Below, in pieces: positions 1 to 48,190 of a stretch of 48,190 nucleotides of DNA. How positions within the stretch are numbered: the stretch's first letter is position 1; each line of letters opens with the position of its first letter. Source of the DNA: Aquidulcibacter sp. (GTDB taxonomy: Bacteria; Pseudomonadota; Alphaproteobacteria; Caulobacterales; Aquidulcibacteraceae); assembly GCA_027532555.1 (NCBI GenBank), contig JAPZTJ010000035.1, positions 1-48,190 on the forward strand, in the 5' to 3' direction. The notes below the pieces were generated by a model. That model was given only the letters and a program-made list of their open reading frames with translations, was not told the DNA's origin and ran no database searches. The translations under genes were made by a program, and so were the position numbers.

Positions 1-30
1 CCAACGGCGTATCACACTCAATAAATCCAT
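1..30 (-). CDS. istA: IS21-family transposase IstA, N-terminal start only (cut by window edge)
   Basis: Only ten codons are visible, read leftward from the ATG at 28-30: MDLLSVIRRW, which fits the N-terminus of IstA transposases that continue into a helix-turn-helix. A GAGGAG ribosome-binding site lies just upstream at about 40-46, and an IS21-type terminus ends at 140. IstA is the DDE transposase that works with the ATPase IstB. The rest lies outside the window, so integrity cannot be judged. Confidence 0.7.
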   Translation of the reverse strand, partial: MDLLSVIRRW

Positions 31-140
31 GTTGATCACTCCTCATCCCCCAACTCTCAGCCAGGGGACAGTTCAAACATGGGTCAATTCTCAATGAAAA
101 TTTGTGCCTCTACCGGGTCACTTCTCGGCGACAATCAACA
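1..140 (-). mobile_element. Terminal end of an IS21-family insertion sequence
   Basis: Read on the minus strand the element begins TGTTGATTGTCGCCGAGAAG at 140 and runs leftward. Two subterminal copies of a GAGAA(G/T)TGACCC motif follow, as expected for the repeated end sequences of IS21-family elements, then a ribosome-binding site and the istA start. The same end occurs in opposite orientation at 17385-17490, where the gene part is missing. The outer boundary at 140 is inferred from that second copy. Confidence 0.75.
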
Positions 141-212
141 ACAAAGAAACTGTTAGAAACGCGAAACGATCTATGCAACGAAATATGCTAGATGCAGCCA
201 ATCATGAAGTAT

Positions 213-245
213 GTTGCACTACATAGAATAAATTTGTAGTGTAAC
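213..245. promoter_or_regulatory. Inverted repeat at the start of the nucleotidyltransferase gene
   Basis: Arms GTTGCACTACA (213-223) and TGTAGTGTAAC (235-245) pair at 10 of 11 positions around an 11-nt AT-rich centre and end three bases before the ATG at 249. It could be an operator for autoregulation or an mRNA hairpin that hides the start. No clear Shine-Dalgarno sequence is present. Which protein binds it cannot be told from sequence. Confidence 0.5.
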
Positions 246-248
246 TTT

Positions 249-1274
249 ATGGCTGAAGCTCTTCCCCTCCAATTGATGACGCTCTACCAGGAGCTCGTTG
301 ATACGCACTTGTCGCGTACGCCAAGCGCTGGCCCGACTGGTGCGCCATTCAAGCGAACAGTGCGGGGCAAGACTTATTGGTATGCCAGTGACCGAACCGG
401 CAGCCATGTGGTTCAGCGATACATTGGCCCTGACAATGAGGAGACCAACGCGCGGTTGCCCGAGATTGAAGCACGTCGCGAAGTGACAGAAGCGTTCGAG
501 AGGCGTTGCGGCGACATGGTTGCGCAATTGCGTGCAGCGCGACTGCCAACTCTTGACGCCGCTAGCGGCAGTTTGCTGGCTAGCCTTTCGGCTCAAGGCG
601 TTTTTGATTTGGGTGGCACTTTGGTCGGGACTATGGCCTTTAGGCTTTATGATGCTGAGCTTGGAAGACGCATCACGCGCATTGAGCCTGCGCTGACACA
701 AGACATCGACATTGCGAGCTATCAGAATTTATCGATAGCCCTGGCCGATGACGCAGCGCTAAGCTTGAAGGATTTACCGATGGCTCTCGCTAAGTTCGGC
801 TTAGAGGTTACGCCATCCATCGACCCTAAAGGCCGCAGCGGGCGCTGGCGGCGCAAGACCGGCGAGCCCGTGCTCGATTTTCTTGCCCCATCTTTTGAAG
901 AAGACCAAGATCTCGTCTGGCTTGAAGCTTTAGGGGTGTGGGCGCAAGGCTTGCACTATCTGAACTATTTGTTGGCCGACCCCATTCCTGCTGTCGGCCT
1001 TTATCGCCAAGGCGTGCTCGTCCGCATTCCCCGGCCTGAGCGATTTGCCATTCACAAGCTTATTGTTGCCCAACAGCGCACCGGAGCCGGTATTGCGAAA
1101 CGCCGAAAAGACTTGGGCCAAGCCCAAGCTCTGATAATATCATTGGCTGACGACAGGCCAGCAGAGTTGAAGCAGGCCTATGTAACGGCAATGGAGCAAG
1201 GTCCGTCATGGCGGGAAGCCATTGGCGCATCGCTAGCGATGGTTGGAGATGAGGCGCGCGCAGTTCTCGAGTAG
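249..1274 (+). CDS. GSU2403-type nucleotidyltransferase-fold protein
   Basis: A 341-aa protein whose centre carries a nucleotidyltransferase signature: a GGTL loop (about residues 122-125) followed by DIDIAS with the paired catalytic aspartates (about 153-155), and a third acidic residue in PVLDFLAP (about 204). This matches the GSU2403 family (Pfam NTP_transf_8), related to nucleotidyltransferases found in toxin-antitoxin and abortive-infection modules. The real substrate is unknown. The ATG at 249 is the first start after the palindrome at 213-245. No partner gene is present directly upstream, where an IS21 element now sits, so an accessory gene may have been lost. Family call is by motif; a role in defence is inference. 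Confidence 0.7.
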   Translation: MAEALPLQLMTLYQELVDTHLSRTPSAGPTGAPFKRTVRGKTYWYASDRTGSHVVQRYIGPDNEETNARLPEIEARREVTEAFERRCGDMVAQLRAARLPTLDAASGSLLASLSAQGVFDLGGTLVGTMAFRLYDAELGRRITRIEPALTQDIDIASYQNLSIALADDAALSLKDLPMALAKFGLEVTPSIDPKGRSGRWRRKTGEPVLDFLAPSFEEDQDLVWLEALGVWAQGLHYLNYLLADPIPAVGLYRQGVLVRIPRPERFAIHKLIVAQQRTGAGIAKRRKDLGQAQALIISLADDRPAELKQAYVTAMEQGPSWREAIGASLAMVGDEARAVLE

Positions 1275-1334
1275 TACTCATTAAATATGCTTGGACGTGG
1301 CGTTTAGCCAAGTGCGCGACCCAAGCCTAGGCGC

Positions 1335-1363
1335 AAAAAAAGGCGAAGCTGTTAGGCTCCGCC
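1335..1363 (-). terminator. Rho-independent terminator for leftward transcription
   Basis: On the minus strand, arms GGCGGAGC and GCTTCGCC (one mismatch) enclose a 6-nt loop and are followed by seven T residues. It would end transcripts of the leftward vapC-side genes and the TIR relic before they run into the nucleotidyltransferase. Confidence 0.65.
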
Positions 1364-1370
1364 ATCGGGC

Positions 1371-1450
1371 GGTTTACTGCTCTGCAGTGGCCCTAACCGC
1401 GCTCGATGCTTAAAGCCGGGCGGCTTGCTGGCGTATAGGGTGCGCTACTG
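1371..1450. repeat. Dispersed ~80-bp repeat B, copy 1
   Basis: Shares a long block with 20511-20590 in the same orientation, including the core CTGCAG(T/C)GGCCCTAACCGC and a following GATGCTTAA. The identity is high in the core and fades at the 3' side. No ORF explains it. Its nature (IS scrap, recombination site or structured element) is unknown. Confidence 0.6.
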
Positions 1451-1657
1451 GCCACAGCCTGTCGTCTTTCCGCCGACAACTAAGACATCGAACGGCTTCC
1501 GTGGAAGTTCAGCAATCAAAGCAATCAATCTGTCTGCATACTCTTGTGCGCAGGCCCACATCCCACCAGACCTTGAAGCCTTGGGCCTCAAACGCCTCCA
1601 CGAACAGCTTCGCGCGCGCTTGGTCCTCACCTTATCGGAGAGGAAGGTGTCGGTCAT
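1445..1657 (-). pseudogene. Frameshifted TIR-domain protein remnant
   Basis: No single frame gives a full domain, but joining frames on the minus strand gives MTDTFLS, then GEDQARAKLFVEAFEAQG and FKVWWDVGLRT, then QEYADRLIALIAE. That order and the FL-S, ED-A-A, WWD and G-x-Y segments match the N-terminal half of bacterial TIR domains, which cleave NAD+ or act as scaffolds in immunity. There are at least two frame changes and a stop near the first, and the C-terminal half is absent, so it should be inactive. It lies just downstream of the VapC-like toxin. Confidence 0.55.
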
Positions 1658-2067
1658 GGCAAGGTCTCAATTCCAAGCTTGTTCGCCACAGCATCCAGAG
1701 CCTTGTCTTTTGTGGCGAGTTCACCGCCTTGGCGCAGCGCCAATTCTAAATAAGCAGCATCATAAACGCTGATCCCGTGCGACTTGGCCAATGACAAAGT
1801 CTCGTGCCAAGCCTTGGCAACTCCAACGTCGTCGGTTTTGATTGGAAGGGCTGCTAGGAGGGCCAATCGGATCGCACAATCACTTTCGTTGATTCGGCCA
1901 CGGCGTTGCGCCATCGTCATCACATTGCCTACTTCCCAATACCAAAGGGCGGGGACGATAGCACCGCCATCACGAACGCGGTCCAGCACAGTGTCGGCCT
2001 CTGGGCTGGCTTCATCTTCAAAGCACCATGCCATCGCGAGCGAACAATCAAGGATCAACGCCTTCAC
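1654..2067 (-). CDS. vapC: VapC-type PIN-domain toxin
   Basis: A 137-aa PIN-domain ribonuclease, the usual length for VapC toxins. The metal-binding acidic residues are all present: Asp7 (LILDCS), Glu45 (WYWEVGN), Asp103 (VYDAAYLELA) and Asp121 (ATKDKAL). VapC toxins cleave tRNA or rRNA and are neutralised by a cognate antitoxin. The start overlaps the upstream antitoxin stop by four bases (ATGA), giving translational coupling and fixing the ATG at 2067. The gene appears intact. The exact RNA target is not predictable here. Confidence 0.85.
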   Translation of the reverse strand: MKALILDCSLAMAWCFEDEASPEADTVLDRVRDGGAIVPALWYWEVGNVMTMAQRRGRINESDCAIRLALLAALPIKTDDVGVAKAWHETLSLAKSHGISVYDAAYLELALRQGGELATKDKALDAVANKLGIETLP

Positions 2068-2300
2068 TTGCGACCCTCGTCGCGCAAGTCTTTCCAGTCT
2101 GCCTGTAAGGTCGTGCCCACCCGCAACGCTTTGAGCCGGTCAATTATCGCGTCCACGTCGTTACGCTCTGCGACGTCTGCCCTTACAAGCCGCGCGACGG
2201 CTTGGCCGTGGCGGGTAATCACGATGCTCTCGCCAGCCTCAACTTTGTCGAGCAAAGCGGAAAGATGCGTTTTGGCTTCAAATGCCCCGACGGTGATCAT
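2064..2300 (-). CDS. vapB: Phd/YefM-type antitoxin
   Basis: A 78-aa antitoxin of the prevent-host-death/YefM fold: MITVGAFEAKTHLSALLDKV followed by GESIVITRHGQAVARLV is the typical N-terminal DNA-binding part, and the C-terminal helix would thread onto the PIN toxin. It precedes and overlaps the toxin by four bases. Earlier in-frame ATGs exist at 2318 and 2306, but a GGAG ribosome-binding site lies about 7 nt before the ATG at 2300, so that start is preferred. Autorepression with the toxin is the rule for the family; a direct repeat at 2316-2335 is a candidate operator. Confidence 0.8.
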   Translation of the reverse strand: MITVGAFEAKTHLSALLDKVEAGESIVITRHGQAVARLVRADVAERNDVDAIIDRLKALRVGTTLQADWKDLRDEGRK

Positions 2301-2315
2301 AGCCATGCTCCATTC

Positions 2316-2335
2316 CAACCAGAAATTTCAACCAG
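2316..2335. promoter_or_regulatory. Direct repeat upstream of the antitoxin, candidate operator
   Basis: CAACCAG occurs at 2316-2322 and again at 2329-2335, 13 bp apart, immediately upstream of the antitoxin start (read as CTGGTTG on the coding strand). Phd/YefM antitoxins bind closely spaced repeats at this position. The call rests only on position and repetition. Confidence 0.3.
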
Positions 2336-2371
2336 TTTAAACCATTTTTGCTTATCGGGCAACGCAACAAC

Positions 2372-2525
2372 AAAGCCACAGTAACGTCCATCATTGCCCG
2401 GTGTATTCTATATCTCTGGTACGATCGGTTTCTTGAAGGCGGGCCTGAAGCGCTGGAAGCCAAGTTATCTGCACCAAACCGGTACAAGTCCTGCTCTGCC
2501 ACCTGAAATTCGGGCCATGGTAAAT
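2372..2525 (+). pseudogene. Transposase helix-turn-helix remnant (IS3/IS481-like)
   Basis: One frame reads ILYLWYDRFLEGGPEALEAK, which resembles the second helix-turn-helix of IS3/IS481-type transposases (LYRWYDRYxEGGxEALxDR). A shifted frame then gives ALPPEIRAMV, corresponding to the following WNRIPxEVR segment. There is no start, a frameshift and no catalytic core, so this is a fossil scrap. The rest of 2320-2740 holds no supportable gene. Confidence 0.4.
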
Positions 2526-2744
2526 TAGAGTTTTCCAGTTATTGAAGTGCACCCATTGGTCGTCCTCAGGTTCGCTTGTTCCAGCAAACCCGAGCCTCAC
2601 CCGCAGACCGATCAACGGCCACCACCATAATCCCGGCTGCTAAAGCGCTTTTGAAGTCGCGCAGCCGGCATAAGGGCTCCGTCGAGCTACACTGCGACAT
2701 GGGTCGTCACCTCTCGATGTCCCGTCGACCAACGCTACGGCCGG

Positions 2745-2780
2745 TTGACTCGTGCTGTGATTGGTCATAATAAATGACCA
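2745..2780 (+). promoter_or_regulatory. Promoter with GntR-type operator, site 1
   Basis: A -35 hexamer TTGACT (2745-2750) is followed at 17 bp by TAATAA (2768-2773). The palindrome TGGTCATAATAAATGACCA (2762-2780) covers the -10 region. Near-identical palindromes occur at 5582-5600 and 13496-13514, each on the -10 region of a gene in the same block, which makes this a likely binding site for the GntR regulator encoded at 11623-12321. Binding here would block RNA polymerase. Confidence 0.7.
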
Positions 2781-2798
2781 TATTGACAGAGGGTGGGT

Positions 2799-5405
2799 AT
2801 GCAGGTGATTTTTGGCAAATCGCGATCCTTGGCTGGCATACCCTCCAACCGGTGGCGACACCCGGCCTGCAAGTGGCTCCAGATAGGCGCGCACGGCGTT
2901 TGGATCGCGGTAACGCTGGTAGCAGTTCAAGGATGCGGCGGCGGTGGCGGCAGTATCGCCAGCCCGCCATCGCCGCCGTCAGTCTCGCCTCCACCTCCAC
3001 TTCTACCTCCACCCCCACAGAGCCCTCCACCACCTGGTGCCGGATTGAGCTGGCGCGGTGCGTGGGCGGTGCAGGGCCAGGAGGCGGTCGTGCGAGGCGT
3101 GGCACCGGCACCGGACGATGGTGTCTATATCGTTGGATCATTCCGCAACACCCAGCCCCTGTTGGTCGGCACGCTCAGCGCTTCATCAAGCGGCGGTGCC
3201 GACGGTTTCATCGCACGACTCAACGCGGATGGGACGCCGGTCTGGTTGCGGTCTTTTGGCGGAGCCGACGATGACTTCGCCTTCGATGTGGACAGTGATG
3301 CCGGCGGCGCTGCCTATTTAACGGGACGTGTCAGAGGCGCAGTTACCATCGGCCCGACCAGCCTGAACGCCAGCGGAGGCGACAGCATAGTGGTGAAATA
3401 CACGTCCGCTGGACAGGTCAGCTGGGTCCGGGCGGGAGCAGGCTCCGGCAGTGCGCTCGGTAATGAAATCGCAGTTGCCGATGATGGATCATCTGTCTCG
3501 GTTGGGGCCTTTGGGGGCGCAATCGATTTCGGATCCGGTGTGAGACTTGCCGCGCCTGCGACGACGTTCGAGGACGCCTATGTCGTTCGCTATTCGGCCA
3601 ACGGAACACCGGAATGGGCGCAGGCGATACGAGCTCCCGATACCGTCAGTGAAGGGACGGTATCGGCGCGGGGCGTCGCTTTTGACGGTCAAGGCCGCGT
3701 GCTGGTTGCAGGGTCGTTCCAAGGCAGTGTGAGCGCCGGTGCACAGAGCGTGACCAGCGTGGGCGGGAGCGACTGTTTTGTCAGCGCGTACAGCGGCAGC
3801 GGAGCTCTTCAGTGGCTCCGCCGCTTCGGCGGTGCGGGTGCCGACGTGTGCCGCGGCATCGGCGGTGATCCGTTCGGCGCGGTCCTGATCGCGGGGACAT
3901 TCGAGGCCACAGCCGCGTTCGGAACGACCAGTCTTGCGTCCGCCGGGGGCAGGGACGTGTTCGTGGCGTCGCTCAATGACGCTGGGGAGCCGCAGTGGGC
4001 GCGCGGCATCGGCGGGGCCGGAGCGGAAGAAGGGGCAGAACTCGAAGTCGGCGCTGGCGGCGAGGCAACGGTCGCCTTTGATTTCTCCGGCTCAGTCGCC
4101 CTGCCGGATGGCACGAATGTGACATCCGCGGGCGCTCGCGATCCCCTTCTGCTGCGGTTTGGGACGTCCGGCCAACTGGACTGGCGGCTGACCGGCGGCG
4201 GGCCGGGCGACGATGTAACCTATGCCGTTGCTATCACGGCATCGGACGCCGTTCACACCGTCGGCACCTTTGGCACTGGTACGGGAGCAACCAGCATTAG
4301 TTTCGCGCCGTTTTTGCTGAATGCCGCGCAGCAGGCGGGTTATGTGGCGAGAGCGGGCGTGAACGCCAGCCCGCCGCCGCCGCCGCCGCCGCCGAGCTCG
4401 CTCAACTTGGCGGCTGCAGCTGACTATGCCTTCGCCAATGGCACGCGAGCCCTGATCATCAAGCAGAACGGCCAGGTACTGCTTGAACGCTATGGCGGGA
4501 TAGGCTCGGCCTCACGAGTGGAGAGCCTCGCGTCCGGCACGAAGAGCTTTTCGTGTGCCCTGTATGCGGCGGCGGAAGACGAAGGCCTAATCAACATCGA
4601 TGAATTGGCCTCCATCGCCATCACGCCCTGGCGGCCTGGTGGATCCGCCCCTGAAAACGGTTCCAAGCAGCTGATCCGGGCGCGCGATCTAATCGCCCTT
4701 TCGCATGGGCTGAGCGCCGCCGGGGCTGGTGGGGCATCCCTCAACAGCGTCGACAGTTATCTCCAAGGGATCAATGCGCGGTCCGTTTTCGCGCCTGACG
4801 TCCATGCGATCTACAGTGCCAATGGCTTTCAGGCCTTCAACGCCTACTTCGAGCTGAAAGCCGGCGGGACGCTTGCAGCCAGCGGCGACATCACCGGTGG
4901 GCGCGATCCCTTGACGTATCTGCAGCAAAGGGTGCTAACACCCATCGGCTCGAACGTTGGCTCCTGGCAGCGCGACGTAAAGAACAAGCCGAATTTCGGC
5001 GGCGGTGCCGCCATGACGGCGTCAGACTGGCTGCGATATGGCCAGTTCATCTTGCAGGAGGGCGCTTGGAACGGTGTCCAGCTGGTGTCTGCCGCGCGAA
5101 TCCGCCGCTGCGGCTCCTATCAGTCGCCAGCCTTCCTTGGTTACGGTCTTGGCTTCTGGCTCAACCGGCCGGTGGGGTCGAGCTATACCGAAAACGAAGA
5201 CGGCATCCCATGGCCAATCGAGGTACGCACGCGCCTTGCTGCGGGCGGTCAGATCATGCCTGCAGCCCCCGCCGACACCATGATTTCCTATGGCGCGGGG
5301 AACATGAAGATGTTCATTATTAAGTCCCGAGGCCTTGTGGTGGTCAAGCTTGCGGGGTCTGCAGACGATAACGAGATGTTTGCCCGGCTGTTTTCGACAC
5401 CGTGA
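2799..5405 (+). CDS. Exported beta-propeller / SxxK serine hydrolase fusion
   Basis: An 868-aa protein. An N-terminal hydrophobic segment ends in AVQGC, a probable lipobox, so it is likely a lipoprotein. A proline-rich linker follows, then about seven to eight ~50-residue repeats (GGADGF-ARLN-G-W-RSFGG pattern) typical of SBBP-type beta-propellers, a polyproline spacer, and a C-terminal beta-lactamase-family domain. That domain has Ser579-x-x-Lys582 (ASGTKSF) and Tyr672 in YSANGF, as in class C beta-lactamase/EstB/NylB-type esterases and amidases. The C-terminal domain is clearly paralogous to the protein at 12318-13490. The ATG at 2799 is preferred over an in-frame GTG at 2793 because AGAGGG lies 6 nt upstream. 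The substrate is unknown; the operator at 2762-2780 predicts GntR control. Confidence 0.75.
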   Translation: MQVIFGKSRSLAGIPSNRWRHPACKWLQIGAHGVWIAVTLVAVQGCGGGGGSIASPPSPPSVSPPPPLLPPPPQSPPPPGAGLSWRGAWAVQGQEAVVRGVAPAPDDGVYIVGSFRNTQPLLVGTLSASSSGGADGFIARLNADGTPVWLRSFGGADDDFAFDVDSDAGGAAYLTGRVRGAVTIGPTSLNASGGDSIVVKYTSAGQVSWVRAGAGSGSALGNEIAVADDGSSVSVGAFGGAIDFGSGVRLAAPATTFEDAYVVRYSANGTPEWAQAIRAPDTVSEGTVSARGVAFDGQGRVLVAGSFQGSVSAGAQSVTSVGGSDCFVSAYSGSGALQWLRRFGGAGADVCRGIGGDPFGAVLIAGTFEATAAFGTTSLASAGGRDVFVASLNDAGEPQWARGIGGAGAEEGAELEVGAGGEATVAFDFSGSVALPDGTNVTSAGARDPLLLRFGTSGQLDWRLTGGGPGDDVTYAVAITASDAVHTVGTFGTGTGATSISFAPFLLNAAQQAGYVARAGVNASPPPPPPPPSSLNLAAAADYAFANGTRALIIKQNGQVLLERYGGIGSASRVESLASGTKSFSCALYAAAEDEGLINIDELASIAITPWRPGGSAPENGSKQLIRARDLIALSHGLSAAGAGGASLNSVDSYLQGINARSVFAPDVHAIYSANGFQAFNAYFELKAGGTLAASGDITGGRDPLTYLQQRVLTPIGSNVGSWQRDVKNKPNFGGGAAMTASDWLRYGQFILQEGAWNGVQLVSAARIRRCGSYQSPAFLGYGLGFWLNRPVGSSYTENEDGIPWPIEVRTRLAAGGQIMPAAPADTMISYGAGNMKMFIIKSRGLVVVKLAGSADDNEMFARLFSTP

Positions 5406-5563
5406 CGCGAGCGATGCGCCAGGGAGGACCAATGGCTGTGCAAAGCGAACGGAAGCTGGTGCCTGAAGACATGGCACACGCAATCCTGCGCAAGGATGGG
5501 TAGCAGTGTAACCACCGGGTCTGCGGCCGCCGAGACGTCACTCCGGCAGTTTGGCTTCCATTC

Positions 5564-5600
5564 TTGACATAGCCCTCAAAATGGTCATTATTTATAACCA
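5564..5600 (+). promoter_or_regulatory. Promoter with GntR-type operator, site 2
   Basis: A consensus -35 TTGACA (5564-5569) stands 18 bp before TTATTT (5588-5593). The palindrome TGGTCATTATTTATAACCA (5582-5600) sits over the -10, with one mismatch between arms. It matches sites 1 and 3 in both arm sequence and placement. It drives the TonB-dependent receptor and the overlapping hydrolase gene. The preceding stretch 5406-5563 holds no gene. Confidence 0.7.
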
Positions 5601-5641
5601 TAAATAAAATCGGTCTAGAGGTGGCCCGGGGAGGACATGAG

Positions 5642-7843
5642 ATGAGCATAGGTGTTAGGAGAGCCATTCCAGTGGGTGTCGTAATGGCAGCCCTTGTCCC
5701 GATGACACCAGCGCTAGCGCAGGTGGGTCAGTCACCTACAAGCAGTTCTGAGGCACCAGCGCAGAATGCGGATCGGGTTTCAAACGAGCAGCTGGAAACG
5801 ATTGTGGTGACGGCGCGTCGCCGCGCCGAGCCCCTGCAAGCTGTGCCAAGCTCCGGAATCGCTCTGGACGGGACGGCTATCCTTGATCTTGGGATTCGAG
5901 ATGGGCGTTCGTTGATCGCTGAAGTCCCGGGTGCCTTGGTCATTGATACTGGACCATCGTTTGACAACGAGATTATTGTCCGGGGTGCCGGCGCCGGTCG
6001 GCAGACAAATGCAGAAGTGGCGGCGGGTCTGTATCGCAATGGTGCCTTCATTGCCGGGGGAAATCTAGGCGGTCGAAACTTCAGCACGCTCGACTTTTTC
6101 GACGCTGAACGGGTTGAAGTCCTGCGCGGACCACAAGGAGCGCTGTTCGGGCGCAATGCTGTGGGTGGTGCCATCAACATCGTGTCGGCTCGCCCGACCT
6201 CGGACCGCAGTCTTGCGTTGCGGGCGTCTATTGGCTCCAAGGAAGCGTTCGAGGGATCCGTGATCGGCAATCTGCCGCTCGGCGAAACGTTCGCAGTCCG
6301 TACCGGTTATCTGCATCGCCGACAGGATGACGGCTTCTACATTAATGCCGACGGCTCGGCGCTGGATGTCAGTGAGCTCAATGGCGGGAGACTCGGCATG
6401 CGCTGGACTCCGAGCGAGGCCGTGGATGTCCGTTTCACGGTTGATCAGCTCGACGAGACCGGACCCAGTTTTGCGGTGTTCTTCTACAACAAAGTCGGTG
6501 GGCAGGATCCCTTCCGCAGGAACTTCCTCTGGCCATCGACCTTCACTCGTACTGAGCTTACCGGGATTCTTGAGGTGGACTACCGACTGGGCTGGGCAAC
6601 CCTGTCGTCTGTCACCTACTTGCGAAACCGCGACGCACGACGCGCTGACGAAATATCAAGCTCGCTGTTCTTCCCACCGTCTCCTACCACAGTTGGACCG
6701 AACTTCCGGGCAGTACAGACTGACGATTTCCAACGGACCGGCCAAGAACTGCGCCTAGCTTCACCGGATGAAACTAGGCTGACCTGGCTGGTGGGTGCCG
6801 AATACACCGTCATGGAGGACTTCACGCTCACCCAGAACCTCGGTGCAATTGCGCCCCAACTCAACAACACCAATCGCGCAACCAGCGACGACCAGTCCAC
6901 CAGCGTCTATGGGGCTTTGGGCTTCGACGTGACAGACCGACTGAATGTCTCAGCAGAGCTGCGCAACAGCCGCGACAGCAAGGATATCCTGCTAGATATC
7001 GACCGAATCCGCGCCGGGACCGGGGCACCGATCAAGCTCGTCCAGCCCTACGCTGACAGCTGGACCAATACGTCCTGGGTGTTGTCGGCCAGCTATCAGG
7101 CCCTGCCGACTGCTTCGATCTATGTACGCGCTGCAAAGGCCTTTCGGCCTGGCGGTTTCAATGACGATCCAGGCGGGCCGGACAACACCTTCTCTGTGCC
7201 CTACGAGCAAGAGGAAACACTGGCTTTCGAGAGCGGTTTCAAGTCCGAGTGGTTCCAGCGGCGCTTGAGGTTCAACTTCGCGATCTTCTCGTCGGAGACG
7301 CTTGGGCTTCTGGAGAACCAGAGCCAACAGTCCGTGCAGCAAGCTCGTACAGTGCGATACATCACCAATATCGGCGACATTCGTCACAGCGGGATCGAGG
7401 CAGAGGTGAGCAGCCTCGTGCCGCTTCGGACACTGGATGCGCGGCTTCGAATTTCCTTAGCCGGGGCCCACAACACCAGCCGCTACACCTCTGGCCCCAA
7501 TACCGGGCGGGAGGTGTCCCGGATCCGGCCCTCCACCCTGTCCGCCAATGCGGCCATGACATTCAATGTATCTGGCGCGTTCCAGCCATTTGTCCGGCTC
7601 AGCTATCGCAGCGAGCAGGGTGGGCTTCAGAACACCAGTCTGCTGCGACCACAGGACGACATCCAGAATCTTGATCTGGCCGTCGGCGTACGCGCAGACG
7701 ACTGGAGTGTGACGCTGCGGGTTCGCAATGCCACAGACGCGGAATACGACCTCGACCGGCTGACATCAAACACGCCGGGCGTGGAAGCCTATCGCCGCAA
7801 TCAGCCGCGCACCTTCGCCTTGGAGGTGGCCCGTGAGTTCTGA
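5642..7843 (+). CDS. TonB-dependent outer-membrane receptor
   Basis: A 733-aa outer-membrane receptor. It has a signal peptide ending near ALAQ, a TonB box (ETIVVTARRR), a plug domain (IRDGRSLIAEVPGALV, then the typical VEVLRGPQGALFGRNAVGGAINIV) and a beta-barrel ending in an aromatic residue (LEVAREF). Such receptors import bulky or scarce substrates using TonB-ExbB energy. The ATG at 5642 follows GGGGAGGA at 5628-5635; an upstream in-frame GTG at 5621 is rejected. The 3' end overlaps the hydrolase gene by 11 bp, so receptor and enzyme are co-transcribed. Its substrate is presumably what the surrounding hydrolases act upon. No FecR-like signalling domain is seen. Confidence 0.9.
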   Translation: MSIGVRRAIPVGVVMAALVPMTPALAQVGQSPTSSSEAPAQNADRVSNEQLETIVVTARRRAEPLQAVPSSGIALDGTAILDLGIRDGRSLIAEVPGALVIDTGPSFDNEIIVRGAGAGRQTNAEVAAGLYRNGAFIAGGNLGGRNFSTLDFFDAERVEVLRGPQGALFGRNAVGGAINIVSARPTSDRSLALRASIGSKEAFEGSVIGNLPLGETFAVRTGYLHRRQDDGFYINADGSALDVSELNGGRLGMRWTPSEAVDVRFTVDQLDETGPSFAVFFYNKVGGQDPFRRNFLWPSTFTRTELTGILEVDYRLGWATLSSVTYLRNRDARRADEISSSLFFPPSPTTVGPNFRAVQTDDFQRTGQELRLASPDETRLTWLVGAEYTVMEDFTLTQNLGAIAPQLNNTNRATSDDQSTSVYGALGFDVTDRLNVSAELRNSRDSKDILLDIDRIRAGTGAPIKLVQPYADSWTNTSWVLSASYQALPTASIYVRAAKAFRPGGFNDDPGGPDNTFSVPYEQEETLAFESGFKSEWFQRRLRFNFAIFSSETLGLLENQSQQSVQQARTVRYITNIGDIRHSGIEAEVSSLVPLRTLDARLRISLAGAHNTSRYTSGPNTGREVSRIRPSTLSANAAMTFNVSGAFQPFVRLSYRSEQGGLQNTSLLRPQDDIQNLDLAVGVRADDWSVTLRVRNATDAEYDLDRLTSNTPGVEAYRRNQPRTFALEVAREF

Positions 7844-8915
7844 CAAATCCGGTGGCGGTCGCTTTGGTGGCCCCACAACCCTGAACCGCAAGCATGTCTT
7901 GCGGCTGATGGGCGCGGCAACTCTGGCGGGCCTTGCTCCGAGCCGCCAAGCTCTTGCGGAGACAGCCATTGCTCCCCAGACGCGGACCGCGCTGGCTAGT
8001 GGGGTCTTGCGGACGCCCGACACGGCGTTTGCAGGGCTGGAGGGCTACCCATACGCGCCAAATTATAGATCCGTCCGCCATCCGGCGCTCGGGGAACTAG
8101 CGCTGCACTATCTGGATGTCGGCCCGCGCGACGCCTCCCCTGTCGTGTTGCTGCACGGCCAGCCAAGCTGGTCCTATCTCTATCGGAAAGTTATTGTGCG
8201 ACTGCTGGCAGCGGGGCATCGGGTGATCGCGCCGGATATGATTGGCTATGGTAGGTCCGACAAGCCTGCGGCCCGGTCGGACTACAGCTACCAGCTGCAC
8301 CTCGATTGGTTGACTGAATTCCTGTCCGGCCTGGGGGGTAATCTCACTCTGGTCGTGCATGATTGGGGCGGACTGCTTGGGCTGCGCATCGCCGCAGAAA
8401 ACCCCGGCCTGTTCGTGCGACTTGTCGTGCTGGATACCAGCCTGAATGACGGCACTGATCGCGAGTCCCCGCAGTTCACGGCAGGCTTTGACCGCTGGCT
8501 TAAGATCCTAGAGCATGCGCCTGAGCTCAGATTTTCTGCCGTTATCGAGGCGCAAACAGAAACCACGCTCACGCCGGGCGCGCTTGCAGGCTATGACGCG
8601 CCGTTCCCGGACCGATCCTATCAGACAGGTGCTCGTGTGATGTCGAGCTTTATCCCGCGCACACCGGATATGGCGCAAGCGCGTGAGAATGGCCTCGCCC
8701 GAGCTCGGCTGCGCGACTGGCAGACCCCGGTTCTGATCGCATTCTCCGAGGGCTCGGCCCGCACTCACCCTGGCCAGCATGCGCTGCTCTCAGGATTATT
8801 CCCGGCCAGCCGCATCTGGCGGGATGCGACCATTGCTGGGGCGCATCACTTCCTGCCAGAGGATCGAGGCGAAGACGTTGGTGACCTGATCGCTACGTTC
8901 TGCGCTGCCACCTGA
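7833..8915 (+). CDS. Exported alpha/beta hydrolase resembling haloalkane dehalogenases (subfamily I)
   Basis: A 360-aa protein with an N-terminal signal (NRKHVLRLMGAATLAGLA, RK pair, possibly Tat) then a fold close to HLD-I dehalogenases: LLHGQPSWSYLYRK (oxyanion loop), VIAPDMIGYGRSDKP, and VVHDWGGLLGL with nucleophile Asp177 followed by Trp178, a halide-binding position. The catalytic histidine fits His339 in AGAHHFLPED. The usual catalytic acid (FSDxDP) is changed to FSEGSA, with Ser308 at that place, so dehalogenase activity is doubtful; Glu306 might substitute. Starts at a GTG that overlaps the receptor stop, preceded by GGAGGTGG. Cytoplasmic relatives lack an export signal, so its place beside a TonB receptor suggests periplasmic action on an imported compound. 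Confidence 0.75.
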   Translation: MSSDKSGGGRFGGPTTLNRKHVLRLMGAATLAGLAPSRQALAETAIAPQTRTALASGVLRTPDTAFAGLEGYPYAPNYRSVRHPALGELALHYLDVGPRDASPVVLLHGQPSWSYLYRKVIVRLLAAGHRVIAPDMIGYGRSDKPAARSDYSYQLHLDWLTEFLSGLGGNLTLVVHDWGGLLGLRIAAENPGLFVRLVVLDTSLNDGTDRESPQFTAGFDRWLKILEHAPELRFSAVIEAQTETTLTPGALAGYDAPFPDRSYQTGARVMSSFIPRTPDMAQARENGLARARLRDWQTPVLIAFSEGSARTHPGQHALLSGLFPASRIWRDATIAGAHHFLPEDRGEDVGDLIATFCAAT

Positions 8916-8957
8916 CAACCGACCTTGTTGTTCATCTTGAAAGGGATCTGTCCACGG

Positions 8958-10295
8958 TCAGGTTGCCTGGTCGAGAAGAGCGACAATAGCTTTGCGAAAG
9001 CCACCGGCAGCGGCCGCCACGATCTGCGGATTGGTGGCGAGTGGCAGCCGGTCTGTCTCTATATGGTGCAGGCGTCCGGCTCCGAACACACCTAACGCTC
9101 GAGTATAGCCTTCGGCGAGGATGTGGGCGAGTTCACCGGCCGCTCCAGCCTCAACCGGATAGGGTGCCTCAAGCCCCGCCTGACCGGCAAAGCACTTCTG
9201 GAGCACCGGCAGCATCGAGCGCGGTCCCACCAGGAAACGTTGTGGGTCAGCGCTTGGGAGGGCGCGCAGTGGGCCAAGATCGTGAAAATCGGTCGTTGCG
9301 ATGTTGGCACCCAAATGCACCCATAGCGCGACCTCTTGCGGACGGGGCGCGGCCGAACTCTTCAGGAACGCGTCCATGCCTTGATTGTCATACTCATGGC
9401 CGGAGGCTGATACGAACAGGAGACTCCGCTGCGGCCAGCGGGTAGCGGCCCAGCGAGCCAGGTCAAGGAAGATTGCCACACCAGGACCGCGCTCTCCGGC
9501 ACAGACTGTCCAGCCGGAGCGCGGGGTTGATACCACCAGCATCGGGCCGATCCCGGGCTTTCGTGCGATCAGTGTTTGCGCGGTCCGGCGACTACCTGTT
9601 CCCGTGATGGTGAGTGTCAAATCTGAACCGCGCCGGATCAACTCCACCAGCGGTGCTAGCGGTCGTGGTCCCACCACGGCCATCGGCACCGACACAGCCG
9701 GCGCATCAGCCGGTGCGTTGAGAACGATGGTCTCGCCAGTTGGCCCGTGCGTGACTGCCACTACAGCCCGCGCCCCCGCCGCGACGGCAGCGCGAACTGC
9801 CTCGATTGTTGTCGGCGTCATGAGAGCGGAATGGCGCCGGTGTGGCAGCATGACGACCGCGATCCTTCCTGCAACTCGGGCGAGGTCCGAGGGATCCGCC
9901 ACCAGAGCGGCTGGGGCCGTAATGCCGCCCTCTGGGGTTGGCACCACGATTGCTTGTGGTTCCACCGCTACCCTTCTGTTCTGCGCCACCAGGTCGGCGC
10001 GGTCGACCTCAAAGGCGGGGGCCTGAACTGCTGCATAGCTGACCGTGAAGCCCAGAGCGGCCAATTGCTCCGCCATCCATAGGCGTACTGCCTCATCGCC
10101 CGGTCCGCCGGACCGCTTCGTCCCGAACCCGTCATAGCGGGCAAGATCAGCAGCAATCGCGGCCGGATCGCTGCCTGCGTCGGCAGCGGCCGGACTGCCG
10201 ACTGTTGCACAGGCTGATGCCGGCAGCGGCGCGCCCAGCGCCGCGCCCAGCAATGCGGCCGGAGCAATAAGGGCGTCGCGACGGGCCAGCGACAT
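8958..10295 (-). CDS. Tat-exported M28-like protein with altered metal site (B)
   Basis: A 445-aa protein with a signal peptide (ARRDALIAPAALLGAALG) and a peptidase M28/PA-insert layout similar in length to aminopeptidases. The strand that normally carries the HxD zinc ligands reads VVSTPRSGW, and the GADDN segment reads GERGPGVA, so at least two usual ligands are missing. An ASGHEY segment, an HLGAN segment and a C-terminal HHIETD remain. The start ATG at 10295 overlaps the previous stop (TGATG), which excludes the longer reading from 10328. It is the last gene of a four-gene coupled operon with 10295-11626, the GntR gene and an SxxK hydrolase. It may be a non-peptidase binding protein or use a different mechanism. 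Confidence 0.65.
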   Translation of the reverse strand: MSLARRDALIAPAALLGAALGAPLPASACATVGSPAAADAGSDPAAIAADLARYDGFGTKRSGGPGDEAVRLWMAEQLAALGFTVSYAAVQAPAFEVDRADLVAQNRRVAVEPQAIVVPTPEGGITAPAALVADPSDLARVAGRIAVVMLPHRRHSALMTPTTIEAVRAAVAAGARAVVAVTHGPTGETIVLNAPADAPAVSVPMAVVGPRPLAPLVELIRRGSDLTLTITGTGSRRTAQTLIARKPGIGPMLVVSTPRSGWTVCAGERGPGVAIFLDLARWAATRWPQRSLLFVSASGHEYDNQGMDAFLKSSAAPRPQEVALWVHLGANIATTDFHDLGPLRALPSADPQRFLVGPRSMLPVLQKCFAGQAGLEAPYPVEAGAAGELAHILAEGYTRALGVFGAGRLHHIETDRLPLATNPQIVAAAAGGFRKAIVALLDQAT

Positions 10296-11626
10296 CAACG
10301 GGCCTCCGTTTCCAGTGCGAGGATGCACTGTTGTAATGCCCGTCCTACTGACTCAAGGAGTTCAGGCCCTGTTACGAATGGCAGATCGTTTGGTGCATGG
10401 AAATAGGCGTGTGCGCCCTCGAACCCAAAAGCGCGGTAGCCGGCCTCGAACATCAAAGCGAGCTCACCGCGTGCCGTGGTTGCCCGGCGGGGCGTCAGGT
10501 TCTCCACGCCTGCAAACCGGCTCTGGAGGAGAGACAGCAGGCGATCATCATTGGTCAGGAGTTGGGTACCGAGCTGTCGCCGCCCGTTGGCGCGCAGCCC
10601 CGTAGGACCGCGCTCGAACCCGTAAACAGCGATAGATGCGCCAAGGTGGATCCAGGCCAGAGTTTCAGTCGGGGAGGGCGCAGCATCCTCCAGATAGCTC
10701 TTCTTACCCGCACCATAGAGTTCATGGCCCGATGAGGCGATGAAGGTCGCACTGACCGGGCTCTCGCCAGCCCGGCCCGCCATCCAGCGCGCCAACCCCA
10801 GAAACAGCGCCACGCCGGGTCCTCGTTCGCCCGCCGAGGCAAACCAGGCGCTGGTCGGTGTTGAGACGACAATCCGGCGGGGCCCGCGTTCCAGCCGCCC
10901 TTCGACCTTGTAGGCTTGCGCATCCGGGGTCCTGGTCGATTCGATCAAGAGCTGCGTCTGAGCCCCGCGCACCGCGGCGGCGCGCAGGAATTCCATGTGT
11001 TTGCTGCCCACCAGCATGACAGGCAGCGGCAGTGGTGTGCGTAATCCGTGACCAAACAACTCGCCGCTCGGAGTCACCGTCACGGCCACAACAGCCCGTG
11101 TGCCTCGATCCGAGAGACGCGTCAGATTAGCGGAGAGGCGGGCAAGACCGCCAATACCGTCTACTTCCAGACAAGCGATGCTCCCGGGGCCTGCCGCCTC
11201 GGCCAAACGCAGGGGGCCACTCACTCCGTCCGCGCCAGTTGGAACCGGATCCCACAATGGATAGGCGTCCAGCGGTGCGAACTTCATGCCGTCGACCGCC
11301 AGCCTGTGTGCGGTCAAGTCATGTCGCTCGAACCCGAACGGGAGCCGCCGCACGACATGACCAGCCCGCTCCAGCTCCCGCGCAATCCAATCGGAGCGGG
11401 CAAGGTCGCCGGGAGTGCCGGTGCGATGGCTGTCATGGCTGGCGTAATATTCCAGATCAGCATAGAGAGCCGCACCTGAGAGCGGGTCAGAGGGGTTCAT
11501 GTTTGCTGCAGCGGCGGCTTGCCGCGTCGCACAGGCGGACACCAGACTAGGCAAGCCGACCAACACCGCCCTACGTGACAGGCGCAGCAAGCTGGGATTA
11601 GACAGGGGTGCCAAGGTTGGTGTCAT
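10295..11626 (-). CDS. Tat-exported M28-like lipoprotein with altered metal site (A)
   Basis: A 443-aa paralogue of the downstream gene. The N-terminus has a twin-arginine motif (SRRAVLVG) followed by a lipobox-like LVSAC, so it is probably a Tat-exported lipoprotein. The M28 core is recognisable (VVSTPTSAWF, ERGPGVALFLGLARW, SSGHELYGAG, WIHLGASIA, and HAYFHAPNDLP near the C-terminus), but the HxD and GADDN ligand motifs are replaced exactly as in its neighbour. The shared replacements mean the change is conserved, not random decay. Its ATG overlaps the gntR stop by four bases. Role inferred from context: processing or binding of a substrate in the periplasm. Confidence 0.65.
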   Translation of the reverse strand: MTPTLAPLSNPSLLRLSRRAVLVGLPSLVSACATRQAAAAANMNPSDPLSGAALYADLEYYASHDSHRTGTPGDLARSDWIARELERAGHVVRRLPFGFERHDLTAHRLAVDGMKFAPLDAYPLWDPVPTGADGVSGPLRLAEAAGPGSIACLEVDGIGGLARLSANLTRLSDRGTRAVVAVTVTPSGELFGHGLRTPLPLPVMLVGSKHMEFLRAAAVRGAQTQLLIESTRTPDAQAYKVEGRLERGPRRIVVSTPTSAWFASAGERGPGVALFLGLARWMAGRAGESPVSATFIASSGHELYGAGKKSYLEDAAPSPTETLAWIHLGASIAVYGFERGPTGLRANGRRQLGTQLLTNDDRLLSLLQSRFAGVENLTPRRATTARGELALMFEAGYRAFGFEGAHAYFHAPNDLPFVTGPELLESVGRALQQCILALETEAR

Positions 11627-12321
11627 GGATCGACCGAAGGGAAGAGCTGCGGAAAGGCATGAAGAGCATCGGCTAGAGTGGCATAAGCGACTTCGCGTGC
11701 ACCATCTCCTGCCAGTCCTGGATCACGGGCAGCTAGACCATTGGACAGTTTCCGCCAGGCCACATAATGGCGCATCGTGTCGTGCACCTGCGAGACGGCG
11801 AAGTAGCTGATGTGCCAGGACGTACGCTGCATACACTCATCGAACAGTCCGCAAACATAGTCCGAACGCGACGCGGCCGCGAGCAGATTTAGCGCGGCAG
11901 AGGCGTTGCGCATGATGGTGCGGGTAATCTGCATGTCGCCATGCGCTTGTTCGATCAAGGGTAGGATCGTGGCTATGCTGGCGCAGGCGCTCTGGATTGT
12001 AGCCGGCGAGGCCCGACGTGCCGCCAGTCGGGCAACGAGACCGTAGACTGCAGCCCGAGCCTCGAACATCTCCACGATCTCATTGGTCGTTGGCTCGGCG
12101 ACTTTCGCCCCCCGATAGCTTTCGATCGAGACAAGACGATCCGATTGTAGCAGACGCAGAGCCTCGCGCACCGGCCCGCGACTGGTGCAAAACCGGGCAC
12201 CGACATCGCGCTCGACGATCCGCTCACCGGGTTTGAGATTGCCCGCCAGAATATCATTGCGCAAGGCCCGCGCGATCTGTTCGGGGGAAAAGCGGGAGGG
12301 ACGCGGGTGCGGGTTGGTCAT
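11623..12321 (-). CDS. FadR-subfamily (FCD) GntR transcriptional regulator
   Basis: A 232-aa regulator. Residues about 8-75 form a GntR winged helix (FSPEQIARALRNDILAG, LKPGERIVERDV, SRGPVREALRLL), and the rest is an all-helical FCD effector domain with a possible metal-binding histidine set. FCD regulators usually repress catabolic genes until a pathway acid or metabolite binds. It is embedded in the operon, with ATGA overlaps on both sides. Three palindromes TGGTCAT-N5-ATGACCA on the promoters of this block, one of them in front of its own operon, are its probable operators. The effector is unknown. Confidence 0.85.
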   Translation of the reverse strand: MTNPHPRPSRFSPEQIARALRNDILAGNLKPGERIVERDVGARFCTSRGPVREALRLLQSDRLVSIESYRGAKVAEPTTNEIVEMFEARAAVYGLVARLAARRASPATIQSACASIATILPLIEQAHGDMQITRTIMRNASAALNLLAAASRSDYVCGLFDECMQRTSWHISYFAVSQVHDTMRHYVAWRKLSNGLAARDPGLAGDGAREVAYATLADALHAFPQLFPSVDP

Positions 12322-13490
12322 GGCGATGGTCCAGGCGCTGGCGACGGACCCGGCGCGGCAGCGGGTTCAGATCCGGACAGCAGGTGATTGAAGAATACGG
12401 TGTCATAAGCAGAACCCGCGAGCTTGACAATGACAAGTCCGCGCGAGCGGATAATGAACATCTTCATGTTCCCGAGTCCCCATGCGATCAACATGTCCTC
12501 GGGTGCCGACGGTACGATGTTGCCGCCATCTGCCAACTGTGCGTGGATCGGTGCTTCCAGCGGCAGGCGATCCTCCCCGGCAGCATAGCTGTCGAGGACT
12601 TGCCGGTTCAGCCAGAAGCCAAGACCATAGCCTGCAAACGCGGGTGAGGGAGAGGTCCCGCACCGCGCAATCAGATCCCCCGGGATCAGTTGTTTACCCC
12701 GCCACTGCCCCCGTTGCATTATGAACTGGCCATAGAGCAGCCAGTCCCGGGCCGTGAACGAAGCGCCGCCGCTGAGATTGGGTTTGCCACGTGCATCGCG
12801 CAACCAGGCCCCAGTCCGGGCGCCGATCCTGGAGAGCACGCGGTCCTGCAGATAGGCAACCGGATCGCGCCCGCCGACAATGGTCCCATCCGCACCGATG
12901 ACACCGCCGGTCTTTAGTTCGAAATAGGCGTTGAAGGCCTGGAAGCCGGTTGGTCCGTAGACGGCTGCCGTGCCTGGCGGGCGCGCAACCGGGGCAACCA
13001 AGGCCTGGTCGTAAGAATCAACCCGGTTCAACTCGAGTCCCACAGCCTGCATGGAGCCGAGACCATGCGAGAGCGCGATTAGGTCGCGCACGCGGATGTC
13101 GGACTTCTGTGACTGCTCCGTGCGCCAAGTGGAAATGGCTGTCGCAGCAGGCTCGTCAAGATCAATCAGTCCGTCTGCCTGGGCTGCTGCGGCGATCGCA
13201 CACGCAAAGCTCTTGGTGCCGGAGGCCAAAAACTCGACCCTGTCCGCCGCGCCCGGCGCCGCATAACGCTCCAGTATGATCCGGCCATCCTGCTGGATGA
13301 TCAGCGCCCGGGTTCCGGTTGCCATTGCGTGGCGAGCGGCCGCTTCCAGTCCGACCGGTGATACTGGTCGGGAAACCGGCGGCATTCCCTCAGTCGACGT
13401 CTGTCGGGACACTGACGGGGCCGCGCACGCCCCCGCGATTGCGAGCAGCAGACACACCGATGCCCGGGCAATGGTTTGACAATTTGTCAT
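12318..13490 (-). CDS. Exported SxxK serine hydrolase (beta-lactamase/esterase family)
   Basis: A 390-aa hydrolase matching the C-terminal domain of the 2799-5405 fusion over its length: LASGTKSFACA with Ser90 and Lys93, YGPTGFQAFNAYFELK, and a shared C-terminal stretch GNMKMFII(R/K)SRGLV. It lacks the propeller. The N-terminus (ASVCLLLAIAGACA) is a signal peptide, perhaps lipidated. The tail is Pro-rich (PGPSPAPGPSP). Longer in-frame starts at 13580 and 13502 lie beyond or inside the operator, so the ATG at 13490 is chosen; it has no Shine-Dalgarno and begins six bases past the operator, suggesting a leaderless or very short 5' end. First gene of the operon, overlapping gntR by four bases. 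Confidence 0.7.
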   Translation of the reverse strand: MTNCQTIARASVCLLLAIAGACAAPSVSRQTSTEGMPPVSRPVSPVGLEAAARHAMATGTRALIIQQDGRIILERYAAPGAADRVEFLASGTKSFACAIAAAAQADGLIDLDEPAATAISTWRTEQSQKSDIRVRDLIALSHGLGSMQAVGLELNRVDSYDQALVAPVARPPGTAAVYGPTGFQAFNAYFELKTGGVIGADGTIVGGRDPVAYLQDRVLSRIGARTGAWLRDARGKPNLSGGASFTARDWLLYGQFIMQRGQWRGKQLIPGDLIARCGTSPSPAFAGYGLGFWLNRQVLDSYAAGEDRLPLEAPIHAQLADGGNIVPSAPEDMLIAWGLGNMKMFIIRSRGLVIVKLAGSAYDTVFFNHLLSGSEPAAAPGPSPAPGPSP

Positions 13491-13514
13491 CAATTTGGTC
13501 ATAATTAATGACCA
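13476..13514. promoter_or_regulatory. Divergent promoter region with GntR-type operator, site 3
   Basis: The palindrome TGGTCATAATTAATGACCA (13496-13514) is perfect in its 7-bp arms. For rightward transcription TTGACA (13476-13481) stands 18 bp before CATAAT (13500-13505), placing the operator on the -10 as at sites 1 and 2. The same site lies just upstream of the leftward hydrolase-gntR operon, so a bound dimer could control both directions, including the regulator gene itself. Confidence 0.7.
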
Positions 13515-13582
13515 TACAGTTCTGGGCTGGACATTCAAGCCCAAAAAAATAGGATGCAAGCCGCTCCAAGGAGGTACCATCG

Positions 13583-14947
13583 ATGACTATGCCTGTCGAC
13601 CGCAACCTAGAGCCAGATGAGATCGCCCCGTTTCGCGGCCTCAGTCGGCGGTCCGTGACTGGCTGCCTTGCCGCTGCGCTGACGTCCATGCCGTGTGCAT
13701 CAGCGGCGAGGCCGATGCAGAGTGTCGATGCGGCATTCGATTACCTCTATCCCCTGTTCGAGTTTTCTCGCGCGCTGCGCAGGTCCACCCGGCCACTCAA
13801 TCAGATCACCCATCGCACCACGCTCAGCACCGCTGCCCATCGGGCCGTGACGATGCCGAACAATGACTGCCTCTACTCCTCCGCTTTTCTTGATCTAGCG
13901 GCCGGGCCAGCGCTGATCACCACCAGGGACGAGACCCGACGCTACTGGTCATTGGCCTTCATGAGCGCCCACACCGATAACTTTACGATCCTGGGCACAC
14001 GGACTACCGGGGGACGTGGCGGGCGCTATCTGCTGGTGGCTCCGGACTGGCGCGGACCGATTCCACGCGGCGTTTCCCTTCTCCGCGCTCCGACGACCGA
14101 CGTCTGGATGCTGGGGAGGGTTCTGGTTACAGGTGAAGGGGATCTCCCAGCAGCTCGTGCTGTCCAGCAAGGGTTGGGACTGGAAATGCCGCCCGCACCA
14201 CCCGAGCGATGGCTCCGGGCCGGCGCGTTGGCTGTGAACAAACCGGAAGACATCCTATCGGTCGGAAACGAACTCCTTGGCCGAAGCCCAAATGCTGCCG
14301 ACACACGCCGGGGTAGACGCCACGCAGCCTGGGGTGTGATACCCGGCCAGCTTGATGCAGCCGCGCGCCTGTCCACGGCGCAGCGAGCCGCGTGGCAAAA
14401 CGCGATACTGGAGGGGCTTGACAGATTGAGGGCGACCTATCTGGCGCGGCCGGTTGGCCAGAGCTGGGCCCGCTTGGGGTCGCGAATTGGGAGTATCCGT
14501 GCCAGCGACACCGAGCGGGCTGCTGTCGCGTTGGGCGGGCTGGCAGCGCTGCCACAGGAGGAGGCCGTATACTTTACGACCGGGCAGGACGACCAGGGTT
14601 CGGCCCTCGACCCGGCTGGCACTTACGAGATGATCATTCCTACGGACTTACCCTTGCGCGGCTTCTGGTCACTGTCGCTCTACGAGCGACACACGGATGG
14701 TCGGTACTTCTTCGTTGACAATCCGATCGGCCGCTACGCGATTTCAGACCGGACCGGCGGCGTACTGCGTCGGTCGGATGGCGCCATCGTGGTGCGTATC
14801 CAGCGGACAGCTCCGCCGCCAGGGATGTCGAACTGGCTCCCGTCGGCTCCTGGCCCGATGTTGCTTTCGTTCAGAGCGTACCTCCCGGGCGATGGCATGT
14901 TGCGGACTGACTGGTTACCTCCTCCAATTCGTCGGACTACGGGATAG
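13583..14947 (+). CDS. Tat-exported DUF1254/DUF1214 protein
   Basis: A 454-aa protein with an N-terminal twin-arginine signal (LSRRSVTGCLAAALTS). The DUF1254 part includes DYLYPLFEFSRALR and the conserved MPNNDCLYSSAFLDLAAGP with YWSLAFMSAHTDNF; the DUF1214 part includes GFWSLSLYERHTDGRYF and NPIGRYAISDRT. The family is widespread next to catabolic genes but its biochemical function is not established. AAGGAGG at 13567-13573 fixes the start. It is divergent from the hydrolase-gntR operon and shares operator site 3, so it belongs to the same regulon. Confidence 0.8.
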   Translation: MTMPVDRNLEPDEIAPFRGLSRRSVTGCLAAALTSMPCASAARPMQSVDAAFDYLYPLFEFSRALRRSTRPLNQITHRTTLSTAAHRAVTMPNNDCLYSSAFLDLAAGPALITTRDETRRYWSLAFMSAHTDNFTILGTRTTGGRGGRYLLVAPDWRGPIPRGVSLLRAPTTDVWMLGRVLVTGEGDLPAARAVQQGLGLEMPPAPPERWLRAGALAVNKPEDILSVGNELLGRSPNAADTRRGRRHAAWGVIPGQLDAAARLSTAQRAAWQNAILEGLDRLRATYLARPVGQSWARLGSRIGSIRASDTERAAVALGGLAALPQEEAVYFTTGQDDQGSALDPAGTYEMIIPTDLPLRGFWSLSLYERHTDGRYFFVDNPIGRYAISDRTGGVLRRSDGAIVVRIQRTAPPPGMSNWLPSAPGPMLLSFRAYLPGDGMLRTDWLPPPIRRTTG

Positions 14948-15415
14948 TGTCCCGATGGGAGGGGAAGCTTTGGCTGGGCCAGCGTGATTCCTGTGAGGGC
15001 CGGGCTGATCACGCCATGGGTACTACCGAGAGCATGACGAAGGGAACATGGCTGACCGGGGCCATGGATCCAAGCGTCATGTATCGGGCACGCCGGATGG
15101 CCCATTCATCGTTAGCGCCGAGCGCCCCTTTGATGGGCGAAGTTGCAAATCCACTGCCGAGAATTTGGCACTTAAATTGGCCGGCTCAGGGCCATTTGAA
15201 ACGAACGCCGTTCGCGACGATTAGCGCCTCATTGAAACCAATTGCCTGAACCATGGCTTAGATAGCGACAATCCTTCATGGAAGTGCGCTTCAAAGGCAG
15301 GATCTATGGTGGCATTCGAGGCCCGAGCTCCACTAATCGGACCAGCAGAAATCGATCAAGTTCTGCCAAAATCGGACCTCTAAAGCGTCTATTTTTCTGT
15401 GAATAGGTACATGCT
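14948..15415. other. Intergenic region without a supportable gene
   Basis: Short ORFs on both strands give low-complexity translations with no recognisable domain, and none has a convincing ribosome-binding site. The region marks the drop from the GC-rich block to the more AT-rich debris region and may contain an old junction. Confidence 0.4.
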
Positions 15416-15593
15416 CTAGTCCATCCCCATCTCCCCCAACACCCAATCAGCCGCCGCCTGGGCTTTGCTCGCAGCCGTCAGAAACGAAGATGGATTATCG
15501 CCCAGCGCTTTGAGCCATCCATCAATATAGGCGGCATGATCTTCAAGGTGATCAGCAGGAAGGCCAATGTGCGCACCGATAAAGGCACTAGCT
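15416..15593 (-). pseudogene. ArdC C-terminal fragment (copy 1)
   Basis: The last ~58 codons of an ArdC-type antirestriction protein (AFIGAHIGLPADHLEDHAAY, then IDGWLKALGDNPSSF and ADWVLGEM) nearly identical to the end of the longer copy at 17524-18140. Upstream the homology stops abruptly at a CTAG tetranucleotide, where repeat A begins. The reading frame runs on into the repeat, giving a chimeric ORF that is unlikely to be a real protein. Confidence 0.75.
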
Positions 15594-15960
15594 GTTTGAT
15601 CCCGGAGTTTGATGGTGTCCCGGTCCCGGTGTCGCGGTGGCGACGGGGCGTAACAGCATCCGGAACAAGGCGAGGGTCGGAAACCGACCTGGTGGCACAC
15701 AAGGGCTTGGCGCGGGCAGGAGCCACACCGCTTTAGTGGGGCGACAACTCGGGCCCTTGAATTCGAAGAATGGTGGGACACGCCGCCGGAGGCAGTTTTC
15801 AAGCCACGTCAACGCGTCTCCCGAGACGGGCAACAAAGGTCAGTCGGGTAAGTCAGACATTTCAAAGGAGATTAAGGACCAGCTTGGATAAGGCAAATGC
15901 GACTTCTATCATCGTCTTCAGGAGGGCATACTGAGATCAAGTCTATAAGACCACTAGCAA
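15588..15960. repeat. Dispersed ~370-bp repeat A, copy 1
   Basis: Starts at CTAG followed by TGTTTGATCCCGGAG and stays near-identical to 19995-20365 in the same orientation for about 300 bp, then diverges gradually. A GGTCGG-AAA-CCGACC hairpin lies inside at about 15676-15690. It contains several overlapping ORFs on both strands but no recognisable protein; reading-frame differences and an 18-bp indel near 15721-15740 argue against coding. Function unknown. Confidence 0.7.
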
Positions 15961-16181
15961 ATCTTGCGAGCCGTGGCCTGCCGATCAATGGAGTGCAGAC
16001 TAGAACACCAACTGACCTGATTCCCCAGGTGATTGCTTCGCTTGGCTGAGATCCTCTTAATCTCCGAACACATTACTGCTTAAATGGTTTTTGGTGCATG
16101 GCGCAAAGCTAATCCCTCTTGACACAGCCAAAGGCGCAAAATCGCGGCATAGATCAATAAGGTGAGAAAACGCTCAGCAAA

Positions 16182-16772
16182 CTAAGATCGTGCAAAAGCA
16201 ATCAGGGGCGACAAATCATGCGCATCGGCGGCTCGCAATGCTTCAACATAGGCCCGCCGCGTTGTCGTGGCGTCGACGAGGTTCTGACTGCCCCAAGAGA
16301 AGGGTGGTCTGCCTAACTGCATTGCCAAAAGATCACCCACGAGGCGCGAGAAGCGTCCATTTCCATTGGGGAATGGGTGGATAAAGACAAGGCGATGACT
16401 GAAGCGAATGGCGATCTCATCGGCGGGGAAGGTGCTATTGGCAATCCAGAATTTCGTGTCGTCAATCGCTTGGGCAAGATCAACGCCAATGCGGTAAGCA
16501 TTTACGCCGATGTTGCGCGCGGTAGTGCGATATTGTCCGGCCCATCGCCAAGTTTTGCCAAACATGCGCTTATGAAGTTCACGCAAGAACGCTTCATCCA
16601 GCACGTCGCGCTGTCGTCCGCGCATCCATTTCATCGCGGCGGCAATATTGACCTGTTCGGCTTCATTCAACTCACGGCGTAAGGTGATGTAGGATGGAAT
16701 GAGGGCTTCGCGCTCATCGGCTTCGAGCGGCGTGTTTGCGTCATCATCTTCATCAAAAATTGGATCGCTCAT
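16182..16772 (-). CDS. Fic-domain protein, mobile mystery protein B type
   Basis: A 196-aa Fic/DOC protein. The core motif is HPFPNGNGRFSR with catalytic His132; the acidic residue found in most AMP-transferring Fic proteins (HPFxDGNGR) is replaced by Asn, which is characteristic of mobile mystery protein B. Other Fic segments are visible (FLRELHKRMFGKTWRWAGQYR, and the DATTTRRAYVEAL C-terminal part). It is translationally coupled (ATGA overlap at 16769-16772) to the Xre protein upstream. Fic enzymes transfer AMP, UMP or phosphate to target proteins; together the pair is likely a toxin-antitoxin module common on mobile elements. Confidence 0.85.
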   Translation of the reverse strand: MSDPIFDEDDDANTPLEADEREALIPSYITLRRELNEAEQVNIAAAMKWMRGRQRDVLDEAFLRELHKRMFGKTWRWAGQYRTTARNIGVNAYRIGVDLAQAIDDTKFWIANSTFPADEIAIRFSHRLVFIHPFPNGNGRFSRLVGDLLAMQLGRPPFSWGSQNLVDATTTRRAYVEALRAADAHDLSPLIAFARS

Positions 16773-17233
16773 TCGTCATCCCAGACGCGGCGCAAGGATC
16801 CCGATAGAAGTTCACCGACCAATCGCTCACGCTCGGTGAGCAAATCCTCTTTGGTCAAAGCCTGGTTCTCAAGGCGCATTGTATGATGAAGCCGTTTAAG
16901 CTCTTGATCGGCTTTGCGCATCGCTTGGTCGCGCAAAAGATCGTCCAATGGTTTTGTCGGTACAATCGCATAAACAAAAGTGCAGCCCATTGCTTCGGCT
17001 GTTTCACGCAACGTCTTGATGGTAGTCGCACCCGTGATCTCAGCTTTTTCGATGGTGCTGAGGCGCGATTGAACAACCCCCATGCGTGAGGCAAGCTGTT
17101 GGGCGGTAAGCCCCAACGCTTCGCGGATAGCTTTGACCCAGCCCGTGCGGGGCATAGGCAAAGGCTCGTTACGCAAGCGTGCGAGCCGTTTATCGAGGTT
17201 TTTGCGTGCTAGTAAGGCTTGATCTGGTGGCAT
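16769..17233 (-). CDS. Xre-family regulator, mobile mystery protein A type
   Basis: A 154-aa protein. A helix-turn-helix (VKAIREALGLTAQQLASRMG, SRLSTIEKAEITGATTIKTL) is followed by AMGCTFVYAIVPTKPLDDLL, a signature of mobile mystery protein A, and a helical C-terminus. It probably represses its own operon and restrains the Fic partner. An ATG at 17257 is in frame, but a GGAGGA ribosome-binding site lies between the two ATGs, about 8 nt before the one at 17233, so the shorter start is correct. Three palindromes at 17260-17338 are the likely operators. Confidence 0.85.
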   Translation of the reverse strand: MPPDQALLARKNLDKRLARLRNEPLPMPRTGWVKAIREALGLTAQQLASRMGVVQSRLSTIEKAEITGATTIKTLRETAEAMGCTFVYAIVPTKPLDDLLRDQAMRKADQELKRLHHTMRLENQALTKEDLLTERERLVGELLSGSLRRVWDDE

Positions 17234-17259
17234 AGCTATAGTCCTCCGCGATTTCATAA

Positions 17260-17338
17260 CACATATATGTGATTAGAACAACATATTTAAATCATAAATA
17301 TATGATCAATAAAATAATATTCATCACTTATATATGAT
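17260..17338. promoter_or_regulatory. AT-rich promoter with three evenly spaced palindromes
   Basis: CACATATATGTG (17260-17271), ATCATAAATATATGAT (17291-17306) and ATCACTTATATATGAT (17323-17338) lie 32-33 bp apart centre to centre, about three helical turns, immediately upstream of the Xre/Fic operon. Spacing on one DNA face suggests cooperative binding by the Xre protein. The region is far richer in A+T than its surroundings. Confidence 0.6.
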
Positions 17339-17384
17339 TTTGCAACGCGTTAGAATTTGTTCTCCGTATAGCATGGCTCCCGCC

Positions 17385-17490
17385 TGTTGATTGTCGCTGA
17401 GAAGTGACCCGGTAGGGGCACAGATTTTCACTGAGAATTGACCCATGTTTGAAACACTGCCTAGCTGAGAGTTTGGGATGAGGAGTAATT
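17385..17490 (+). mobile_element. IS21-family terminal remnant, inverted relative to 1-140
   Basis: Begins TGTTGATTGTCGCTGAGAAG and follows the left-edge element through the two GAGAA(G/T)TGACCC subrepeats and the GATGAGGAGT ribosome-binding site, then loses homology just where istA should start. So only about 105 bp of the end remain. The two IS21 ends enclose 141-17384 in opposite orientation. Confidence 0.75.
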
Positions 17491-17523
17491 AACATTCGAT
17501 AAGACTAACATTTGGCGGATTGC

Positions 17524-18140
17524 CTAATTGCTGGGCTGAACACCTAACCCCATCTCCCCCAGCACCCAGTCAGCCGCAGCTTGGGCTTTACTTGCAGCGA
17601 CCAAGAACGACGATGGATTGTCGCCAAGGGCTTTGAGCCATCCATCAATATAGGCGGCATGATCTTCAAGGTGATCGGCGGGAAGGCCAATGTGCGCACC
17701 GATAAAGGCACTAGCAAGTTCTGCAACAAGCTCCTCTAGAGCATAGCCCGCATCGCCAAAGCGGGTCTGACCGAAGTCACGATCGAGACGGCTCTCATGT
17801 CGTGAGGCATGGGCGGTCTCATGGGCAAGCGTTGCCCAGTATTGACTGCCATCGCGAAAGGCCTCGCGAAGGGGCATTTGGATGAAGTCTGCTGCTTTGG
17901 AATAGAACGCTCGATTGCCACCATGGCGAAGGGTAACGGGGATGCGCGCGAAGAGAGAAGCCCAACGGGTCTCATCTTCGCTGATGGTGATTGGCGTGCG
18001 TGGAACAGGCAGTGTTTCAGGAGCCGCATAGAAGGCTTCCGGCAGACCTTCGATTTGCTCGGCATTGAAGACAGTGTAGCCGCGCAAGATGCGCCGGGTC
18101 TCGCCAGCTTCTTCGCGAACATCCTTCGGACCGCGCCGGC
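17524..18140 (-). pseudogene. ardC: ArdC-type antirestriction metallopeptidase, N-terminally truncated (copy 2)
   Basis: The C-terminal two thirds of an ArdC protein. The zincin-like motif HETAHASRHESRLDR with a downstream glutamate (LEELVAELASAF) is intact, as are the YTVFNAEQIEGLP entry segment and the terminal WLKALGDNPSS. The N-terminal single-stranded-DNA-binding domain is absent; homology ends near 18135 inside RGPKDVREEAGETRRILRG, where an oppositely oriented ATPase fragment begins. ArdC protects incoming single-stranded plasmid DNA from restriction. A TTG at 18087 could in principle start a shorter protein, but loss of the domain argues for a fossil. Confidence 0.7.
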
Positions 18141-18811
18141 AATGGTTTGAAGCCTACGGTGCATTAACCGCACAGCACAACATCGCAGATATCGCTGATT
18201 TTGACCGAGGTGACCTGTTACCAAATCTGATTGCTCAATTGGCACTTCGAACCTCGAGGACCCTTAATATAAGCGATCTATCGAAAACACTGCAGCTCGC
18301 TCGCGCAACAATTGATCGTTATATCGCGGCTTTAGAAGCGCTTTACATCGTTGCCTGCGTTCAGCCTTGGTCGCGCAACGAGATTTCGCCACTTGCAAAA
18401 ACCCCCAAAATTCACTTTTTGGACTCCGGCCTTGTTGCCGCTTTATGTCGATATAGCCCGGGGTCCATCGAACAGCGCGCTGTTTTTGGCCGGTTGCTTG
18501 AGACTTTTGTATTCGCAGAATTGTTAAGGCTTGCTTCGTTTCACAGCGACCCGCCAAGCATCTATCACTTGCGCTCGTTGGCTGGCGAAGAAGTCGACTT
18601 CATCCTTGAGACCTGGGACCACAAGATCGTTGCAATCGAAGTCAAAGCCAATGCGACGGTCAATTACGATTGGTTCAAAACCATGCGCACATTGCGTGAC
18701 ACGCTTGGCCCGGCATTCGTGCAGGGGATTGTGTTGTACACCGGCAAGGAGGTGAAGCAATTTGATGACCGAAGGGTCGCGGCACCTGTCTCATGTCTTT
18801 GGGGTGATTGA
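18137..18811 (+). pseudogene. DUF4143 ATPase, C-terminal fragment
   Basis: About 224 residues matching the C-terminal half of AAA+ ATPases with a DUF4143 domain (ISDLSKTLQLARATIDRYIA, a winged-helix-like segment; KIHFLDSGLVAALC; GRLLETFVFAELLR; and GEEVDFILE plus IVAIEVKA, which resemble a PD-(D/E)xK-like nuclease core). The N-terminal Walker A and B half is missing: upstream sequence belongs to ArdC on the other strand. The open frame begins inside ArdC DNA, so any product would be chimeric. Confidence 0.7.
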
Positions 18812-18833
18812 TACTTGAGTGCCCTAAGAAGCC

Positions 18834-19889
18834 TTATGCGCGCGAATACCATGCGCCGCGGCCGGCACCGTTCAGGCGTAAGTGACCCTCTTTTACGAGG
18901 CGTTGTAGGTGCTGCTTAATTGTATTGCGGCTTACCCCTGTCACGCGGGCTGCATCTGCTACGGTCAATCGGCCCTGCTCACGGACAATTTCAAACAGCT
19001 GGGCAGACAGGTCTGACAATGTACCCATCATCAGTTTCTCTCGTTCGACCTTCGTTTTGAGCCTGCTCATTTGCTTTTGAAGCGCCTTTAAAAAGAAAAC
19101 GATCCAAGGCTCCCAGTTTTGCTGCTCAGTTCGAATTGTACCTTGGGTTTGGCGAAGTGCTAGATAGTAAGCTTCCTTGCTTTGCTCAATTACGCTCTCT
19201 AACGAGCTAAAAGGCACGTATGCATATCCGGCACGCAAGAGGAGCAGCGTTGTCAGGGCACGACTTAGGCGGCCATTTCCATCTTGAAATGGATGGATTT
19301 CCAGAAACACGACAACGAAAATCGCTGTGAGAAGCAATGGATGCAGTCTGCGGTCAAGAGTTGCCTTTCTATGCCAATCGACAAGCTCGGCCATGAGCGT
19401 TGGCGTTTCAAATGGCGTGGCTGTTTGGAAAATGATGGCGACTTGACGCCCCTCCCCGTCAAAAGCAGCAACGGAATTGCTGCTCGTTTTCCAGGAGCCG
19501 CGGTGCCTTTCATCTTTGGTGCTATGGCGCAGAAGGTCTCGATGTAATTGGCGTATGTGGTTTTCGGTCAGGTCAATGTCTTCCCATGCTGCGAAGATGG
19601 TTTCCATCACATCTGCGTAACCAGCCACCTCTTGAGCGTCTCGTGTTTCGAAGCTGCCTATTTCAAGGTTAGCTAATAATGTCTCGATTTCAGCATCTGT
19701 CAGCTTGCTACCTTCAATTCGGGTTGACGAGCCAATACTTTCAATTGTTGCCACACGACGCAAGGCCAGCAAGCGTTCAGGGGCCAATGTGCTAAGTGAG
19801 CGCCACGCGCCTTTGAATTCATCAATCTCTGAAATCAGAAGCAGAATTTCAGCGGTGATTTGCAGGTTGGACGTGGTAAACATATCCAA
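18834..19889 (-). CDS. Class II Fic protein with winged-helix C-terminus
   Basis: A 351-aa Fic family protein, apparently complete. It carries the N-terminal inhibitory motif S55-x-x-x-E59-G60 (SSTRIEGS) that places class II Fic proteins in an autoinhibited state, the full catalytic motif HPFQDGNGR with His199, and a C-terminal helix-turn-helix (LTVADAARVTGVSRNTIKQHLQRL). Fic enzymes of this class AMPylate or de-AMPylate proteins; the DNA-binding end suggests it also senses or represses. It stands alone, flanked by debris. Tandem repeats just upstream (19890-19960) may be its operator. Confidence 0.85.
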   Translation of the reverse strand: MDMFTTSNLQITAEILLLISEIDEFKGAWRSLSTLAPERLLALRRVATIESIGSSTRIEGSKLTDAEIETLLANLEIGSFETRDAQEVAGYADVMETIFAAWEDIDLTENHIRQLHRDLLRHSTKDERHRGSWKTSSNSVAAFDGEGRQVAIIFQTATPFETPTLMAELVDWHRKATLDRRLHPLLLTAIFVVVFLEIHPFQDGNGRLSRALTTLLLLRAGYAYVPFSSLESVIEQSKEAYYLALRQTQGTIRTEQQNWEPWIVFFLKALQKQMSRLKTKVEREKLMMGTLSDLSAQLFEIVREQGRLTVADAARVTGVSRNTIKQHLQRLVKEGHLRLNGAGRGAWYSRA

Positions 19890-19960
19890 TCTCCTATCCG
19901 ATTACATCCAATTACGCAATCCAATTTCGCATCCAATTTCGCATCCAATTACATCCATTT
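19890..19960. repeat. Tandem ATCCAATT repeats upstream of the Fic gene
   Basis: The motif ATCCAATT(A/T)CG occurs about four to five times with a 12-14 bp period between 19890 and 19960 (TTGGAT on the coding strand), starting right at the Fic start codon. The array could serve as iterated binding sites for the Fic winged-helix domain or be a variable-length slippage tract that tunes expression. Both are inference. Confidence 0.55.
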
Positions 19961-19994
19961 TGATTGCGCAAAGCTGTCTTCTTGTCTCCCCTTA

Positions 19995-20365
19995 CTAGAT
20001 GTTTGATCCCGGAGTTTGTTGGTGTCCCGGTCCGGGGGTCGCGGTGGCGACGGGGCGTAACAGCATCCGGAACAAGGCGAGGGGCGGAAACCGACCTGGT
20101 GGCACACAAGGGCTTGGCGCGGGCAGGAGCGCAGCGACAACTCGGGCCCTTGAATTCGAAGAATGGTGGGACACGCCGCCGGAGGCAGTTTTCAAGCCAC
20201 GTCAACGCGTCTCCCGAGACGGGCAACAAGGGCCAGACGGGCAAGTCAGACCATTCAAAGGAGATCAAGGACCAGCTTGGCTTAGGCCAATACGACAACT
20301 ATCGTCGCCTCTGGGAGAGGCATGCTGAGATCAAGACCTCAAGACCAATAGCAAGCTTTGCGAGC
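19995..20365. repeat. Dispersed ~370-bp repeat A, copy 2
   Basis: Second copy of the element at 15588-15960, same orientation, again beginning at CTAG then TGTTTGATCCCGGAG. Here it abuts the Fic gene promoter area instead of ArdC, so the CTAG boundary is the same but the flank differs, as expected for a mobile or recombining unit. It lacks an 18-bp insertion present in copy 1. Confidence 0.7.
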
Positions 20366-20510
20366 TGTCCTGCGCATCCAACAGGAGTGCAATCTAGAAG
20401 ACCAAGGCTTAGCGCCCATGCCTGCTAGAAGAACAGCATAGTAAGGCGTTATGGTCAAAGCCAATATCTACTTAGCGCCCATTCGATGGGGCAACGGGAA
20501 GACACCCTGC

Positions 20511-20590
20511 GGCTTACTGCACTGCAGCGGCCCTAACCGCGCTTGATGCTTAATGCTAGGCGGCCTCAGGAAGTATAGGTGTGCTAAGGG
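20511..20590. repeat. Dispersed ~80-bp repeat B, copy 2
   Basis: Matches 1371-1450 in the same orientation, core CTGCAG(T/C)GGCCCTAACCGC. It lies about 150 bp after repeat A copy 2, whereas copy 1 of B has no A nearby. Confidence 0.55.
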
Positions 20591-21340
20591 TCGCAGTCTG
20601 GCAACCAGCGCCGGAGTTACGGACAATAGCTCCGCGAATGGATTGAAGAAACATTTATATCTGATCCGGTTTGTGCTTCAGCGCTTGAATTAGCCTAAAG
20701 CAGACATTCCGCCTTGAGCCGAGGGTTGCCGTTTAGGGCGGGTTGGCTGGCGCTTCCAAAGCAGACAATGATTGTTGCGAATAATGCGTACGCTCCGAGT
20801 TTAATGACTGTGTTTGCTCCACGAGAAGTTCGAGCCAAACCTCCTCGTCCAGCCAAGGAAAATTACGGCAAAAAACTCTAATTCCAAATGGCCCAAATTT
20901 CAGGTTGCAGAGCAAGGAGTGCGCACAAGTAGCTTAAGCCGGCCCAACGATGGGTAGCATAGCAGTTCGGCTCAAGTACCCCCTGCCACTGCCTTGTCGG
21001 AGAACTCTCCCGATATACCGTCGATCATCTGCTAGCGACGGATCGTTTCGAGCGCCAAATTTGTCTTGAATTCCACAATGTAAGCTTCCTCTCCAAGGTC
21101 ATTATGTTGATGCTCTCGTCAGGGCGAACTAAGCTAAGCTGCCTGTCTGGATTTCGGGGACCGCCATAGGTTGGCGGCCCTTGAGTCCACAAAAAGTGCT
21201 GCATAAGACACAGGTAATCCAGCCTCCATCAAAGGTAAGTCGGCTCAGGTAAGCGCTTGTGTAATTGCTGCAACAAGGCAAGACCTGTGTCTTTCAAGGT
21301 GTTGTCGCGGTACGACGATCTTGGTGGACCGAAACATGCG
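20591..21340. other. Gene-poor region with one dispersed repeat
   Basis: No supportable gene. The region holds a copy of repeat C at about 20694-20780 (CCTAAAGCAGACATTCCGC, ending in AAAGCAGACA) and a GC-rich hairpin at 21158-21181 formed by CCGCCA and TGGCGG, about 160 bp past the CocE-like gene's stop, possibly a terminator for that leftward transcript. Confidence 0.4.
20694..20780. repeat. Dispersed intergenic repeat C, copy 1
   Basis: Shares (G/A)AATTA(G/A)CCTAAAGCAGA and CATTCCGC, plus a terminal (G/A)AAGCAG(A/T)CA, with 26770-26860 and more weakly with 37600-37710. The two ends are related (AGCAGACATTCC and AAGCAGACA). Similar AAAGCGGACATTC-type intergenic repeats are familiar in sphingomonad and related genomes; that comparison is from memory. 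Confidence 0.5.
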
Positions 21341-23188
21341 CTAATCGGGCAATACATTATATCGCAAGCGCGCTGGCTGTTCGGTGGTTGACTTAATCTG
21401 GGTTCGCGCCACGCCGTTGGCCGTCTGCAAAGCCGGATCGGCATCAATAAAGGCGCTTGTGTCCCAACGCGGTGCATTTGAGCCTTGCAACACCAAACCG
21501 ATGCGATGGCCGGCAGGAATGCGGTGTGCCAAGTGCCCGATCAAAAACGATACCGCAACTGGCTCGCCGGGAGTTAGCGCACGCGGGTTTTCACGGCCAT
21601 TCTTATAGCGTCCGCGAAATAGATTCTCCAGGAGGAGGCGTAGCGAGCCATCAGGCGCGACTGAGACAACCCGCGCGACGATATCGGTATCGGGCTGTGA
21701 TGGTACCAATACCAAGTCCAATTCCACTGGACCTGCAATTGTTGTATCATTGGGCATTGCTGCCGAAGTGAAGAACTTGCTTTGAGTTCTGTCGGGTGCC
21801 TTCATTTTTGTGCCCGCGGGCAGAATCAGATTGCGGCCACCCTCTGTTACCATCAACCGTTTGGGATCAGTTTCAACACTAGCCAGTGAGAGTTCGCCTT
21901 CTGGCTTAGTCTTGGTAAGTCCACTCGAAGTGTCGAGAAAGAGCTCTTGCTTTTGGGTCTCTGCCGGTGGCCATGCTGCACTTGAGCGCAATTCTTTCGC
22001 TTTACGTGCGTTCTCAACCGTAAAGGACATTGGCGCTGCAAGATAGTCAGGCAAAGGCGCTCCCTTAAGGTGATGATCAAACCAATCAATCATCGGCTTT
22101 ACTGGCCAGTTTTCTGGTTCATCAATATCGTAATGCGTACCATCAAACACTATTAAGCGATGTTGATCGCTGCGGGCAGAAATCTCCTGATGTTGGTTGA
22201 CCGTACAGTCGATGAATACATCCTGCCACAAGCCCACTTGCAAAATCGGTGCGTTGGTATCGGGTGCCGTATCAAAATAGCGTGATAGCTTTGAATAGTT
22301 GGCCTCGGAGATGAAATCGACCCATCCCGGACGCAAGCTTCGCAACGGCTCAATTTGCGCCGGCGCCCTGCTTGCAAAAGCTTGAGCGCGACGACTTGCA
22401 TTTGGGGAAAATAGTGCTGAAACTGACCTCTTGGCGGGGCGCTTTAATTTTTCAAGTTCTACTCCCGAAGCTGATAGCGCTGCACGGGATTCAGCGCCCG
22501 CGCCAAAGGCTTCTTTTGTAAGCCAGGGGACTAAAGTTTCCATCAACAGGCCGCCAGTGCGGCGGACAACACCGTCGGTGAGAAGGCGACCACAAGTGAC
22601 TTGGAAGTACCCTGCGCGTACACCTGGGGCATTTGCCGCCATCATTAGATGGCCAATAAAGCCATCGGCGCTATCACCCGCAACACCGATCGAGCCATTG
22701 CTCCAAGGTTGTTGTGTAATCCAATTAGCCAGAGCAGCCCCATCTTCTCGTTCGGTTCCAAACAAGGAATCAATCCCCCCTGATTTATGGCGACCACGGC
22801 TGTTTTGCAAAACAACTGCATAGCCTCGGTCAATCACACTCGCCCAAGCTTCACGAACTTTGACAGGATCGGATTCGGCAGAGTCATCATCTTCCTCTGG
22901 AACAAGCCCGCCTGGCGGGGGGGTTGGAATCTCATAAGCGGAGCGAATGACGATAGAAGGGAATGGACCCTGGCCTTCGGGAAGATAAACAATGGTAGCC
23001 AGCGACGTACCACCACTCACAGGCACAGCCTCAGTTCGCATCAGATTGCTTGAGGTTGTTTTATTCGCATTGCTTGAGCCAGTGATGGCTGGTGTCGCGA
23101 AGACGCTCAGCCCAAAGCTGAGCATAACACCTAGCATAAGAAATTTACGCGCAGACGGGGATGTTTTGTACGTCTTAACTACTTGCAT
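21341..23188 (-). CDS. CocE/NonD-family hydrolase (Xaa-Pro dipeptidyl-peptidase-like), exported
   Basis: A 615-aa protein with an N-terminal signal (FLMLGVMLSFGLSVFATPA). The alpha/beta hydrolase core has RGYAVVLQNSRGRHKSGG, QPWSNGSIGVAGDSADGF with the nucleophile Ser in GDSADG, GLWQDVF for the acid and FDGTHYD for the histidine. The C-terminal half is the jelly-roll domain of the S15/CocE family (PVELDLVLV and HRIPAGHRIGLVLQGS). These enzymes hydrolyse esters or N-terminal dipeptides. ATG at 23188 follows AAAGG. It lies downstream of mipA-like and the two-component genes and may act on a compound sensed by them. Substrate unknown. Confidence 0.8.
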   Translation of the reverse strand: MQVVKTYKTSPSARKFLMLGVMLSFGLSVFATPAITGSSNANKTTSSNLMRTEAVPVSGGTSLATIVYLPEGQGPFPSIVIRSAYEIPTPPPGGLVPEEDDDSAESDPVKVREAWASVIDRGYAVVLQNSRGRHKSGGIDSLFGTEREDGAALANWITQQPWSNGSIGVAGDSADGFIGHLMMAANAPGVRAGYFQVTCGRLLTDGVVRRTGGLLMETLVPWLTKEAFGAGAESRAALSASGVELEKLKRPAKRSVSALFSPNASRRAQAFASRAPAQIEPLRSLRPGWVDFISEANYSKLSRYFDTAPDTNAPILQVGLWQDVFIDCTVNQHQEISARSDQHRLIVFDGTHYDIDEPENWPVKPMIDWFDHHLKGAPLPDYLAAPMSFTVENARKAKELRSSAAWPPAETQKQELFLDTSSGLTKTKPEGELSLASVETDPKRLMVTEGGRNLILPAGTKMKAPDRTQSKFFTSAAMPNDTTIAGPVELDLVLVPSQPDTDIVARVVSVAPDGSLRLLLENLFRGRYKNGRENPRALTPGEPVAVSFLIGHLAHRIPAGHRIGLVLQGSNAPRWDTSAFIDADPALQTANGVARTQIKSTTEQPARLRYNVLPD

Positions 23189-23338
23189 AGCTTGAGCCTT
23201 TCGATAGGGGTGAAAATTCTGTCAAAATTAGCTTGCCCTCTTCCGACTAGGTCGAAACAGGTGGCTGAGCGGAAGATGCTTCATGAGAGGGTTGGAACTC
23301 GGGACCAGCTATAGCCAAAACCTAAACTGATCTTGGAC

Positions 23339-23371
23339 TATACACATTGAGCGCTGGCTACATTGTGTATA
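23339..23371. promoter_or_regulatory. Inverted repeat between the porin-like gene and the CocE-like gene
   Basis: Perfect 8-bp arms TATACACA (23339-23346) and TGTGTATA (23364-23371) lie four bases past the stop of the MipA/OmpV gene. It may be an attenuating hairpin of the upstream gene or an operator for the CocE-like gene; there is no T-tract to call a strong terminator. Confidence 0.4.
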
Positions 23372-23374
23372 AAC

Positions 23375-24175
23375 TCAAAAGCGGCGGGCGATGCCAATGC
23401 CGAAGGCAGTTCCATTCTGCTTGGCTATGAACGGACTCTTCTTGGAATCACCCAAAAGGTTTTTGCTTTCGGCTTCGGCGCGGACAAACCAGCGATCAGT
23501 CACTTTATAAGTAAGGCCAACACTGAAAGCGGCGGTCTGCATGCCAGCCTTTGGTGTATACGCTTTGTATCCAGACCGTGTGGCTTGCAGCGCATTTACC
23601 CCATAAAAGACTTGATTAAACTTCTTATCAGCCCAACGCGCTCTCGCCTCAATTTCGAGTTCTAGGCGATCGTTCAGTTCAAAGTCTTTGCTAACATCAA
23701 GATCAACAAATGTTCCTTTGTGGGCATTGCCAATATCTCGCCCGACTGTTAGCCCAGCTTCAGCAAACCCAAAATCCAGTTCACCAAACAAGGTCGCTTC
23801 AATTGGGCGATCTATGCTGCCCAGACCCTTAAGCTTTATGTCGTCGCCTTCCTCTCGGCCTTCACCAAGTGAAATAGCTGTGCCAAGAGCAAACTCTAGG
23901 TCGCCATCATATGTAAACAAATCAAGGCCAACCCCACGTTGGCCAGCAAAGAAGCGACCCCATCGCGCATTGACATAAATTTGTGGTTCGACCGCATTTT
24001 TCTTAGACCCAAGAAAAACGGGCTCATATTCAGCGGTGATGCCTGCAATCAGAAATCGCTCCCCATCATCATCATCCTGACCTGACTGCGCATTAGCTGA
24101 TGATACTGTCACGACGGCCGCGGTTACACCTGCCAAAAGCGCAATTGTTGAGAACTTCAATTTGTTGGGCATCAT
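23375..24175 (-). CDS. MipA/OmpV-family outer-membrane protein
   Basis: A 266-aa outer-membrane beta-barrel protein. Signal peptide about residues 1-29 (LLAGVTAAVVTVSSANAQ), an acidic stretch, then the MipA/OmpV pattern of alternating strands (GITAEYEPVFLGSKK, YVNARWGRFFAGQRGVGLDL, VGLTYKVTDRWFVRAEAE) ending in a terminal Phe (GIGIARRF). Members include scaffold and solute porins whose genes often sit beside two-component systems. The ATG at 24175 follows AGGAG; the longer frame start at 24199 is rejected. The kinase/regulator pair directly upstream likely controls it. Confidence 0.8.
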   Translation of the reverse strand: MMPNKLKFSTIALLAGVTAAVVTVSSANAQSGQDDDDGERFLIAGITAEYEPVFLGSKKNAVEPQIYVNARWGRFFAGQRGVGLDLFTYDGDLEFALGTAISLGEGREEGDDIKLKGLGSIDRPIEATLFGELDFGFAEAGLTVGRDIGNAHKGTFVDLDVSKDFELNDRLELEIEARARWADKKFNQVFYGVNALQATRSGYKAYTPKAGMQTAAFSVGLTYKVTDRWFVRAEAESKNLLGDSKKSPFIAKQNGTAFGIGIARRF

Positions 24176-24245
24176 CTTTACTCCTGGTTGATGGAGCACA
24201 TTATGAATTCACTAGCTTGCACTAACCTTGCAGCTGAACGTAAAA

Positions 24246-25685
24246 TCAAATTTTTCGCAGCCCGGTTTCCTCGGCTTGCTGTGTTGGACTAGCGGACTGA
24301 AATTGTATGAGGAACTTTGTGCCCGCTCCGGTCCCTGCTGGGCTTTGGGCTGGCACGACTGTGATGGACCCACCCATGCGGTTCATAGCTGATTGGCAGA
24401 TTGACAGGCCAAGGCCGCTGCCTTTGCGCGGCCCGCCGTATGCAGGTGTGACTTTCCCAAACAATTGCCCAACTTGTTTTGGACCCATACCACACCCATC
24501 ATCAGCAAAGACTACTTTGGGTCCCGGCCCAATCTCAACGTGCACTTTATTGCCGCCCTCGGCATGATGGATGACATTTTCAATTAGATTTCGTAGCACT
24601 AAGTGAATGAGCGTCTCGTGCCCAATGACCCAAACGGTTGCTTCTGATGACACTTTGAGTTCAATTTCCCAGCCGTGAGCTAGCAAACGTGGTGCCATCT
24701 CAGACAAAGTTGCGCTGATCACCTCACTCAGGTGCAGATGGGCGAGTGCGAAGCCGGCCGCTGCGTCAAGGCGCGCGACTTGGAGCAATTGTTCCAAAAG
24801 CCGCGTCATTGAATCGATATCTGCGAGCATCCTTGTGCGGTCGTGTCTATCGGGAACGACTTCAACGCGCAGCCTCAAATCTGCCAGTGGGGTTCGCAGT
24901 TCGTGCGCAACGTGAATGGAAAACTCTCTCTTGGCCTGCATCCCAGCGCCGATCCGGTCAAGGGCAGCATTGAAAGCCGTTACGATGGGCTGAATTTCAC
25001 GTGGCGCAATTTTCGTATCCAAGTGGCCTTTAGGTAGGTTCTCAATATCAAGGCTTTCCGCTTGCCGAGCCAACCGTCTCAATCCTGCAAGACTAATTCG
25101 GATGGTAAAGACAGTCGCAATTGTGACGCCAAGGAGAATAACGAGAGCCAGCCAAACGAAATCTTCAACGATCTGACCGAAAAAGGTGTTGGCACGAGCA
25201 TCTTCGTCCTCACGGAGTCGGGAAACATGCAGATAGGCATTTTGCCCAGGGATAAAGACCTCGGCGACAAACAACATATTGCCGGTGGTTCGATCTGGTC
25301 CCTCTAATAGTTGGGGCTTACCCGGCTTCGCCAGCATTTTCGAGCGCATGAGAACATATTGGTCTGAGCTCGCTACCTCTTTTCCGTCACGGTCGAAAAG
25401 CGCATAACCATAAATGGGCAATGCACCAGTTAACACGCCCGTGAAAGGAGCGTCGGGTGCGTTTGTGGGCTCTGGAGGTATCGCAAATTGGACTTGTCCA
25501 GCTGAATTGGTCTCAACTCTCTCCGACCATTCTAATGCTTGGGAAAGTAGGCTGCGTTCTTCAATCGCGAACTCGCCGCGAATAAATTCTAAAGCAACAA
25601 ACGCGGCACAAAGCGTGAGGGTTAGGGTGGTGACTAGCGCCCCAACGACTACAAGCCGAAACTCAAGTGAATAGCTGTCCCTCAC
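24246..25685 (-). CDS. Sensor histidine kinase (EnvZ/OmpR-type partner)
   Basis: A 479-aa membrane kinase. Two transmembrane helices (about 11-33 and 177-198) bracket a ~140-residue periplasmic sensor region; a HAMP-like linker follows, then the phosphoacceptor His261 in HELRTPLADLRL, N-box NLIENVIHHAEG, G1 VVFADDGCGMG and G2 GSGLGLSI. It phosphorylates the regulator encoded at 25682-26359, with which it overlaps by four bases. The signal is unknown; the neighbouring outer-membrane protein and hydrolase suggest a solute or envelope cue. Confidence 0.9.
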   Translation of the reverse strand: MRDSYSLEFRLVVVGALVTTLTLTLCAAFVALEFIRGEFAIEERSLLSQALEWSERVETNSAGQVQFAIPPEPTNAPDAPFTGVLTGALPIYGYALFDRDGKEVASSDQYVLMRSKMLAKPGKPQLLEGPDRTTGNMLFVAEVFIPGQNAYLHVSRLREDEDARANTFFGQIVEDFVWLALVILLGVTIATVFTIRISLAGLRRLARQAESLDIENLPKGHLDTKIAPREIQPIVTAFNAALDRIGAGMQAKREFSIHVAHELRTPLADLRLRVEVVPDRHDRTRMLADIDSMTRLLEQLLQVARLDAAAGFALAHLHLSEVISATLSEMAPRLLAHGWEIELKVSSEATVWVIGHETLIHLVLRNLIENVIHHAEGGNKVHVEIGPGPKVVFADDGCGMGPKQVGQLFGKVTPAYGGPRKGSGLGLSICQSAMNRMGGSITVVPAQSPAGTGAGTKFLIQFQSASPTQQAEETGLRKI

Positions 25686-26359
25686 GTCTCAACTTCCACC
25701 AGAAGATAACCAATTCCTCGTAAGGTTTTGATTTCCAGACTTGAGTTTGACACAGTCAGCTTCTTCCGCAATCGATGTACGATTGTCTCTATCGCATTGT
25801 CGGTCCATTCATGCTCGAATGTGTAAAGATGTTCACCCAAAGCTCGCTTTGGGATAACCCGGCCTGGACTTCTCATTAGCCGATCAAGCGTAGATATTTC
25901 CTTTGCTGATAGCACGATCAGCGTCCCATCCACGGTAGCGCAGCCCTCATTTACTTCAAGGGTGACGTTTCCTAATACTCTTGTCGAAGAAACCAAGTTT
26001 TTTGGCCGTCTCACAAGCGCGCGCATGCGTGCCATAAGCTCATCAAAGGCGAACGGCTTCAGTAGATAGTCGTCCGCACCCGCGTCTAGCCCTTGTACAC
26101 GATCGCCGATTTCGTCGCGGGCGGTTAGCATGAGGATCGGTGTCGTAATCAGGCGCCGCCGCATATTTCGCACAAGATCTCTACCATCGCCATCTTCGAG
26201 CATGATATCCACTATGGCAAAATCATAAGGAGCCAAAAGCCAAGCTGCTTCCGCCTCTGCAACAGTCGCGAAAATATCAACGCCATTACCCGCTTCACAC
26301 AGGCGCCGGGACAAGACTTCCGCAATGGATTTATCGTCTTCGACCAGTAAAATGCGCAT
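25682..26359 (-). CDS. OmpR/PhoB-family response regulator
   Basis: A 225-aa two-domain regulator. The receiver has the acidic pair in LLVEDDK, phosphoacceptor Asp51 (AIVDIMLEDGDG), TARDE and KPFAF; the C-terminal winged helix contains LSAKEISTLDRLMRSPGRVI and NAIETIVHRLRKKL. The start at 26359 follows AAGGAG and is preferred over the in-frame start at 26380. It begins a leftward operon with the kinase; the OmpV-like and CocE-like genes lie downstream in the same direction with gaps of 70 and 186 bp. Confidence 0.92.
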   Translation of the reverse strand: MRILLVEDDKSIAEVLSRRLCEAGNGVDIFATVAEAEAAWLLAPYDFAIVDIMLEDGDGRDLVRNMRRRLITTPILMLTARDEIGDRVQGLDAGADDYLLKPFAFDELMARMRALVRRPKNLVSSTRVLGNVTLEVNEGCATVDGTLIVLSAKEISTLDRLMRSPGRVIPKRALGEHLYTFEHEWTDNAIETIVHRLRKKLTVSNSSLEIKTLRGIGYLLVEVET

Positions 26360-26936
26360 CGATGATCTCCTTTGCGACATTTAGCGATGCGAAACTTGCA
26401 AGATTCTTGCAACTGTCAAAAATTGGGGCCTGCGGCAATTGAATGAAATGTAGCTGGTCCAAATTGCGTTTCGATCCGGCTGAATCAGAATTAGGCGAAA
26501 ATCTGTGAATGTGGCGTGTTTCTTGAGACACTGATAGGGATAAAAGCCCAGAGCCGAGTGACAAGAAAAAGAGGAGCAAAGGACTGCACAAACTCACTGC
26601 TGAGTTTGTGTTGTTTTTAGCCAACGCGCAGTTGACTGGCGAAGAGCCGAAACTTGATCGTGGGCCAGAGCGTGGCAAAACTTGTGTCTCCTATGATGAT
26701 GCGATTTGAATTTGGATCGTCCTTCGGCATGTTGGCGATTGCGCTAATGATCTGGCTCAAGCTGGAGCGCATGAATTAACCTAAAGCAGACATTCCGCTT
26801 TGCGCCAAGGATGGTCAACAAGGCTGTGTTGACCGCTGTTCGAAAGCAGTCATTCGTAAGAAGGTAGGACAGTTGCCCTTCAGTTCCGTGGGATGCTCTA
26901 CGAACTTATTGGCTGGATTTTAAAGGGGTTGGTCAG
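26360..26936. other. Intergenic region with a dispersed repeat
   Basis: No clear gene. A 28-codon ORF at 26693-26779 (hydrophobic FGMLAIALMIWL segment) has no convincing start signal. Repeat C copy 2 covers the right part. The rest is featureless apart from the promoter area expected for the leftward response-regulator gene. Confidence 0.4.
26770..26860. repeat. Dispersed intergenic repeat C, copy 2
   Basis: GAATTAACCTAAAGCAGACA then TTCCGC opens the copy, and TTCGAAAGCAGTCATTCG closes it near 26857, with a GTCAACAAGG-CTGTGTTGAC inverted repeat in the middle. Compare 20694-20780 and 37600-37710. Confidence 0.5.
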
Positions 26937-27044
26937 TCAGGACTGAACGAGCAATCGAATTGCGTATCCCAAGGAGATGATCGCAACGACGCTCATCCCC
27001 CAGATTGCTGCGAACCAAGCCAATTGCTTTAGGGCTTTGGGCAT
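26937..27044 (-). CDS. DUF2474 small membrane subunit of cytochrome bd (CydX-like)
   Basis: A 35-aa single-pass membrane protein, MPKALKQLAWFAAIWGMSVV followed by a second hydrophobic half and a short polar end. It is the size and pattern of DUF2474 proteins found next to cioAB-type oxidases and thought to play the part of CydX in stabilising the haem arrangement. The ATG at 27044 overlaps the cydB stop (TGATG), which excludes the long overlapping reading that starts upstream at 27242. Last gene of the sulfide operon. Confidence 0.8.
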   Translation of the reverse strand: MPKALKQLAWFAAIWGMSVVAIISLGYAIRLLVQS

Positions 27045-28042
27045 CAATGATATCCTTCCGTTCCTACTTTTCCGCGGAACACCCAGTAGGACCAAGCTGT
27101 ATAGGCCAGGATAATGGGGATCATGATTGAAGCCCCCACAAGCATGAAGACCTGACTGCGGTGTGGGGCTGCAGCTTCCCAAATCGAAACCCGAGCTGGA
27201 ATGACATTGGGCCATATCGATACGGCTAGGCCAACTAGACAAAGGCCGAACAAGCTAAGCGCCCAAAGGAAGGGTTGAACATCTTTCTTCAAACGCAGGC
27301 TTCGGTAAAACAGCCAAGTTACTACGATGGTTGCAAGCGGCACTTGGGCGGTTGCGATAACATCGGGGAATGAAAGCCAACGTGCATGGTATTGCGGCTC
27401 AAGTGTCAAAGTGGCGGCACTGATTGCACCAATCATAATCAGAAGCCCAATCCCCAAGCGACCTGCATAGGTAACCGCCTGTCGCTGCAATCCGCCATCG
27501 GTTTTCCAATTTAACCAACAGGCTCCCAAGAGGCTATAACCAACAAGCAGACCAAACCCTGTTAGGATTGAAAACGGGGACAGCCACTCCCACCAGCCGC
27601 CAGCATATGCGCGGCCTTGGACTGTAATGCCTTGTAAAAGTGCACCCAAGGCGATCCCTTGTGCAAACGTGGCTACGATTGATCCCAACGTGAAGGCACC
27701 ATCCCAAAATGGGCGATGGCTTGGGTCACGCCAGCGAAACTCAAATGCAACACCACGAAAAACCAGCCCCAACAACATAGCAATCATGGGTGCATACAAG
27801 GCCGGCAATATGATTGCATAGGCCAAGGGAAAGGCTGCAAGCAAACCGCCGACACCCATAACCAGCCATGTTTCATTGCCGTCCCAAACCGGCGCAATGC
27901 TGTTCATTGCCTTGTCGCGGTCTTCGCCAACTTGGAAAAATGGAAACAATATCCCAATGCCAAGGTCGAAACCGTCCATGACGACATAGGCGACTATCGC
28001 AAAAGCGATAATGCAGGCCCAAACAATTGTTAGATCAATCAT
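27044..28042 (-). CDS. cydB: Cytochrome bd-type quinol oxidase subunit II (CioB/CydB)
   Basis: A 332-aa integral membrane protein with the CydB opening (VWACIIAFAIVAYVVMDGFD), PVWDGNETWLVMGVGGL and RGVAFEFRWRD, and about eight hydrophobic helices. It pairs with the CioA subunit, whose gene overlaps it by four bases. Subunit II supports assembly and proton/oxygen access; the complex oxidises quinol and reduces oxygen to water without pumping. Complete by length. Confidence 0.92.
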   Translation of the reverse strand: MIDLTIVWACIIAFAIVAYVVMDGFDLGIGILFPFFQVGEDRDKAMNSIAPVWDGNETWLVMGVGGLLAAFPLAYAIILPALYAPMIAMLLGLVFRGVAFEFRWRDPSHRPFWDGAFTLGSIVATFAQGIALGALLQGITVQGRAYAGGWWEWLSPFSILTGFGLLVGYSLLGACWLNWKTDGGLQRQAVTYAGRLGIGLLIMIGAISAATLTLEPQYHARWLSFPDVIATAQVPLATIVVTWLFYRSLRLKKDVQPFLWALSLFGLCLVGLAVSIWPNVIPARVSIWEAAAPHRSQVFMLVGASIMIPIILAYTAWSYWVFRGKVGTEGYH

Positions 28043-29460
28043 AGCGATGCCCCTTTTGAAGGGAGTGAAGGGAGCATGGCAGGCGCTGGCGTCAACCCGG
28101 CAGTGCGGGTTGGACTGCCGTCCAAGCCACGTTCATGGGCTTCAGGTGCCTTCTTCATCAGTTGGAAAAGGTACCAAATGCCCATTCCAAAGACTGAAAA
28201 ATAAACGACAATAAAAGCGATGAGTGAGACGGCCACGGCCTGAGCGTCTAGTGGCGAGACGCTTTGCGACGTCTGCAGGAGGCCATAGATAGTGTACGGT
28301 TGCCTACCCACTTCGGTTGTGATCCAACCTGCCAAGACTGCCACAAAGCCCGACGGCCCCATGAGCACGGCAGCTCTATGGAGCCACGACGCTTGATAGA
28401 GGTTTTTGCGAAGACGGGCCAACAAACTCCAAAGGCCAACGCCAAGCATAGCAAAGCCCAAACCAACCATGATGCGAAAAGACCAAAATACGATGCCGAC
28501 GGGTGGCTCATTCTCGTCCGGGATTGTATCGAGGCCGGCCAAAGGCGCATTTGGATCGTGCTTCAGGATAAGGGAGGATGCCTTGGGGATTTGGATTGCA
28601 TAGTCGATGCGCTTTTCCGCGCTGTTTGGAATCCCGAACAAGATTAGGGGAGCACCCTCAGGATGGCTTTCAAAGTGACCCTCCATCGCCATAACTTTAG
28701 CTGGCTGATGTTCTAACGTGTTCAAGCCGTGCAAATCACCTGCAAAAATCTGGATTGGCGTAACAATGGCGGCCATCCACATCGCCATGGAGAACATTTT
28801 GCGCGCGCCGACATTTTGAGAGTCGCGCAACAAGTGCCATGCGCCCACAGCACCCACAGCAAAGGCTGTTGTCAAAAAGGCTGCCAAGACTGTATGCAAC
28901 AGTCGATAAGGAAAGCTGGGATTGAAGATGATTGGCCACCAGCTCTCGCCTGGCAAGAACTGGCCATTGGTACCCATTTCAAAGCCCACAGGTGTCTGCA
29001 TCCAGCTATTGACGGATATAATCCAAGTTGCCGAGATCAGAGTGCCAAATGCTACCGTGCAGGTGGCAATAAAGTGAAGCTTGCGGCCGACTTTGTTGAT
29101 CCCAAAGAGCATGACACCCAAAAAGCCTGCCTCCAAGAAGAAGGCCGTCATGACTTCATAGGCCATCAGCGGCCCGATAACGGGGCCAGCCTTATCTGAA
29201 AACACCGACCAATTGGTGCCAAACTGATAGGACATCACGATGCCGGACACGACGCCCATGGCAAAAACGACCGCGAAGATCTTCAGCCAATAGCGGTAGA
29301 GGTTGGCATAAACACCTTCACCGGTTTTCAGCCAAAGGCCCTCGAGCACAGCCAGAAAGCTTGCTAGGCCAATAGAGAAGGCAGGAAAAATAAAGTGAAA
29401 ACTCACAGTGAACGCAAATTGGATTCGCGCGAGAATGATCGCCCATTCTTGATCTATCAT
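28039..29460 (-). CDS. cydA: Cytochrome bd-type quinol oxidase subunit I (CioA/CydA)
   Basis: A 473-aa haem-bearing subunit. It shows the conserved ARIQFAFTVSFHFIFPAFSI start with a haem-ligand histidine, GTNWSVFSDKAGPVIGPLMA, EAGFLGVMLFG, and WITTEVGRQPYTIYG near the C-terminus. The quinol-binding loop is short, as in the CIO type, which in many species tolerates cyanide and sulfide. Its place downstream of sulfide:quinone oxidoreductase and persulfide dioxygenase genes suggests that it re-oxidises the quinol made during sulfide oxidation. Starts 28 bp after the peroxiredoxin stop. Confidence 0.93.
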   Translation of the reverse strand: MIDQEWAIILARIQFAFTVSFHFIFPAFSIGLASFLAVLEGLWLKTGEGVYANLYRYWLKIFAVVFAMGVVSGIVMSYQFGTNWSVFSDKAGPVIGPLMAYEVMTAFFLEAGFLGVMLFGINKVGRKLHFIATCTVAFGTLISATWIISVNSWMQTPVGFEMGTNGQFLPGESWWPIIFNPSFPYRLLHTVLAAFLTTAFAVGAVGAWHLLRDSQNVGARKMFSMAMWMAAIVTPIQIFAGDLHGLNTLEHQPAKVMAMEGHFESHPEGAPLILFGIPNSAEKRIDYAIQIPKASSLILKHDPNAPLAGLDTIPDENEPPVGIVFWSFRIMVGLGFAMLGVGLWSLLARLRKNLYQASWLHRAAVLMGPSGFVAVLAGWITTEVGRQPYTIYGLLQTSQSVSPLDAQAVAVSLIAFIVVYFSVFGMGIWYLFQLMKKAPEAHERGLDGSPTRTAGLTPAPAMLPSLPSKGASL

Positions 29461-29488
29461 GATAAGTCCTGCCTTCTACTATCGAGGC

Positions 29489-30118
29489 CTATTTGATGCT
29501 GGTTGTGCGCAAGTAAGGCTTTAGGGTTGTCCAACCTTGGGGAAAGAGCATTTTGGCTTCTTCATCCTTGATCGAAGGTGGGATGATGACGTCTTTTCCC
29601 ACAGCCCAATCAGCTGGCGTTGCAATCCGATGCTTGTCGCTCATTTGAAGCGCGTCGATCACGCGGAGGATTTCATCGAAATTGCGGCCAACACTCATGG
29701 GATAGGTCATGGTCAAGCGGATCCGCTTGGCCGGATCAATGATGAATACTGAACGAACCGCAGCAGTTTCGCTTTGTTCGGGGTGGATCATGTCATACGT
29801 GCGCGCAATCGACAGATCGGCATCGGCCAAAATCGGAAACTGCAAGTCCGTGTGCTGGGTTTCATTCACGTCCGCGATCCACTTGAGGTGCTCTTCAGCT
29901 GTATCGGTCGAAAGTCCCAAGGGTTTGGTGTTGCGCTTTGCAAACTCTCCCGCCAACTGGGCGGTACGGCCCATTTCGGTGGTGCAAACCGGGGTAAAGT
30001 CAGCTGGGTGACTAAAGAAAAATACCCAAGAATCGCCCGCCCATTCGTGGAAGCTGATTGGGCCATTTTGGGTTTCTGTCTGAAAGTCAGGGGCGATATC
30101 GCCGATGTGGAGAGTCAT
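29489..30118 (-). CDS. 1-Cys peroxiredoxin (Prx6 class), copy 1
   Basis: A 209-aa peroxiredoxin with the Prx6 layout: MTLHIGDIAPDFQTETQNG, then FFSHPADFTPVCTTEMGR with the peroxidatic cysteine, the long C-terminal domain with LRVIDALQMSDKHRIATPA and PQGWTTLKPYLR. No second resolving cysteine is evident. It reduces peroxides and probably per- or polysulfides using external thiols. AAGGAAAAG precedes the ATG at 30118; the longer frame start at 30247 is rejected. It sits inside the sulfide operon between SulP and CioA. A diverged second copy is at 35637-36266. Confidence 0.9.
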   Translation of the reverse strand: MTLHIGDIAPDFQTETQNGPISFHEWAGDSWVFFFSHPADFTPVCTTEMGRTAQLAGEFAKRNTKPLGLSTDTAEEHLKWIADVNETQHTDLQFPILADADLSIARTYDMIHPEQSETAAVRSVFIIDPAKRIRLTMTYPMSVGRNFDEILRVIDALQMSDKHRIATPADWAVGKDVIIPPSIKDEEAKMLFPQGWTTLKPYLRTTSIK

Positions 30119-30185
30119 AGTCTTTTCCTTTGATGTTATTGAGGAGGCGTTGAAGCTGTTCGAGTTGTTCGCGCTGTTTGGTGTC

Positions 30186-31928
30186 CTATCGGAGAAGGTT
30201 TTCCTCTTTGGGGACTGACTCCCCCAGTAGGCCCTCAAAGGCCTCATTCTGTGAAAGCCACACCTTTCCTGTCAGCTCGTGCAGGAAGTGGGAGCGTTTG
30301 AGGGCATCCATGACAGGGCCCTTAACTTCTGAGAGGTGCAAGTCGATAGCACCGTCTTTAAGGCGGAGATTGATCGCTTCCACGCTTTCGAGCGCTGAGG
30401 CGTCAATCGCGTTCACTGCCGAGCACATCAAGATCAAGTGCTGAAGGCTTGGATGCAATGCGACTTGTTCAGAGATGAATTCCTCCAACCAGCGCGCATT
30501 CAAATAGGTCAAGCTCTCATCGATGCGGATCGTGAGAATGCGAGGATCGGTGATAACGGCGTGACGCAACACATTGCGAAAATGCTCCGTGCCGGGGACT
30601 CGGCCCACAATCGCGGCATGGGGCCTGGATGCGCGCCACAAGAACAAAGCCAAGCTGAGACTGACCCCAGCAATCACACCGGGCTCAACGCCCAAAGTCA
30701 ACGTAACCAAAATTGTCGCCATCATCGCGGCAAAATCTGACTTAGAATAGGCAAAGATGGTCCGGGGCGTCTTGAAATCCACCAGACTGAGCACAGCCAC
30801 AATGATGGTTGCGGCCAGTGTCGCGATCGGTAGCGAATAGAGCAGGGGTGTTAAAAACAATGCGGCGATCAGAATGCCAATTGCCGTGAACATACCTGCC
30901 GCTGGGGTCTCCGCTCCCGCATCAAAGTTCACCACCGAGCGGGCAAAGCCGCCCGTGACGGGATAGCCACCACTAAAGCTGGCTGCAATATTGGCAGCAC
31001 CTAGGCCAATCAGTTCTTGGTCTGGCACAATGCGCTGACGCTTCTTCGCTGCCAGAGTCTGAGCGACTGAGACGCTTTCTACAAAGCCGATCACCGAGAG
31101 AAGAAGAGCAGGCACAGCTAGGCTTTGCCAAAGCTCAAAATCAAATAAAGGCACCGTTAAAGGCGGCAGGCTTTGCGGAATAGTCCCGACGACCTTCACG
31201 CCTTTTGCCTCTAAATCCAAGAAGATGACCGCGAGCGTCGAAACGGCAACCGCCGCAATCGGGCCAGCTTTTGCGATCAAGTCCGCAGGCCGCGGTGCCA
31301 AGCCAAAGCCAACAAGCAAAGGCTTTAAGCCCTTGCGCACCCAGAATAAAAACGCCGTCGACAACACACCAATAATTAGGGTCGGCAGATTGGTGTCAGC
31401 GATATTTTGCGCAAGGGTCTGGACCAATTCAGGTAGGGCGTCGCCATGGGCTTCGATGCCAAGGATAGACTTAAGCTGGCTGGTCGCGATGATGATGCCG
31501 CTGGCAGTGATAAAGCCTGACACAACTGGATGGGACAAGAGATTTGCAAGAAACCCAAGCCGCAAGACACCCATCGCGATCAGGATCGCACCTGACAGGA
31601 AGGCCAGAATCAAAGCTGCCGCAATGAACTCTGCACTTCCAGCAGGCGCTATTTTGCCCGCTGCAGTTAGCGTCATCAAGGAGATGACCGCCACAGGTCC
31701 AACCGCCAAAGCCTTGCTGGTGCCAAAGATCGCATAGGCAATGATTGGTGCGATCGAGGCATAAAGGCCGACTTCCGGCGGCAGTCCTGCCAACATCGCA
31801 TAAGCAATGCTTTGGGGTATCAGCATGATCGTCACGATCAGAGCCGCCACAACATCATTAGTCAGGGTCGAGCCATTATAGGTCTTCCCCCACTCCAAGA
31901 TAGGCAGATAGCGCGAGAGAGCACTCAT
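30186..31928 (-). CDS. SulP-family anion transporter with STAS domain
   Basis: A 580-aa membrane protein: a SulP (SLC26-like) transport domain of about 12-14 helices beginning YNGSTLTNDVVAALIVTIML and PQSIAYAMLAGLPPEVGLYA, followed by a cytoplasmic STAS domain (ILTIRIDESLTYLNARWLEE, DASALESVEAINLRLK). Members move sulfate, bicarbonate or other anions. Start ATG at 31928 lies one base past the upstream stop, so the longer start at 31967 inside the previous gene is rejected. In this operon it may handle sulfite, sulfate or thiosulfate made from sulfide; direction and substrate are inference. Confidence 0.85.
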   Translation of the reverse strand: MSALSRYLPILEWGKTYNGSTLTNDVVAALIVTIMLIPQSIAYAMLAGLPPEVGLYASIAPIIAYAIFGTSKALAVGPVAVISLMTLTAAGKIAPAGSAEFIAAALILAFLSGAILIAMGVLRLGFLANLLSHPVVSGFITASGIIIATSQLKSILGIEAHGDALPELVQTLAQNIADTNLPTLIIGVLSTAFLFWVRKGLKPLLVGFGLAPRPADLIAKAGPIAAVAVSTLAVIFLDLEAKGVKVVGTIPQSLPPLTVPLFDFELWQSLAVPALLLSVIGFVESVSVAQTLAAKKRQRIVPDQELIGLGAANIAASFSGGYPVTGGFARSVVNFDAGAETPAAGMFTAIGILIAALFLTPLLYSLPIATLAATIIVAVLSLVDFKTPRTIFAYSKSDFAAMMATILVTLTLGVEPGVIAGVSLSLALFLWRASRPHAAIVGRVPGTEHFRNVLRHAVITDPRILTIRIDESLTYLNARWLEEFISEQVALHPSLQHLILMCSAVNAIDASALESVEAINLRLKDGAIDLHLSEVKGPVMDALKRSHFLHELTGKVWLSQNEAFEGLLGESVPKEENLLR

Positions 31929-31929
31929 A

Positions 31930-33507
31930 TCAGCTACCAATCGGATGGGGTTTGACCATCCATTCATGGCCCTTGAGCATGCCGTGCCAATAGATGGGTG
32001 GCAGGATCGTGTCTTTCAAAAGCCAAGATAAACGCGAAGGCCGCGTTCCATCGATTAGCCAATTGGGGAAACTGGGCAAGAGTTTGCCGCCATAGCCAAA
32101 CTCAGCCAAGACAATTTTTCCTGCCTCGACGGTCAATGGGCAGCTACCGTAGCCGTCATAGTCAGCGACTGGTGGTTTACCCTCGAGGGCGGCAAGGCTG
32201 TTAACGGCAACAACAGGGGCCTGTTTGCGCGCAGCCGCCATGGTTTTGGCGTTGGACGCTGAACAGGCATCACCCAAGGCAAAGACATTGGCATATCGGG
32301 TGTGCTGTAGCGTGCCTTCATTGACTTCAATGAAGCCCGATGCAGCAGCCAGTGGGCTAGACCGCACAAAGTCCGGGGCCACTTGGGGCGGTACGACATG
32401 GATCATGTCATAGCGTTCTTCAACAGTTTTAGTTTCACCGCTTCGTTTTTGCTCAAACACAGCGGTTTTCGAAGCCCCATCGATCCCGATCAGTTTTGAT
32501 TCAAAGTTCAGATGTGCATTATAGCGTTTCACATATTCCATTAGAGCAGGCACATAGGCCGCCACGCCAAACAAGACGGCACCGGCCGTGTGAAACTGAA
32601 CGTCAATGGCGCCGAGCTTGCCCGCTTTTTCCCAGCGGCTGCATGAAAGGTACATGGACTTTTGCGGCGCACCGGCGCATTTGATGGGCATGGGTGGCTG
32701 AGTGAACAACGCCCTACCACCCGTAAATTCTTTAACCAAACGATTGGTATAGGGTGCCAAATCAAAGTCGTAGTTTGACGTCACCCCATTTTTTCCAAGC
32801 GCTTCAGTTAAGCCCGGAATGGCTGCCCAATCCAGTTTGATGCCAGGGCAGGCAATCAGGACGCGGTACGCAACACGATTGCCATCGCATAAAACAACCT
32901 GGTTCTCGTTGGGCTCAAAACCGCTGACTGAGGCCTTGATCCACTCAGCACCTTTTGGGATGAGCGCGGCTTCTGAACGCACTGTAAAGTCACGATCGAA
33001 AACGCCGGCCCCAACCATTGTCCAACCCGGCTGATAATAGTGGGCCTCGCTCGGCTCAATGATGGCAATCGAAACCTCTGAGTTGCGCTTCAAGATGCTC
33101 GCCGCTGTGGCAATGCCTGCACTGCCGCCGCCAACAATGACAAAATCATAAATTGTTTGGCCGCCGGCCTGCGTGTTGATGATGGCGGCCATCTCAGCAA
33201 GTTTCGCCGAGCGCGCACCAGAGCGACAATAAGCCAAAACGGGTCCGGGCAAGTTTGCGATCGCTTGAGCCATATCGCGCCCATTTTGCTCGGTCAGCGC
33301 CCCTGAGATGGCGGGGATATGGACAAAACGCAGGCCTGCAGACTTTGCTGCTGCCTCGATAGTTGCCGTAGCTGGCTGGCTTTGTTCCTCGCCTTCAGGT
33401 CGATTACAAATGACCGATCGATAGCCGGCTCGCGCGATGGCGACCATATCTTCAGCTTTGATTTGTGGCGAGACTGCGATCTTGGCATTTAGCCGCTTGA
33501 TGTCCAT
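31930..33507 (-). CDS. DUF442 phosphatase/rhodanese-like domain fused to type II sulfide:quinone oxidoreductase
   Basis: A 525-aa fusion. Residues 1-115 are a DUF442/TIGR01244 protein-tyrosine-phosphatase-like domain with active-site Cys94 in YCRSGARS. Residues 118-525 match the mitochondrial SQOR type: FAD loop VIVGGGSAGIATAA, YYQPGWTMVGAGVF, IKCAGAPQKSMYLS with Cys277, VFALGDACSASNAKT with Cys415 and a membrane-binding C-terminus. It should oxidise sulfide to a persulfide and pass electrons to quinone; the attached domain may accept sulfane sulfur or relay it to a thiol. GGGAG precedes the ATG at 33507. Central enzyme of the operon. Confidence 0.88.
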   Translation of the reverse strand: MDIKRLNAKIAVSPQIKAEDMVAIARAGYRSVICNRPEGEEQSQPATATIEAAAKSAGLRFVHIPAISGALTEQNGRDMAQAIANLPGPVLAYCRSGARSAKLAEMAAIINTQAGGQTIYDFVIVGGGSAGIATAASILKRNSEVSIAIIEPSEAHYYQPGWTMVGAGVFDRDFTVRSEAALIPKGAEWIKASVSGFEPNENQVVLCDGNRVAYRVLIACPGIKLDWAAIPGLTEALGKNGVTSNYDFDLAPYTNRLVKEFTGGRALFTQPPMPIKCAGAPQKSMYLSCSRWEKAGKLGAIDVQFHTAGAVLFGVAAYVPALMEYVKRYNAHLNFESKLIGIDGASKTAVFEQKRSGETKTVEERYDMIHVVPPQVAPDFVRSSPLAAASGFIEVNEGTLQHTRYANVFALGDACSASNAKTMAAARKQAPVVAVNSLAALEGKPPVADYDGYGSCPLTVEAGKIVLAEFGYGGKLLPSFPNWLIDGTRPSRLSWLLKDTILPPIYWHGMLKGHEWMVKPHPIGS

Positions 33508-33538
33508 TTTTTTCTCCCATCCGCCTCAAGGCGGCTTT

Positions 33539-33949
33539 TTATCGTGTGGTAAAGCGATGCACGGCCATGCCGGCCAACATGGCTAGGATGAAGGGCATGA
33601 CTTGAAGGGGAACTAGCCCTAGATTTGCCACCGCAGGGCCAGGGCATAAACCGCTGATCCCCCAGCCGACGCCAAACAATACCGCGCCAATGGCCAGTTT
33701 CGTATCCAGCTTAGTGGTGGCGGGTAGCTCGAATTGTACGTCCGCAAAAGGCTTGGCGAGCCGCTTTTGCCAAAGCCATGCGGCGGCCATTGGCAAAATG
33801 GCACCGCCCATCACAAAGGCCAGCGTCGGGTCCCACACACCAAGCAGATTCAGGAACCCCTGCACGCGCGCAGGGTCTGCCATGCCTGAAAATGCAAGAC
33901 CAGCGCCAAACAAAGCACCTGACAAAAGGGCAATCAGCGCGCGCGTCAT
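33539..33949 (-). CDS. YeeE/YedE-like membrane protein (DUF6691), second half-transporter
   Basis: A 136-aa membrane protein with four hydrophobic helices, [40 protein letters not shown] and the conserved GISGLCPGPAVANLG with a cysteine in the membrane. It pairs with the YeeE-type gene at 34175-34618 as in PmpA/PmpB-like two-part sulfur-compound transporters. ATG at 33949 overlaps the previous gene by four bases; the longer frame start at 34000 is rejected. Confidence 0.82.
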   Translation of the reverse strand: MTRALIALLSGALFGAGLAFSGMADPARVQGFLNLLGVWDPTLAFVMGGAILPMAAAWLWQKRLAKPFADVQFELPATTKLDTKLAIGAVLFGVGWGISGLCPGPAVANLGLVPLQVMPFILAMLAGMAVHRFTTR

Positions 33950-34152
33950 GGCTTGGCTCTCCCAAGTGTCGAAAGGCCAAAAGGCAGATATATCGGACAA
34001 GTTCCGATTAGACTTGTTATGAAGAACGCCACTGCGATAATCCCGAGGATAATTGCCAGCGGCCCGGCCAACAGACCTACCGCATAGGCACCTGCTATGG
34101 CCAATACCGCGATCATACGCAGAACGCGGTCGATGTTACCCATGTTTTTCAT
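33946..34152 (-). CDS. DUF2892 (YgaP-like) small membrane protein
   Basis: A 68-aa protein with the DUF2892 pattern: [20 protein letters not shown], a second hydrophobic segment and [13 protein letters not shown] with a conserved cysteine at the membrane face. In YgaP this helix pair follows a rhodanese domain and takes part in sulfur handling. AAGGAAA lies upstream of the ATG at 34152; a much longer reading frame from 34395 is non-coding upstream. It sits between the two halves of the YeeE-type transporter. Confidence 0.8.
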
Positions 34153-34174
34153 GGCATATTTCCTTTGTGTTGTT

Positions 34175-34618
34175 TCAACTGAGCAGGCCAAAAAGGCGAA
34201 GCGCAGCAACGGTCGCAAATCCACTACCCATGAAGATGAGCGTTGCAGTAATTGAACGCGGAGAGAGCCTTGAAAGGCCACAAACCCCATGGCCACTGGT
34301 GCAGCCAGACCCGAGGCGCGTGCCGTAGCCCACCAACAACCCGCCAATGACAAGCGGCCAGATCGATGGAGCAAATGTGGTGGGTATGCCGCCAACTAAC
34401 GCTGCGATCAAAAGGGCACCAAGTGGCAGGCCTACAACGAAGGCGATTGCTATGTCTTTTGGCGCACCGCTGTCAGCAATGCCGACAGCCCGTGCTGCAA
34501 GCCCGCTTACCCCGGCTATGCGGCCCAAACCCAAGAGCATAAGCGCGGCTGAGAGGCCAATGAGAAGTCCGCCGAGAAAGCCTTCTAAGGGCATGGCATG
34601 AGGAAAGGCGCTGATCAT
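34175..34618 (-). CDS. YeeE/YedE-family sulfur transporter, first half
   Basis: A 147-aa membrane protein with about four helices and the sulfur-transport signature [20 protein letters not shown], whose two cysteines are thought to ferry thiosulfate or sulfide through the membrane. Coupled to the dioxygenase gene by a four-base overlap (34615-34618). The Blh-YeeE-BigR association is known in plant-associated alphaproteobacteria and Xylella. Confidence 0.85.
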
Positions 34619-35532
34619 ACCGCATTCACCGGAATCTTGAGATAGGTGACCCCATTGTCTTCAGGGGCTGGCATATGACCCGCACGCATATTCACCTGAA
34701 CAGATGGCAGGATAAGGCGCGGCATATCTAGCGTTGCATCACGCTTTTCGCGCATGGCCACAAAATCATCCTCAAGCACGCCATCGTGGAGATGGACATT
34801 GGCTTTGCGCTCAGCCTCAACCGTCGTTTCCCAGACAAATTCGCTGCGGCCTTCGGGGAGATAGTCATGACACATAAAGAGACGTGTCTCCGGAGGCAGC
34901 TCGAGCAAGCGACGGGCGGAGCGATACAAGGTGCGCGCATCGCCACCGGGGAAATCGCAACGTGCGGTCCCATAGTCAGGCATGAATAAGGTGTCGCCAA
35001 CAAATACGGCGTCGCCGATCACATAAGCGATGCAAGCGGGTGTATGTCCGGGGACATGCAGCACCGTGACGTCTAGGTTACCAATCTTGAAGTGATCGCC
35101 ATCTTTCCAAAGTTGGTCGAAGTCGGATCCATCACGCTGGAAATCACTGCCTGCATTAAAGAGTTTACCGAAGACGTTTTGAACCAAGGTAATGTGCTCG
35201 CCAATGGCGATTTTACCGCCAAGTCTGGTTTGCAAATAGGGCGCTGCCGATAAGTGATCGGCGTGGGCGTGCGTCTCTAACAGCCAGTCAACACTTAGGT
35301 CTTTCTCGGTAACATAAGCGATGATCGCATCCGCGGATGTCAGTGTGGTTCTTCCTGAGGCGGGCGCATAGTCAAGCACGCTATCAATGATCGCGGCCTT
35401 ACGGGTTTCACTGTCATAGACGACGTATGAGACCGTGTTGGTTGGGACATCGAAGAAGGCTTTAATCATGGGCACGCCACTCTGGGCCGCACCTACCTGA
35501 TTTTGGGCTTTTGCAAGAGCTAGATCGGTCAT
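34615..35532 (-). CDS. Persulfide dioxygenase, ETHE1/Blh-type metallo-beta-lactamase fold
   Basis: A 305-aa MBL-fold enzyme. THAHADHLSAAPYL gives the HxHxDH metal motif; HVPGHTPACIAYVIGD, GDTLFMPDYGTARCDFPGGD and MCHDYLPEG complete the ETHE1-type mononuclear iron site. Persulfide dioxygenases convert glutathione persulfide plus oxygen to sulfite. First gene of the ten-gene leftward operon and divergent from the Prx-BigR pair. GTGAGG precedes the ATG at 35532. The operator-like repeat at 35553-35574 lies in its promoter region. Confidence 0.9.
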   Translation of the reverse strand: MTDLALAKAQNQVGAAQSGVPMIKAFFDVPTNTVSYVVYDSETRKAAIIDSVLDYAPASGRTTLTSADAIIAYVTEKDLSVDWLLETHAHADHLSAAPYLQTRLGGKIAIGEHITLVQNVFGKLFNAGSDFQRDGSDFDQLWKDGDHFKIGNLDVTVLHVPGHTPACIAYVIGDAVFVGDTLFMPDYGTARCDFPGGDARTLYRSARRLLELPPETRLFMCHDYLPEGRSEFVWETTVEAERKANVHLHDGVLEDDFVAMREKRDATLDMPRLILPSVQVNMRAGHMPAPEDNGVTYLKIPVNAV

Positions 35533-35552
35533 AGGATTACCTCACTTATTAT

Positions 35553-35574
35553 CATTTACATAAACTGTGTAATG
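35553..35574. promoter_or_regulatory. Imperfect palindrome in the divergent sulfide promoter, likely BigR/SqrR operator
   Basis: CATTTACA and TGTGTAATG arms flank TAAAC in the 104-bp space between the two divergent transcription units. For the rightward gene, TTTACA (35555-35560) and TAAGTT (35578-35583) are 17 bp apart and could be -35 and -10, so a bound repressor would cover the promoter. BigR/SqrR repress such units until oxidised by persulfide. Confidence 0.5.
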
Positions 35575-35636
35575 CAGTAAGTTTGTTGCGTCAAGATGCG
35601 ACATACGCGAAAAGCGCGTTGGGAGTGTGATCGCCA

Positions 35637-36266
35637 ATGAATGAGTATGAAAAACCTGTTTCAGTGCGGCCTGTGAGGCTCGGTGATGCGGCACCAGATT
35701 TTGTCGCGCGCTCTACTATGGGGTCAGTGAGACTATCGGGCTACCGGGGTAAATGGGTGATTTTCTTCTCCCACCCCGCTGATTTCACGCCTGTTTGCAC
35801 CACGGAGTTCATCGGGCTTGCGCAGCACAAAGCTGCGTTTGAAAAGCTCGACTGTGCGCTTATAGGCCTGTCGGTTGACAGTCTTTATTCTCATTTCGCT
35901 TGGATACGAGCGATTGAGATCGAGTTTGGCGCGGCAATAGAATTTCCCCTCATTGAAGATCCGAGCATGGCTATTGGGCGTGCCTATGGCATGATTGATG
36001 AGGCAAGTTCTGACGCGATTGCGATGCGCTCGGCCTATTTTATCGACCCCAATGGCATAGTTAGGGCCATAACAAGTTATCCTTATAATGTTGGCCGTTC
36101 TGTGCCTGAAATGCTCAGGCTAGTGGAAGCCCTCAAGGCTGTCGACGACGGCCAAGGCTTCGCACCTGAGGGCTGGGTGCCAGGCCTACCTTTATTGGCA
36201 CCACCTTCGGACGGGAGCACACCCATTGACCAAGAAGCTGGCTGGTTTTGTCGGAGGCTGCCATGA
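35637..36266 (+). CDS. 1-Cys peroxiredoxin (Prx6 class), copy 2
   Basis: A 209-aa Prx6-type protein with VRLGDAAPDFVARSTMGSVR, FFSHPADFTPVCTTEFIGLA holding the peroxidatic cysteine, and a shortened, diverged C-terminus compared with copy 1 at 29489-30118. One further cysteine occurs close to the C-terminus (GWFCRRLP), which could act in resolution. GGGAGTG precedes the ATG. It is co-transcribed with the BigR-type regulator, whose start overlaps its stop, so it should be induced by the same persulfide signal. Confidence 0.88.
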   Translation: MNEYEKPVSVRPVRLGDAAPDFVARSTMGSVRLSGYRGKWVIFFSHPADFTPVCTTEFIGLAQHKAAFEKLDCALIGLSVDSLYSHFAWIRAIEIEFGAAIEFPLIEDPSMAIGRAYGMIDEASSDAIAMRSAYFIDPNGIVRAITSYPYNVGRSVPEMLRLVEALKAVDDGQGFAPEGWVPGLPLLAPPSDGSTPIDQEAGWFCRRLP

Positions 36267-36658
36267 GCGCACTTTTCGAGAATCGTGAGCTGGCCAATAG
36301 CGCGGCTGAAAAGCTTAAGGTCTATGCTCAGCCTCAACGCCTGATGATCTTAAGCTGTTTGCTGAGTGGGCAACGCAATGTCGCTGAAATTGGTGAGGCC
36401 ACCCGCATTGGACAGCCCGCCCTTAGTCAACAACTCGCAGAATTAAGGCGCGCAGATCTAGTGAGCACCCGTAAAGAGGCCAAGCTTGTTTGGTACACCC
36501 TTGCTGACGACAATATAGCTCAATGCGTTCGGACGATGGAAGCAATTTTCGGCGCAGGTGAGGCAGGTGAGATTGTCAGTACGCCACCGACTAAGCCAGA
36601 TGTTAAGCCGACATTGCAACGCGATGGAGTTGCAGCCTTTGCGCGAATTATTCAGTAG
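36263..36658 (+). CDS. ArsR-family persulfide-responsive repressor (BigR/SqrR-like)
   Basis: A 131-aa winged-helix repressor of the ArsR family: LMILSCLLSGQRNVAEIGEA and IGQPALSQQLAELRRADLV form the DNA-binding part. Cys32 and Cys88 occupy the places of the two cysteines that in BigR and SqrR form a disulfide or tetrasulfide bridge with persulfide, which releases DNA. ATG at 36263 overlaps the peroxiredoxin stop (ATGA), following CGGAGG. It most likely controls both its own unit and the divergent sulfide-oxidation operon. Confidence 0.88.
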   Translation: MSALFENRELANSAAEKLKVYAQPQRLMILSCLLSGQRNVAEIGEATRIGQPALSQQLAELRRADLVSTRKEAKLVWYTLADDNIAQCVRTMEAIFGAGEAGEIVSTPPTKPDVKPTLQRDGVAAFARIIQ

Positions 36659-36798
36659 AACTCTTATTGGCGTGAGTTGCTAGGCGTATTGACTCAGCGG
36701 GGACGCGTTGCCACCAATATCGGGTGCCAACTACCCAAACAGGTTCTGGTTGCAGCACTTAGGTTAAGGGCGCCCTCTGCCGGGGCAGGACGGTAATC

Positions 36799-37338
36799 AT
36801 GCAACTCACAAGGGGCTATTCAGGGCACCAGCAAGCGCTCATCGAACTCTTCGCCAAGACCTTTGAAGCTTCAGAGGGGCAAGAGGAAGGAGCGCGAATT
36901 GGCGATTTGGTTCACCATCTGCTTTTAGAAACTCCGCCTGAAGATATCCGCGTCTACTGCGCCGAGAATGAAAATTGTGTCATTGGGGCTGCGATCTTTA
37001 CCCGACTGACATATGCTTTCGACCCGCACATCGTTTTCCTCCTTTCACCGATGGCAGTATCACCTGAAAATCAAAAGATGGGCATTGGGCAAGCCTTACT
37101 TACTCATGCACTAGGGGCGCTTCGCGCCGAAGGTGTCCAAATTGCCATCACCTACGGCGATCCGAGCTATTACAAGCAAGTTGGTTTTATGCCGATCACA
37201 GAGGATCAAGCCCGTCCGCCTCAGCCGCTTAGCATGCCACACGGCTGGATAGGACAGGCGTTAAGCGAAGATAAGATGCCGCAGCTCCAAGGGCCATCAA
37301 GCTGCGTACCCGCTTTAAACCGAAGTGACATTTGGTAA
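36799..37338 (+). CDS. GNAT-family N-acetyltransferase (YhbS-like)
   Basis: A 179-aa acetyltransferase. The acetyl-CoA-binding motif A is clear (LSPMAVSPENQKMGIGQALL, with Q-x-x-G-I-G), followed by GVQIAITYGDPSYYKQVGF as in YhbS-type members. The acceptor substrate is unknown. It stands alone after the BigR gene with a 140-bp gap, so it need not belong to the sulfide regulon. Confidence 0.85.
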   Translation: MQLTRGYSGHQQALIELFAKTFEASEGQEEGARIGDLVHHLLLETPPEDIRVYCAENENCVIGAAIFTRLTYAFDPHIVFLLSPMAVSPENQKMGIGQALLTHALGALRAEGVQIAITYGDPSYYKQVGFMPITEDQARPPQPLSMPHGWIGQALSEDKMPQLQGPSSCVPALNRSDIW

Positions 37339-37787
37339 GTAGGCATCTGAAATCAAACTTCGAGGAATTTGCTTCTGCGTTTCCGAACCAGACCACTCAT
37401 GCGCCCGGTTTAAACTGGCTGCCAGCTACGGCAGTCGCTTCCACCCTCGGACAGGGCCAATCCGCGCTGATAGGTCCCGAGGCATCGGAGACGCGATCAA
37501 TTTGCGTCATCAGGACGGCCCAGCGTGTTGGTTCGATCAACGCGGAATAAAGTGCCCCATTGCCTTTAGGCGACAGCTTTCCCCGCCCACACACCTCAAA
37601 GCCGCCATTCCGCTTTCGGCCAAGTTCGGCCGAAATGCCGACCGTCTCCTATGCGCCAAGGGTTGCCATTTGGGGCAGGTTGGCGGTTGCTCGAAAGCGG
37701 ACATTCACTTACGCACGGATCGTAGCAACTGTCTTGACCGAGGTCATGCGGTTGCTACGGCTTAGAGCTCTGAACCTTTAAACATCT
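37339..37787. other. Intergenic region with a dispersed repeat
   Basis: No supportable gene; short ORFs here have no family features. It contains repeat C copy 3 and a TCGGCCAAG-TTCGGCCGA inverted repeat at about 37616-37634. Confidence 0.4.
37600..37710. repeat. Dispersed intergenic repeat C, copy 3 (diverged)
   Basis: Starts near CATTCCGCTTTCGGCCAAG and ends TTGCTCGAAAGCGGACATTC. The internal GCGCCAAGGGTTGCC segment matches copies at 20694 and 26770 in part. It is longer by an inserted palindromic stretch. Confidence 0.4.
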
Positions 37788-38300
37788 TTAGCGTAGCGCA
37801 TTCACGGGAAGTGCCGTCGCAGTATTGTCAATCCAATTCATGATGGCACTCAAGTGTTGTTCTGACGAATCCTTCAGAATCAAATGGGCAATGTCGGCAA
37901 GGCTGATCGCTTGGAGTGACGCACGGTAAGCTCTTTCAGCAAGTAAAAAGGCTGCCGCAATCGCACAAGGGGTTTTGCAATCCTCCGCTAGGGTCGCACA
38001 GGGACCATTCTGGCGGATTTCCGTACATTTAAATGCTGGCGCATTTCCTTCTATTGCAGCGCATATATCCCATAAATTTATGTCTAATGGTGCTTTTGCA
38101 AGGCGATAACCCCCTCCGGCACCTCGAGTTGACATAATTATCCCGGCGCGGCTGAGGGCTTGCAATTGTTTCGCCATATAGGCTGGCGGCACGCCGTGAT
38201 AGTGCGCCAGCGCCTCGGCACTTAAACCCCGTTTATCAGGGAGCGCAGCCATTAAGCTAACAGCATGAACAGCCCATTCTACACCTTTTGAAATCTGCAT
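37788..38300 (-). CDS. Rrf2-family transcriptional regulator
   Basis: A 170-aa Rrf2 regulator: MQISKGVEWAVHAVSLMAAL, then GVPPAYMAKQLQALSRAGII and TRGAGGGYRLAK form the winged helix. Four cysteines (92, 101, 108, 112) are in the region that binds a [2Fe-2S] or [4Fe-4S] cluster in IscR and NsrR, though the spacing is not exactly theirs. It should sense iron-sulfur status, nitric oxide or redox state. Divergent from the membrane protein at 38371 across a 70-bp promoter that holds two inverted repeats. Confidence 0.85.
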   Translation of the reverse strand: MQISKGVEWAVHAVSLMAALPDKRGLSAEALAHYHGVPPAYMAKQLQALSRAGIIMSTRGAGGGYRLAKAPLDINLWDICAAIEGNAPAFKCTEIRQNGPCATLAEDCKTPCAIAAAFLLAERAYRASLQAISLADIAHLILKDSSEQHLSAIMNWIDNTATALPVNALR

Positions 38301-38341
38301 GGATTGACAAATCCTTTAAATCGGATATTTTTTGTCCGATT
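38301..38341. promoter_or_regulatory. Inverted repeats in the divergent Rrf2 promoter
   Basis: AATCGGA (38319-38325) and TCCGATT (38335-38341) are perfect arms around a 9-nt T-rich centre. Next to it GGATTGACAAATCC (38301-38314) forms a shorter dyad that includes a possible -35 TTGACA, with TATTTT 16 bp further. This is the natural place for an Rrf2 dimer to control both genes. Confidence 0.55.
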
Positions 38342-38370
38342 AATTCTCGGCCTAATCGGGACCTCTTACC

Positions 38371-39012
38371 ATGAACTTTTTAAAGGTGATCCGGCAAGCC
38401 CATCGTCTGCTTGCAGTCGGATTAGGCGTTTTCATTTTGTTGCATTTGACGGTGCATCTAACCGCACTTGGCGGTCCGCAAATGCACAATCAATCGTTGA
38501 AAATAGTCCAGTGGATCTATCGAAATCCGATTGTGGAGCCACTGCTGGTTTTGGCGATTATTGGGCAGGCTGCCACTGGGCTAAAGATGCTGGTGCGTAA
38601 GTGGCAAATGCCTAACAAAGGCCTTTGGAGCTGGGCTCAGATTGTCAGCGGCTTAATGCTGGCATGGTTTATAATTCAGCATGCCTCCGCCGCCCTGATT
38701 AGCCGCCATGTTATCGGTCTAGATACAAACTTCTATTGGGTCGCCGGACCGCTTCAGAACGAGACCCTTCGGATTGTATTCTTGCCTTACTATTTTCTTT
38801 TGGCATTTGGAGTATTCCTCCACATTGGTGCCTTTGCTTACTTCAAAAACAAACGCGATCAAAAGATCGCCGTAGCAATTGTAGCCATAGGCGCTGTTGT
38901 ATCAACGACGATTGTCGCAACTTTTTCCGGGGTTTTCTTCCCGATTACCATTCCCCCGGAATACTCACGGGCTTACGATGCACTCGCGACGGGCAATTTG
39001 CCTGACCTATGA
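38371..39012 (+). CDS. Histidine-rich membrane protein, possible b-type cytochrome
   Basis: A 213-aa protein with about five transmembrane helices. Histidines lie in or at the ends of several helices (His11, His25, His29, His105, His114, His151), a pattern compatible with haem b ligation as in cytochrome-b subunits of succinate dehydrogenase/fumarate reductase-type anchors, but I do not recognise the family with certainty. It is divergent from, and probably controlled by, the Rrf2 regulator. A redox or nitric-oxide role is inference from that pairing. Confidence 0.6.
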   Translation: MNFLKVIRQAHRLLAVGLGVFILLHLTVHLTALGGPQMHNQSLKIVQWIYRNPIVEPLLVLAIIGQAATGLKMLVRKWQMPNKGLWSWAQIVSGLMLAWFIIQHASAALISRHVIGLDTNFYWVAGPLQNETLRIVFLPYYFLLAFGVFLHIGAFAYFKNKRDQKIAVAIVAIGAVVSTTIVATFSGVFFPITIPPEYSRAYDALATGNLPDL

Positions 39013-39097
39013 TTCAGGCCGCTCAATTGGCTTTGTGTCGTGGGAAGCGAAAGGCCTCGGTGAGGATATGGGAAAGCTGCCTTGCGTCACTCCCGCA

Positions 39098-39445
39098 TCA
39101 AATCAGTTCGCTTAAAGCATAATATACTGGAATCCCGCGCATTTTCGCTCGACGTATGTCCTCATCTGCTCCAGTGGATGCACCGGGCATACGCAACACA
39201 GCGTCGCAATGCTCGATGAGCCTATGCGCAACGGGATAGGCATATTTTTGATACAAATCGTCGCCGACCATCTTTGATCCGGCGCGGCGCATTAGTGGGA
39301 GTGCGACCCACTCTCCAATCATGGGTAAGTGACCAGCCTCAAACAAGGCCATTGCCGCATCTTCTAGTCGCTCAAGATTAGCTGCCATGAGCTCAGGATC
39401 ATCATTCGTGCCACTGCGATATGGGCCCGACACCAGAACTATCAT
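39098..39445 (-). CDS. DUF4406 / nucleoside 2-deoxyribosyltransferase-like protein
   Basis: A 115-aa protein beginning MIVLVSGPYRSGTNDD with the SGPYR loop of the nucleoside deoxyribosyltransferase fold, and ending with GASTGADEDIRRAKMRGIPV as in DUF4406 proteins. These may act on nucleotides or nucleotide sugars; no activity can be assigned. It is coupled to the upstream Nudix gene by a four-base overlap. Confidence 0.7.
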   Translation of the reverse strand: MIVLVSGPYRSGTNDDPELMAANLERLEDAAMALFEAGHLPMIGEWVALPLMRRAGSKMVGDDLYQKYAYPVAHRLIEHCDAVLRMPGASTGADEDIRRAKMRGIPVYYALSELI

Positions 39446-40041
39446 GATGGTCTCTCATCCGTTTTCAGTAGGTGTAATGCTAGGTATTGTAGCAAGATGA
39501 TCGTCTTTCCGTCCTGGATCTCGCCACTTGCGATCATCTCGAGCGCATGATCGATGGTCAGTTCCAGCACCTCAATATCTTCGCCCTCGGTCTCATTGCC
39601 GCCGCCGCCGCTCAAGCGCATCGTCGGATCATATTCAGCGACGAAAAAGTAGAGGCGTTCTGTCACTGAGCCGGGACTCATATAGCAGCTGAGGACTGGT
39701 CGGGTTGGGCCGAGCGTGAGGCCTAATTCTTCCTCGACCTCAGCACGAATACGATCTTCTGGAGCGGCATTATCGAGCAGTCCAGCCGCGGCCTCTATCA
39801 ATAAATCATCGCACCCGTTCACGTACGCGGGGTAGCGAAATTGCCGCGTCAGCAAGACCGTCCGGCGGGCTGGGTCATAAGGCAAGAGTACAGCGCCATT
39901 GCCGCGATCATAAGTTTCGCGGTTCATCGCCTGCCAAGTACCATCTGATCGACGCCAGTCAAAATGCGTCTTCTTCAAGACGTACCAGTCGTCTGAGAGA
40001 GTAGTAACACTGTGAATGCGGATACGATCTTTAAGTGACAT
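39442..40041 (-). CDS. Nudix hydrolase (NudK/ADP-sugar pyrophosphatase-like)
   Basis: A 199-aa Nudix enzyme resembling GDP-mannose pyrophosphatase NudK. The Nudix box is AAGLLDNAAPEDRIRAEVEE followed by ELGL: the metal-binding EVEEE glutamates are intact although the usual leading Glu and Arg are replaced by Ala. RNGAVLLPYDPARRTVLLTR and MSPGSVTERLYFFVAEYD are NudK-like. It hydrolyses a nucleoside diphosphate sugar or similar to monophosphates. Divergent from a DeoR regulator, which suggests sugar-phosphate-linked control. Confidence 0.83.
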   Translation of the reverse strand: MSLKDRIRIHSVTTLSDDWYVLKKTHFDWRRSDGTWQAMNRETYDRGNGAVLLPYDPARRTVLLTRQFRYPAYVNGCDDLLIEAAAGLLDNAAPEDRIRAEVEEELGLTLGPTRPVLSCYMSPGSVTERLYFFVAEYDPTMRLSGGGGNETEGEDIEVLELTIDHALEMIASGEIQDGKTIILLQYLALHLLKTDERPS

Positions 40042-40042
40042 T

Positions 40043-40069
40043 CACGCATATTCGTGCAATATCGTGCAG
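40043..40069. promoter_or_regulatory. CACG/CGTG repeats in the divergent Nudix-DeoR promoter
   Basis: CACG (40043-40046), CGTG (40053-40056) and CGTG (40063-40066) recur with 10-bp spacing in CACGCATATTCGTGCAATAT and the following CGTGCA. The 10-bp helical phase and the position beside the Nudix start make it a candidate DeoR site. Confidence 0.45.
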
Positions 40070-40097
40070 AGTCAAGATTTTTTGGGGTTAGTGGCAT

Positions 40098-40853
40098 ATG
40101 CTGACAGAGCAGCGAAAACGCTATCTTTTGGCACTTTTAGCTAAAGAAGGAAGGATAGTTGCCAAATCTGCTGCAAGTGATTTGGATCTTTCAGAGGATA
40201 CAATCCGTCGCGATCTGCGCGAGCTGGCAAGCGAAGGGAAGTTGCAACGGGTGCATGGCGGCGCGCTTCCAGCATCTCCGGCGGTGGGCGCTTTGTTGGC
40301 ACGTACACTTATTGTTCCATCGGAGAAGGAAACTATTGGCCGATGCGCTGCGGCGATGATCTTGCCAGGACAGCTTGTATTCATCGACGGAGGAACGACG
40401 GCGCTCCAATTGGCAAAGCATTTGGATCGTCAGTTGAAAGCAACGATCGTGACACACAGCCCTCAAGTGGCCACCGCGCTATCTGACCATGCGGTCGACG
40501 TTCATGTGATAGGTGGCCGCTTGTTCAAACATTCGATGGTTAGCGTTGGCGCAACGGCGTTGCTGGCCCTCAAAGATTTTCGCCCCGATGTCTTCTTCAT
40601 GGGCGTCACGGGGATTCATCCAGAAGCTGGCCTTACAACTGGTGACGCGGAGGAAGCTGTCATGAAACGAGCTATTGCTGAGGCCTCAGGGGAATTGGTT
40701 GTGATGGCCTCGTCCGAAAAACTGTTAGCAGCTTCGTCCTTTGTCATACTTGATGCAAATCGTGCGAACACGGTGCTGGTTCCCGATGACACCAAAGAGG
40801 CCACCGTACGTCAGTTTAGGTCGATGGGAATCGAGATTATCCACGCCCGATAA
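40098..40853 (+). CDS. DeoR/GlpR-family transcriptional regulator
   Basis: A 251-aa regulator, normal length. The N-terminal helix-turn-helix is typical (QRKRYLLALLAKEGRIVAKS, DLSEDTIRRDLRELASEGKL, RVHGGALP), and the C-terminal sugar-phosphate-binding DeoRC domain shows FIDGGTTALQLAKHL and GVTGIHPEAGLTTGDAEEAV. Such proteins repress sugar or nucleoside catabolic genes until a phosphorylated sugar binds. Divergent from the Nudix/DUF4406 genes, its probable targets. Confidence 0.9.
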   Translation: MLTEQRKRYLLALLAKEGRIVAKSAASDLDLSEDTIRRDLRELASEGKLQRVHGGALPASPAVGALLARTLIVPSEKETIGRCAAAMILPGQLVFIDGGTTALQLAKHLDRQLKATIVTHSPQVATALSDHAVDVHVIGGRLFKHSMVSVGATALLALKDFRPDVFFMGVTGIHPEAGLTTGDAEEAVMKRAIAEASGELVVMASSEKLLAASSFVILDANRANTVLVPDDTKEATVRQFRSMGIEIIHAR

Positions 40854-40897
40854 CGCTCGGTTGCCGTTTGGTGGACGCTATTTCATGGCAACGCTCC

Positions 40898-40925
40898 TTG
40901 ACTAGATCGTAATACACGATATATT
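40898..40925 (+). promoter_or_regulatory. MarR promoter with embedded palindrome
   Basis: TTGACT (40898-40903) and TATATT (40920-40925) are 16 bp apart. The spacer holds the palindrome ATCGTAATACACGAT (40906-40920). Transcription should begin about seven bases after the -10, which is at or next to the ATG at 40932, so a leaderless transcript is likely. The palindrome is the obvious autoregulatory site for the MarR protein. Confidence 0.6.
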
Positions 40926-40931
40926 CGTTTT

Positions 40932-41363
40932 ATGCGAATTGAATCAAATTCTGAAACTGCTTTAGGCATTTCTCGCAATTTTGCGGCGATCTATCATCGA
41001 TGCCATCCCAAATATTCGATTGCTCTCAGTCACCAAAGTGTGCGTGTTCTGCAGCTTCTCAATGAAGAGCAAGCCGTAACAGTGCAGCGCGTGGCTGACT
41101 TTTTGGGCTGCGCAGCTAACACCGCTTCCGAGTTAGTCAGTCGATTGGTAAGCAAACATTTGGTGGAGAAGCGGCGTTCCGAAGATGATGAACGGGTTGT
41201 GTTTCTGCGGTTGACGGATATCGGCAGGACCGCCTTCGACGAACATGTCGGGCTGGACGTTTCCCGCTTAGCAAAAGCACTTCAAATGTGTGACGTGCGA
41301 ACAAAGCACGAAATTCAAACAGCTTTTGAAACACTGCTTGATCTAGTCGGCAAGTTAGAATGA
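40932..41363 (+). CDS. MarR-family transcriptional regulator
   Basis: A 143-aa winged-helix protein: LSHQSVRVLQLLNEEQAVTV, RVADFLGCAANTASELVSRL and KRRSEDDERVVFLRLTDIGR are the usual MarR recognition helix and wing. It starts a three-gene operon with a DUF3147 membrane protein and an isochorismatase-like hydrolase, all joined by ATGA overlaps, so it probably responds to a small aromatic or toxic compound handled by them. No Shine-Dalgarno is present at its ATG, in line with a leaderless start. Confidence 0.87.
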   Translation: MRIESNSETALGISRNFAAIYHRCHPKYSIALSHQSVRVLQLLNEEQAVTVQRVADFLGCAANTASELVSRLVSKHLVEKRRSEDDERVVFLRLTDIGRTAFDEHVGLDVSRLAKALQMCDVRTKHEIQTAFETLLDLVGKLE

Positions 41364-41698
41364 TCATGTCCTTACTGGTGAAATCGGCCTTATCGGGGGT
41401 AATTGTCCTCGCAATCCTATTGCTCGCTAGGTCGAACCCTCGGCTAGCAGGGTGGTTGACAGCAATGCCACTTATCACGGCTATTTCACTTGGTTGGCTT
41501 TGGCTGGACGGCAATCGAAGTCCTGTTTTAACGACCTACCTAACTGGCGTACTAATAGGTGTCGGACAAACCGCTTTACTGCTGGGCACGGTCCTGCTGC
41601 GCGTAAAGGCAGGCGCTAGTTTATCGGATGCTTTGCTCACTGGTGCGGCTGTCTGGGCGGTTGCATCGTTCGTAATTTATCAGGCAAAAATCATATGA
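41360..41698 (+). CDS. DUF3147-family membrane protein
   Basis: A 112-aa protein with four predicted transmembrane helices (SALSGVIVLAILLLAR, LTAMPLITAISLGWLWL, LTGVLIGVGQTALLLGTVLL, LTGAAVWAVASFVIY), matching the size and layout of DUF3147 proteins. The function of the family is unknown. Overlaps marR and the isochorismatase gene by four bases on each side. Confidence 0.75.
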   Translation: MIMSLLVKSALSGVIVLAILLLARSNPRLAGWLTAMPLITAISLGWLWLDGNRSPVLTTYLTGVLIGVGQTALLLGTVLLRVKAGASLSDALLTGAAVWAVASFVIYQAKII

Positions 41699-42273
41699 AA
41701 TTTCAAGAAATCTGGGGTGACCGACCTGCCTTCCTTGGAATCGACATGCAAGTCGGCATATTGAGCGGATGCGCCGGTGAAAACCAAAGCTTAGCGGACT
41801 TGGCACTCCAGAAAATGCTGGGACGAATTGGACGCGTTCAAGAGCGAAGCCGTCAACTTGGAATTCCCGTTCTGCATGTCCAGCATTTTGGTCCTAAGGG
41901 GCATAGACTTGATCCAGACACTGAGGGCTGGAATATTTTTCCTGACGTTGCGCCACAAGCACAAGAGCCGATTATCGCTAAAGGCTGGTGCGATGCCTTT
42001 TTTGATACGGATCTCGACGCGCACTGCCGAAACTTAGGTATCGAAACGCTGGTTATTGCCGGTTGCATGACGCAGTTTTGTATTGACACGACTTGCCGCC
42101 GTGCGCTCGCGCTTGGCTACAATGTTATTTTATTGGAAGATGGCCATATGAACGCCGGGTCTTTGGACCTGTCCTTTGAGCAAGTCATTAGGCATCACAA
42201 CGCTACTTTAGCTCAGATAGATGCAGGGAAAGCGTCGCTTCGTGTCCGGAAAATCGATGACTTGCTGAGCTAA
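41695..42273 (+). CDS. Isochorismatase-family cysteine hydrolase
   Basis: A 192-aa hydrolase with the catalytic triad of the cysteine hydrolase family: Asp in FLGIDMQVG (about 17), Lys in IIAKGWCDAFFDT (about 101) and Cys in VIAGCMTQFCIDTTCR (about 123). Members cleave nicotinamide, N-carbamoyl compounds or isochorismate; nothing here fixes the substrate. Third gene of the MarR operon. Confidence 0.88.
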   Translation: MKFQEIWGDRPAFLGIDMQVGILSGCAGENQSLADLALQKMLGRIGRVQERSRQLGIPVLHVQHFGPKGHRLDPDTEGWNIFPDVAPQAQEPIIAKGWCDAFFDTDLDAHCRNLGIETLVIAGCMTQFCIDTTCRRALALGYNVILLEDGHMNAGSLDLSFEQVIRHHNATLAQIDAGKASLRVRKIDDLLS

Positions 42274-42366
42274 AAATAGATTGCGCTGATTTCTGCTAAC
42301 GAAGTTGGTCCAGTGCCTTTTGTAAAGGTGGCAACTTTTCCTGTCCAAGCAATTTTCGAAGCCTGC

Positions 42367-42837
42367 TCAATCGCCATCAAGCTCACGCTGCATCCTGCGG
42401 AGCATAGTCGACACGATCAGCTTGTGCGCTGGGGCAACGGGGATCATGTAAACTTTCCCAAACCCGTTATGCACCTTGACCGAGGAGGTTATCGTTAAGC
42501 GCTGGCCATAAGTAGTGATGCAGGTCACCACCTCTAGATGCCGGTCTCGTTCGCTCAGAGTCAGGCACTCGGGCTCGTTCCGTTCGACCAAGAAAAAATC
42601 CAGCTTGTCCCCTACTATAGGGGTCCGATTCTGTGGCCCGGAAAACCCGCCGATCCGCTTGACCCCGAACAGCGATGAAATCGCATCGCGGATACGGAAG
42701 GCCAACGCCACACCAGGCAAAGGCTTGCGCATAGCGATGTTCCATGCCTCCAGTGCAGTCATGGGCCTCGGCAAGTCGATGCCTCGCGCATCGTAAAAAT
42801 CCAACTCTTCGCGCGGGGCGACCAGATCAGCCTGCAT
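42367..42837 (-). CDS. DUF2867-domain protein
   Basis: A 156-aa protein, DUF2867 throughout: LPRPMTALEAWNIAMRKPLP, AISSLFGVKRIGGFSG, LDFFLVERNEPECLTLSERD and KVYMIPVAPAHKLIVSTMLR. The family belongs to a START-like/polyketide cyclase-like fold of unknown role. The open frame extends upstream to 43065 but the extra part has no family features; AAAGGG sits about 8 nt before the ATG at 42837. The stretch upstream is degenerate. Confidence 0.82.
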   Translation of the reverse strand: MQADLVAPREELDFYDARGIDLPRPMTALEAWNIAMRKPLPGVALAFRIRDAISSLFGVKRIGGFSGPQNRTPIVGDKLDFFLVERNEPECLTLSERDRHLEVVTCITTYGQRLTITSSVKVHNGFGKVYMIPVAPAHKLIVSTMLRRMQRELDGD

Positions 42838-43587
42838 CGCAGCACCCTTTGGCGGCTCTGGGCAAGGCGGGTAAAGCCGAAAAAAGAAGAACCGCTTTAA
42901 GGCTAATCTGCATGATTGCGCGGGTGACTGCCAAAACTGCCTGCTCCAAAACAGTAACAACGGTTGCCGACACTGGATCGGGCAAGTTCGCATATAAAGG
43001 GGTGGTGCCCGTAAGGGTCTCCTTGCGGTTAAACTTAGAATATCGACACCGATTGGCCCTGTCAAAACGGCAGCGTATGTTCTTACGGTGACTCGGAAAA
43101 CTCGCCCTCGTCTGAATGTCGAAGATTGGCTGAGGGCCCGGTTGCGCGCGCAGGCCGATTACGGGCGCGATGCCTCGCTCGACCCCGCTCTCAGCTGCCT
43201 CCGAGAACGGCTGGGACAATTGTGCCTTTCTGGCACCAGATTGTCGCGACCTCTCCAACGGTGGCATCGCGCTGGAACCTGCCCTTCGGGCTTGGGCGTT
43301 GTCCGCTCCCGATGAGGCGGCCATCATACCGACAAACAGCGTCCCGCCAGCTGATGCCCATTGGTAATTCATGGGAAGTGCGCCTCTTAGCGGCAACCAG
43401 CAAGATGAAGACATAGGGTGCGAAATGCAAGACGGCTTTGACGGGTTGTGGTTGCTTTCATTTCCGTCAGTCCTCCCCTGTCCCAGCACAGACAACTCGG
43501 AAACGCTGTTATTGGACGCACCGAGAACCCGGTTGAAGGTCAATCTTGTGCTAGCAATGCCCTCGAAACTTGCATATTGTGAAGGTA
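42838..43587. other. Degenerate region between DUF2867 and P450 genes
   Basis: Several overlapping ORFs exist on both strands, but none gives a coherent protein. On the minus strand hydrophobic pieces in different frames (LHFAPYVFILLVAA; MNYQWASAGGTLFVGMMAA) suggest a decayed membrane-protein gene that was once upstream of DUF2867. I could not recognise a family. Confidence 0.35.
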
Positions 43588-44997
43588 ATGAACCCAATAG
43601 ATGCTCTCTTTACGCCACCGGCGATTCGTCCACCGGAAAAGACGCTTCCCATATTCAAGCGGCTCGTCACCCTTGCTGACAACCCGATTGAGGCGTGGCC
43701 CCGCGCAGTCTACGAGGATGATTTTTATTGGGCACCGGTGCCTTACGGCCCGAAACTACTGTTTGTCAGCAAGCCAGAGGCTATACGCGAGATTCTTTTG
43801 GATCGTGTCGAGGATTTCGGCAAGGGCACGATTTTCCTGCGCTTCTTGAAGCCCGCATTGGGTGAAGCGCTGTTAACCGCTGAGGGTGCTGATTGGCGTT
43901 GGCAGCGGCTGGCAGCCGCCCCCGCCTTTCGACCTGACACCGTGGCCAAGCTGACGCCTCTTATGAGTGCGGCGGCGGAGAAAATGCTTTCTCGATGGCG
44001 GGCGGTGGGCGTGGGTAAGCACGTTGATATTGCTCATGACATGGTGCGCGTCACCTTCGATATCATCCTCGACACGATGTTGTCGGGCGGCGAAGGCATA
44101 GACATTGAAGAAGCCAGTCGTGAGATCAGCACCTATTTGGAGACACTTGGTCGGCCCAATATTGGCGACATTTTGGGATTGCCGCCGTCCTTGAAGAAAC
44201 TGATGTCACAACGTGGCGTGCGTGCAGCGAACTATCTTCGGGCGGCAGTACAAACGATGGTCGAGCGCAGGCGAAGTGAAGCCCCTGGACGAGGTGATCT
44301 GGTCGACTTGCTGATGCAAGCGAAAGATCCAGAGACCGGGCGAGCCATGTCCGACATTGAACTACGTGACAACTTGATCACCTTCATTGGCGCCGGGCAT
44401 GAAACCACGGCTCTGGCGCTGACTTGGTCGTTGTATTTGCTCTCGCAGCATAGCTTGACCGCCGACCGCCTGCGCGCTGAGGTGCAACGCGTGGCCGGCG
44501 ATGCGCCAATTACACAAACACATGTTGAAGCCCTCACGTTCACCCGTCAGGTGGTTCTTGAGTCCATGCGTCTGTTTCCGCCGGTGTCGGCTTTACCGCG
44601 ACAAGCAAGCCGCGACACGAAGATTCAAGGGATGAACGTTCCAAAAGACACAATCATTTTGATACCAATCTATGCGTTGCATCGTCACCGCAAGCTTTGG
44701 GAACGCCCCGATGTGTTTGATCCCGATCGCTTTTCCCCTGAGTTTGGATTGGAGCGGCAGCGCTATCAGTATATGCCATTTGGTGCTGGTCTGCGCATTT
44801 GCATCGGTATGGGCTTTGCCCTGAACGAAGCAGTGGCTGTTCTGGCCACATTGATGCGCGAGGTCCGACTTGAGCACGATCCCGCCCATACCATCCGCCC
44901 GCTGGTGCGCATTACAATGCGGCCCGAGGGTGGCATGCCGATGCGGATCGCAAGCCTTTCCTCGAACTCAACTCCGGTGGTCGGAGAAAGTGCCTGA
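43588..44997 (+). CDS. Cytochrome P450 monooxygenase
   Basis: A 469-aa soluble P450. I-helix oxygen-activation motif AGHETTALALTWSLYL, K-helix ESMR, PERF-like region FDPDRFSPEF, and haem loop FGAGLRICIG with Cys405 as axial ligand. The overall look is nearer to CYP4/CYP102-like enzymes than to the short CYP101 type, which fits fatty-acid or alkane-type substrates, but that is a guess. No ferredoxin or reductase gene is adjacent. ATG at 43588 with upstream GAAGG is preferred over a TTG at 43570. An IS5-family relic lies directly after the stop. Confidence 0.92.
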   Translation: MNPIDALFTPPAIRPPEKTLPIFKRLVTLADNPIEAWPRAVYEDDFYWAPVPYGPKLLFVSKPEAIREILLDRVEDFGKGTIFLRFLKPALGEALLTAEGADWRWQRLAAAPAFRPDTVAKLTPLMSAAAEKMLSRWRAVGVGKHVDIAHDMVRVTFDIILDTMLSGGEGIDIEEASREISTYLETLGRPNIGDILGLPPSLKKLMSQRGVRAANYLRAAVQTMVERRRSEAPGRGDLVDLLMQAKDPETGRAMSDIELRDNLITFIGAGHETTALALTWSLYLLSQHSLTADRLRAEVQRVAGDAPITQTHVEALTFTRQVVLESMRLFPPVSALPRQASRDTKIQGMNVPKDTIILIPIYALHRHRKLWERPDVFDPDRFSPEFGLERQRYQYMPFGAGLRICIGMGFALNEAVAVLATLMREVRLEHDPAHTIRPLVRITMRPEGGMPMRIASLSSNSTPVVGESA

Positions 44998-45195
44998 TCC
45001 ACAGGCCTGTTGAAGCGATTGGCACGAAGCGAGAGTAGCTGGAGGCACTTTTGCCTTGGCGCGTTACAAGGCGCAGGCTTTGCTTGAGTTTGTCAACGCA
45101 ACGCTCGACCTTATTGCGACGTTCATCAAGTAAGCCGTCGATTGGCTCTTGGGCTCTACGCTTTCGCTTGAATGGGATGTTTGGCGTGACATCCC
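44998..45195 (-). pseudogene. IS5-family transposase, C-terminal relic
   Basis: Minus-strand translation gives IPFKRKRRAQEPIDGLLDER, then RNKVERCVDKLKQSLRLVTR and an ASxxLWIR-like end, matching the C-terminal E-x6-R-like region of IS5-family transposases (IEN-FxRLKxWRRIATRY). The N-terminal two thirds are missing. The terminus carries a CCTGTTGAAG sequence like the CCTGTTGACA end of the element at 48053, so both may come from related insertions. Confidence 0.65.
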
Positions 45196-45280
45196 GATAA
45201 CTTAGGTCTTAGTAGATGGATATACGCTAAGCCGGACATCGGATGGGGAACCGCTGCAAATCAGACTATTGACCCCGTGA

Positions 45281-45658
45281 TCATGCGCCGCCCGTCAGGT
45301 CTTCAGCAAGCATGAGCGCATTGCCATCTGGATCATAGAAGGTCGCGGTCTGGACCATTCCCTCGACAACATCCGTCGGGCCGTCAAACTTTACCCCTGC
45401 ATTCTCGAGCCTGTGCCGTCCTTCAACAAGATCGGCAATACCGAAGACTGGAACACAATTGCCCGGCGCAGGCTTGGTGTGTTCGCCAAGACCAATCGTG
45501 ACGCCTGGGGTATTCGTCTGCAGTTCTGACCAGCCGGCCTCATCGGCGTGATACAAAGATTCGAACCCAAGCATGTCCTTATACCACTTTGCGCTTACAT
45601 GCCGGTCCTTGACCGACAGCGCAATTGTGATGGTGTCGTTTAATTCGATGAGTGACAT
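45281..45658 (-). CDS. VOC-family (glyoxalase/bleomycin-resistance-like) protein
   Basis: A 125-aa protein with the VOC fold: ITIALSVKDRHVSAKWYKDM at the N-terminus and TATFYDPDGNALMLAEDL at the C-terminus with the metal-site glutamate. VOC members include glyoxalases, dioxygenases and antibiotic-binding proteins; no specific one can be named. Divergent from an HxlR regulator, which is often induced by electrophiles or quinones. Confidence 0.82.
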   Translation of the reverse strand: MSLIELNDTITIALSVKDRHVSAKWYKDMLGFESLYHADEAGWSELQTNTPGVTIGLGEHTKPAPGNCVPVFGIADLVEGRHRLENAGVKFDGPTDVVEGMVQTATFYDPDGNALMLAEDLTGGA

Positions 45659-45671
45659 AGCTTTCCTTTCG

Positions 45672-45694
45672 TACTATTTTATAGTAACTATAAA
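45672..45694. promoter_or_regulatory. Overlapping palindromes of HxlR/DUF24 type
   Basis: TACTATTTTATAGTA (45672-45686) is a perfect palindrome with TACT-N7-AGTA layout, the pattern seen for YodB/CatR-type HxlR regulators. It overlaps a second perfect palindrome, TTTATAGTAACTATAAA (45678-45694), sharing a half site. The second ends two bases before the HxlR start codon, so binding would stop the regulator's own expression. Confidence 0.65.
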
Positions 45695-45696
45695 TA

Positions 45697-46245
45697 ATGG
45701 ACATAAGAACGCTTGTCAACATCACCTCAAGGGCTTGGGCGCTACCAATCCTCGCAGGCCTGAACGATGGGGTTCCAGGCCGTCAAGCACCCTTGTTGAT
45801 GGCAACAGGTGCGAGCAGAACCGCCTTTGCACAAAGCATTGATCACTTGATCAGCTGCGGTCTCTTGGAGCGGAATCCCGGCCACGGCCACCCGTTAAGG
45901 CCGGAGTTCCGTCTGACGTCGATAGGAAAAGCCGCGGCTGAGCTGGCGAGCAGAATCCAGCTTTTGTCGGGAGGCGAAAATCAGGACCTGCTTCGAAAGT
46001 CTTGGACAGTACCGGTGCTTGCCACTTTGGGCAGACCAAGCCAGTTCACCGAGATCAAGCGGCGTTTACTAACTATCTCGGATCGCGCGCTGTCGCAGTC
46101 CCTGCAATCAATGGAAGAGCGATCGTGGGTCCGTCGCACTGTCGATGACGCCGCGCGTCCACCCAAGCCAATCTATTCCACCATCTACACCGGAGCGAAA
46201 ATCAGCAAAGTCACCAGCCCAGTGATTGAATTGGGTCACATCTAG
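45697..46245 (+). CDS. HxlR-family regulator with tandem helix-turn-helix domains
   Basis: A 182-aa protein containing two HxlR-like winged helices in a row. The first (SRAWALPILAGLNDG, ASRTAFAQSIDHLISCGLLE) is less typical; the second (SWTVPVLATLGRPSQFTEIK, SDRALSQSLQSMEERSWVRR) fits the family well. Usual HxlR proteins have one domain of about 110 aa, so this is a duplicated form. One cysteine lies in LISCGLL. ATG at 45697 has no leader between it and the palindromes. Divergent from the VOC gene, its likely target. Confidence 0.82.
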   Translation: MDIRTLVNITSRAWALPILAGLNDGVPGRQAPLLMATGASRTAFAQSIDHLISCGLLERNPGHGHPLRPEFRLTSIGKAAAELASRIQLLSGGENQDLLRKSWTVPVLATLGRPSQFTEIKRRLLTISDRALSQSLQSMEERSWVRRTVDDAARPPKPIYSTIYTGAKISKVTSPVIELGHI

Positions 46246-46292
46246 CCGACACCGGAAAGCAGGCAAACGCAACCTGAGCCCAGTTTTCAGCT

Positions 46293-47057
46293 CTATCCCT
46301 TCAAGCGCTGCTTGGTCCGGCCAACAAGAATTTCTTTGAAGCCCGCGTCGCCGGAAAGATAGGAAGTAAGCTCTTCTTCCGTCTCAAGACAGGGGCCATT
46401 CTCGATCAGCGCTTTTTGGCCCCATGTGAGTCTACTCAGCAGATCAAACTTTTGGACATCTCTTTGCCAAAGCGCTTTGGCCTGCGTGCATCGGTCCCTA
46501 TAGGCTTGCATCTCACAATGGGTGACTTGAACCCCCAGACGCTCAATCAATGCCCACATGACTGGGTTTGTGACGGGTGACTGGCCCTCTGGGAAATTGG
46601 CCATTTTGCCGGAGAAAGGGCCGATAAGGCTTTCATCGATGGTGAAGGCTTGCTGACCGCTAGCAATCTCTTCGGTCGCACGCCGCCAATCATCTAGGAG
46701 CCCGCGATAATCCATTATGTCGTCTTCGATCTCGCTGACCTGATACCAGCCCAGTGCTAGGTTCTGGGTCACAATAGCCAACGGATCATATGCGGGATCA
46801 AGGGTGCCCGGACGGCGCAACAGGTAGCCGGGCTCGTTTAGGAATGCCAGTCGCGCTGCCGTGGCGCGGTCGCAAGCTTTCTGGCTAGCAATCCAAACAC
46901 CGATCGCGGTGCTATTGTCCCAATTCATATAGTCCCGAACAAAGGCGTGCCATACGCTGGGCGATTGGTCCGCCAACCAATCAATCATGACTGGAACAGC
47001 ATCGCGCTCTTCCCCTGTCTCATCTTCATAGAGCCAATATCCGCGCCAATCTGGCAA
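46293..47057 (-). CDS. DUF4274-domain protein
   Basis: A 254-aa protein. Residues about 28-75 resemble DUF4274 (WHAFVRDYMNWDNSTAIGVW, IASQKACDRATAARLAFLNE). The C-terminal part (about 120-250) is helical and charged without a family I recognise. DUF4274 proteins are often found among immunity or polymorphic-toxin-associated genes, but no toxin gene is seen here. Single gene; no function assigned. Confidence 0.65.
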   Translation of the reverse strand: MPDWRGYWLYEDETGEERDAVPVMIDWLADQSPSVWHAFVRDYMNWDNSTAIGVWIASQKACDRATAARLAFLNEPGYLLRRPGTLDPAYDPLAIVTQNLALGWYQVSEIEDDIMDYRGLLDDWRRATEEIASGQQAFTIDESLIGPFSGKMANFPEGQSPVTNPVMWALIERLGVQVTHCEMQAYRDRCTQAKALWQRDVQKFDLLSRLTWGQKALIENGPCLETEEELTSYLSGDAGFKEILVGRTKQRLKG

Positions 47058-47477
47058 CGGGACTTAAATTGATTCGGTCTCAGGAATTGTGAGCGGGCTT
47101 ACATAGCGCCAGTCTGGTTCAGGATGCGTCATGGCCAAGCAGTCGCTTTTCAGTTCTGGCACAACTTCGATTGGTTCTTAATATCCTCTAACGTGTTTGT
47201 TCTCAAGCCATCGGTGTTCAAATCGAAGATATGACTCTAGGCTTCACCCAAAAACTGGATCCAAGCTGACGGCTCTTTTCGGCCATGTCTTGTATCAATG
47301 CTATTGGTCCCAAAAGCGCCAGTTGTGGACATCAAGACCAGTTCTGCGAAACCTTCAAAGCAGTCATATGCCTAAGTCACCCAAAACAATGAGAAGTAGC
47401 TTCGCGAAAAAATGGGAAGCACAAAAGTCTCCGAAGTATGGGTGCTTTTAGCCTATATCCTGTCGATAGTCGTCAGA
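47058..47477. other. Intergenic region without a supportable gene
   Basis: One rightward ORF (47197-47451) has no ribosome-binding site and an unlikely composition. Nothing else is recognisable. Confidence 0.4.
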
Positions 47478-47975
47478 TCAGGCGTAAATCGTCCAAGCCA
47501 ACATCAGTCCTGCAGCAACAACAAAATCGTATGCTGCGCAAAACGGTAGATACCAACGCGGTGCATTAGTCTTGATGAGTTGCACGTGCGCCCAATCCCA
47601 AAGGCCATGAAAAACATAAGCTAGTGGGATTGCCCACTGCCACATCAGTGCCCCCCAACTAGCAGCAAGCACAAACAAAAGAGCAACGCCGCTTTCCAGC
47701 GCAATAAAGCGAATACGCCCATCCCGGACCGCAAAGCCAACATAAACCCCAGCAATAAGCGCGAGGAAAATTGCACTTAATTGAATCGACGCTGCCACGG
47801 GCAAAAGGAAATGCAATGGCAATGTAGCAAGGCTCGCCAATCCACCAGTGAGCCAAGGCCTTGACAGTCGAAACCCCTTACCCTCGCCTTCTAAATGGTC
47901 CACTTCCGCTTCAATAGGAATTTTCGCGCCGGAGAAACTTGCGTTTTCGATAGGCATATTAACCCCATTTTTCAC
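47478..47975 (-). CDS. Four-helix integral membrane protein of unknown function
   Basis: A 165-aa protein with four hydrophobic segments (ASLATLPLHFLLPVAASI, AIFLALIAGVYVGFAV, SGVALLFVLAASWGALM, CAAYDFVVAAGLMLAWTI) and a polar N-terminus. HGLWDWAHVQL and WYLPFCAAYDFV hold conserved-looking charged or aromatic residues, similar to small DUF6010-like membrane proteins, but I am not sure. The start may be the GTG at 47975 or the ATG at 47957; neither has a strong ribosome-binding site. Confidence 0.65.
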   Translation of the reverse strand: MKNGVNMPIENASFSGAKIPIEAEVDHLEGEGKGFRLSRPWLTGGLASLATLPLHFLLPVAASIQLSAIFLALIAGVYVGFAVRDGRIRFIALESGVALLFVLAASWGALMWQWAIPLAYVFHGLWDWAHVQLIKTNAPRWYLPFCAAYDFVVAAGLMLAWTIYA

Positions 47976-48052
47976 TTATTTTTAGTGTCTGAAATCAAAA
48001 AGCCGAGTTTGCTGCCCGCAACATAGTGAATTCGCCTACTTAGTCAAAATCT

Positions 48053-48190
48053 AGGACCTGTTGACAAACTGGATTCCCAAATCAGTTGAATTCTGATTCA
48101 AGGTAGCTTTTGGGGAGGCTATCTTGGCGCGTTTGTTGATGGAAGATGGGGAATGGACGTTCTTTGAGCCGTTTTTGGTCGGCATTCGAG
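48053..48190 (+). mobile_element. Left end of an IS5-family insertion sequence (cut by window edge)
   Basis: A terminal sequence AGGACCTGTTGACAAACTGG opens the element at about 48053 next to a CTAG tetranucleotide, and the transposase coding region begins some 75-85 bp further. The right end lies outside the window. The outer boundary is inferred. Confidence 0.6.
48124..48190 (+). CDS. IS5-family transposase, N-terminal part (partial)
   Basis: The frame reads LARLLMEDGEWTFFEPFLVG, the N-terminus of IS5/IS427-type transposases (LLxxxEWxFFEPFL). Start may be a TTG at 48124 or the ATG at 48139; the upstream GGGGAGG at about 48112 favours the TTG. The gene continues past the window. An IS5-family relic with related terminus is at 44998-45195. 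Confidence 0.72.
   Translation, partial: MARLLMEDGEWTFFEPFLVGIR

Follow-up and report, generated by a model that had tools for sequence, protein, structure and literature searches.

A likely self-contained GntR regulon with widely spaced operators in a hydrolase and TonB receptor block of Aquidulcibacter sp.

Introduction

Three matching palindromes lie in front of genes for hydrolases, a TonB-dependent receptor and a GntR-type regulator in Aquidulcibacter sp., which raises the question of whether this regulator controls the whole block through them. The window (the whole stretch of DNA analysed, 48,190 nucleotides) had been given an initial annotation that described the block as a single regulated pathway with a self-controlled repressor. 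Judging from the sequence comparisons reported here, the GntR/FCD regulator encoded within the block (11623-12321) probably uses the three palindromes as its operators; it would repress all eight genes and be released by a ligand.

Gene content of the block

The block consists of eight genes, one of which encodes a regulator. On the plus strand, the first gene (2793-5405, likely start ATG 2799) encodes a fusion of an SBBP/DUF5122-type beta-propeller and a class C beta-lactamase-like serine hydrolase; it has proline-rich stretches and looks to be an unusual fusion. The TonB-dependent receptor gene (5642-7843, plus strand) has ATG 5642 preceded by GGGGAGGAC, the open reading frame being listed from GTG 5621, and overlaps the open reading frame of an alpha/beta hydrolase of the haloalkane dehalogenase family (7833-8915, plus strand, 360 residues). 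Four open reading frames on the minus strand overlap end to end and therefore look like one operon, hydrolase-gntR-M28-like-M28-like. These encode a class C beta-lactamase-like serine hydrolase (12318-13490, likely ATG 13490), the GntR regulator with an FCD-type domain that is the proposed binder of the palindromes (11623-12321, 232 aa), the second copy of an M28-like protein (10295-11626), and the first copy, a PA-domain/M28-like protein (8958-10328). The eighth gene encodes a DUF1254/DUF1214 protein (13583-14947, plus strand).

The regulator has an N-terminal GntR winged helix (PF00392, 57.2 bits, cut-off 27) and a C-terminal FCD domain that passes at the borderline (PF07729, 24.6 bits against a cut-off of 24.3). 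The metal ligands of FCD domains are Asp and His; inspected by eye, the window protein does not clearly show the D..FH and H...H pattern that is usual for them. An AlphaFold2 model from the single sequence had a pLDDT of 55, too poor for use.

Exactness and rarity of the palindromes

The palindromes are 19 bp long at all three sites and were recovered where they had been reported. Sites 1 (2762-2780, TGGTCATAATAAATGACCA) and 3 (13496-13514, TGGTCATAATTAATGACCA), the latter between the divergent operons, match TGGTCATN5ATGACCA with 0 mismatches, and site 2 (5582-5600, TGGTCATTATTTATAACCA) has one mismatch in an arm. It was also correct that the window holds no other near-exact copy: with up to 3 mismatches allowed there are 4 matches, the fourth of which (12315) has 3 mismatches. 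Shuffled versions of the window gave a mean of 1.66 matches at this threshold and, because 4 matches were reached by 5 of 100 shuffles, only near-exact matches in the window are counted. Rfam gave no match within the window.

A whole-genome scan, proposed with the initial annotation, found that random genomic copies are not common. In the organism's own genome (G000; 3,493,893 bases in 74 contigs, 3.49 Mb), there are 3 places at up to 1 mismatch, all within the block. At up to 2 mismatches there are 22 places (19 at exactly 2), and the reversed pattern has 2. By a longest-ORF rule, 16 of the 19 two-mismatch places are inside an open reading frame and 3 are outside, one of these straddling two ORF ends. 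Their arm complementarity is 5/7 in 18 and 6/7 in one, which is inside mutM. A genome-wide regulon was rejected on the basis of these places, with 16 in open reading frames and a full palindrome in none; the mutM copy (AGGTCATTTATAATGACCC) was rejected as a site, being coding.

Exact copies occur in 6 of the 384 other genomes sampled from the class, and within the 60-genome family sample in G007, G043, and G037. Among the genomes with exact matches, two copies are present only in G007, taken to be A. paucihalophilus TH1-2 from its contig C81. Single exact copies in foreign genomes were rejected as homologous sites, all 8 of 8 being inside open reading frames of at least 403 codons.

Sites 1 and 3 precede serine-hydrolase genes that are paralogous (65.6% DNA identity over 550 columns, comparing the first window gene with the TH1-2 copy of the second), and the promoters of these genes might therefore have been copied, in which case the likeness of the sites would be the remnant of a duplicated promoter segment, or chance, without regulatory function. 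This is very improbable, since the likeness of sites 1 and 3 ends by eye at about 22 bp, with unlike flanks, site 2 serves an unrelated gene, and the score of the window in a blind search for repeated palindromes was reached by 0 of 100 shuffles.

Promoters at the palindromes

Each palindrome had been described as covering the -10 region of a promoter with a TTGAC(A/T) -35 box, and promoter-like boxes of this kind are found on the rightward side of all three sites. In a promoter scan of 2400-15100, the top two matches were TTGACA-18-CATAAT (13476-13505), with the -35-like box of the DUF1254 promoter at 13476-13481 on the plus strand, and TTGACA-16-CATTAT (5564-5591), with that of the TonB receptor promoter at 5564-5569, also on the plus strand. 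Both have their -10 inside a palindrome (3 and 2, respectively); the total of 4 promoter-like matches in this region is not above that of shuffles (mean 2.8). At site 1, the -35-like TTGACT of the fusion hydrolase promoter (2745-2750, plus strand) is 15 nt from CATAAT, as read by eye, this spacing being outside the range of the scan. The TTGAC boxes of these rightward promoters are 26-29 nt from the operator centre. The description fails on the leftward side of site 3, towards the gntR operon, where no TTGAC box was found.

The block's four apparent transcription units each start at one of the three palindromes, and there are no sites elsewhere in the own genome at up to 1 mismatch, which is the layout of local autoregulation. 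The sites may be real and their control partial, for example over the three rightward promoters only, leaving the gntR operon constitutive. The presence of TTGAC boxes on the rightward promoters only favours this reading, which is nevertheless rather unlikely: palindrome 3 ends 5 bases before the likely ATG 13490 of the leftward operon, therefore a bound dimer would cover the leftward start region. In addition, where a divergon has a single site, both operons are usually regulated by it, according to PMC4494728.

A small palindrome, TGACAATTTGTCA, adjoins site 3 at 13477-13489 and overlaps both the leftward operon's start codon and the -35 box upstream of DUF1254. TH1-2 has it too, and it might be an accessory half-site.

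A unit shared with A. paucihalophilus TH1-2

A 12.5-kb unit (2498-14990) is common to the window and A. paucihalophilus TH1-2, with 97.8% identity over 12,500 columns, and its flanks differ on both sides in TH1-2 (L040; G007:C81). Conservation of the palindrome in orthologous blocks is seen in TH1-2, the only close ortholog found, which keeps all three sites with 42 of 42 arm positions unchanged and two changes within the site 2 spacer; it does not extend to the more distant gntR-bearing loci, in which there is a different palindrome or none was found. Noncoding divergence between the window and TH1-2 is 5.2% (37 of 709 columns), and conservation of the sites is weak evidence because the chance that 42 unconstrained bases show no change is about 0.1. 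Within the block, gntR (11623-12321) is the most divergent coding gene in comparison with L040 (30 of 695 columns); the first M28-like gene differs at 16 of 1337 columns.

Of 101 relatives, only 2, namely the own genome and G007, encode the regulator at more than 90% identity, and the next best match by E-value among these relatives is 34% identical over residues 12-215. At E <= 1e-20, just 3 of the 385 class genomes have a match. No clean empty site of the island turned up; G002 matches the left flank (window 207-2507) and then diverges. There was no megablast match to the block in the plasmid collection. On the right, 15416-19889 contains Fic-family, HTH, and MPTase-PolyVal (zincin-like) genes. 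A repeat at 17385-17495 recurs at 29-140 and close to the termini of several further contigs, and together these features mark a mobile-element neighbourhood. The block is best explained as a self-contained unit for uptake and hydrolysis, which would move between genomes with its regulator and operators.

Related loci in other genomes

Matches to the M28-like protein were present in 24 of 101 genomes, including the own genome, and are often near GntR homologues. Seventeen loci, picked for an M28-like or GntR match, were fetched for comparison; 13 have a GntR match, all 13 of these have a TonB gene, and 11 have an M28-like gene as well. TH1-2 apart, the regulators compared are 21-29% identical to the window GntR over aligned columns, therefore this is a comparison between loci and not of close orthologs. 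In the literature searched, no description of a GntR/TonB/M28-like/DUF1254 locus family was recognised, and the family is apparently unnamed.

Several of these loci have palindromes of their own. The whole G076 genome contains two copies of ATTGTCGACAAT, both in the GntR locus, at the TonB/DUF1254 and M28-like promoters; 3 of 6 copies in G010 are on the GntR-locus contig and 1 of 2 in G033 is in the locus, and none of the remaining 5 genomes searched has a copy. With 1 mismatch allowed, TGTCAATNATTGACA occurs exactly twice in each of G089 and G095, where the copies are no more than about 9 kb from the gntR genes; a search of 6 further genomes gave none. In G057, ATTGTRYACAAT is present at two promoters, and G097 has TTGT-N3-ACAA sites. 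A Sphingopyxis plasmid locus (serine hydrolase, GntR, M28-like, TonB) carries ATTATCGATAAT twice, once at its divergent promoter and once at that of the TonB gene. Contig C53 of the own genome holds a related GntR locus (L082), with a 32-bp palindrome before the TonB gene; the window pattern is absent from this contig at up to 2 mismatches. This palindrome (L082:8680-8711) is perfect over its 32 bp, has a TTGTCGTCAATTTAAATTGACGACAA core by eye, and looks like two TTGTCGWCAA in tandem.

In the promoter regions of the 17 loci, leaving out the window, TTGT-N2/3-ACAA was found in 11 loci at 18 sites, one of which (L077:7769) is probably in a gene, compared with a mean of 0.40 and a maximum of 5 in 1000 shuffles; 6 of the 17 loci have none. 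Spacer counts peak at 2 (12 sites) and 3 (6 sites). Among 30 operator-gene pairs chosen by hand, TTGAC is 26-33 nt upstream of the operator centre in 7 of 12 TonB promoters (expected 0.065), in 0 of 15 non-TonB pairs outside the window, and in 3 of 4 window pairs, one of which is already among the TonB promoters. Both the TTGT-N2/3-ACAA pattern and the 26-33 nt range were chosen once some of the loci had been inspected, and the locus counts are not independent because several are from related genera (G031, G033, G048; G020, G032).

The blind search for repeated palindromes covered 18 loci with 100 shuffles each. Besides the window, the observed score was reached by 0 shuffles in L077 and L084, by 1 in L078, 3 in L124, 4 in L079, and 5 in L074; the L078 pair is GC-rich and not operator-like. 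In the remaining 11 of the 18 loci the score was unremarkable, being reached by at least 6 shuffles.

Because distant GntR loci often carry their own palindromes at corresponding promoters, together with the TTGT and TTGAC patterns, it is likely that the block is a single GntR regulon. The proposal of one block under its own GntR has good support in that near-exact sites are confined to the block and travel with it, and that related GntR/TonB loci have the same layout.

Half-site and spacing of the operators

All six half-sites read TGGT or ACCA and so have the TKGT/ACMA form. FadR-subfamily sites, according to PMC4494728, have TKGT/ACMA boxes in which 3 nt, or sometimes 2, separate GT from AC, with weak variation in this distance. 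The gap between GT and AC is 11 nt in all three window sites. The argument from the FadR family, as made in the initial annotation, therefore fits the half-site and not the spacing.

The same source links Arg at HTH position 28 to the G in TKGT. The window GntR has an Arg in helix 2 (ERDV), which suits TGGT, the equivalence of position being judged by eye. Of the 13 regulators to which TTGT sites were assigned, 8 have Gln at that position, and the GntR proteins of G020, G032, and Sphingopyxis also have the helix 2 Arg, without TGGT at the promoters examined.

In a tree of the regulators, those of G089 and G095, with a gap of 9 nt between GT and AC in their operator, form one clade (support 1.0), and the window protein groups with that of G097 (0.90), whose sites are 3 nt apart; deeper nodes are poorly supported. 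With this topology, either wide spacing would have arisen at least twice or such widely spaced sites are recognised in another way.

Sites of TetR- and MarR-type regulators often have wide spacing. The palindromes might be operators of a different regulator encoded elsewhere in the genome, for example one of these types, with GntR acting on other sites. In favour of this, an 11-nt gap is uncommon among FadR-type proteins, other families would be suited by a 19-bp palindrome that is AT-centred and widely spaced, and in a Novosphingobium plasmid locus (M28-like, DUF1254, TonB) the regulators are Lrp and TetR, with no GntR annotated. Such a regulator is improbable all the same. The own genome has no further full palindromes, therefore an outside regulator would serve only this mobile block, in which one of the genes already encodes a regulator. 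Within 1-16000 of the window TTGT-N2/3-ACAA is absent, and the only TGGT-N2/3-ACCA (9666) is inside a gene. At the corresponding positions of related loci there are GntR-type sites.

Returning to the block's own GntR as the binder, the GntR/TonB/M28-like/DUF1254 loci could be recurrent self-regulated cassettes, the regulators of which repeatedly changed their operator, both in sequence (TTGTCGACAA, TTATCGATAA, TTGT-N3-ACAA) and in spacing (GT to AC 2-3, 9, or 11 nt), and several, such as those of the window and of contig C53, could hence share one cell without cross-talk. This generalisation is tentative, with the chances somewhat against it. The related loci form a natural series for changes in the operator sequence and spacing of GntR proteins, and mark a recurrent gene group containing the M28-like family.

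Proposed regulation and substrate

In the absence of ligand, a dimer of GntR would occupy the -10 region at every promoter, blocking access of RNA polymerase. The units repressed in this way would be the fusion hydrolase gene, the TonB receptor/alpha-beta hydrolase operon, and the DUF1254 gene with the divergent hydrolase-gntR-M28-like-M28-like operon. The ligand, probably a breakdown product and often a carboxylate for this subfamily, would release GntR, and release would switch on all eight genes, including gntR. We infer GntR binding, repression, induction, and the substrate; that the protein would act as a self-controlled repressor rests on the position of the sites and on family precedent.

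From its genes, the block may import and hydrolyse an ester, an amide, or a peptide-like compound. Cyanobacterial aggregates were the source from which A. paucihalophilus TH1-2 was isolated (PMC5712168), and the substrate might therefore, as a guess, be an algal or cyanobacterial product. This would be a mobile catabolic island tied to one regulator and one operator, and promoter induction is thus a direct handle for finding the substrate.

Comparison with known systems

The 7833-8915 product matches haloalkane dehalogenases over residues 58 to about 356 of 360 (NF002043, 325 bits, cut-off 265). Where the aligned dehalogenases (6f9o, 4mj3, 5esr) have FSDSDP, it reads FSEGSA. The aspartate that we take to be the nucleophile and the histidine are kept, and the presumed catalytic-acid position is a serine. 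From these residues, this protein may have another activity.

A profile of the M28-like family matches M28 peptidases with a PA domain (3iib, E 2.8e-10; YwaD, E 3.1e-9). The positions that we take to be the zinc ligands of M28 peptidases, HxD, D, and EE, read by eye as TPRSGW, ERG, and HE in the window's M28-like proteins, and the chemistry is uncertain because these positions look replaced. Neither copy in the window passes the cut-off of any Pfam or NCBIfam model; with E values up to 1 admitted, weak Pfam matches to PA are found in 8 of 17 family members and weak M28 matches in 4 of 17. The family alignment (A1) has invariant ERG, HE, W.HLGA, and H...D positions. An AlphaFold2 model from the single sequence had a pLDDT of 36.

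BioR-type GntR sites have the form TTATMKATAA according to PMC4494728. This form is fitted by ATTATCGATAAT of the Sphingopyxis locus, although the genes differ, being those of a TonB receptor and hydrolases, and it is not the site of the window.

A further comparison is with FadR-subfamily GntR regulators such as FadR, PdhR, LldR, and GlcC. The window regulator has the same winged helix and an FCD-type C-terminal domain, the same TGGT/ACCA half-site, and a site adjoining its own operon. It differs from them in the distance between GT and AC, 11 nt compared with 2-3 nt, and in the weak FCD match. Overall, the regulation is likely to be of an ordinary kind, a self-contained GntR regulon, with an operator of unusual spacing.
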